Below are positions 1 to 29,771 of a DNA stretch of 29,771 bases, piece after piece; within the stretch, counting starts at the first letter, position 1; every line of letters starts with the position of its first letter. This DNA comes from a virus. The position numbers were made by a program, and so were the translations under genes. Below the pieces are notes generated by a model. That model saw only the letters and a program-made list of their open reading frames with translations. It ran no database searches and was not told the DNA's origin. The stretch is taken from positions 1 to 29,771 of IMG/VR virus record IMGVR_UViG_3300036801_000251; one strand, written 5' to 3'.

Positions 1-856
1 CCCGGTCGAAGGGTCATCATTACGCCTCGCGGCATCGTCTCCCCTCGCACGCTTGGGGCGACCTGACCGCCGTCCTAGTGATCGTCGACGCCCCATCGTC
101 TCCCCTCGCACGCTTGGGGCGACCAATGACGGCCATCGCCGCGTTCAGCGCGTTTAACGTCTCCCCTCGCACGCTTGGGGCGACCTGGGCGCGACAGACG
201 AGGATATCCATTGGGCACCGTCTCCCCTCGCACGCTTGGGGCGACCGGAACTCCGAGGCGCGGCCAGCTGCCGCCGTACCGTCTCCCCTCGCACGCTTGG
301 GGCGACCAGGCCCATCCTGCGGAGTTCATCTCGCCGTCGCCGTCTCCCCTCGCACGCTTGGGGCGACCTTGAAAATTTTGTGGAAATCTCGATTAACCAG
401 CCGTCTCCCCTCGCACGCTTGGGGCGACCATTTTGCCGACGGCCGAGCAATCGTCTCCCCACCGTCTCCCCTCGCACGCTTGGGGCGACCTTTCATGAAG
501 GCGTCACGCAGGGCGGAGTCAAACGTCTCCCCTCGCACGCTTGGGGCGACCTATGCTAGAGACGCCTCCGCATTCAGGGAGAAACGTCTCCCCTCGCACG
601 CTTGGGGCGACCTATTTGGGCGCTGACCAAGAACCTAGATTAAAACGTCTCCCCTCGCACGCTTGGGGCGACCCCCCACCGGCAAGCCATATCCCGGAGA
701 GTTTGACGTCTCCCCTCGCACGCTTGGGGCGACCCGCTCAGTTGCGCTTGACGCGCGCCATGCACTGCGTCTCCCCTCGCACGCTTGGGGCGACCATGGA
801 AAGCCGGTCCGCTCCTTCAGCTCAACGCCGTCTCCCCTCGCACGCTTGGGGCGACC
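1..856 (-). CRISPR. CRISPR array, at least 14 repeats, left end open
   Basis: Fourteen identical 28-bp repeats start at 36, 97, 158, 219, 280, 341, 402, 463, 524, 585, 646, 707, 768 and 829. The period is exactly 61 bp, so every spacer is 33 bp. On the plus strand the repeat begins CGTCTCCCC and ends TTGGGGCGACC, and the CCCC/GGGG arms can form a hairpin. Bases 1-2 are CC, as expected for the end of a further repeat, and 3-35 is another 33-bp spacer, so the array runs off the window. Period and hairpin resemble type I-E arrays, which suits the I-E-like Cas1 and Cas2. I favour leftward transcription because cas genes and the candidate tracrRNA lie to the right and the right-most repeat is intact. 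Repeat similarity to I-E units would instead suggest the plus strand. No spacer match was noticed within the window, but no exhaustive check was made. Confidence 0.98.
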
Positions 857-904
857 TCTAGCCGCTAAGTCGCTGTCGCCCATCCACAATTTCAAAGAGC
901 GGTC

Positions 905-1092
905 GGTCGGCCGAAGCCTGCGAAGGTTCCCCCCGCACCGCCATGTCTCGTAGACCCCAGATGGGTTCCGCCGACAGAGGGCGCTCAGATGCCGTGGCCC
1001 GCTGGAAACACGGGACTTACTTCGGCAGCCCCGGCGCCCTCAAGCGGGCGACCGAGACGGGCTTAACGTCGGGTTTAGACAAACCCTAGACC
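905..1092 (-). ncRNA. Candidate tracrRNA with anti-repeat
   Basis: Bases 905-926 match the reverse complement of the first-transcribed 22 bases of the (minus-strand) repeat at 18 of 22 positions, including the non-palindromic blocks AAGC and TGCGA, so it can act as an anti-repeat. To its right, 978-984 pairs with 1034-1040 (AGGGCGC/GCGCCCT). Nested inside, 991-994 pairs with 1023-1026 (GCCG/CGGC) and 998-1001 with 1011-1014 (CCCG/CGGG). A further hairpin lies at 1071-1086. Read leftward, this gives a structured 5' part and a 3' anti-repeat placed between the cas genes and the array, as in tracrRNA-dependent type V systems such as Cas12f or Cas12k. The ends and the direction are inferred. It could instead be a decayed inverted repeat. 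Confidence 0.4.
1071..1086. terminator. Hairpin downstream of cas2
   Basis: A perfect 6-bp stem GGGTTT/AAACCC with a four-base AGAC loop starts 25 bp past the cas2 stop codon. There is no T-run on either side, so it is not a classical intrinsic terminator. It may be an RNA-processing or structural element of the candidate tracrRNA. Confidence 0.3.
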
Positions 1093-1110
1093 ACCCGAAG
1101 GCAGTGAAGC

Positions 1111-1416
1111 TTATTTGGATGACAATTCACGTCGCGTCAAGAGTAAATCATCAACATCGGTAATTTCTCGTCTCGGAATGCCCAGCGTCTTCATCCCGAT
1201 ATTCGACGCCGCGTCACGGTCGCGCCAGATCATAACAATAGAACCGCGCGACAGCACGCCGAACCATTCCGCCAATACATCCCATAATCTGTCGCGCACG
1301 TCACGATTGAGCCGCGAACTGACGTAAACGCCAGCGTCGACTTCCAGCATCGCCGACCGAAGATAGCCGCGATACCGATCCTGCACGTCGCGCGTGATGA
1401 CGATGGTCAGGCTCAT
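1111..1416 (-). CDS. cas2: CRISPR-associated Cas2, type I-E-like
   Basis: This 101-residue protein is the Cas2 subunit that bridges Cas1 dimers in the spacer-integration complex. It has the Cas2e pattern: an N-terminal beta strand (MSLTIVITRDV), then LEVDAGVYVSS, then a segment with DRLWDVLAEWFG followed by SIVMIWRDRDAASN and a short C-terminal tail. The MLEVDAGVYV core is characteristic of the I-E type and differs from the Cas2 proteins usually found with type V effectors. Its ATG overlaps the cas1 stop codon by four bases (ATGA), so the two are co-translated. It is the last gene of the operon before the array. Confidence 0.9.
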   Translation of the reverse strand: MSLTIVITRDVQDRYRGYLRSAMLEVDAGVYVSSRLNRDVRDRLWDVLAEWFGVLSRGSIVMIWRDRDAASNIGMKTLGIPRREITDVDDLLLTRRELSSK

Positions 1417-2276
1417 GGCGGCGCCTCCAATAGCGTCTTGATGCGATCGATCATGGTCGGAATGAGGTCGGTCTTCGCGAATATCGCATTGGCGTGACGG
1501 CGCACGAGTTGCTCAAGCGTTCGTTGGCTGCCCTTGGCCTCGTTGACTGCTCCAAATGCGATGCGCAGCGTCACCTCATCGCGAAACAGATCGGCGATGT
1601 CGAGGACGAACGCCTGCGAGGAATCCTCGTGGACGAAGCCGAGCTGCGGGATTACGGCCATCGCAGCAACCGCTATCGAAGCCGCCGCGACCACAGCGCT
1701 CGACGCGTGGTTGATCGCCTGATTCGGCGGGTCTGCCGCCTGTGGATTGCCACGGTCGTATCGCCGTCCACGCCATTCGACGCCGAACTCTTCGGCGACT
1801 CGCTTGTAAGCCTCTTTGACATGCGAGCCCTCGATGCCCCGCAAAACTTCGATATCACGATGCGGCAGGATCTCGCCGAGCCGAAGCGCATACATCTTTC
1901 GAGCAACGGCGATCCGCGATATCTGGCGCGCCCAAAGTTCCGCCTGGCGCCTGGCCAGCGCCGAGGTCGCGGCCATCAACGGCGGCGCGGTATAGAGACG
2001 AACGCCACCCTCGCCGATCGCGGCCAATCCCGTTCCCTGGTGGGCCAGAAGCCGGAGCGCATCATGCGTGACGCTCGATCCTGGCCCCAGCAGCACCATG
2101 GAAAGAGCCTGTTGCGGAATCTGATAGTCGCCTGCCGAAAGAGCGCCGCCGGCGGTCGTGAAGCGCAAACAGCCAGCTTCGACATCGAGTCGGCCGCGAT
2201 CGAGCCAAAGAAGGCCATGACGCGCGGAGTGAGGCATGCGGGTCTTGTCGAGACCTAGACGTCCGGGAAGCATCAC
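1413..2276 (-). CDS. cas1: CRISPR-associated Cas1 integrase, type I-E-like
   Basis: This 287-residue protein is the metal-dependent integrase that inserts new spacers at the leader end of the array. It starts like Cas1e (RLGLDKTRMPHS, then WLDRGRLDVE). The catalytic residues are visible: Glu149 in RGIEGSHVK, His216 in LGFVH, and Asp226/Asp229 in LDIADLF. The start is GTG at 2276 or the ATG that follows it at 2273, with no strong ribosome-binding site. A 60-bp gap separates it from the effector stop codon, and it overlaps cas2 by four bases. The adaptation pair therefore looks complete and active, while the effector beside it lacks RuvC catalytic residues. Confidence 0.93.
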   Translation of the reverse strand: MMLPGRLGLDKTRMPHSARHGLLWLDRGRLDVEAGCLRFTTAGGALSAGDYQIPQQALSMVLLGPGSSVTHDALRLLAHQGTGLAAIGEGGVRLYTAPPLMAATSALARRQAELWARQISRIAVARKMYALRLGEILPHRDIEVLRGIEGSHVKEAYKRVAEEFGVEWRGRRYDRGNPQAADPPNQAINHASSAVVAAASIAVAAMAVIPQLGFVHEDSSQAFVLDIADLFRDEVTLRIAFGAVNEAKGSQRTLEQLVRRHANAIFAKTDLIPTMIDRIKTLLEAPP

Positions 2277-2336
2277 GATGGCTCAATAATGGATCTTGAT
2301 GATAGCGATGAGATTGCAGCGAACATTGAAACTTCC

Positions 2337-4358
2337 TCACATTGCGGTTTCTTTTCTCTTCCGGGCATCCAGCTCGCGCTTGCTGACACGCGCCGCGTTG
2401 GCGGCGCGCCCGAGCTCGTTGCCGCAAGTGCTTCCATCAGGCAGCACGGCGTTGCAGCGCACGATTCTGCGGCCGTCCTGCCAATCGGGATGGATCGTGC
2501 CGCAGCGTGAGCAAACACAGGCATTGGCGTCGTGCTTGTCGATCTCGTGGAAACTGTCTTCGCCGCGCAGATCGGTGAACTTGTATTGCAGCACCGAGAC
2601 GATCCGAGCCATGGCCGCACGCCGCATCATTTTGCGGGCGATCTTCAGGCTTGCTTGCCGCCGCGGCTTGCCTTCATGCCGCTTGCGGCGACGTTCATGC
2701 CGTTTTTCCAATTTACCATCGCGGTCTTTCATCATTCCGGCGACGTCCATTTTCTGCACCGCGATGGCGTCGAACAGCCGGACGATTTTGGTTGTCGCAT
2801 CGTGGATGAAGTCGTCGCGCATCCCCTGGTCGATTTTCTCCAGCCGCGCGATCTCGTCCTTGGCCTGGTGAAAGCCGCGGCTGCGTCGCAATCGAGCAGC
2901 TTCCATCGGTGCGATGATCTTGCCGGCGTCGGCGGCGCGCTGGCGCTGCCACCGTTTACGGCGCATCAGTTTCTCTTCGCGTTTTTTTTGCACATCCAGC
3001 GTTCTGGAGAGCGCCCTGCAGACTTCCTTGTGTGCAGCCGCCAACTTTGCATCGACGGGTGGCATCGGATATTCTTTGATCGGCCGGCGGTCCTCATAGA
3101 CCGTAATCGGGATCGACGCATTGACCTTGACGCCGGCTGTGCGGCCCGTCTGCGGCAGTTGCTCAATCTGCCTCTGCCATTGCACGGACAGATACCATTG
3201 CCGGCCGCGCCGCCAGATACGCGCACCGATCATGCCGACTTCGGCGCCCTGCTTATATTGCCGTTCCTCTTTGCGCTCTTCGGCCTCCCGCCGCACCTTG
3301 CGCAATGCTTTCGGCTCATAAAAGATCGTGCCGACGCCATTCGGCAACTTGACGCCATTGGCCAGGAAATTCCAGAACACTGTCGTGTTCGGCAGATAGA
3401 CCGACCCGTCGGCAGCGCGCTTGCGACGCGGGAATCCGGTCTTGCGGCTTGGTTCGCCGCGGGCGACTTTGCCGCGTTCGCGCAGCATATTGCCGATGGC
3501 GCGATCGAGGTCCTTGACGACTGCCTGGGCGGCATGACTTGGCAGATCGCCGATCCATTCGGATTGCTTGACCCGTTTCAACCGCGCCATAATCTTTTGC
3601 AGCGTCAGGACGGGTATGAAAATACCCGGCCGGTTCGTCTTGGCGGTCTCCTGGGCCGCCTTGGCGGCGGTTTCCACCACCTGGCAATCGCAAGCGCCAC
3701 CATGCTCCTTCAGCCAGCTGATGATCGTCTCCACGTCGCCCGCGAGCTTTTTCCGGGTCAACCATGCCAGCGCATGCCGATGGGTATGCTGGCATCCGCC
3801 GCCGCGCAGCGCTTCCCGGACGCCGGCGAACAGGCCGAACATCAGATCGTCCTCCAATGGCAATCCGCTTGGACGCCAATGCCAGAAAATCTTTTCGAGA
3901 TAGGCCGGATCGACCGGCTCCGGTTTGGGCGCGATACGATTTATGCTGTCTTTGACGGCTTGGAATTCCGGCGTTTTTTTCTTCTTTTCCGTCTCCAATT
4001 GTTTCAACCTGGCCTTGAGCTCTTCACGTTCTTCCTCGCGCCCGACACCTGGCTCCTTGATGATCTTGCCTGGAACGACCAGCCCCTTGACGGTCTTGTC
4101 TGCGGCCCGCTTGCCGTCGCGGTAGATGCGCTCAGCCTCGACATAATCGTCCTTAACGATTTGCGCCCACATCGGCCGCCAAGCGAGGCCAGACCAGCGG
4201 TTCTCGCCGCTATAGGCGGCCTTTTGCAGATCGAGCATGAGGTTCCAGAGCTGGGTGGATCGCGCACACCAGCGTGCAAGCTTGCGCTGCTTGCTCTTCG
4301 AAGGATAGCAACGGATCTCTGTGCCGCGCATTCGCATTATTGTTGACTGATCAGCCAT
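2337..4358 (-). CDS. Compact Cas12-like (type V) effector with substituted RuvC site
   Basis: This 673-residue protein has Cas12/TnpB architecture. The N-terminal motif is RCYPSKSKQRKLARW, where the family has its YP..eQ..L opening. A coiled, basic middle and a C-terminal RuvC domain interrupted by a zinc ribbon follow (Cys616, Cys619, Cys635, Cys645). All three RuvC acids are replaced. The first strand reads AGVKVNA, with Lys411 where Asp is expected. The second motif reads AIAVQKMDVAGM, with Gln535 for Glu. The third reads LGRAANAAR, with Ala652 for the Asp of the RD-NAA motif. It probably binds crRNA-matched DNA without cutting, as Cas12m (type V-M) does, and size and context also fit V-M. 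The start at 4358 is chosen because it overlaps the upstream stop codon by eight bases; the open frame extends 34 codons further but runs through the upstream gene. The subtype is inferred. Confidence 0.85.
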   Translation of the reverse strand: MADQSTIMRMRGTEIRCYPSKSKQRKLARWCARSTQLWNLMLDLQKAAYSGENRWSGLAWRPMWAQIVKDDYVEAERIYRDGKRAADKTVKGLVVPGKIIKEPGVGREEEREELKARLKQLETEKKKKTPEFQAVKDSINRIAPKPEPVDPAYLEKIFWHWRPSGLPLEDDLMFGLFAGVREALRGGGCQHTHRHALAWLTRKKLAGDVETIISWLKEHGGACDCQVVETAAKAAQETAKTNRPGIFIPVLTLQKIMARLKRVKQSEWIGDLPSHAAQAVVKDLDRAIGNMLRERGKVARGEPSRKTGFPRRKRAADGSVYLPNTTVFWNFLANGVKLPNGVGTIFYEPKALRKVRREAEERKEERQYKQGAEVGMIGARIWRRGRQWYLSVQWQRQIEQLPQTGRTAGVKVNASIPITVYEDRRPIKEYPMPPVDAKLAAAHKEVCRALSRTLDVQKKREEKLMRRKRWQRQRAADAGKIIAPMEAARLRRSRGFHQAKDEIARLEKIDQGMRDDFIHDATTKIVRLFDAIAVQKMDVAGMMKDRDGKLEKRHERRRKRHEGKPRRQASLKIARKMMRRAAMARIVSVLQYKFTDLRGEDSFHEIDKHDANACVCSRCGTIHPDWQDGRRIVRCNAVLPDGSTCGNELGRAANAARVSKRELDARKRKETAM

Positions 4359-4635
4359 CTCCGTTCTGCTCCGTTCTGCGCCGAATTTCGCGATGGAGCC
4401 GCTCGATATTACGATCGATACGGGCTTTGTCCTGGGCAAGCAGATTACCGAACCGGGCAATCATGAAGCCGGCGCAGAGCAGCACGACCCATTTCCAGAT
4501 AAGCGTCTCCGCGTTGTAGAGCGCTGCGAAAATGGCGGCGAGCATCGCCGGGTAGCCGATCAAGATCGTCAGGATGTCGCCGGGGCGTTCCCGGTCGACG
4601 CCCTCAAGGTCCGGGCAAAGATCAGTGTCAGACAT
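4351..4635 (-). CDS. Small two-pass membrane protein in the CRISPR operon
   Basis: This 94-residue protein has two hydrophobic segments, about residues 21-40 (ILTILIGYPAMLAAIFAALY) and 46-60 (around WKWVVLLCAGFMIARF). A charged helix with heptad-like spacing (about 64-90, NLLAQDKARIDRNIERLHRE) follows. I do not recognise the family. It resembles small phage membrane proteins in size but sits between a LuxR-type gene and the effector, overlapping each by eight bases (ATGTCTGA at its start, ATGGCTGA at its end). The start at 4635 is chosen for that overlap; an in-frame ATG lies further upstream at 4707. It could anchor or sense at the membrane, or be a passenger of phage origin. Its role is unknown. 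Confidence 0.7.
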   Translation of the reverse strand: MSDTDLCPDLEGVDRERPGDILTILIGYPAMLAAIFAALYNAETLIWKWVVLLCAGFMIARFGNLLAQDKARIDRNIERLHREIRRRTEQNGDG

Positions 4636-4900
4636 CGGGTGGCCTTGCCCGTTTCGGGGGGGCGATATCGGCAACCCAGCCATGCCGCCCGGCAAGCGCG
4701 GCGACATGGGCGGCGTTTCTGGCGCCGGTCTTTCTGAGCACGCGCTGCCGATGCACCTCGACCGTGCGCGGCGACAGATCGAGCAGCCGTCCGATCATCT
4801 TTGTCGAAGTGCCATTGACGATGTGGCCGAGCACCTGCCATTCGCGCGGCGACAGCCTCGGGCACGCCAGCAGCCCGACCGGTTCAACGCCATCAGCCAT
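4628..4900 (-). CDS. LuxR-type helix-turn-helix protein
   Basis: This 90-residue protein is almost entirely a LuxR/GerE DNA-binding domain. LSPREWQVLGHIVNGTSTK (about 16-34) is the first helix pair and IGRLLDLSPRTVEVHRQRVL (about 36-55) the recognition part, followed by KTGARNAAHVAALAG. No receiver or ligand-binding domain is attached, so it may act as a stand-alone regulator or with a partner. The ATG at 4900 is chosen because it overlaps the XRE stop codon by eight bases (ATGGCTGA). The open frame extends upstream to 5071 but only through the XRE gene. It overlaps the membrane-protein gene downstream by eight bases. Its target is not evident. Confidence 0.85.
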   Translation of the reverse strand: MADGVEPVGLLACPRLSPREWQVLGHIVNGTSTKMIGRLLDLSPRTVEVHRQRVLRKTGARNAAHVAALAGRHGWVADIAPPKRARPPDV

Positions 4901-5249
4901 CGGTCCGCTCCAGGAATTCGTCGACATGGCCGATAAAATCGAGGGCGTCGATCCGTAGCTTCTTAGCATCGCTGCGGGCTTTGCCGATGGATTTGCGCCG
5001 CGATAGGATGTCCTCGACATCATCGTCGAAGAGCTCGGCGGGAGGGATATGAAGAATACGGCAATATTCATCGAGCCACTCCAGTGACATCGTCATATTG
5101 GCGGTTTCCAGCCGCTGCACGGTTTGCGCCGTCGTCTGCATATGATTCGCGATCTGCTTCAAGGTCAGCCCGCGCTCTTTCCGTATCGCTCTAAGCGCCG
5201 CGCCGATGCGCGCTGCAAGGCCAGTTGGTTTCTCACTGCGCATATCCAT
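4893..5249 (-). CDS. XRE-family helix-turn-helix regulator, first gene of the CRISPR operon
   Basis: This 118-residue protein has an N-terminal Cro/C1-type HTH: IGAALRAIRKERGLTLKQIA (about 13-32), then TTAQTVQRLETANMTMSLEWL (about 39-59), ending in CRILHIPPAELF. The C-terminal half is charged (DDDVEDILSRRKSIGKARSDAKKLR) and may be the oligomerisation part. It is the first gene after the terminator at 5474-5509, so the operon promoter should lie in 5250-5470, where such a protein would be expected to bind for autoregulation. The ATG at 5249 has another in-frame ATG two codons later. It overlaps the LuxR-type gene by eight bases. Confidence 0.87.
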   Translation of the reverse strand: MDMRSEKPTGLAARIGAALRAIRKERGLTLKQIANHMQTTAQTVQRLETANMTMSLEWLDEYCRILHIPPAELFDDDVEDILSRRKSIGKARSDAKKLRIDALDFIGHVDEFLERTDG

Positions 5250-5473
5250 GTCATCGACCCGTCACTTTTTCGCGATACCGATTCGTTCGCTGTACTGATT
5301 CGGCGGTTGGATGCTCGAGACCGTTTCGAGGGAGCCAAAAACAGCCCCGAGCATCCTCCACCCCGCTTTTTGCGCTCTCACGCGTAGTGGCCCTGGATCG
5401 GCGTCCCGTCGACGCTGAAGAAGATAAAACTGCCGGTTCATGGCTTTCCCGGTTTTTCAGGCCAGGAACAAAA
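5250..5473. promoter_or_regulatory. Presumed promoter region of the XRE-cas12-cas1-cas2 operon
   Basis: This gene-free stretch separates the CRISPR operon from the terminator of the upstream operon, so the operon promoter should be here. Two direct GATTCG elements lie at about 5280 and 5298, possibly XRE contacts. I see no strong -35/-10 pair and no copy of the phage operator TGCAC-N5-GTGCA, so the operon seems not to be directly under the phage repressor. Confidence 0.35.
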
Positions 5474-5509
5474 TCCGCCGAGGCTATGTTTGGGCGCAGC
5501 CTCGGCGGA
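5474..5509 (-). terminator. Intrinsic terminator upstream of the CRISPR operon
   Basis: A perfect 12-bp inverted repeat, TCCGCCGAGGCT (5474-5485) and AGCCTCGGCGGA (5498-5509), encloses a 12-base loop. On the minus strand the second arm is followed by TTTTG. It lies ten bases past the stop codon of the gene ending at 5519, so it ends the glycosyltransferase/small-gene operon and insulates the CRISPR operon. Confidence 0.8.
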
Positions 5510-5518
5510 CGCCCGGCT

Positions 5519-5791
5519 TCAGGGGCCGGGAGAAGCGGCGGCCAGAGAAGACCCACCGCTAAAGGTTTCGATCCTGTCGATCTGTAAAGCCTCGGGCGCG
5601 AGAAAGAGAACCGCGCTGGGCTCCCGCCTCGGCTCCAGATGTCGGTTGGCGGTCTCACAGAATGCCTCGGCTTCTCTGAGACTGTACCGGCCGGCATGAG
5701 AGGCAACTCCCATCGTCCCGCACGCACGAGGCCCAAGCCAGCCACGCTTCTCATTGAGCCAGATCAGATATTTTGCGCTGGTGTCGATCAT
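5519..5791 (-). CDS. Small phage hypothetical protein
   Basis: This 90-residue protein has no assigned function. The pattern KYLIWLNEKRGWLGPRACG, then AGRYSLREAEAFCETANRHL, resembles a family of short phage proteins with a W-GP...AGRY--eEA--iC--an arrangement. The ATG at 5791 has GGAG upstream at a long spacing. It is the last gene before the terminator at 5474-5509 and 24 bp downstream of the next gene on the same strand. The C-terminal end (SGGSSLAAASPGP) is low in complexity. Confidence 0.65.
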   Translation of the reverse strand: MIDTSAKYLIWLNEKRGWLGPRACGTMGVASHAGRYSLREAEAFCETANRHLEPRREPSAVLFLAPEALQIDRIETFSGGSSLAAASPGP

Positions 5792-5815
5792 TGGCTGCCG
5801 GTCTCCTTTCCGCCC

Positions 5816-6178
5816 CTACCACGCCACTTCCGTCAGCCGCTCGCTCTTCCTTGGCTCATCCCGCTCGCTGCGGATGAATTCGGCGTCGATGACTTGGCCT
5901 GATATGAGTTCGTCCCAATGCGAGGCGATGTATTCATGCGCTGGCGTCAGCGTGTGGCTATGCGATCCCCAATCGTATGGATCGCATATTGCTGACCCAT
6001 TTCCCCCCGCAAGCATGACGAAGAGCACGAACCGGCCATTTCCGATATCATCAGGCGCATAGCCGGCACGGAGGAGCAGCCATTCGTCGTTTGACGAGCC
6101 CGGATCGATCTGTAGCCGGATCGCCAGCATCGGCATGAATGTCGCCCGGTCGCGGACTTCGAAGAACTTGGTTTCCAT
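5816..6178 (-). CDS. Phage hypothetical protein (FEVRDRATFMP type)
   Basis: This 120-residue soluble protein has the order METKFFEVRDRATFMPMLAIRL, then LLLRAGY, then CDPYDWGSHSHTLTPAHEYIASHWDELISGQVIDAEFI. I associate this with a widespread phage/prophage hypothetical family of unknown function. The ATG at 6178 is preferred over the upstream frame opening at 6217 because the 13 extra residues overlap the neighbour. It starts four bases after the stop codon of the next gene upstream, so the two are probably co-translated. Confidence 0.7.
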   Translation of the reverse strand: METKFFEVRDRATFMPMLAIRLQIDPGSSNDEWLLLRAGYAPDDIGNGRFVLFVMLAGGNGSAICDPYDWGSHSHTLTPAHEYIASHWDELISGQVIDAEFIRSERDEPRKSERLTEVAW

Positions 6179-6182
6179 CGCG

Positions 6183-6581
6183 CTACTCCCCGACGCCGGT
6201 CTCAACCGCGCCGGCATAGGGCTGGAAAAGCCGCGATGAGACCGCCAGGGAGATCAGGCCGCCATCATTGTCGATAAAGGCGATCCGGATATCGAATTCG
6301 TGTCCGAAACAGGGCATGCCGGCTCTCGATTCGTCATCGAATAATGGCGGATCATAAAGATCGATCACGACAGCGACGGCGTCTATCGATGGCACCCGAT
6401 ATTCGCCGTTCCACCCCGGTTTCCATTCGACCAAATCGCCGAGCTTGAATTGATGCTGGCGCCTGAAATCCGCCCAATGATCGAGCAAGCGCCGGGCCTG
6501 CATCGGGCGCGGCAATTCGGCGGATGGCGCATTGTTATTTACGTGGCCTCTGAGCGGGATTTCAAAGCTCTGGATTCTCAT
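6183..6581 (-). CDS. Phage hypothetical protein
   Basis: This 132-residue protein of unknown function starts MRIQSFEIPLRGHVNNNAPS. It contains FKLGDLVEWKPGWNG, typical of small beta-rich domains, followed by several acidic stretches (VVIDLYDPPLFDDES, DIRIAFIDNDGGL). It probably forms a functional pair with the gene four bases downstream. I recognise no domain and see no catalytic motif. Confidence 0.65.
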   Translation of the reverse strand: MRIQSFEIPLRGHVNNNAPSAELPRPMQARRLLDHWADFRRQHQFKLGDLVEWKPGWNGEYRVPSIDAVAVVIDLYDPPLFDDESRAGMPCFGHEFDIRIAFIDNDGGLISLAVSSRLFQPYAGAVETGVGE

Positions 6582-6615
6582 TATTAATCCCCGTGGGTTG
6601 TCAGATAAGGCTCCG

Positions 6616-6816
6616 TCATGCGCTTCTTCGGCCAGCCTCTTGCTGGAAAGGCTGGCCGGTTGGCCCCGACCTGGTGACCTGCGTCCGGCGAAGGATCATC
6701 AGGATTTCGCCAGGCCAGGGCCACCTTCCCGACGCATCGTCGGGAACTGTGACCAGTGGCGGGAGGCGCCGCTGAAATTCATAGGTCTGGAACCGGTCAT
6801 CATTCCCCCACCACAT
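6616..6816 (-). CDS. Possible small protein overlapping the glycosyltransferase 3' end
   Basis: This 66-residue frame (MWWGNDDRFQTYEFQRRLPP, then RWPWPGEILMILRRTQVTRS) overlaps the end of the glycosyltransferase gene by 17 bases and fills an otherwise empty stretch of the same operon. Its 3' end includes a perfect 10-bp inverted repeat (6629-6638 with 6649-6658, CGGCCAGCCT), which is unusual inside a gene. Without homologues it could equally be noncoding DNA with a hairpin. Confidence 0.35.
   Translation of the reverse strand: MWWGNDDRFQTYEFQRRLPPLVTVPDDASGRWPWPGEILMILRRTQVTRSGPTGQPFQQEAGRRSA
6629..6658. repeat. Perfect hairpin between glycosyltransferase and small genes
   Basis: CGGCCAGCCT (6629-6638) and AGGCTGGCCG (6649-6658) form a 10-bp stem around a 10-base loop. 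No T-run follows on either strand, so a rho-independent terminator is not well supported. It may stabilise mRNA ends within the leftward operon. Confidence 0.5.
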
Positions 6817-7735
6817 GCAGATACGGCCTTGGCAGGCATCCTGTCATGGCTGTCGCCCGTCCTAGCCCTTTGGCAATCTTCTTGCCGCCGGCGAGCGCTC
6901 GCCGCTTGAACGTCGTCATGCCGCCGGCGATGAAAAGCGGACTCGCCAGGACTTCAAGCGCGCCGAAGACAATGCTGATCGGCACCGTATGCGCCTTGAT
7001 CAGTCCCGCGCGCAGCCAGCCTCTGTCGACGGCCAGCCGGCGCAGGTTTGATGCCGCACACCAGTAAGCGCGGCCGAATTGGGCGCGATATGTGAGCCTT
7101 TCGGCATGGACCGTTTCGTGAGTGATCGCGCGCTCGGTGCGCCGGATCTGGAAGCCGCGTTTGTAGGCCTCGGTGAAAAACTCCTGATCCTCGCCGCCCA
7201 TGAGCCCGAGCGCTTCATTGAAGCGCAGTCCCGCGCCGATCAGATCGGTGCTGAATCGCACATTGTTGGTATACGCCGTTTTCACGGCCTCGCCTTCGCG
7301 CCGTCGCGGCTTTTGGCGGCGCGTCCCCCAGAACGGCAACGGGTCCGGATAGATGAGCTCCTGCCGTCCCATCAGCACTGGGGTGGCGCGATATTCCGGC
7401 GCCATCAGGGCCGCAATCCAATCCGGGTCGGCGACCTCATCGTCATCGATGAAGGCGACCCAATCGAAACAATGCCGTAATTTGGCGTGATCCAGCACGG
7501 CGTTCCTGGCGATCGCAATGCCGCGCCGCCGGACATGCTTGTATTTGAGCGGGAGCCAGGATCGACCCGCGATGCGCTGGACCACGTCACGCGCCGATGG
7601 ATTACGGTCATTATCGACAACGATGGTCTCGACGACGATATCGGAACTGAACAACTGCTCAACGAGACTGTCGAGACAGCGCTCCAGCATTTTTGGACGC
7701 AGGCATGTGCAGACCCCGATCAGCACGCGCTGCAT
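6800..7735 (-). CDS. Family 2 glycosyltransferase, ExoM-like
   Basis: This 311-residue GT-A fold glycosyltransferase probably transfers a sugar from a nucleotide sugar onto a surface polysaccharide at the inner membrane. RVLIGVCTCLRPKMLERCLDSL and VETIVVDNDRNPSAR are close to the N-terminal pattern of succinoglycan ExoM-type enzymes. The metal-binding DDDE is at 97-100 (WVAFIDDDE), and GLMGGEDQEFF supplies the later acidic motif. The C-terminal 60 residues are hydrophobic and basic, suggesting membrane association. The ATG at 7735 overlaps the TGA of the membrane-protein gene (TGATG). Being behind a phage-type operator, it may modify the surface of a lysogen (inference). Confidence 0.85.
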   Translation of the reverse strand: MQRVLIGVCTCLRPKMLERCLDSLVEQLFSSDIVVETIVVDNDRNPSARDVVQRIAGRSWLPLKYKHVRRRGIAIARNAVLDHAKLRHCFDWVAFIDDDEVADPDWIAALMAPEYRATPVLMGRQELIYPDPLPFWGTRRQKPRRREGEAVKTAYTNNVRFSTDLIGAGLRFNEALGLMGGEDQEFFTEAYKRGFQIRRTERAITHETVHAERLTYRAQFGRAYWCAASNLRRLAVDRGWLRAGLIKAHTVPISIVFGALEVLASPLFIAGGMTTFKRRALAGGKKIAKGLGRATAMTGCLPRPYLHVVGE

Positions 7736-8004
7736 CACAGCATCCCCCCGATCCACCCCGACACCGCGACGGCCGCAGACCCGAGCAGCCAGACCGCGAC
7801 CACCAGGACGATGCCGGCGGCCATGGCCATGACGGCTCCGAGAATGGGTCGCCGAGAGGTCTGTGTACGGAACGGAGCCGCACCGTCCGTGGCAATGGCG
7901 GGATCGCAGCCGTTCGAACCGAAATCGGTGGTCCGATCAAAAAACATATGCGGACGGTGTGCACATTTATGCACATCGCGGCCCGCCAAATGGCGTTCCG
8001 ACAT
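7735..8004 (-). CDS. Small single-pass membrane protein coupled to the glycosyltransferase
   Basis: This protein of up to 89 residues has one strong C-terminal transmembrane segment (about residues 53-85, ILGAVMAMAAGIVLVVAVWL followed by LGSAAVAVSGW). The N-terminal part is polar and His/Arg-rich. The start could instead be the ATG at 7947 (MFFDRTTDFG), giving a 70-residue protein, because the longer frame covers the TGTGCA...TGCACA motif at 7958-7975. The stop codon overlaps the glycosyltransferase start (TGATG), so the two are translationally coupled and probably act together at the membrane. Confidence 0.6.
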   Translation of the reverse strand: MSERHLAGRDVHKCAHRPHMFFDRTTDFGSNGCDPAIATDGAAPFRTQTSRRPILGAVMAMAAGIVLVVAVWLLGSAAVAVSGWIGGML

Positions 8005-8232
8005 CGCTCAATCCCCTCGCATCCAGTGCATTTCCACTGTGGCGTAAAGAAATGCACGGTGCAAGCGCAAAATTGCACATGTTGTGCATTTTGTGCTGCA
8101 CAAGTGCTTTGCATAATCCGGCATAGGGAAAATTACGTAAGCGGATCTCGAGACGGGGATAATCAGCGGTCGGAGGGATTGTCAGCGCAGCTGGCCAACA
8201 GCGAATGCGGGCCGCCAATGTCTGGCCTCGGT
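8005..8232 (-). promoter_or_regulatory. Promoter/operator region of the membrane protein-glycosyltransferase operon
   Basis: There is no gene here. The stretch is dense in TGCAC/GTGCA elements: TGCACATGTTGTGCA at 8074-8088, the palindromes TGCACGGTGCA at 8053-8063 and TTGTGCTGCACAA at 8091-8103, and TGTGCA-CATTTA-TGCACA at 7958-7975 just downstream. The first has the same TGCAC-N5-GTGCA form as the sites at the phage repressor. No clear -35/-10 pair could be fixed. Confidence 0.6.
8074..8088. promoter_or_regulatory. Phage repressor-type operator (TGCAC-N5-GTGCA)
   Basis: TGCACATGTTGTGCA is a perfect dyad with 6-base arms TGCACA/TGTGCA around TGT. It matches the operators flanking the repressor gene at 17.2-18.2 kb although it lies to the left of the integrase. 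Confidence 0.65.
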
Positions 8233-8397
8233 TCAGGCCAGGTTGAGACGCGCCAATTCCGCCGCAAACTCGAAACGGAGTTGCGCCGCCTCGTCATCCG
8301 GCAGCCAGTTTGTCATTTGGGGAAAAATCTTCGCGTTGAGCAGCGCCCGCTTGCGGTCCCAGGGCAAGGTCTCGGCGGCACGCATTTCAGCGAGCAT
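8233..8397 (-). CDS. Small hypothetical protein
   Basis: This 54-residue protein, MLAEMRAAETLPWDRKRALL then NAKIFPQMTNWLPDDEAAQL, then RFEFAAELARLNLA, is predicted helical and acidic. The start at 8397 is chosen because GGTGGA precedes it and longer starts (8436, 8466) run into the upstream gene. It begins 13 bases after the stop of the Cys-rich gene and would be co-transcribed with it. I know no family for it. Confidence 0.5.
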   Translation of the reverse strand: MLAEMRAAETLPWDRKRALLNAKIFPQMTNWLPDDEAAQLRFEFAAELARLNLA

Positions 8398-8410
8398 CGT
8401 CCACCATCGT

Positions 8411-8839
8411 CTACTCCATCCAATTAACACAGCCATCGGTCTCGCATCTGCCGTGGACGTGCCCATTATATGCCGCTATCGAGAGATGAAGTCGGCCCCT
8501 GCAAGCCGGGCATTCGACGACTTCTCGCGCTGACTTGCCCTTGTGCTTCTGTCGCCATGGGGCGATGCCCTTCATGACGGTCGCCACCTTGCCCATGTGC
8601 CCCTGCACCCAAATCTCATGCGCAGCCATCTCTTCCGCCGTCGGAAGGCGCAAGTGCGGGCATGATTTCGCGCCCGGTTTCGGCTTGCCCTTGAGCAAAA
8701 AGCAGGGACGTTCGGCGAATGGCGTGCCATGAAAATCGTTATAGCTGACACCCACCTCACACGTATCAAATTGACCGATGCTTCGAAAATGAATGCACCA
8801 GCCATCGGAATAGCCGGGATCGCCTTTGCGCTTACTCAA
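8411..8839 (-). CDS. Cys/His-rich phage protein, probable zinc binder
   Basis: This 142-residue protein starts MSKRKGDPGYSDGWCIHFRS and has Cys residues throughout. The C-terminal segment CPACRGRLHL...GHVHGRCETDGC is a probable zinc ribbon. The first part (DTCEVGVSYNDF, PCFLLKGKPKPGAKSCPHLR) is a pattern I associate with hypothetical proteins of alphaproteobacterial phages. The start codon is TTG at 8839 with GAGGAG ten bases upstream. Its leader contains the 19-bp element found again at 9126-9144. Function unknown. Confidence 0.75.
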   Translation of the reverse strand: MSKRKGDPGYSDGWCIHFRSIGQFDTCEVGVSYNDFHGTPFAERPCFLLKGKPKPGAKSCPHLRLPTAEEMAAHEIWVQGHMGKVATVMKGIAPWRQKHKGKSAREVVECPACRGRLHLSIAAYNGHVHGRCETDGCVNWME

Positions 8840-8847
8840 ACTGCTCT

Positions 8848-8866
8848 CCTCTTCGATAGCTTCAAA
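8848..8866 (-). repeat. Duplicated 19-bp gene leader, copy 1
   Basis: On the minus strand TTTGAAGCTATC-G-AAGAGG lies directly upstream of the TTG start at 8839 and includes part of its ribosome-binding site. A copy with one mismatch is at 9126-9144. Confidence 0.75.
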
Positions 8867-8937
8867 ATGACGGGGTCTCTCCCTCCTGTCGCGTCCATAT
8901 CTCAGACGTTGCAGTCGCCCTCCGCCGGGCGACCGGC

Positions 8938-9114
8938 CTACTTAGGGACTCCCCCCGCCGACGCTTTGGTTCCTGGTCTGCGGGCTTCATCATCCCCTTT
9001 CGCATGGGATCCGCGTTTTACGTTCCGAAGGCAACGTCCGGCGTTGAAGCATTTCGCCCCATGGCCTTCGCCGCACCAACTCGGCGTGCATGGTTGACTA
9101 TCCTCGCCGCCCAT
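8938..9114 (-). CDS. Possible small Cys-rich protein
   Basis: This 58-residue frame, MGGEDSQPCTPSWCGEGHGA then KCFNAGRCLRNVKRG, has two Cys pairs (CTPSWC and CFNAGRC) that could bind a metal. A strong purine-rich stretch (GGAAGGCGGGG) precedes the ATG at 9114. Its leader carries the same 19-bp element as the gene at 8411-8839. The frame also opens at 9189. It lies between the integrase and the Cys-rich gene on the same strand. No family is recognised. Confidence 0.45.
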   Translation of the reverse strand: MGGEDSQPCTPSWCGEGHGAKCFNAGRCLRNVKRGSHAKGDDEARRPGTKASAGGVPK

Positions 9115-9125
9115 CACCCCGCCTT

Positions 9126-9144
9126 CCTCTTGGATAGCTTCAAA
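9126..9144 (-). repeat. Duplicated 19-bp gene leader, copy 2
   Basis: On the minus strand TTTGAAGCTATC-C-AAGAGG differs at one base from the copy at 8848-8866 and lies upstream of the possible gene starting at 9114. The pair suggests duplication of a translation-initiation segment. Confidence 0.75.
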
Positions 9145-9176
9145 TCGATCACATTGGCCGGCTCGGCCCCCTTTTT

Positions 9177-9370
9177 GGGTGGGACACAAACGGCGAAAAG
9201 CTTAATAAAAATCAAAATAAAAATGAGTCCCACCGCCGTTTAAGTTGTTGTTTCCACTAGAAAAAGAAAGAAAAGATAAAACTTTATCTGCTTAAATTGA
9301 GCATTGATTTCATTGGTGTTTCTCGCTAAATGGTCCCACCGATGGAAAATCGGGAGCGAAAGTGGGACAC
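9177..9370. other. Putative attachment (attP/attL) region downstream of the integrase
   Basis: This AT-rich segment lies just past the integrase stop codon. It contains four copies of the 7-mer GTGGGAC: plus strand at 9179-9185 and 9362-9368, minus strand at 9227-9233 and 9333-9339. These are symmetric outside an AT-rich core, and a perfect inverted repeat AGATAAA-AC-TTTATCT lies at 9274-9289. The arrangement resembles arm-type and core-type integrase sites. The crossover core cannot be identified without the other end. Confidence 0.45.
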
Positions 9371-9376
9371 ATTTGT

Positions 9377-10465
9377 TCAAGTCTCGTTCCGCCTTTTCGA
9401 GAGCAAATGGATGCTTGCGCCAGCGATCTTTTTGCGGTTCGCGGCCCGCGTATATTTGCTCGCCATGCTGGCTGTTTTCCAGCCAAAAATTGCCATCATT
9501 TGCTGTTCTGTCGCACCATTCTCGGCAGCTAAACAGGCCCCAGCTTTTCGCAGGCCATGAGCGCTGCAATGCCCCAGCTTGGCCTCCTTACACCATTGCT
9601 TGAAACGAGACGAAAAGCCCGCCGCGGACCATGGCCGGTCCCATTCGCTGGTCAGATATGTGAGATGTCCACAGCGCGTTGCCAAGATCACTTTTTGCAG
9701 CTCCGGCAAAATCGGCACATGGACGGTTACGTTAGTCTTCTTCGTCTTCTGAGGCTTGAGGACCAGCGCGCCATCAGCATCGACGTGCTGGGGGCCAATG
9801 CGGATGACATCGCTTCGACGCAGCCCGGTATAGGCGAGCAGCGCGAGGGCGAGACGCGCCTGGGTTCCTATCTGGTGGACAGCCTCGTATTGTTTGATCT
9901 CCTCGGTTGCCCAGGTATGATAGCCTTCAGTCGATATTCCGATTTTCGGCACGTCGCGCGCCGGATTGACTTCGGCAAGGTTCTCCTCGATTGCCCATTT
10001 GAAGAGAGTGCTCAGGGCGCTGACCCAATTGTTCGCTGCGTTCGGGGCGTCTTTCTTGCGGTTGCGGAGCATCCGAACGCTCTTTTCCGACATCTGCACG
10101 AAGGGCAGGTCGCCAATGCGCGTTGGATCATGGGGCGAGAGGGTTTCGGCGCAAATCGCCTTCAGAATATTCCGGCGGTCGCGCTGCGTATAAGAAGAAA
10201 GCCCACCGAACTCGATGGAAGAGAAATAGCTCTTGCGGAGCCATTCAAGCGTCCCGAGCGGTGCGCGCTCTAAAAGCGGTTGAGTAATTTTGACCGGCGG
10301 CGGCCTGCCTGCTAGAGCGGCGGCATGGGCCGCGTTGAACTCATCGGAGCCAGGCAGGCCAGGCAATCGGAGTTTGCCCTTGCGTCCGCGACGGCGAAAA
10401 TAATAGCGAACGTTCCCGTGCCGATCAACATCGGCGATAACATATTTGAGCCGCACCCTAACCAT
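9377..10465 (-). CDS. int: Tyrosine recombinase (phage integrase)
   Basis: This 362-residue protein catalyses site-specific integration and excision. The catalytic domain shows Arg217 (TGLRRSDV), the His303-x-x-Arg306 motif (SAHGLRK), Trp329 in the second His/Trp position (IFGWK) and the nucleophile Tyr338 (ASKYTR). The N-terminal part has an arm-binding-like beta start (VIADVDRHGNVRYYFRR) and a SAM-like core-binding region (about 70-165). The ATG at 10465 overlaps the TAA of the excisionase gene (TAATG); the open frame extends to 10489. It is followed by the GTGGGAC repeats of the putative attachment region. Confidence 0.95.
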   Translation of the reverse strand: MVRVRLKYVIADVDRHGNVRYYFRRRGRKGKLRLPGLPGSDEFNAAHAAALAGRPPPVKITQPLLERAPLGTLEWLRKSYFSSIEFGGLSSYTQRDRRNILKAICAETLSPHDPTRIGDLPFVQMSEKSVRMLRNRKKDAPNAANNWVSALSTLFKWAIEENLAEVNPARDVPKIGISTEGYHTWATEEIKQYEAVHQIGTQARLALALLAYTGLRRSDVIRIGPQHVDADGALVLKPQKTKKTNVTVHVPILPELQKVILATRCGHLTYLTSEWDRPWSAAGFSSRFKQWCKEAKLGHCSAHGLRKAGACLAAENGATEQQMMAIFGWKTASMASKYTRAANRKKIAGASIHLLSKRRNET

Positions 10466-10734
10466 TAAACATTGCTCATGGCGTCCCACGGATTGGTCGA
10501 GGCCGGTTTTGCGCCTTCCCTGTCAGGAAGACAAGTGAAGGCTTCGTCCAATGCCATGCGGTCCCAAATAATGCAGCCGCGGAACCGCTTCGGGGTAGGC
10601 ATGAACCCGTCGCGGATCATTTCATCGAAAGTACTCGGGGAGACCCCGACATATGCCGCCGCCTCCACACGCCTCAAGCCCCGCGGCGGCAGCGAGGCCG
10701 GAAGAACATTGCGGGGCTTGACATGCTCGTTCAT
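10465..10734 (-). CDS. AlpA/Xis-like excisionase
   Basis: This 89-residue protein has a winged-helix MerR/AlpA pattern: GLRRVEAAAYVGVSPSTFDE (about 19-38), then MIRDGFMPTPKRFRGCIIWD and RMALDEAF. Such proteins bend DNA at attachment sites and set the direction of recombination, and some also act as transcription activators. Its stop codon overlaps the integrase start (TAATG), an arrangement typical of excisionase-integrase pairs. The start at 10734 is the only good one. Confidence 0.85.
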   Translation of the reverse strand: MNEHVKPRNVLPASLPPRGLRRVEAAAYVGVSPSTFDEMIRDGFMPTPKRFRGCIIWDRMALDEAFTCLPDREGAKPASTNPWDAMSNV

Positions 10735-10771
10735 GGCTTACTCATGGGCGTACAGGTGCGTTGCGTTGCGG

Positions 10772-11224
10772 CTATTCTGAGCGTTCTTCGGCATCTTCGG
10801 TTCTGAACCATTCACGGCATCGAGGGCATTTCATCATGGCCGGCTTTTTCAGCTCAGTGCGGACCGCCTTCCCATCAGATACTTCAATGCCCCAGATATC
10901 CCCGACCTCTTCACCCTGGGCCGTCATTCGACCGCTAAATGACAGGTCTTGGATCTTCCGCTTGATCACCTGCATGATGACGTTGAGCGCCGTGATCATG
11001 CCGTAGGTTTTTTCGCTCCCATCCCATTCAAGGCCTGTGAAATCCTTGGCGAGACGAAGAGCCAGCCAACTGACCATATCCTCTTTCGTCGCTATGAAGC
11101 CGATGCTCTTGGCGTGTTCGGCGACATCGTCAATCTCAAGGATCTCATTGATCTCACGCAATTCAGCGGCAGTAAGATCGCGGCTGAATTTAATGACGCC
11201 CTCAAAGCTTGTGCTGTATCCCAT
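10772..11224 (-). CDS. Phage hypothetical protein, MGYSTSFEG type
   Basis: This 150-residue protein starts MGYSTSFEGVIKFSRDLTAA, which I associate with short phage and actinobacterial hypothetical proteins of unknown function (DUF6205-like start). The middle contains SWLALRLAKDFTGLEWDGSEK and the end a CPRCREWF pair that may be half of a zinc site. The ATG at 11224 is preferred over the opening at 11263. It follows the duplicated leader CCGGCAACTTTATGGAGG at 11234-11251, which supplies the GGAGG. Confidence 0.75.
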   Translation of the reverse strand: MGYSTSFEGVIKFSRDLTAAELREINEILEIDDVAEHAKSIGFIATKEDMVSWLALRLAKDFTGLEWDGSEKTYGMITALNVIMQVIKRKIQDLSFSGRMTAQGEEVGDIWGIEVSDGKAVRTELKKPAMMKCPRCREWFRTEDAEERSE

Positions 11225-11233
11225 TGTCCATAT

Positions 11234-11251
11234 CCTCCATAAAGTTGCCGG
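11234..11251 (-). repeat. Duplicated 18-bp leader with Shine-Dalgarno, copy 1
   Basis: The minus-strand sequence CCGGCAACTTTATGGAGG is identical at 11817-11834. In both places it ends in GGAGG just upstream of a start codon. Here it precedes the gene starting at 11224. Confidence 0.8.
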
Positions 11252-11259
11252 ACTCTCGC

Positions 11260-11805
11260 TCAATTCAACTCCCGCCTGGCGTCTTCGACGGCCTTCTGAA
11301 TCCGCAGGAACTGCTCCTGGTTGCCTCCTGCATCGGGGTGATGCTTCTTGACCAGCGCCCGGTAGCTGGCCTCGGCATCTTCAAGGGACGGCCTTCCCCC
11401 GATTAATTGAAGCACCTGTCGCCATCCGGGCGCGGGAAGCGCCTCAAATGCCGAAAAGGCCTGTTCCATCAAATGGCTGCAGCCCCAGCGGTCGATGCCG
11501 CGCATTGCCTCTATGCTGTTGCCGAGCGCGGTCAGATTGTGAGCAACCAGGCGCCAGCGGTCGCAGCCCATTGCGAGCCGCTTATTGCGGCGGTTGAAAT
11601 AAACCGCGACGCCCGGATCGGCTGGAGACTTGCCGCTGAGACCGCCATAGTTGGAGGAGATCAGAATATCGGAGCCTCCTGCCAATTGAACCTGCTTGAT
11701 TAGATGGACACGAGAATCGTTTAGTGAGCGCTGAAACTTGCCGGGGTCCCTGCGCTCGGTCCGTGGCTGGCTCGCCGGCCATTGCAAAGGGAATTCTCGC
11801 TCCAT
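11260..11805 (-). CDS. J-domain (DnaJ-like) phage protein
   Basis: This 181-residue protein has a C-terminal J-domain-like segment: QLIGGRPSLEDAEASYRALV (about 132-151), then KKHHPDAGGNQEQFLRIQKA with the HPD tripeptide at 156-158. HPD stimulates Hsp70 ATPase activity, so it may recruit host DnaK. The N-terminal 130 residues (VHLIKQVQLAGGSDILISSN, then GVAVYFNRRNK) are not recognised. The start at 11805 is chosen for the preceding GGAGG; an in-frame ATG lies at 11823. The gene belongs to the leftward recombination operon. Confidence 0.85.
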   Translation of the reverse strand: MEREFPLQWPASQPRTERRDPGKFQRSLNDSRVHLIKQVQLAGGSDILISSNYGGLSGKSPADPGVAVYFNRRNKRLAMGCDRWRLVAHNLTALGNSIEAMRGIDRWGCSHLMEQAFSAFEALPAPGWRQVLQLIGGRPSLEDAEASYRALVKKHHPDAGGNQEQFLRIQKAVEDARRELN

Positions 11806-11813
11806 GATGCTTC

Positions 11814-11966
11814 TCACCTCCATAAAGTTGCCGGGGTCCCCGCGAGGGCGCTGTATTCCTCGCGGCTCAGGCGCGATTTGCGGTGCGTTTTCTTTCCCCG
11901 CACCTCCGCATCGTCCCTTGGTCTGGACGCCCCGGCCCGCCCGCTCTTCCGGCGCGGGAAGTTCAT
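11814..11966 (-). CDS. Small basic hypothetical protein
   Basis: This 50-residue, highly basic protein (MNFPRRKSGRAGASRPRDDA, then GKKTHRKSRLSREEYSALAG, ending TPATLWR) may bind nucleic acid. It starts eight bases past the stop of the small membrane-protein gene; upstream starts at 11999 or 12005 would overlap that gene. Its last codons contain the 18-bp repeat that serves as a leader in front of the downstream J-domain gene. No family is recognised. Confidence 0.5.
   Translation of the reverse strand: MNFPRRKSGRAGASRPRDDAEVRGKKTHRKSRLSREEYSALAGTPATLWR
11817..11834 (-). repeat. Duplicated 18-bp leader with Shine-Dalgarno, copy 2
   Basis: This is an exact copy of the element at 11234-11251. 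Here it encodes the end of the small basic protein and also supplies the GGAGG for the J-domain gene starting at 11805. Confidence 0.8.
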
Positions 11967-11973
11967 TCGCCGC

Positions 11974-12138
11974 TCATCGATCGAACGGCCAGTTCTCATC
12001 GGCAAAAATGATCGTCACCATGCCGGCGAGCAGCATCAGCACCGATGCCCAGAAGCTCCAGAACGCCGCCACCGGCGAGGCCAGGATCAGGCCGATGCCC
12101 AGCCAGGCGATAACGCGAATAAGCCGTTCATGGTCCAT
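11974..12138 (-). CDS. Small two-pass membrane protein (54 residues)
   Basis: This short gene starts MDHERLIRVIAWLGIGLILA and ends IIFADENWPFDR. Two hydrophobic helices (about residues 9-26 and 28-46, the second VLMLLAGMVTIIF) are separated by a brief turn. The ATG at 12138 overlaps the TGA of the RusA gene (TGATG), which supports translation. I know no function; small membrane proteins in phage left arms are often superinfection-exclusion or membrane-modifying factors, which is only a guess here. Confidence 0.65.
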   Translation of the reverse strand: MDHERLIRVIAWLGIGLILASPVAAFWSFWASVLMLLAGMVTIIFADENWPFDR

Positions 12139-12548
12139 CAGACTGCCGCCTCCTCAATCCTGATCTTGCAGCCGGGTGTCTCTCCGATCTCGGCAAGCCG
12201 CTTGTCCGCCAACAGTTTTACGACCTGGCTGTCATCCCGCCAGCAGCCAGCCGAGCCGATGGCGTCGAGCACGGCGCGGGCGAGCTTATCGATATCTGGC
12301 TTCCTGACCGCCGCCGGCGTCATCCGCTTCGGCGCGGATGCCGGGCGCTTCATGACGAATTCGAGGCGCACCGAGACCGGGCCGGAAAAGAACACAAGGG
12401 GGCCGCCTCGATCATCGACACATGCGGTGCGGATATCGGACCGCCATGGCTTCACGGCCTTGCAGGACTCGACCATAATGCCGCGCCCGACATAGCGCTT
12501 CGAGCCTTGCGGGGCCGGCTGACCGGCGACGAAGACGGAGAGGGTCAT
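12138..12548 (-). CDS. rusA: RusA-like Holliday junction resolvase
   Basis: This 136-residue homodimeric endonuclease resolves four-way junctions made during phage recombination. The signature KPDIDKLARAVLDA (83-96, with Asp85 and Asp87) and WRDDSQVV with Asp105/Asp106 give the catalytic acids, followed by the conserved Lys of LADKR. The N-terminal GQPAPQGSKR is typical of the family. The gene overlaps its upstream neighbour by four bases (ATGA at 12545-12548) and the downstream membrane-protein gene by one base. It belongs with recT and the YqaJ exonuclease in the same operon. Confidence 0.92.
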   Translation of the reverse strand: MTLSVFVAGQPAPQGSKRYVGRGIMVESCKAVKPWRSDIRTACVDDRGGPLVFFSGPVSVRLEFVMKRPASAPKRMTPAAVRKPDIDKLARAVLDAIGSAGCWRDDSQVVKLLADKRLAEIGETPGCKIRIEEAAV

Positions 12549-12862
12549 GGCCGCCAGCCCTCATTGACGAGCGCCAGATACATCGACTCGACCTTAAGGA
12601 GCACAATGCCGGGCGTCTTTAGATTGGTCTGCGTATCGTCGAGCAGCAGCTTGACCAGCTCCTTCGCGGCGGCGCGAACAGCATCGCCTTGATATTGGGC
12701 CATTGGGAAAGCTGGACTGCCCAGCTCGGCCTTCGCCGCGCCGAGCAACAGCCCGTCGGCGATCTCATCGCGGACATTGCTCTTGATCAGCGTCCGGTCG
12801 CGCTCGATGCGGTCGAAGACGCGGTCGGCGATCACGGCGGCGAGTTCTGATGGATAGGTCAT
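12545..12862 (-). CDS. Hypothetical phage protein
   Basis: This 105-residue, mainly helical protein starts MTYPSELAAVIADRVFDRIE and continues with DEIADGLLLGAAKAELGSPA, AAAKELVKLLLDDTQTN and a C-terminal LKVESMYLALVNEGWRP. No domain is recognised. The ATG at 12862 overlaps the lipoprotein stop codon (ATGA); the open frame extends to 13147 but only through the two upstream genes. It may be an accessory of the recombination module. Confidence 0.65.
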   Translation of the reverse strand: MTYPSELAAVIADRVFDRIERDRTLIKSNVRDEIADGLLLGAAKAELGSPAFPMAQYQGDAVRAAAKELVKLLLDDTQTNLKTPGIVLLKVESMYLALVNEGWRP

Positions 12863-13101
12863 TGGAACCTCACGGTCGAACCCTTCATCAAGCCGGAGCA
12901 GACCACGCCGATCATTGGGACGCCGTTGACGTTGGTCGCCTTGAAGCCGGTATGAAAGGTGTCCTTGTCGTCGCAGCCGACGAACTGATATCCGGTGATC
13001 TCGATATTCTTGAACCCTTGATCCCGAAGCGCGCGCGTGGCGCCATCGGGATCGGTGCAGGCGGCAAGGAGCAGGACGCCGAGCACTAGAACTTTCCTCA
13101 T
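12859..13101 (-). CDS. Small predicted lipoprotein
   Basis: This 80-residue protein has a short lipoprotein signal MRKVLVLGVLLLAAC, with the lipobox LAAC placing the lipidated Cys at residue 15. The mature part (ALRDQGFKNIEITGYQFVGC, then MIGVVCSGLMKGSTVRF) has two more Cys that could form a disulfide in the periplasm. It is probably anchored to the outer or inner membrane. It overlaps its neighbours by four bases on both sides. Phage-encoded lipoproteins often block superinfection, but nothing here proves that. Confidence 0.75.
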   Translation of the reverse strand: MRKVLVLGVLLLAACTDPDGATRALRDQGFKNIEITGYQFVGCDDKDTFHTGFKATNVNGVPMIGVVCSGLMKGSTVRFQ

Positions 13102-13487
13102 AGCGCGGCCTCCACAATCCAGGCGTGATCGAACGCCAGCGGCTCATTGAGCCAATCAGATTTCTTTATCCAGATCAAACTGGCTGCGTCATCGCCGGCA
13201 TGCGCCTCGGTTCCGAGCGGGATGACGACATGGTAAGCGACGGAGATGACGCGCTGGCGTGGGTCGCGCTTCGGCTTTGAGAATACACCGATCAACCGCA
13301 ACTGCTTTTCCTCGACGCGGACGCCGGTTTCCTCGGCAAGTTCGCGGACCGCTGCGGCTTCGCAGGTTTCGTTGTCCTCGACGAAACCGCCCGGTAGCGC
13401 CAACTCGCCCTCGAACGGTGGAAATTTGCGGCGGATGAAGAGGAAGTCGTGCCCACGCTGGACGACGATATCGACGGCGAGTTTCAT
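13098..13487 (-). CDS. Nudix hydrolase
   Basis: This 129-residue protein has a complete Nudix box at 33-56 (GGFVEDNE, then AAVRELAEETGV). The family hydrolyses nucleoside diphosphates linked to another group. The LPGGFV start and the overall size are like ADP-ribose pyrophosphatases or MutT-type enzymes, but the substrate cannot be told. It could clear damaged nucleotides or remove ADP-ribose or NAD-derived products during infection. The ATG at 13487 overlaps the stop codon of the 21-residue frame (ATGA), and its stop codon overlaps the lipoprotein start. Confidence 0.92.
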   Translation of the reverse strand: MKLAVDIVVQRGHDFLFIRRKFPPFEGELALPGGFVEDNETCEAAAVRELAEETGVRVEEKQLRLIGVFSKPKRDPRQRVISVAYHVVIPLGTEAHAGDDAASLIWIKKSDWLNEPLAFDHAWIVEAAL

Positions 13488-13549
13488 TCCGCCGCCTCAT
13501 AGGTCTGAGCGATAATGTCCGGCTTGCGGGTGATGTCGATGTTGGTCAC
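13484..13549 (-). CDS. Possible 21-residue micro-ORF bridging recT and the Nudix gene
   Basis: The frame MTNIDITRKPDIIAQTYEAA-E begins with GTG, overlapping the recT stop codon (GTGA), and ends overlapping the Nudix start (ATGA). Such double four-base overlaps are the rule throughout this operon, which supports translation. It may simply pass ribosomes from recT to the Nudix gene. No family is known. Confidence 0.4.
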   Translation of the reverse strand: MTNIDITRKPDIIAQTYEAAE

Positions 13550-14718
13550 ACCGTGCCACCGTCTTCGGCCTGGATTTCCAGGTTCTCTTCATCCCAGCCG
13601 CGCCGGAACGCGGCGGCCTCATCCTGCTTGGATTTGTATTGCAGCGTGCGCGGCGTCTCGCGCGGCAAGCCGCTGCGGCGAGCGCCTCGTCCCATCTCCA
13701 TCGCAACGACAATCTTTTCCGGCAGGGGAGCGCCCGCGTCATCCTCAGTCCCAGGATCTGTTGCTGAGTTTTCAGATGACGCGGGCGCGCCGTCGGCCTC
13801 AGCGGGAGCTGTGAAGGCCTCGGGCTCATCAGCCGACTGAGGGTGCGCATCCTCGGCTGGCTGATGCTGGGGGGACTGGTCGCCGGCGGCGGCGAATTGG
13901 TCGAGACGGGATTCGATGGCGCGTGTCTGCGAAGCCAATGGACGGCCGGCATTGAGATTGATTATGCGCGTCGGCTCGATTGGCCCGGCATCATTCTCCA
14001 GACTGAGCGCCGTCGCCAAGTCCGGAGACTGCGGGATGCGCTTGCAAAGTCGCTTGATGACCGTCTTCTTGGCCATCTCGCCTTCATCCGTCGACCATGG
14101 CGTCGACTTGATCTTGCCAGCCTTGAATGCCCGCCAGCCATCGGATTTATCGCGAATGGCGTGGATCTGATCAAGCGTCATCGGCTCGAAATCAGCCTCG
14201 CCATCCTTGAACTTGGCGACGGCATAATAGCCGACAACACGGCCACGGTCACCGAACAGAAGCGGCTTATGGACCAGGCGCTTATCAACACCGAGATCAC
14301 AATCGATCTCATCGTTTTCATGAACCTCGTGCGCATAGATCGCTGTAATTTCGCCTGACTGCCGGCCGAGCTTGATGATGCCGCGGTAGCCGACGCGCAA
14401 TTGCGGCTCCGGCCGCCCAGCTTTGGCGTTCCAGACCGGCACGATGTAGGCCTCGCCAAGCTGCGGATCGAGTAGAAGCCCGAGTGCGGCGGCCTTGGAA
14501 ACCTCACGATAAACAAAGCGTGGGTCATATTTCAGCATGTCAGGGTTCTGCATCAGCGCATTGATGAGGTTGCGCTTGAAACGTTCTGGCGGAATATGCG
14601 ACGGCAGCGCTCGGAACAACTCCGCGCTTGTGATTTCATCGCCGATGACCTGGGCCGTATAGGCCTCAACCGGCGAGACGCGCCGCTCTGCCTGGGCCTG
14701 AGTTGTGATCTGGTTCAT
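13546..14718 (-). CDS. recT: RecT-family ssDNA annealing protein with Rmf/CrpP-like tail
   Basis: This 390-residue protein anneals single strands made by the YqaJ exonuclease. The core is clear: PERFKRNLINALMQNPDM, then YREVSKAAALGLLLDPQLGE, AYIVPVWN, QLRVGYRGIIKLGRQSGEI and EMAKKTVIKRLCKRIPQS. A Pro/Ala/Glu-rich linker (about 280-335) is followed by a C-terminal segment MEMGRGARRSGLPRET...AAAFRRGWDEE, which resembles the small Rmf/CrpP fold (G-xA-xxG...P...W-xGW). The ATG at 14718 is chosen for the ATGA overlap with the previous gene; the frame stays open to 15090 through unrelated genes. It is the partner of the exonuclease encoded three genes upstream. Confidence 0.93.
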   Translation of the reverse strand: MNQITTQAQAERRVSPVEAYTAQVIGDEITSAELFRALPSHIPPERFKRNLINALMQNPDMLKYDPRFVYREVSKAAALGLLLDPQLGEAYIVPVWNAKAGRPEPQLRVGYRGIIKLGRQSGEITAIYAHEVHENDEIDCDLGVDKRLVHKPLLFGDRGRVVGYYAVAKFKDGEADFEPMTLDQIHAIRDKSDGWRAFKAGKIKSTPWSTDEGEMAKKTVIKRLCKRIPQSPDLATALSLENDAGPIEPTRIINLNAGRPLASQTRAIESRLDQFAAAGDQSPQHQPAEDAHPQSADEPEAFTAPAEADGAPASSENSATDPGTEDDAGAPLPEKIVVAMEMGRGARRSGLPRETPRTLQYKSKQDEAAAFRRGWDEENLEIQAEDGGTV

Positions 14719-14930
14719 GGCTGCGTTTCCTTGAGCATCTGCTTGATCCTGATTTCGTGTTTTTCGAGCCACCGCAATGTCCGCAGCGCCCCTTCCATAC
14801 AGGCGACCTGCCGGTCGGCCAGCGCCTGGTTGAGCTTTCCGGCCTGAACCCATTTCGGGTAAACGGCCCGCCTCAACGCCAGCTCGCGCTCGATTTCCGC
14901 GATCTGTTCGCCGAGGACGGTTTTGGTCAC
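14715..14930 (-). CDS. Small coiled-coil hypothetical protein
   Basis: This 71-residue, mostly helical protein, MTKTVLGEQIAEIERELALR then RAVYPKWVQAGKLNQALADR, is followed by a helix with LRTLRWLEKHEIRI. The start is GTG at 14930, overlapping the upstream stop codon (GTGA); the open frame begins earlier at 14984. RRAVYPKWVQAGKL is a recurrent pattern in small phage proteins encoded next to recombination genes. Function unknown. Confidence 0.65.
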   Translation of the reverse strand: MTKTVLGEQIAEIERELALRRAVYPKWVQAGKLNQALADRQVACMEGALRTLRWLEKHEIRIKQMLKETQP

Positions 14931-15175
14931 GCCGCCTTCTCCCGAGGAGGCTGATAGGGACGGCGCTCCAGCAGCTCCTGACATTTTTCCAGCCGGTCGG
15001 TGACAACCCCAGAGCGCGGCATCCCCAGCGCCTCAAGCGCCTGCTCCCGGTGTTCGAGATGTGAGCAGACGATCGCGAGCGCGACCTCAAGATGACAGGC
15101 GCGGGTGTAGAGTTGCGCCCGCCCGGCTTCGCACCATTCCTGCGGCCCAGTGATGATTTCCGGTTCTGTCGTCAC
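14927..15175 (-). CDS. Small hypothetical protein
   Basis: This 82-residue protein, MTTEPEIITGPQEWCEAGRA then RACHLEVALAIVCSHLEHRE, is rich in Cys, His and Glu and probably helical. The start is GTG at 15175, overlapping the exonuclease stop codon (GTGA), and the stop overlaps the next GTG. No domain is recognised. Its place between exonuclease and annealase suggests an accessory role in recombination. Confidence 0.6.
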   Translation of the reverse strand: MTTEPEIITGPQEWCEAGRAQLYTRACHLEVALAIVCSHLEHREQALEALGMPRSGVVTDRLEKCQELLERRPYQPPREKAA

Positions 15176-16107
15176 GCCGCCTCGCTCTGCGTCTGGAGCC
15201 GCTTGATGCGCAGCACCCGGAAGGATGACGCCTTCTGCACGGTCTCCTTGCGGTGCTGGAGCTTATTGGTGATCTGCCAGCCCGGCACCGTCGCCGCCGC
15301 AGCAGCGCCGAGCTTGTCGGCGATCTCGGCTTTGATGGCTTTCATTTCGGTCTCGGCATGCCGCCCCATGGCGGCGAGCTGCTCATGTCGGTCCAAAAGC
15401 TCCGGCATCCTGTTGTCCCGGCTTAGATCGAGGGTCGGGCCATCGTCGCGGGCATAAATGGCCTTGATGACGTCGCCGTCGGCGGCGTAATCCGGCTTCG
15501 GTGGCCGGGCCGCCTCGACATCGGCCCAGAAGCGCTTGGCCTCAGCGATCATCTTCGCCTCGGCGCCCTTATGGCGGGTGAACTCGAAAAGCTTCAGATC
15601 GACGGTGAAAGTCGACAGCACCAGCGCGCCGATGACACCCCAGGAGACATCCTCCAGCATCATTTCCTGAAGGGTTTGCAGGACAATCCACTGCGGCGGA
15701 CCGTCCTGCCATTCGGCGTCGAAAATCGGCTTCGCAACCGATTTGGCCTGCAACACGCCACGGCGTGCGGTGCTTGGGGCGCTGATCCAGAAATCCGGCG
15801 TGCAGCCCAGCCGCCAGTCCGGCGACCAGACGTAATCGTCGGCTTTGACGATGCTCCAATCCGGATGCTGCTCCCGAACCGCCTGGGCAACGGCGGGCTC
15901 CATGATGCGGCCCCGGCGCATGGCGTCGTTGTCGATGTCCGGCAACTCAGCCAGCTCCGCCTTCTCCGCATAGAGCGCGTATGGCGTCATAAACGGCGAG
16001 CAGCCGAACAGCGCCCCGATCTCGGACCCGTTGATGTTGGGCTTCCGGCGGGCGAGCCATTCCTCGCGCCCGGTGATGGTCCAGCGCTGAATTGACGATG
16101 CGGCCAT
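15172..16107 (-). CDS. YqaJ-type (lambda Exo-like) viral recombinase/exonuclease
   Basis: This 311-residue PD-(D/E)XK nuclease resects double-stranded ends to feed RecT. Motifs: INGSEIGALFG (26-36) with the early Ser/Glu, GRIMEPAVAQ with Glu70, GCTPDFWI with Asp105, then GVLQAKSVAK with Lys122. The position usually occupied by the catalytic Glu two residues before the Lys holds Gln120. The C-terminal 100 residues form a helical extension (LDRHEQLAAMGRHAETEMKA) ending in a basic tail. The ATG at 16107 overlaps the TAA of the previous gene (TAATG). It could be active with a variant site or have lost cleavage. Confidence 0.9.
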   Translation of the reverse strand: MAASSIQRWTITGREEWLARRKPNINGSEIGALFGCSPFMTPYALYAEKAELAELPDIDNDAMRRGRIMEPAVAQAVREQHPDWSIVKADDYVWSPDWRLGCTPDFWISAPSTARRGVLQAKSVAKPIFDAEWQDGPPQWIVLQTLQEMMLEDVSWGVIGALVLSTFTVDLKLFEFTRHKGAEAKMIAEAKRFWADVEAARPPKPDYAADGDVIKAIYARDDGPTLDLSRDNRMPELLDRHEQLAAMGRHAETEMKAIKAEIADKLGAAAAATVPGWQITNKLQHRKETVQKASSFRVLRIKRLQTQSEAA

Positions 16108-16481
16108 TATTGCCCCCCTTCGCCATCGGCGTCGCTGTCATTTGCTATTTTCGCAAGCGCTTCCCGAGCGACGAAGCCGCCATCTGCCGAGACGTCCGAG
16201 GGCTTGTTGCCGCGCCTCTTGTAATTATCCTGGTCCGCATAGAATTCGAGCGCTGCGATGAGAGCGGCAACGGTCCGATCGGTCTCAGCAGATGCGTCCG
16301 TCGCCTGACGCTGCGCAATAGCAACGAGCGCGCGATGGGCGGCTCTGTGCTCTTTGATGACGTGGCGGCGGACGAGCTCTTGTTGCAGGAATCGGATGGT
16401 TTCTTCGTCACCGTGGAGTTCCTCCATTATGAGCAGGGCGAGCGCAGCTTTGCTGTAGACTTCGTCATTCGGCCAGGACAT
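16107..16481 (-). CDS. Hypothetical phage protein
   Basis: This 124-residue protein has helical segments (SKAALALLIMEELHGDEETI, then RFLQQELVRR) followed by a portion containing AALIAALEFYADQDNYKRRG. The latter resembles a short motif common in phage proteins of the ALEFYAD type. No catalytic residues are evident. The stop codon overlaps the exonuclease start (TAATG) and its own start lies three bases from the stop of the upstream membrane-protein gene. Confidence 0.65.
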   Translation of the reverse strand: MSWPNDEVYSKAALALLIMEELHGDEETIRFLQQELVRRHVIKEHRAAHRALVAIAQRQATDASAETDRTVAALIAALEFYADQDNYKRRGNKPSDVSADGGFVAREALAKIANDSDADGEGGQ

Positions 16482-16484
16482 TGG

Positions 16485-16787
16485 CTACCTCATGAAGAGT
16501 TCGATGGCGAAAAGGGATAAGAAGGCGCCCCAGCCGATGGAGCCGATGCTCCAGGCGGCATGGAGTGAATGCAGGATGCGGATCTCGAACCAGAGAGCGC
16601 CGCGACGCCAGATCGTAGCCGCGGCGAATACGAGGCATCGCCAGATCACGCCGAGAGCGTGCGCGATCTCGCCGAAGGCCAGCGCCAGCTCCCCTGGAGC
16701 CGCGACTTCCTGACGGACCACAAGTCGAGGCGGCGACGGGGCGTAACGGGAAAAATCAAGATCGAAATCAAGAGCGGGCTCCGTCAT
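16485..16787 (-). CDS. Small membrane protein
   Basis: This 100-residue protein starts MTEPALDFDLDFSRYAPSPP. A soluble N-terminus is followed by hydrophobic stretches around GVIWRCLVFAAATIWRRG and IGSIGWGAFLSLFAIELFMR at the very C-terminus. The start at 16787 is chosen because it overlaps the upstream stop codon (ATGA). It is unidentified. It is one of four or five small membrane proteins in the left arm. Confidence 0.6.
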   Translation of the reverse strand: MTEPALDFDLDFSRYAPSPPRLVVRQEVAAPGELALAFGEIAHALGVIWRCLVFAAATIWRRGALWFEIRILHSLHAAWSIGSIGWGAFLSLFAIELFMR

Positions 16788-17125
16788 GCCGCCCACCCAT
16801 ATCTGACGATGGCGAAATCCTCACGGGCCTGCTCGCCGGCCGCCTCCCACATCTCGTTGTGATAGTGGGTCTCAAGAAATTTTTCGGCGTTCTCTCTGGA
16901 CTGGCCATCGAGGCGGCGCCAGCCGTTGTCGCGGTCATCATTGATTTCGACGCAGATAATTCTGGCGTCGAAATCATCTCCGGCGCCGACATCGCGCTCT
17001 GCCGGCCAATAGGCCACGGTCTCGAAACTGACGCGCAGCGCGGCGCCGCGATCGCTTTCGATGTCCTCGGGCAGGAAGATGAGGCTGGAGGCAGTCGGTC
17101 GATGTGTGCACCGAATCTCGAACAT
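16784..17125 (-). CDS. First gene of the left-arm operon, hypothetical
   Basis: This 113-residue acidic protein starts MFEIRCTHRPTASSLIFLPE and continues with DFDARIICVEINDDRDNGWR and EKFLETHYHNEMWEAAGEQA. The N-terminal half looks beta-rich. The open frame extends to 17236, but the upstream codons cover GTGCAC elements and the promoter, so the ATG at 17125 is preferred. As the first gene behind the repressed left promoter it would be expressed early on induction. Function unknown. Confidence 0.6.
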   Translation of the reverse strand: MFEIRCTHRPTASSLIFLPEDIESDRGAALRVSFETVAYWPAERDVGAGDDFDARIICVEINDDRDNGWRRLDGQSRENAEKFLETHYHNEMWEAAGEQAREDFAIVRYGWAA

Positions 17126-17231
17126 ATGTGCACTGCTCCGAAAAAGCCGGCTGCGACGCAGGGAACGTGAGAGGCAGCCGGCAAGTTTGAGGGAGGAAAC
17201 GCTGACTGACCAGCGTTGCAGCGCACTCAAG

Positions 17232-17246
17232 TGCACGCTACGTGCA
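17232..17246. promoter_or_regulatory. Operator TGCAC-N5-GTGCA (left)
   Basis: TGCACGCTACGTGCA is a perfect 6-base-arm dyad (TGCACG/CGTGCA), downstream of the -35 of the left promoter. Confidence 0.65.
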
Positions 17247-17286
17247 TATTAATGCACTGAGCTGTGCACCGATGTCAAGAGCCTAA

Positions 17287-17301
17287 TGCACAAAATGTGC
17301 A
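17287..17301. promoter_or_regulatory. Operator TGCAC-N5-GTGCA (left, second)
   Basis: TGCACAAAATGTGCA is a perfect dyad with 6-base arms around AAA. It lies between the left promoter and the end of the repressor gene. Confidence 0.65.
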
Positions 17302-17332
17302 TTAAAAGGCGGATTTCAGAAACGGGACGGGA

Positions 17333-18106
17333 TTACCACTGATGGCCAGTCCAGATCAGTCTGGCTATGGAGAGCACGCGATCGGCGTCATCGACTCGGA
17401 TATCGTCGAAGGCCTCGTTCAGAGCTGAGAGCGTGAAGGGCGTGCCGGGAATATAAGGCCGCACGGCCTTATAGATACGCAGCAGCGGCGCATCGAAATC
17501 TTTGAGGTCCACCAATACCTTATCGCCGGGCTCGATCCGGCGCTCCGGATCCACCACCAGAGCCGTGCCGGGGTGAAATGATGGACCGTTCCTGGCGATC
17601 ATGGAAAAATCACCTGGCGGTATAATATAAGCAAACGCATCCGGACCGGCGGCGAGAAATTCCGGCACGGGCAATGTTTCTCGCGACATGAAGGTCAGGA
17701 CCCCTCGTCCTTTGCTCAAGCTCCTGATGTCCTTCGCCGACAGGATGACTATAGGCCTGACGCCATAATTTTGTGAAGCGCTTAATTTGGACAATTGTGA
17801 CGGTTGGTTAACCAAAACCGTTGAAGGGACTAGAGAATTCTTAGCTGACCTCCCGGCGCCGCGATCTTGCTCTGCGGCGTCGTCGCCATACCGAAGATAA
17901 GTCGGGGTGACGCCGTAAAGATCGGCGTAGCGGCAGATGTCATCGTCGGATGGCATCCGCTCCCCGGCTTCGTGGCTGTAGTAGGTGCGCCGGATCAGCT
18001 TCAAGGCGTGGATCGCCTGAACCGCAGTTTGGAAGCCAGCGTTAATGCGCGCCTCCGCCAGCCGGCATCCAAACTCTTTGTAGGGGGTCAGCTTTTTCTT
18101 ATCCAT
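17333..18106 (-). CDS. CI/LexA-like phage repressor (HTH plus S24 peptidase-like domain)
   Basis: This 257-residue protein has an N-terminal HTH (about 8-72: EFGCRLAEARINAGFQTAVQ, then RRTYYSHEAGERMPSDDDIC and YGVTPTYLRYG). A linker and a C-terminal S24-type domain follow, with GDFSMIARNGPSFHPG carrying the presumed nucleophile Ser168. At the general-base position, where Lys is common, APLLRIYK offers Arg210. It maintains lysogeny by binding the surrounding TGCAC-N5-GTGCA operators. The start at 18106 is chosen because a promoter fits with its transcription start at that ATG, making a leaderless message like lambda cI; the frame opens at 18211 through the operators. Confidence 0.88.
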   Translation of the reverse strand: MDKKKLTPYKEFGCRLAEARINAGFQTAVQAIHALKLIRRTYYSHEAGERMPSDDDICRYADLYGVTPTYLRYGDDAAEQDRGAGRSAKNSLVPSTVLVNQPSQLSKLSASQNYGVRPIVILSAKDIRSLSKGRGVLTFMSRETLPVPEFLAAGPDAFAYIIPPGDFSMIARNGPSFHPGTALVVDPERRIEPGDKVLVDLKDFDAPLLRIYKAVRPYIPGTPFTLSALNEAFDDIRVDDADRVLSIARLIWTGHQW

Positions 18107-18120
18107 GCACAAACTGTACA
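18106..18120. promoter_or_regulatory. Operator overlapping the repressor start
   Basis: TGCACAAACTGTACA matches TGCAC-N5-GTGCA with one mismatch. It covers the repressor start codon and the -10 of its promoter, which suits negative autoregulation. Confidence 0.55.
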
Positions 18121-18141
18121 CTTTTTTTCGTGTTTTGTCAC
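18113..18141 (-). promoter_or_regulatory. Repressor promoter, leaderless (PRM-like)
   Basis: On the minus strand -35 GTGACA (18136-18141) and -10 TACAGT (18113-18118) are 17 bp apart. Transcription would begin about at the ATG at 18106. The -35 overlaps that of the divergent rightward promoter. Confidence 0.5.
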
Positions 18142-18163
18142 GCGCCGCGCTGTGCACTGTAGT
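18135..18163 (+). promoter_or_regulatory. Rightward early promoter (PR-like)
   Basis: -35 TTGTCA (18135-18140) and -10 TGTAGT (18158-18163) are 17 bp apart, upstream of the Cro-like gene. The -10 overlaps the operator elements at 18153-18177, so repressor binding would block it. Confidence 0.55.
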
Positions 18164-18177
18164 GCGCATTTTGTGCA
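18163..18177. promoter_or_regulatory. Operator at the rightward promoter
   Basis: TGCGCATTTTGTGCA matches TGCAC-N5-GTGCA with one mismatch. A looser element TGCAC-N4-GTGCG lies just before it (18153-18166), and a GTGCA half-site follows at 18197-18201. Confidence 0.55.
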
Positions 18178-18213
18178 TTGCGCAGGCGCCGGATTTGTGC
18201 ATTATTTTCAAAC

Positions 18214-18597
18214 ATGTCTGAACAAATCCCTACTTTCATTGAGCTTTTGTCGTGCATCGGTCGAACCGATGAGGAGATCGCGCTGGCTATGAATGTAAAA
18301 AAGTGCACGGCGCGTCAGTGGCGGGCGCGCGGGTCTCTGCGTCCAACGTACTGGCCTGCGCTGATTGAAGCGGTGCGGCGCAAAACCGGCCGGGAGATTT
18401 CTTACGATCTTCTCGGCCGTATAGCCGTGGCGACAGCCCCGGCCCCGCCGGCCCGTTCGCCGGCTGAGAATGACCGCATTGCAAAAGCGCGCCGCTCGCT
18501 TGCCGCCTATAAGGGCTGGAAGCGCCGCCGCGAAGCGCTCGTCCTATCTGAAGAGACCCAGGAACGGAAATCGACCGAATCCGCGGAGGCGGCATGA
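18214..18597 (+). CDS. Cro-like HTH protein
   Basis: This 127-residue protein has an N-terminal HTH: IPTFIELLSCIGRTDEEIAL, then AMNVKKCTARQWRARGSLRP and YWPALIEAVRRKTG. A disordered Ala/Pro/Arg segment and a basic helix (KARRSLAAYKGWKRRREALV) follow. As the first rightward gene opposite the repressor it is in the position of cro. The start at 18214 is preferred to 18178 because the longer frame runs through operator half-sites. It overlaps the GcrA-like gene by four bases (ATGA). Confidence 0.8.
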   Translation: MSEQIPTFIELLSCIGRTDEEIALAMNVKKCTARQWRARGSLRPTYWPALIEAVRRKTGREISYDLLGRIAVATAPAPPARSPAENDRIAKARRSLAAYKGWKRRREALVLSEETQERKSTESAEAA

Positions 18598-19241
18598 TGC
18601 GGCAGGGCGTTTCGCCGTGGGACGATGAAAAGGATCGGGCGCTGCTGCGCCTGCGGGATGCCGATCTCGCCTTCGAAACCATAGCCAGCCGTCTCAACGA
18701 GATGTTTGGCGCCGGTTTGACCAAGAACGCCGTGCTCTCGCGGTTCAGACGCATGGGAGGCGTTCAGCCTCTGGAAGCCATTGACCACTGGCGCCCAGAG
18801 GTAGTCGAGGCGCTCAAGGCCGGGCATGGCGAAGGTCTCACCTATGATGGGCTCGCGGACAAGCTGACCGCCGAATTCGGCTGGCGCTATTCACGCCAGC
18901 GGACGGTGAACCAGGTCAAGAAGCTTGGGCTCCGCGATCTCAAAAATTCCGGCGGCAATCATGTCCTGAAGCCAAAGCGGTGCGCGGCGGTCGTGGTCGT
19001 GGCGCCGAGGCCGGTCCCGGTTGCCCATGCGCCCGCTCCGGATTGCGTCCCCGTCACCTTAGCCGATCGCCGCCGCGACCAATGCTGCTGGCCGGTTAAC
19101 GATGGCAACCCGTATCTGTTCTGTGGCGCCCCGAAGCGCCGCCCCGATCCTCGGAGCGGCGCCAAGTTCGCCGGCTATTGCGACCACCACTTCGCCAGAC
19201 TGCTGAGCAAGCCGCGCAGACGAATGGTGGCGCTGGGATGA
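18594..19241 (+). CDS. GcrA-like cell-cycle regulator
   Basis: This 215-residue protein has an HTH resembling the start of alphaproteobacterial GcrA: SPWDDEKDRALLRLRDADLA, then FETIASRLNEMFG and TKNAVLSRFRRMGG (about 7-54). It ends in the GcrA Cys/His signature: LADRRRDQCCWPVNDGNPYL, then FCGA and GYCDHHFARLL. Host GcrA acts with sigma70 RNA polymerase at promoters methylated at GANTC, so a phage copy could redirect host cell-cycle transcription. A second HTH-like part lies at about 62-110. The C-terminal zinc-like region has an insertion between FCG and YC. Confidence 0.82.
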   Translation: MMRQGVSPWDDEKDRALLRLRDADLAFETIASRLNEMFGAGLTKNAVLSRFRRMGGVQPLEAIDHWRPEVVEALKAGHGEGLTYDGLADKLTAEFGWRYSRQRTVNQVKKLGLRDLKNSGGNHVLKPKRCAAVVVVAPRPVPVAHAPAPDCVPVTLADRRRDQCCWPVNDGNPYLFCGAPKRRPDPRSGAKFAGYCDHHFARLLSKPRRRMVALG

Positions 19242-19267
19242 CAAAACCAACAAAAGGATGAGTGCGG

Positions 19268-20983
19268 ATGAGCGGGCCTACGCTGACGGTTTCTGATTTA
19301 ATCCATTCTGAGAAATATCGCGGACCAAACGAGGATTTCCGCGCCGCCATCAATCGGATTGCGGATGGCATGAAGGATTCCCCCGAACACTTCCACGCTC
19401 TTCGCGACATCTTGCTCGACATGCGTTTTCTGCCCGCAGGGCGTGTGCAGGCGGCCGTTGGCAGTTTGCGCAAGGTGACGCCGATCAATTGCTTCGTCGG
19501 CCGCGCCATCGAAGACTCCATGGACGGCATCATGCTTGCGGCGACCGAATGCGCGCAAACGCTGCGCATGGGCGGCGGCTGGGGAAGCGACTTTTCGACG
19601 ATCCGGCCCAAGGGCGATCTGATCAGGTCCCTGCAGTCAACATCGTCCGGGCCGATCAGCTTCATGGACGTATTCAATTCGGTGTGCGGCACGGTTTGCT
19701 CCGCCGGGCATCGGCGCGGCGCGATGATGGGGATCTTGCGTGTCGACCATCCCGATATCCTGGACTTCATTCACGCCAAGCGCGACCAGTCCAGTCTCAC
19801 CAATTTTAACATATCGGTCGCGGTTACCGACGAGTTCATGCATGCCGTCGAAGCCGACGCCGGCTTTGATCTCAAATTCGGCGGCCGGGTGCACTCCACG
19901 GTGCGCGCCGTCGATCTCTGGGCGGAAATCATGCGGTCGACGTGGGATTGGGCCGAGCCTGGCATCATCTTCATCGACGCAGTGAACAGGCTGAACAATC
20001 TGCGCTATTGCGAGACTATCGCCAGCACCAATCCGTGCGCAGAACAGCCACTGCCGCCATTCGGCGCCTGTCTACTCGGCTCCTTCAATCTGGTCCGTTA
20101 CATCCATCGCGACAGCAAGGGGCTTTATTTCGATGAAGATCAATTCAAAGGCGACATTGCCGCTGTGGTGCGTGGCATGGACAACGTCATCGATCTGGCG
20201 GTTTATCCGCTGCCGCAGCAAAAGCATGAGGAAATCCAGAAGCGGCGCATGGGGCTCGGCGTCACCGGGGCCGCAAACGCAATCGAAGTTCTCGGCGCGC
20301 CTTATGGCTCCCCGGAATTCCTAAAGGTGCTTCGTTCCATTCTGACGATATTGCGCGACACGGCCTATCGGACATCGGTGCGGCTGGCTGATGAAAAAGG
20401 CCGTTTCCCATTATTCGACGCTGAAAAATATCTACAAGGCAAATTCATTCAGACCCTGCCGGCGGACATCCGCGACGGCATCCGGCAATACGGCATCCGC
20501 AATTCGCATCTCACCTCGATTGCTCCGACCGGCACGATCTCGATCACCGCCGACAACATCTCATCCGGCATCGAGCCGGTTTTCGCCCACCAATATGACC
20601 GCACGCTGATCACTCCCGATGGGCCGAAAGTCTATCAGATGCAGGATTACGGCCTGGCGCGATTCGGCGTAAGGGGCCGCACCGCGCTGGAATGCACGGT
20701 TAACGACCATCTCGCCGTGCTTTGCGCGGCATCGCAGATGGTCGACAGCGCCGTCTCTAAAACCTGCAATGTCGGCCCGGATGTAACATGGGACGATTTC
20801 AAAAACGTCTATGCGGTGGCTTGGCGGGAGGGCGCCAAGAGCTGTTCTACTTTCCGAGCTGACGGCAAGCGCAGCGGGGTCCTCAAGGCGAAGGAGGACA
20901 ACAAGCAGGAGCCGATCGCCACCCTAAACGGCGGCGCCTGCCGCGTCGACTTGGCGACCGGACACAGAACTTGCGACGCCTGA
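19268..20983 (+). CDS. nrdJ: Adenosylcobalamin-dependent (class II) ribonucleotide reductase
   Basis: This 571-residue enzyme makes deoxyribonucleotides for phage replication using B12. Motifs: FLPAGRVQAA near the N-terminus, NCFV with the first redox Cys, GGGWGSDFSTIRP, and the active site STNPCAEQPLPPFGACLLGS with Cys257 and Glu259. QKRRMGLGVTG and SIAPTGTISI follow, and the C-terminal Cys pair is in GACRVDLATGHRTCD. It is shorter than many bacterial NrdJ enzymes, as usual for phage forms. The start at 19268 has AAGGA upstream; an in-frame GTG lies at 19262. No small NrdB-like subunit gene is present, consistent with class II. Confidence 0.93.
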   Translation: MSGPTLTVSDLIHSEKYRGPNEDFRAAINRIADGMKDSPEHFHALRDILLDMRFLPAGRVQAAVGSLRKVTPINCFVGRAIEDSMDGIMLAATECAQTLRMGGGWGSDFSTIRPKGDLIRSLQSTSSGPISFMDVFNSVCGTVCSAGHRRGAMMGILRVDHPDILDFIHAKRDQSSLTNFNISVAVTDEFMHAVEADAGFDLKFGGRVHSTVRAVDLWAEIMRSTWDWAEPGIIFIDAVNRLNNLRYCETIASTNPCAEQPLPPFGACLLGSFNLVRYIHRDSKGLYFDEDQFKGDIAAVVRGMDNVIDLAVYPLPQQKHEEIQKRRMGLGVTGAANAIEVLGAPYGSPEFLKVLRSILTILRDTAYRTSVRLADEKGRFPLFDAEKYLQGKFIQTLPADIRDGIRQYGIRNSHLTSIAPTGTISITADNISSGIEPVFAHQYDRTLITPDGPKVYQMQDYGLARFGVRGRTALECTVNDHLAVLCAASQMVDSAVSKTCNVGPDVTWDDFKNVYAVAWREGAKSCSTFRADGKRSGVLKAKEDNKQEPIATLNGGACRVDLATGHRTCDA

Positions 20984-20990
20984 GGCTCCG

Positions 20991-21473
20991 ATGCGGCGCA
21001 GAGCTTCCTATGCTCAGAAGACCGATGAATTCCTCGCTTTGTGCCGAGCCGGGACGCCGCGCGATCTGATCGCGGCGCGGCTTGGCCTGACGGTTAAGCA
21101 GATCAACAACTTGCATCAATGGCTAGAGAGGATCGGGCGCTGTCCCCGCCGGCTCGGCTATGCGGCGCGGCCGCGCAAGCGGCAAATTTCCATCCTGGAG
21201 GGCCGACAAGCCGAGATCGGCGATCTGCTCCGGACCGGCCACAGCCTGCGCGGCATCGCCAGACAGATCGGCTCGACGCCGGGCGCCGTCGCCGGTTTCG
21301 TGGACCGCCGCAATCTGAAGCCGAAGAGGCCGAAGCGTTTGGACAGGGCGGACGCAGCCGTAGCGGAAAGCATCAGCCTGCCGGCGCTGCCGCCAGTTCC
21401 GGACGGCGCGATCGATATCGCCGATCTCAGGGCCGGGGCTTGGATGCAGAGGGCGATGGAGGACGTGGCGTGA
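20991..21473 (+). CDS. Two-HTH DNA-binding protein
   Basis: This 160-residue basic protein has two helix-turn-helix-like segments: FLALCRAGTPRDLIAARLGL then TVKQINNLHQWLERI (about 14-48), and IGDLLRTGHSLRGIARQIGS then TPGAVAGFVDRRNL (about 75-108). A flexible C-terminus follows. It resembles resolvase-type or GcrA-like HTH repeats without a catalytic domain. It overlaps the next gene by four bases (GTGA). It may regulate the replication genes; the target is unknown. Confidence 0.65.
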   Translation: MRRRASYAQKTDEFLALCRAGTPRDLIAARLGLTVKQINNLHQWLERIGRCPRRLGYAARPRKRQISILEGRQAEIGDLLRTGHSLRGIARQIGSTPGAVAGFVDRRNLKPKRPKRLDRADAAVAESISLPALPPVPDGAIDIADLRAGAWMQRAMEDVA

Positions 21474-22237
21474 GACCGGATCCGGGAAAATATCTCAAAG
21501 AGTCCGATCTCTGCCGGGACTTCATCGATGTTGTTGCCAAGGAAGGCGACTGGGTCTGCTATCCGGAGACAGCTGGCTTCGACATCCTGCTCAGACGCAA
21601 AGCCGACGACATCCAGATCGGCGTCGAGGCCAAGCTCAAGCTCAACGGTAAGGTGGTCGCGCAAGCATTGCCGGAGCATATCCGATTAATCCATGATTTC
21701 AGGGGGCCGGATTATCGGGCCGTCCTGGTGCCGGAATATGCGACATCAGATCTCGCCCCAATTTGCGAGGCGCTCGGCATCACCGTTATTGTGGTCAGAC
21801 GGCAATTCCTGACCGATAAATGGAATAGTCCGATCTGGCCGCCGCTGCCGAAACCAGGGCAATGGTACGCCTATGGCGGAGAAGGGGACTGGTTCGATTG
21901 GTGTCCTTCGGAGCGTTGTCGGCTTCCGGATTATGTCCCCGATGTCCGCGCCGGCGACAGCGCGCCGGTAAAGCTTTCCGATTGGAAAATCAGAGCCATC
22001 AAGCTCAGCATCTTACTTGATCAGCGCCCGGTGACCCGGCGCGATTTCAAGGCGCTAGGCCTGTCGCCATCCCGCTGGACCGATCCTTACGCCGGCTGGC
22101 TGGTCAAATCGGATCGCGGCTATATGCGCGGCAAGCATTGCCCTGATTTCCGGGCGCAGCACCCGAAAAACTACGCCGAGATCGAGGCCGATAAGCCGAA
22201 ATGGGCGGCTCTGTTCCCGAAGGAGCTGGCGCTATGA
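21470..22237 (+). CDS. PD-(D/E)XK nuclease-like protein
   Basis: This 255-residue protein begins MRPDPGKYLKESDLCRDFID. It contains ETAGFDILLRRKADDIQIGV then EAKLKLNGKVV (about 32-62), which gives the Asp...Glu-x-Lys arrangement of PD-(D/E)XK nucleases (GFDILL, then VEAKLKL). A beta strand (DYRAVLVPEYA) and a C-terminal winged-helix-like part (RPVTRRDFKALGLSPSRWTD) follow. The start is GTG at 21470, overlapping the previous stop codon; the open frame begins at 21119 only by reading through that gene. It may act as a replication or recombination endonuclease beside SSB. No precise family is assigned. Confidence 0.7.
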   Translation: MRPDPGKYLKESDLCRDFIDVVAKEGDWVCYPETAGFDILLRRKADDIQIGVEAKLKLNGKVVAQALPEHIRLIHDFRGPDYRAVLVPEYATSDLAPICEALGITVIVVRRQFLTDKWNSPIWPPLPKPGQWYAYGGEGDWFDWCPSERCRLPDYVPDVRAGDSAPVKLSDWKIRAIKLSILLDQRPVTRRDFKALGLSPSRWTDPYAGWLVKSDRGYMRGKHCPDFRAQHPKNYAEIEADKPKWAALFPKELAL

Positions 22238-22653
22238 AAGGCGTCCACTGCGCTTTCCAGGGCCGTCTCGGCCGCGACGCCGAGATCAAGACGGCGCGCG
22301 CCTCGGGCCGGCAATTCGTGGCGATGTCCGTGATCGAGGGCGAGGATGACGACGTCCAGTGGCTCAATGTCGTCGCCTGGTCGGAGAGCATCGCCGAGAT
22401 CGCCGCGCATCTGATCAAGGGCGCCGAGGTCTATGTCGAAGGCAAGCTGAAGCTCAAGACCTGGGACAGCGCCGAAGGACAGACACGCCACGGATTATCG
22501 GTGTCCGCTTCTCTCGTCCAGCCCATGGCGCTCATTGGCCGGGCCAGGCCGAAGAAGCCGAGGGCGGCCGGTAAGCCGAAAGTCGATCCCCAGGCGCCGA
22601 TCGAATTCGCCGATGGGACCGACGCCTCCAAGGGCGACGCTCTGCCGTTTTGA
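22234..22653 (+). CDS. ssb: Single-stranded DNA-binding protein
   Basis: This 139-residue OB-fold protein begins MKGVHCAFQGRLGRDAEIKT. QFVAMSVIEGEDDDVQWLNV then VAWSESIAEIA matches the SSB core, and KGAEVYVEGKLKLKTW the last strand region. A basic linker leads to the C-terminal DALPF, an imperfect version of the DDIPF tip that recruits replication partners. The ATG at 22234 overlaps the upstream stop codon (ATGA). Confidence 0.9.
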   Translation: MKGVHCAFQGRLGRDAEIKTARASGRQFVAMSVIEGEDDDVQWLNVVAWSESIAEIAAHLIKGAEVYVEGKLKLKTWDSAEGQTRHGLSVSASLVQPMALIGRARPKKPRAAGKPKVDPQAPIEFADGTDASKGDALPF

Positions 22654-22667
22654 GATAAAGGTGTTCC

Positions 22668-23732
22668 GTGCGCGTACTAAAGCCCTTGGCGATCGATCTC
22701 TTCTGCGGCCTTGGTGGCTGGACCGAAGGCTTGCTCGCCGAAGGTTATGACGTGATCGGCTTCGACATCGAGCGGCACGAATATGGCGATCACCGCTATC
22801 CCGCGCAGCTCGTCGTCCAGGACGTGCTTACGCTGCATGGCTCGCAGTTCCGGTCGGCCGATCTGATCGTCGCGTCGCCGCCATGCCAGGCCTATTCCTA
22901 CATGGCGATGCCGTGGAAGAAGGCGAAGGCGAAGGCTTCAACGATTCGCGCCGATGAGACGGGGACGAAGCTTGCCGATCTGAATCGTCTGTTCGATGCC
23001 TGCTTCCGCATTCAGCGGGAAGCCACCGAGGCTGCGGGACGCCACATCCCGTTGATCGTCGAGAACGTAAAAGGCGCCCAGCCCTGGGTCGGGCGGGCAC
23101 GCTGGAACTTCGGCAGCTTTTACCTTTGGGGCGATGTCCCGGCGTTGATGCCGATCACGAGCAGGGCCGTCAAGGTAAATGGCTTCCGCTTCGACGGCAG
23201 TGGCGGGAGTTTTCAGACCGCATCCGTCGAAGCGACGGGGCATAAGTCTGTCGGCATGAACTGGAGCGATCCGACGCTGCGGGGCCAGGACTTTACCCGC
23301 GTCGCTGGCGATCAGGCCATCAAAAACGCCGGGCATTTGAACAAAAGGGACGGGCACAGCCATACCCGCCATCTGACCAATCCGGCTGAGCACGACGGCG
23401 TGAAGCACAAGGACAACGGCGGCAGTTGGTTCAATGTCGCCCATAACACGACCAGCGGCAAGGGATGCAATCCGGACGGACGCAAGAACCCCGGCATTGA
23501 GCTTGGCGACATCGGGTTCAATGTGGCATCCGCGCACAAGTTCGGACACATGGTCGAAGGCGTGAAGATCAAGCGCAGCGAGAAAGACAAGCGCGACCAC
23601 ATCGGCACGAAGCGCAAATTCGCGTCAGCAATGATCGCGAAAATTCCGCTGCCGCTAAGCCGTTATATTGCTGCAATCTATCGCTCCGAGCCGACCGGCC
23701 GCGCCATTCTCGCCAACGAAGCGCGAGGCTAG
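22668..23732 (+). CDS. DNA cytosine-5 methyltransferase-like protein
   Basis: This 354-residue protein has class I methyltransferase motif I (AIDLFCGLGGWTEG, Asp10-Glu20), the catalytic loop ASPPCQAYS with Cys73, and ENV at 132-134. These are motifs I, IV and VI of C5-cytosine methyltransferases. The region where the target-recognition domain should lie (about 150-310) is rich in His, Asn and Gly. The C-terminal RKFASAMIAKIPLPLSRYIA is like motifs IX-X. It probably protects phage DNA from restriction. The start is GTG at 22668 with AAAGG upstream. No partner restriction gene is visible. Confidence 0.88.
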   Translation: MRVLKPLAIDLFCGLGGWTEGLLAEGYDVIGFDIERHEYGDHRYPAQLVVQDVLTLHGSQFRSADLIVASPPCQAYSYMAMPWKKAKAKASTIRADETGTKLADLNRLFDACFRIQREATEAAGRHIPLIVENVKGAQPWVGRARWNFGSFYLWGDVPALMPITSRAVKVNGFRFDGSGGSFQTASVEATGHKSVGMNWSDPTLRGQDFTRVAGDQAIKNAGHLNKRDGHSHTRHLTNPAEHDGVKHKDNGGSWFNVAHNTTSGKGCNPDGRKNPGIELGDIGFNVASAHKFGHMVEGVKIKRSEKDKRDHIGTKRKFASAMIAKIPLPLSRYIAAIYRSEPTGRAILANEARG

Positions 23733-23735
23733 CCC

Positions 23736-26303
23736 ATGGAGCGCGCCGAGAAATACGGGCAGGCCGCCCTTGACAGCGCCTGCGCGGCTATTTCGACGGC
23801 GCAAACCGGCGTCCGCAACCAAGTCCTGAACTCTGAAAGCTACGGCATCGGCCAGCTCGTCGGCGCCGGCGTGATCGGTGTCGGCGACGCCCGCCTCGCA
23901 TTGCTGGGCGCGGCCAAGCTCTGCGGCATCGATCGACATGCAGCCGAGGCGACCGTCGAGTCCGGTCTGAAGGGCGGCATGCAGACCCCGCGTCAGCTCA
24001 ATGGCTCCAGCAATTACGCGCCATTGCCGGCGCAGCCCGCACCGCAAAGACAGAAGTCGACCGAAGACCGGGCCAGAGAGTTCTATCGCGCCGGCGTCCC
24101 CATAGCCAACACTCTTGCGGAACGCTATCTGCGCGAGCACCGCGGCATTGATGGTCCGCTGCCGCAGCATTTCCGTTTCCATCCCGGCATCTGGCACAAA
24201 GAAGCCGCCGCGTCCCTGCCGGCGATGCTCGCCCCGATCACCCGCACCGATGAAACTGCGGGCCGCATCGGCGCCGTCCATGTCACGTTCCTCGATCCCA
24301 GCACCGGCGCCAAGGCGCAGGTCTCGCCGGCGAAGAAGATGTTTGGATCCTGCAAGGGCGGCGCGATTTGGCTTGGCGAGTTCGCCGCTCACATGCTCTG
24401 CGCCGAGGGCATCGAGAAGGGCCTCGCCTGCCAGGCCGCCACCGGCATCCCGTGCGCGGTCGGTCTCTCGGCGACACTGCTACCGTCGATCGTCTGGCCG
24501 CGCGGGACCACGGGGGTCACCCTGTGCGCCGATCCGAACGGCGCCGGCGAAGCCGCCATCCACAAGGCCGCGAAGGCGATGGCGGAAGACGGCATCGCAC
24601 TCGATCTGCTCTATCCGCCGCTCGCCGGCAAGGATTGGGACGAGACGCCTGCTGATTATATCCGGGCGGCCGTTGCGATCGCCAAGCCATGGTCGCCGCC
24701 GAAGGCCCGGCCGAAGCGGGAACGCAAGCCGGAGACGGCGTCCGCAGGTGGATCATCGGGCGGGGCGTGGACCAGCGGTTGCCGTCCCCTGATCCAGATC
24801 GCCGCCGGCGAGCTCGCACGCATCGTCGATGAGGCGGAAGCCTATCTGATCGACGCCAAAGTGCCGTTCTATCGGCGCGGCAGCCGGTTGGTGCGCCCTG
24901 TAATCGAGACGGTGTCAGCATCGGACGAGCGGCAAACACAGATCCCGCGCCTGGCCATGGTCGACGATGTCTATATGCGTCTGGCCCTCGCCCGTCATAT
25001 CCAATGGGAGAAATTCGATGGGCGCGTCGGCGATTGGGTCCGGGCCGACCCATCGAAGGACATCTCCTCGATCCTCAATGCGCGCTACGGCGACTGGGGC
25101 TTTCCCAGCGTCTGCGGCATCATCGGCGCCCCGACGATCCGCCGCGACGGCAGTATGATCATTGAGCCCGGCTATGACGCCCGAACGGGCTTGATTCTGA
25201 TCAATCCGCCTGAGCTGCCGGAAATCGTCGAGAAGCCGACACGCGAGGATGCGCTCGACGCCATCGCTTTGTTGAACGAGCTGCTCGCCGAGTTCCCCTT
25301 CGTCGGCCCCGGCAGCCGCGCCGTGGCGCTCTCGGCGCTGATCACCCCGGTCGTCAGAGCCGCGATGAGCGCGGCGCCGATGCACGTCACCACGGCCCCG
25401 CAGGCCGGAACCGGCAAGAGCTATATTTTCGATATCGCCGCCGCGATCGCGCTGGGACAGGTCTGTCCCGTCATCGCCGCCGGCAAGACCGAGGAGGAGA
25501 TGGAAAAACGTCTCGGCGCCGCTCTGATGGCCGGCCAGCCACTGATCTCCATCGATAACGTCAATGGCGAGCTCGGCGGCGATCTGCTCTGCCAGGCGAT
25601 CGAGCGCCCACTGATCACGCCACGCATTCTCGGCAAGTCGGAGATCGGGCAGGTCCAGAACCGGGCGACGTTCTTCGCCACCGGCAACAATCTTGTCCTG
25701 CTCGACGACATGACGCGGCGCGCGGTGATCTGTGCAATGGACAGCGGCGAGGAACGCCCCGAGCTTCGCGTCTTCGGAACCAAACCGGTACACGCCGTTC
25801 TGGCCGAGCGCGGACCTTACATCGCCGCATGCCTGACGATCGTTCGCGCCTACCACTTTGCCGGGCGCCCAGGTCGCCTTGCACCGCTGGCATCCTTCGA
25901 GGATTGGTCGGATATGGTGCGCTCCGCACTGGTCTGGCTGGGTGAAGACGACCCGATTGTCACCATGGAAAAGGCGCGCGACAACGATCCGACGCGCGTC
26001 AGCTTCGTCGGATTGGTGCACGCCTGGGCTGTGGAGATCGGGACCGGGCGCAACTATGAGATGACGGCGGCGGAGCTGATCAAGGCCGCCGGTGACGGTC
26101 AGGCCGGTGTGTTCAGATGTCCGCAACTCAGGGAATGTCTACACGACATTATCCCAGAAAAACGATTGAATTCCAAGAGCTTAGGACGGTGGCTGGTGCG
26201 ACAAGAGAACAAAGTCAGCGATGGGCTGAAACTGAGAAAAATGGCTGATTCGAAGAACGGACACCGGTTCTTTTTGGACGATCCGACGAGGCGACTCCTC
26301 TGA
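23736..26303 (+). CDS. Phage replication protein: Toprim primase-like plus AAA+ helicase-like domains
   Basis: This 855-residue multidomain protein has an N-terminal part (about 1-330) with the Toprim pattern of primases: AEGIEKGLACQAATGIPCAV with the conserved Glu, then GVTLCADPNGAGEAAIHKAA with the Asp. A central region (about 350-540) follows. The C-terminal AAA+ domain has Walker A APQAGTGKS at 554-562 and Walker B LISIDNV at 603-609, then FFATGNNLVLLDDMTRRAV. It should unwind and prime DNA at the phage origin. It is followed by a terminator-like hairpin at 26315-26332. The start at 23736 lies three bases after the methyltransferase stop codon. Confidence 0.87.
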   Translation: MERAEKYGQAALDSACAAISTAQTGVRNQVLNSESYGIGQLVGAGVIGVGDARLALLGAAKLCGIDRHAAEATVESGLKGGMQTPRQLNGSSNYAPLPAQPAPQRQKSTEDRAREFYRAGVPIANTLAERYLREHRGIDGPLPQHFRFHPGIWHKEAAASLPAMLAPITRTDETAGRIGAVHVTFLDPSTGAKAQVSPAKKMFGSCKGGAIWLGEFAAHMLCAEGIEKGLACQAATGIPCAVGLSATLLPSIVWPRGTTGVTLCADPNGAGEAAIHKAAKAMAEDGIALDLLYPPLAGKDWDETPADYIRAAVAIAKPWSPPKARPKRERKPETASAGGSSGGAWTSGCRPLIQIAAGELARIVDEAEAYLIDAKVPFYRRGSRLVRPVIETVSASDERQTQIPRLAMVDDVYMRLALARHIQWEKFDGRVGDWVRADPSKDISSILNARYGDWGFPSVCGIIGAPTIRRDGSMIIEPGYDARTGLILINPPELPEIVEKPTREDALDAIALLNELLAEFPFVGPGSRAVALSALITPVVRAAMSAAPMHVTTAPQAGTGKSYIFDIAAAIALGQVCPVIAAGKTEEEMEKRLGAALMAGQPLISIDNVNGELGGDLLCQAIERPLITPRILGKSEIGQVQNRATFFATGNNLVLLDDMTRRAVICAMDSGEERPELRVFGTKPVHAVLAERGPYIAACLTIVRAYHFAGRPGRLAPLASFEDWSDMVRSALVWLGEDDPIVTMEKARDNDPTRVSFVGLVHAWAVEIGTGRNYEMTAAELIKAAGDGQAGVFRCPQLRECLHDIIPEKRLNSKSLGRWLVRQENKVSDGLKLRKMADSKNGHRFFLDDPTRRLL

Positions 26304-26314
26304 GGGGGTTTATG

Positions 26315-26332
26315 GGGAAACAGGGGTTTCCC
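26315..26332 (+). terminator. Terminator-like hairpin after the replication gene
   Basis: GGGAAAC (26315-26321) and GTTTCCC (26326-26332) form a 7-bp stem with an AGGG loop, followed by TTATTACT. The T-run is short, so termination would be partial. Confidence 0.45.
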
Positions 26333-26356
26333 TTATTACTCGTGTAGAAAGTGTCA

Positions 26357-26368
26357 ATTGTATACAAT
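26357..26368. promoter_or_regulatory. Palindrome upstream of the gene at 26377
   Basis: ATTGTATACAAT is a perfect 12-bp palindrome ending nine bases before the start codon. It may be an operator or part of a -10 region. It is unrelated to the TGCAC-type operators. Confidence 0.4.
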
Positions 26369-26376
26369 GGTAATGA

Positions 26377-27018
26377 ATGTCTGACAGTTTCATAGGTGCG
26401 GGTGTAGCAAACCACGCAAACCCCAGAAACCTCACGGCATCGAAAAAGCCGATTTCCGTGTTCGATCTGACGATCTGGGCGTACCGGATACAGATGGTGC
26501 AGTATGAGGTCGACAGGCATGCTGAATTCCTGCCCGGTCGGAATGACAGAAATTGGATCGACGACCTCCTCGGCGTCCGGCGCGGTTATGATGGCAGGGG
26601 CTGCATCAATGGCGCCGGCACATCCGCCGCCCTGGCTGCTCATGTCGTTCACGCCCATGTCAGGCAGCGTTCCAGCATAGCCCAGCGCCTGATCGTCAAG
26701 GCTGGCTCTACAGCGATACCGCCGAACTGGAATCCCATCGTTCCTGGGTTTCGTATCGTGCCGTCGCGGAAGGCGGGTGGCGGAGAGATCCGAATGATAT
26801 GGAACAAACATCGGCATGCGATCGGATGTCTGATCGAATATCAGGGCACCCCGCCGGCGATCGCGGACGCCATTCGTGACGAGGCCAGGGGCCACTACCT
26901 GACCTGGTGGGAGGGCTTGGCCAGCTTGAAGTCGGCGTTTCGCGTCGACCCACGTCTGGCCTGCTTCGAAGTGTCTGGAATCGGCGCCTTACGTGAGCCA
27001 TGGAAGATCGGCGCTTGA
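26377..27018 (+). CDS. Hypothetical phage protein
   Basis: This 213-residue protein contains SVFDLTIWAYRIQMVQYEVD then RHAEFLPGRNDRNW, a Gly/Ala-rich segment (GCINGAGTSAALAAHVVHAH), and a C-terminal HYLTWWEGLASLKSAFRVDP. It could be a structural or DNA-packaging accessory given its place before the terminases. I recognise no family. The opposite strand also has a long open frame, but this strand matches the direction and composition of its neighbours. Confidence 0.6.
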   Translation: MSDSFIGAGVANHANPRNLTASKKPISVFDLTIWAYRIQMVQYEVDRHAEFLPGRNDRNWIDDLLGVRRGYDGRGCINGAGTSAALAAHVVHAHVRQRSSIAQRLIVKAGSTAIPPNWNPIVPGFRIVPSRKAGGGEIRMIWNKHRHAIGCLIEYQGTPPAIADAIRDEARGHYLTWWEGLASLKSAFRVDPRLACFEVSGIGALREPWKIGA

Positions 27019-27106
27019 CAAAAAGCGAAAATTCAAAAATCATTCCGGTAGATTGCGGTATGGCTCCAGAAATGTTTGAGCCGCAAACAGGGAATGCGCG
27101 GTCGAG

Positions 27107-27121
27107 TGCACAATCTGTGCA
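27107..27121. promoter_or_regulatory. Operator TGCAC-N5-GTGCA (right arm)
   Basis: GTGCACAATCTGTGCAC (27106-27122) contains a perfect TGCAC-N5-GTGCA dyad, just upstream of a predicted rightward promoter. Confidence 0.6.
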
Positions 27122-27129
27122 CTTAGAAA

Positions 27130-27158
27130 TTGCCAGACCGGCAATGGCTGCTTACATA
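27130..27158 (+). promoter_or_regulatory. Predicted rightward promoter for the terminase region
   Basis: -35 TTGCCA (27130-27135) and -10 TACATA (27153-27158) are 17 bp apart, next to the operator at 27107-27121. It would run toward the genes at 27423 and 28048. Confidence 0.4.
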
Positions 27159-27194
27159 GGAATGGATCAAGCTAGGTCTTGGCTTGATTCGAGT

Positions 27195-27289
27195 TGGAGA
27201 CGGTCGGACTTGAACCGACGGGCGCTACTTCGCAAGGGAGCCTCCCGCGAACCTGCCGTCCCCACAATGGAGCCGCGACGGATCGACTC
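27195..27289 (-). tRNA. tRNA-like element, probably degenerate
   Basis: On the minus strand the 3' part is a textbook T arm: GTCGG-TTCAAGT-CCGAC with the B-box GGTTCAAGTCC, followed by CGTCTCC and a discriminator A. The 5' end GGAGTCG pairs with CGTCTCC at six of seven positions (one T-T mismatch). The middle 60 bases do not give a normal D arm or an anticodon loop with T33. They fold as CCGTC/GACGG and TTCGC..GCGAA hairpins. No CCA is encoded. It could be a decayed class II tRNA or a tRNA fragment left by integration. Confidence 0.35.
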
Positions 27290-27422
27290 CAAAGGCACCC
27301 ACCGCTAGGTCGGGTACGCCAGCCAGACGCCACGAAGAGATGGCGGGGAGAATCACTTGCTGGTGGCTCCCCTCCGTCGAATCTGGCAACGGGAAGATAG
27401 CTGCTTCGCAGCGGGATTGACC

Positions 27423-27593
27423 ATGCCTAAGTCACAAGAGGCACAAGAAAATCCGCCCACAGCGGATGATTGCGGAGATCGCAAGGACGCAACCGATCGT
27501 GGCGATGCGATCCTGAAACGCATGCTGAAGACACCGCCCAAGCAGCACAAGGACATGAAGAAGAGCAAACGCCCAAAATCGAAGGGCGCTTAA
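27423..27593 (+). CDS. Small charged hypothetical protein
   Basis: This 56-residue protein starts MPKSQEAQENPPTADDCGDR. Its DAILKRMLKTPPKQHKDMKK segment is a pattern I associate with short proteins common in Rhizobiales genomes and their mobile elements. The second half is strongly basic. The start at 27423 is preferred to the opening at 27357 because the extra residues come from the tRNA-flanking DNA. Function unknown. Confidence 0.6.
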   Translation: MPKSQEAQENPPTADDCGDRKDATDRGDAILKRMLKTPPKQHKDMKKSKRPKSKGA

Positions 27594-27638
27594 CCTGATC
27601 GTCCGCGCATTTTTCTGAGAAAGCGCCTCGCTTTCTGC

Positions 27639-28031
27639 TTAAGCGTGCGCGGCTTCGTCAGTCCGCCGATAGGTCAGGCGCTTGCCTACCGCGCCTTGCA
27701 GCACGAGATTGGCGCGCTCGAAATCGTCAAAGCCGAGCTTGACGCGAGTGTTCCAGCGGAATGCGAATTCATCGGCATAACGTTGAAGGTGCTTTTCGGA
27801 AACCGAATGAAAGGTTCCGTACACGCCGCGCTTCAGGATGGCGAAAAAGCTCTCGGCGGTGTTCGTATGCCAGAACGTGCCGCGCACATATTCGTCGGCT
27901 GAATGATTGACCGATCCGTGACCGGAGAATTCCTTGCCGACGCCCTTATAGGCTTGGGCTTCATCGGTCATCAGATAGGACTTGCGATTGGCCTGAGTGA
28001 CCAGCGTCTTGCGCAGCGACAAATGATCCAT
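27639..28031 (-). pseudogene. C-terminal fragment of an ISXO2/IS1595-type transposase
   Basis: About 130 residues match the C-terminal part of the ISXO2-like DDE domain: SYLMTDEAQAYKGVGKEFSG, then HTNTAESFFAILKRGVYGTF and HLQRYADEFAFRWNTR. The Asp of LMTDEA and the Glu of TAESFF are present. The N-terminal zinc ribbon and the first catalytic Asp are missing. The fragment stops where the terminase gene begins on the other strand (28048). No inverted repeats or target duplication are seen, so it is an inactive remnant. The open frame to 28064 is not all transposase. Confidence 0.8.
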
Positions 28032-28047
28032 TAAACCACAATGACAG

Positions 28048-28635
28048 ATGCCGCCACTCACCAATCCGAAGCACGAGGCGTTCGCACAGTTCAGATATCT
28101 GGATGGGCTGACGGCTGACGAGGCCTATGTCAGGGCCGGATACAAACGAAACGACAGCAATTCCGCACGCCTGAACGGAGATGAACGGATACAGGCCCGC
28201 GGCAAAGAGCTTCTCGCCGAACGCGAAAACCGTCTGCACACGAAGTTCGAGGTCACCAAGGAGCGGATTCTCGCCGAATACGCCAGGATCGGTTTCGCCG
28301 ACATCCGCAAGGCGGTGTGCTGGCGCGGCGATCTGATCACGGAAGAGGACAACCCGGACGGCGGAGAGGTCCTGGTGATTAAGAACATCTACTCGAATGC
28401 GATCGAGCTGATGTCGAGCGACGACCTCGACGACGACACGGCCGCCGCCATCGCCGAGGTCTCGCAGACCCAGAACGGCGTCAAGATCAAGTTCCACGAC
28501 AAGAAGGGCGCGCTCGACAGCATGGCGAAGCATCTGAATATGTTCGTGGAACGGCACGAGCACACCGGCAAGGACGGCAAGCCGATCGAGATCAGGCGCG
28601 TCGAGCGGGTGATCGTCGACCCGAAATCGAAATGA
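28048..28635 (+). CDS. terS: Terminase small subunit
   Basis: This 195-residue protein recognises phage DNA at the packaging site. The N-terminal part has the Terminase_2 HTH pattern: MPPLTNPKHEAFAQFRYLDG, then LTADEAYVRAGYKRNDSNSA. ERILAEYARIGFADIRKAVC and a C-terminal segment typical of the family follow (DKKGALDSMAKHLNMFVERH). The start at 28048 follows directly on the IS fragment. It overlaps the next gene by four bases (ATGA). Confidence 0.9.
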   Translation: MPPLTNPKHEAFAQFRYLDGLTADEAYVRAGYKRNDSNSARLNGDERIQARGKELLAERENRLHTKFEVTKERILAEYARIGFADIRKAVCWRGDLITEEDNPDGGEVLVIKNIYSNAIELMSSDDLDDDTAAAIAEVSQTQNGVKIKFHDKKGALDSMAKHLNMFVERHEHTGKDGKPIEIRRVERVIVDPKSK

Positions 28636-28856
28636 CTCTGCCGCCGGCGCTGCTCCGGGTCCTCTCCGAGACGGAGCGTTTCAAACTCATGGGAGAGGAA
28701 GCTGCAAATCGGATGGTCGAGCTTTGCGATCGGTACGACCCGGTTCTTGTCGCCGGCGTCTTCGCCTTTTATGTGGCCGAAAAGGATCCGGCTTGCTGCC
28801 ATGCCTGGCTCGACATCGTAGAAAAAATCTTTCGTGACCGAGAGAAGCGCCGCTGA
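28632..28856 (+). CDS. Small hypothetical protein between terminase genes
   Basis: This 74-residue helical protein, MTLPPALLRVLSETERFKLM then GEEAANRMVELCDRYDPVLV, sits between the terminase subunits. It overlaps terS by four bases and terL by 23. No family is recognised. Its position suggests a packaging accessory or a translational spacer. Confidence 0.6.
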   Translation: MTLPPALLRVLSETERFKLMGEEAANRMVELCDRYDPVLVAGVFAFYVAEKDPACCHAWLDIVEKIFRDREKRR

Positions 28857-29771
28857 CGCTGGCGTCCTCCGTATCGAGACGCCTCGGGCTTTCGTCCCGC
28901 TTTTAGGCGGGCATCGGTACAAGGGCGCCAGAGGCGGACGCGGCGCGGCAAAGTCGCATTTCTACTGTGAGTTGCTGGTTGAGGATATGATCGCGGAGCA
29001 TCACCGCGTCGCCTGTCTTCGCGAGGTGCAGAGCAGCATCAAGGACTCGGTCAAGCAGCTGGTCGAGGACAAAATCCACAAGTTCGGCTATGCGGGTCGG
29101 TTTAAGATCACGGAAAAGGAGATTGTTGGCCCCAACGATAGCCTGATGATCTTCAAGGGCTTGAAGGGGGCGACGGCCACCTCAATGAAGTCTCTTGAGG
29201 GATATACGCGGGCCTTCGTCGAAGAAGCGCAGACGATCAGCCAAACATCGATCGATCTGCTTTACCCAACCATCCGTGCGCCGGGCTCGCAGATGATGTT
29301 CGGCTGGAACCCGATGTCGCCGGATGATCCGGTCGATAAGTTCTTCCGTGAGAATGTCGCGGCGGGCGATCCAGATTTTGTGCTGGTCGATGTCTCTTAT
29401 CTCGACAACCCATGGTTCCCGGATGAGTTGCGCCGGGACATGGAGCGCGACAAGCGCCGCGATTTCGAGAAATACCAGCATATCTGGCTGGGGCATTATC
29501 GCCGGCATTCGGAAGCCCGCGTATTCAAGAACTGGCGCGTCGATGAGGCCGAGATCCCGCATGACGCCAGGCCCTATTACGGCGCGGATTGGGGTTTCGC
29601 CGTCGATCCGAGCGTGCTGGTGCGGTGCTGGATCATCGCGGAAAAGACGCTCTACATCGACGCAGAGGCCTATAAGGTCGGCTGCGAGATCGACGATACG
29701 CCGGCGCTGTTCGACGAGATCGATGACGGTCACGCCAGGCAATGGCCAATCACCGCGGATTCGGCCCGGCC
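28834..29771 (+). CDS. terL: Terminase large subunit, 3' end cut by the window edge
   Basis: About 312 residues of the packaging motor are visible. After MTERSAADAGVLRIETPRAF the ATPase domain has the Walker A-like GGRGAAKS at 34-41, and YTRAFVEEAQTIS is the Walker B region with its acidic pair. The nuclease domain begins with YYGADWGFAVDPSVLV, whose Asp is the first metal ligand of the RNase H-like fold. The start is GTG at 28834, overlapping the previous gene; no ATG lies nearby in frame. The gene continues past 29771. Confidence 0.9.
   Translation, partial: MTERSAADAGVLRIETPRAFVPLLGGHRYKGARGGRGAAKSHFYCELLVEDMIAEHHRVACLREVQSSIKDSVKQLVEDKIHKFGYAGRFKITEKEIVGPNDSLMIFKGLKGATATSMKSLEGYTRAFVEEAQTISQTSIDLLYPTIRAPGSQMMFGWNPMSPDDPVDKFFRENVAAGDPDFVLVDVSYLDNPWFPDELRRDMERDKRRDFEKYQHIWLGHYRRHSEARVFKNWRVDEAEIPHDARPYYGADWGFAVDPSVLVRCWIIAEKTLYIDAEAYKVGCEIDDTPALFDEIDDGHARQWPITADSAR

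What the first reader, a model, noticed from the sequence alone, without database searches (positions are those of the whole stretch)
2337..4358. Cas12-like effector with all three RuvC catalytic acids replaced
By motif alignment the RuvC positions read Lys411 (AGVKVNA), Gln535 (AIAVQKMDV) and Ala652 (LGRAANAAR), in place of Asp, Glu and Asp. The zinc ribbon and the rest of the fold motifs are intact, so the gene is not simply decaying. Cas12m (type V-M) is known to interfere by binding without cutting. A full triple substitution would be an extreme form and points to a transcription- or replication-blocking immune system. The residues are seen; the activity is inferred.
Basis: partly seen in the sequence, partly recalled or inferred. 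Interest (0 to 1): 0.9.

Follow-up and report, generated by a model that had tools for sequence, protein, structure and literature searches.

The report
Phage CRISPR with a non-cutting Cas12
Some temperate bacterial viruses carry their own CRISPR system that apparently still collects new memories and makes guide RNAs, but whose Cas12 enzyme has lost every DNA-cutting residue, so it probably silences rival DNA by sitting on it rather than cutting it.

Summary
The ORF at 2337-4358 (minus strand, 673 aa) is a Cas12 whose RuvC positions read Lys411, Gln535 and Ala652 where TnpB has Asp, Glu, Asp. It is not decay or a one-off. Seven further phage lineages in IMG/VR (about 43% identical) carry the ortholog: Lys in all 8, Gln in 7 (Pro in one), Asn/Thr/Ala at the third site, under purifying selection. 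The gene sits in a complete CRISPR locus of a temperate, probably alphaproteobacterial phage: type I-E cas1 and cas2, and a 28-nt-repeat array. I also found a predicted tracrRNA between cas2 and array: covarying helices, and an anti-repeat that covaries with the repeats. A sister phage with 99%-identical Cas12 shares no spacers, implying past adaptation. No Cas3 or Cas7e is on any member contig. Best reading: a dual-RNA-guided, non-cleaving effector that blocks transcription or replication of competing elements, like Cas12m. But it is not Cas12m: it has a tracrRNA, a different triad, and scores closest to PADLOC's Cas12_x2 (filed under V-F). The family is thus already modelled; clade-wide inactivation, tracrRNA and phage adaptive context look new in what I could read. 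Targets and activity remain unknown.

The parts
2337..4358 (-). Nuclease-dead Cas12 effector, 673 aa (PADLOC Cas12_x2 family)
   Evidence: PADLOC PDLC01226 E=1e-157; weak TnpB/OrfB_IS605 and NCBIfam guided_TnpB; Foldseek best hits TnpB, Cas12p, Cas12f, Cas12m
3126..3128 (-). Codon of Lys411 at the RuvC-I Asp position
   Evidence: Aligned to TnpB Asp; Lys in all 8 lineages
2754..2756 (-). Codon of Gln535 at the RuvC-II Glu position
   Evidence: Aligned to TnpB Glu; Gln in 7 of 8 lineages, Pro in L011
2403..2405 (-). Codon of Ala652 at the RuvC-III Asp position
   Evidence: Aligned to TnpB Asp; Ala/Asn/Thr in the family
3675..3833 (-). DUF2695 insertion in the REC region (aa 176-228), putative C-x-H...C-x-C metal site
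   Evidence: Pfam PF10905 E=2e-11; also in L009 and L013, absent from L006, L008, L010
1413..2276 (-). cas1, type I-E (Cas1e)
   Evidence: TIGR03638 E=3e-90; residues at the catalytic positions E149, H216, D226, D229 invariant in the family
1111..1416 (-). cas2, type I-E (Cas2e)
   Evidence: TIGR01873 E=5e-24
904..1101 (-). tracrRNA (predicted): scaffold plus anti-repeat
   Evidence: Nine helices, 91.7% of cells paired, 50 double-changed cells against 18.6 expected by shuffling, 0/500
904..932 (-). Anti-repeat pairing with the first 22 nt of the CRISPR repeat
   Evidence: 19 of 22 positions pair; cognate pairing best of 40,320 permutations over 8 loci; covariation 26 cells vs 11.3, 0/500
857..903 (-). 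Leader between tracrRNA and first repeat (conserved TCTTTGAAA and TTAGCgGCTAGA next to the repeat)
   Evidence: Conserved in the aligned loci; in L010 and L007 repeats degenerate at the far end
36..856 (-). CRISPR array, 14 identical 28-nt repeats, 13 complete 33-nt spacers; runs off the contig end
4628..5071 (-). LuxR/GerE-type HTH gene upstream of cas12 (true start probably downstream of the listed one)
   Evidence: PF00196 E=1.5e-16; homologs upstream of cas12 in L006, L008, L034
4893..5249 (-). Cro/CI-type HTH gene, conserved neighbour
   Evidence: PF13560; homologs near cas12 in L006, L008, L013, L034
4351..4707 (-). Small predicted membrane/coiled-coil protein whose end overlaps the cas12 start
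   Evidence: ORF list; not recognised by Pfam
9377..10489 (-). Phage integrase (temperate lifestyle)
   Evidence: phrog_1 E=1e-40; integrases also in L008, L009, L013
28894..29766 (+). Terminase large subunit (phage genome)
   Evidence: phrog_2 E=6e-38; terminase small subunit at 28048-28635

Best explanation
This is a complete, adaptation-capable CRISPR-Cas locus of a temperate phage in which a type I-E-like Cas1-Cas2 pair stores spacers and a TnpB/Cas12f-like effector, guided by crRNA plus tracrRNA, binds matching DNA without cutting it. RuvC catalysis has been lost throughout the clade (K-Q-N/T/A instead of D-E-D). The invariant Lys at the first site would repel metal ions and could hold the non-target-strand phosphate, much as Omura et al. 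proposed for the HQK clade of Cas12m. The bound R-loop would block transcription or replication of the target. Because it sits between the lysogeny genes and the late genes of temperate phages, the likely role is protecting the lysogen (and the prophage) from competing phages and plasmids. Shown: gene content, triad loss across orthologs, purifying selection, covarying tracrRNA and anti-repeat, different spacers in sister phages, no Cas3/Cas7e on the member contigs. Inferred: loss of cleavage, DNA binding, silencing, and the identity of the targets.
For: Triad at the canonical positions and replaced in all 8 lineages. Orthologs were found by routes that ignore the effector triad: by Cas1, by the effector's REC/WED region and by the tracrRNA DNA pattern; none has D-E-D. 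Purifying selection: dN/dS 0.087 for cas12, 0.037 cas1, 0.034 cas2 between sister phages; 0.13-0.15 between close orthologs. tracrRNA structure and anti-repeat covariation, 0/500 shuffles and 1/40,320 permutations. Sister phage G001: 99% identical Cas12, 29 repeats, no shared spacer. Cas3 and Cas7e absent from 10 member contigs with the type I-E contig L026 as positive control. Temperate phage context. Precedents for binding-only interference: V-M and V-C (PMC10442227, PMC11013384, PMC12669027).
Against: No experiment. No protospacer found for the window or L002 arrays in 50,697 phages or 72,556 plasmids, nor among the fetched contigs, so neither PAM nor target is known. The complete spacer difference could come from recombination of whole arrays, since divergence rises towards the array while flanking genes are nearly identical. 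A non-canonical metal site or a partner nuclease encoded by the host cannot be excluded. Full-length model confidence is low (pLDDT 55.7). Several member contigs are fragments.
Confidence: 0.66

Rival explanations
1. RNA-guided regulator of host or phage genes (TldR-like or dCas12f/sigma-like) rather than immunity: the dead Cas12, possibly with the neighbouring LuxR-type HTH protein, controls transcription at sites named by spacers.
For: Prophage-encoded nuclease-dead TnpB repressors (TldR) are established (PMC13418256). A LuxR/GerE HTH gene directly precedes cas12 in window, L006, L008 and L034. No spacer matches a known phage or plasmid.
Against: Arrays of 8-29 repeats with different spacers, intact cas1-cas2 and no shared spacers between sister phages fit memory of many invaders, not a fixed regulatory target. 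The HTH gene was not found next to cas12 in L009 and L013. No spacer matches the phage's own genome.
Confidence: 0.13
2. Interference by recruitment: the dead Cas12 only marks the target and a nuclease encoded elsewhere (host Cas3, a host nuclease, or an unrecognised phage protein) does the cutting.
For: Cas12m-Cas3 hybrids have been described (PMC10910872). The adaptation module is of type I-E, so a host I-E system may be near.
Against: No Cas3 or Cas7e on any member contig. No neighbour gene other than cas1-cas2 was seen in nearly all loci. The anti-repeat co-evolves with the repeat, tying the array to this effector.
Confidence: 0.1
3. Guide RNA decoy or anti-CRISPR: the dead effector or its array interferes with a host CRISPR system, as proposed for the phage dead Cas9.
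For: Phage-encoded RuvC-dead Cas9 is thought to sequester host crRNAs (PMC10910872; PMC11656645).
Against: That Cas9 lacks an array; here the phage has its own array, adaptation genes and a tracrRNA that co-varies with its own repeat.
Confidence: 0.05
4. The RuvC domain still cleaves through an unusual, non-acidic or substituted active site.
For: Some Cas12 families have divergent RuvC motifs (noted for Cas12L in PMC12607003).
Against: All three acidic ligands are replaced in every member, Lys at the first site is invariant, and no other acidic residue is conserved at the site.
Confidence: 0.04
5. A decaying remnant: the effector is dying while cas1-cas2 and array persist.
For: L013 has lost cas1 and cas2 by deletion, and L007 has lost the zinc-ribbon cysteines.
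Against: Full-length ORFs in all complete loci, dN/dS 0.09-0.15, invariant Lys, co-evolving tracrRNA. In L013 the effector outlived the adaptation genes.
Confidence: 0.02

Closest known systems
PADLOC Cas12_x2 (PDLC01226, labelled CAS-V-F)
   Same: Same protein family: 524 bits for this protein, 1,102 bits over the whole profile for L009.
   Different: The model is only a name; I found no description of its RuvC inactivation, tracrRNA, phage hosts or I-E adaptation module in the literature I could read. The window protein carries an extra DUF2695 domain.
Type V-M, Cas12m
   Same: Compact TnpB-derived effector with a non-canonical RuvC that acts by binding; some clades have H-E-K or H-Q-K (PMC10442227).
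   Different: Cas12m has H-D-D, D-E-D, N-D-D, H-E-K or H-Q-K, not K-Q-N/T/A; Cas12m uses crRNA alone, no tracrRNA (PMC11013384). No Cas12m profile hit; lower Foldseek rank than TnpB, Cas12p and Cas12f.
Type V-F / Cas12f and V-U4, V-U2 effectors
   Same: Next best profiles (Cas12u4, Cas12f, Cas12u2); Cas12f also needs a complex guide RNA.
   Different: Cas12f cleaves with an intact D-E-D; V-U/V-F loci typically lack adaptation genes (PMC11013384).
Type I-E adaptation module (Cas1e, Cas2e)
   Same: Cas1 and Cas2 belong to the I-E families; repeat-spacer period 61 as in L026, a full type I-E locus with 49% identical Cas1.
   Different: Cascade and Cas3 are replaced by a single dead Cas12.
Type V-C, V-K, V-O, V-P and Cas12b3 (other inactivated or non-cleaving Cas12)
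   Same: Independent RuvC inactivation or non-cleaving interference (PMC12669027).
   Different: V-K works in Tn7-like transposition (no transposon integrase seen here); sequences of V-O and V-P were not available to me, so identity with one of them is not excluded.
TldR (TnpB-like nuclease-dead repressors)
   Same: TnpB-derived, nuclease-dead, encoded by temperate phages (PMC13418256).
   Different: TldR uses a fixed guide beside the gene and no CRISPR array or cas1-cas2.

Membership tests
CRISPR-Cas system | Repeat-spacer array next to cas genes | tested here: met
   14 identical repeats, 33-nt spacers; arrays in all 8 lineages
CRISPR-Cas system | Adaptation genes with catalytic residues | tested here: met
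   Cas1e and Cas2e; E149, H216, D226, D229 invariant; lost by deletion in L013
Type V (Cas12) | TnpB-like RuvC fold effector | tested here: met
   PADLOC, NCBIfam, Foldseek
Type V (Cas12) | Active D-E-D RuvC nuclease (typical, but lost in V-K and most V-M) | tested here: not met
   K-Q-A here; K-Q/P-N/T/A in the family
PADLOC Cas12_x2 | Full-length profile match | tested here: met
   E=1e-157, profile 11-544 of 549
Type V-F (Cas12f) | tracrRNA with anti-repeat | tested here: met
Type V-F (Cas12f) | RNA-guided double-strand DNA cleavage with D-E-D | tested here: not met
   Triad replaced; cleavage itself not assayed
Type V-M (Cas12m) | Reported Cas12m triads (H-D-D, N-D-D, D-E-D, H-E-K, H-Q-K) | tested here: not met
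   K-Q-A/N/T against PMC10442227 and PMC11013384
Type V-M (Cas12m) | crRNA-only guide, no tracrRNA | tested here: not met
   Covarying tracrRNA and anti-repeat
Type V-M (Cas12m) | Sequence family | tested here: inconclusive
   No Cas12m model among hits at E<=0.1, but the presence of such a model in the libraries was not verified
Type V-M (Cas12m) | Target DNA binding without cleavage | not testable with these tools
   Needs biochemistry
Type V-K CAST | Tn7-like transposition genes beside the effector | tested here: not met
   No rve (TnsB-type integrase) match on 9 member contigs, controls positive; TniQ search also empty but its control did not ring
Type I-E | Cascade and Cas3 | tested here: not met
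   No Cas7e or Cas3 on 10 member contigs; L026 positive control
TldR | Dead TnpB with a fixed guide encoded beside the gene and no array | tested here: not met
   Large variable array with cas1-cas2
Types V-O and V-P | Effector sequence family | not tested
   No sequences available; only named in PMC12669027

The most novel reading that the evidence does not exclude
A new type V subtype exclusive to temperate phages: an adaptive, heritable, RNA-guided repressor system. A captured type I-E spacer-acquisition module feeds a clade-wide nuclease-dead Cas12-tracrRNA effector. The prophage uses it to silence rivals, and possibly host genes together with a LuxR-type HTH partner, without ever cutting DNA, so self-matching spacers need not be lethal.
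Probability: 0.3. Interest if true: 0.88.

Novelty: new variant of a known kind. Interest (0 to 1): 0.7.

Why it matters
It would show that a phage lineage has long kept a CRISPR system with a working memory-writing module but no cutting activity, so binding alone is enough reason to keep an adaptive immune system. Loss of all three RuvC ligands across eight lineages, with a conserved Lys at the first site, is a more complete natural dead Cas12 than the reported Cas12m triads. The predicted tracrRNA and repeat make the system ready to test and perhaps to use as a compact natural CRISPR-interference tool. It also makes testable how a non-cleaving CRISPR acquires spacers and copes with self-targeting in a lysogen.

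Tried and rejected
Close relatives outside IMG/VR: none in INPHARED, PLSDB, or two scans of 84,980 species genomes. Rfam: no hit. Spacer targets: none in phages, plasmids or the fetched contigs. Cas12m affiliation: rejected on tracrRNA and triad. CAST: no transposon integrase. Type I-E with an accessory Cas12: no Cas3 or Cas7e. Decay: rejected. The tracrRNA pattern scan gave one extra contig, L043, which has no recognisable cas genes or array and is taken as a chance hit. An unconstrained duplex search did not by itself single out the anti-repeat by z-score in every locus; the homologous, co-varying site did. The full-length AlphaFold model was too poor (pLDDT 55.7) to overlay; the RuvC-only model was better (72). 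The literature search could not reach Wu et al. 2022, the PNAS TnpB/Cas12 survey, or the supplements of PMC12669027.

Full report
What was checked. The ORF at 2337-4358 on the minus strand encodes 673 aa. Its best family is PADLOC Cas12_x2 (E=1e-157), with weak Pfam OrfB_IS605 and NCBIfam guided_TnpB matches. Aligned with a canonical TnpB, residues 411, 535 and 652 fall on the catalytic Asp, Glu and Asp and read Lys, Gln and Ala. Profile alignment to the solved ISDra2 TnpB gives the same register for the second and third sites. The predicted secondary structure places them at the end of strand b1, the end of b4 and the start of the last helix.

Is it a one-off? No. A search with the neighbouring Cas1 found six further loci with 70-74% identical Cas1 plus a near-identical sister, and the effector alignment added L013. 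Separate scans with the Cas1 alignment, the effector's REC/WED region and the tracrRNA found the same set, plus L034, which is the other half of L007 (127-nt exact overlap). In eight lineages the first site is Lys without exception (AAG/AAA, two base changes from Asp), the second is Gln (Pro in L011), and the third is Asn, Thr or Ala. Scans based on Cas1, the REC region and the RNA do not select for a dead site, so the absence of any D-E-D member is informative. All are IMG/VR contigs; none was found in INPHARED, PLSDB or 84,980 species genomes. Pairwise dN/dS is 0.03-0.09 for the three cas genes between the sister phages and 0.13-0.15 for cas12 of close orthologs. The gene is maintained.

The locus. 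Reading on the minus strand: an HTH_31 gene, a LuxR-type HTH gene, a small membrane-like protein, cas12, cas1, cas2, a conserved intergenic RNA, then the array. Cas1 and Cas2 are type I-E proteins (TIGR03638 3e-90, TIGR01873 5e-24) with the residues at the catalytic positions invariant. The next nearest Cas1 found in viral contigs (49%, L026) belongs to an ordinary type I-E locus. All family arrays have 28-nt repeats at a 61-nt period. No Cas7e or Cas3 is present on ten member contigs, while L026 rings.

A tracrRNA. The 257-300 nt between cas2 and the first repeat are conserved across lineages. They fold into nine helices with 50 double-changed pair cells against 18.6 expected by shuffling (0/500). 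That structure was derived from the same alignment, so the slid controls are not independent, but the shuffle contrast is strong. At its 3' end lies a 29-nt anti-repeat (window 904-932). Pairing it without gaps to the first 22 nt of the repeat gives 18-20 pairs in each of eight loci whose repeats differ widely. The cognate assignment is the best of 40,320 permutations by pair count, and 26 cells change on both sides against 11.3 expected (0/500). So repeat and anti-repeat co-evolve and the array belongs to this effector. This contrasts with the crRNA-only arrangement of Cas12m (PMC11013384).

Activity of adaptation. The sister phage G001 has Cas12 99% identical, 29 repeats and no spacer in common with the 13 complete ones here. 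In L010 and L007 the repeats degenerate at the end far from cas2, as expected if new spacers enter at the cas2 side. Synonymous divergence rises from zero in nearby genes to 0.037 in cas12, 0.085 in cas1 and 0.13 in cas2, so replacement of array plus adaptation genes by recombination is an alternative route to the spacer difference; either way spacers have been acquired in the wider lineage. L013 has fused remnants of cas1 and cas2 but an intact effector, tracrRNA and array: the effector is kept without adaptation.

Phage context. The window has an integrase, CI-like S24 repressor, RecT and RecE homologs, SSB, both terminase subunits and a GcrA protein; primase relatives are Caulobacter, Rhodobacter and Ruegeria phages among others. 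Relatives carry integrases upstream and endolysin or tail genes downstream. These are temperate phages, probably of alphaproteobacteria (inference).

Mechanism. All three acidic metal ligands are gone in every member and a Lys sits at the first, so cleavage is very unlikely (inference). Precedents show that binding alone can interfere: Cas12m silences transcription and blocks plasmids and phages (PMC10442227, PMC11013384), and Omura et al. suggest that HQK-type sites may bind the non-target strand directly. I propose the same here: a crRNA-tracrRNA-guided, non-cleaving roadblock on competing elements. Targets are unknown: no protospacer was found in phage or plasmid collections or in the fetched contigs. 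A regulatory role, perhaps with the LuxR-type HTH neighbour, remains possible (TldR precedent, PMC13418256).

Relation to known systems. By profile it is a member of PADLOC Cas12_x2, filed under V-F; L009 matches that profile end to end. It fails two Cas12m criteria (triad, tracrRNA) and lacks the catalytic residues expected of Cas12f. RuvC inactivation has happened many times in type V (PMC12669027), including subtypes V-O and V-P whose sequences I could not compare; identity with one of these is the main threat to novelty. What appears new here is the clade-wide K-Q-x triad, the co-evolving tracrRNA, the I-E adaptation module and apparent confinement to temperate phages. I therefore rate it a new variant of a known kind.

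Noticed in passing
L013:9999-10280: The cas1 start is fused to the cas2 tail by a deletion, leaving an effector plus array with no adaptation genes on a 79-kb phage contig.
   Followed up: partly
L007:3-665: This ortholog has lost its zinc-ribbon cysteines (ASSVTG, VRATE) while the rest of the RuvC region stays conserved.
   Followed up: no
window 3675-3833; L009 and L013 effector genes: A DUF2695 domain is inserted in the REC region in one copy (window, L013) or apparently two (L009) and is absent in L006, L008 and L010; it carries a conserved C-x-H...C-x-C pattern. Function unknown.
   Followed up: partly
window 1111-10489 against L002: Synonymous divergence between sister phages rises towards the CRISPR array (0 in integrase and HTH, 0.13 in cas2), suggesting recombination of the array end.
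   Followed up: partly
L002:10751-10783 and 11056-11088; L007 array: Identical spacers occur twice within one array.
   Followed up: no
window 4628-5071: A LuxR/GerE-type HTH gene sits directly upstream of cas12 in four lineages (overlapping its start in L006); possible regulator or partner.
   Followed up: partly
window 27639-28064: IS1595-family (ISXO2-like) transposase fragment inside the phage genome next to the terminase genes.
   Followed up: no
window 18594-19241: GcrA cell-cycle regulator domain protein encoded by the phage, pointing to an alphaproteobacterial host.
   Followed up: no
window 2532-4346, plus strand: 604-aa open frame antisense to cas12, probably a by-product of high GC content.
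   Followed up: no
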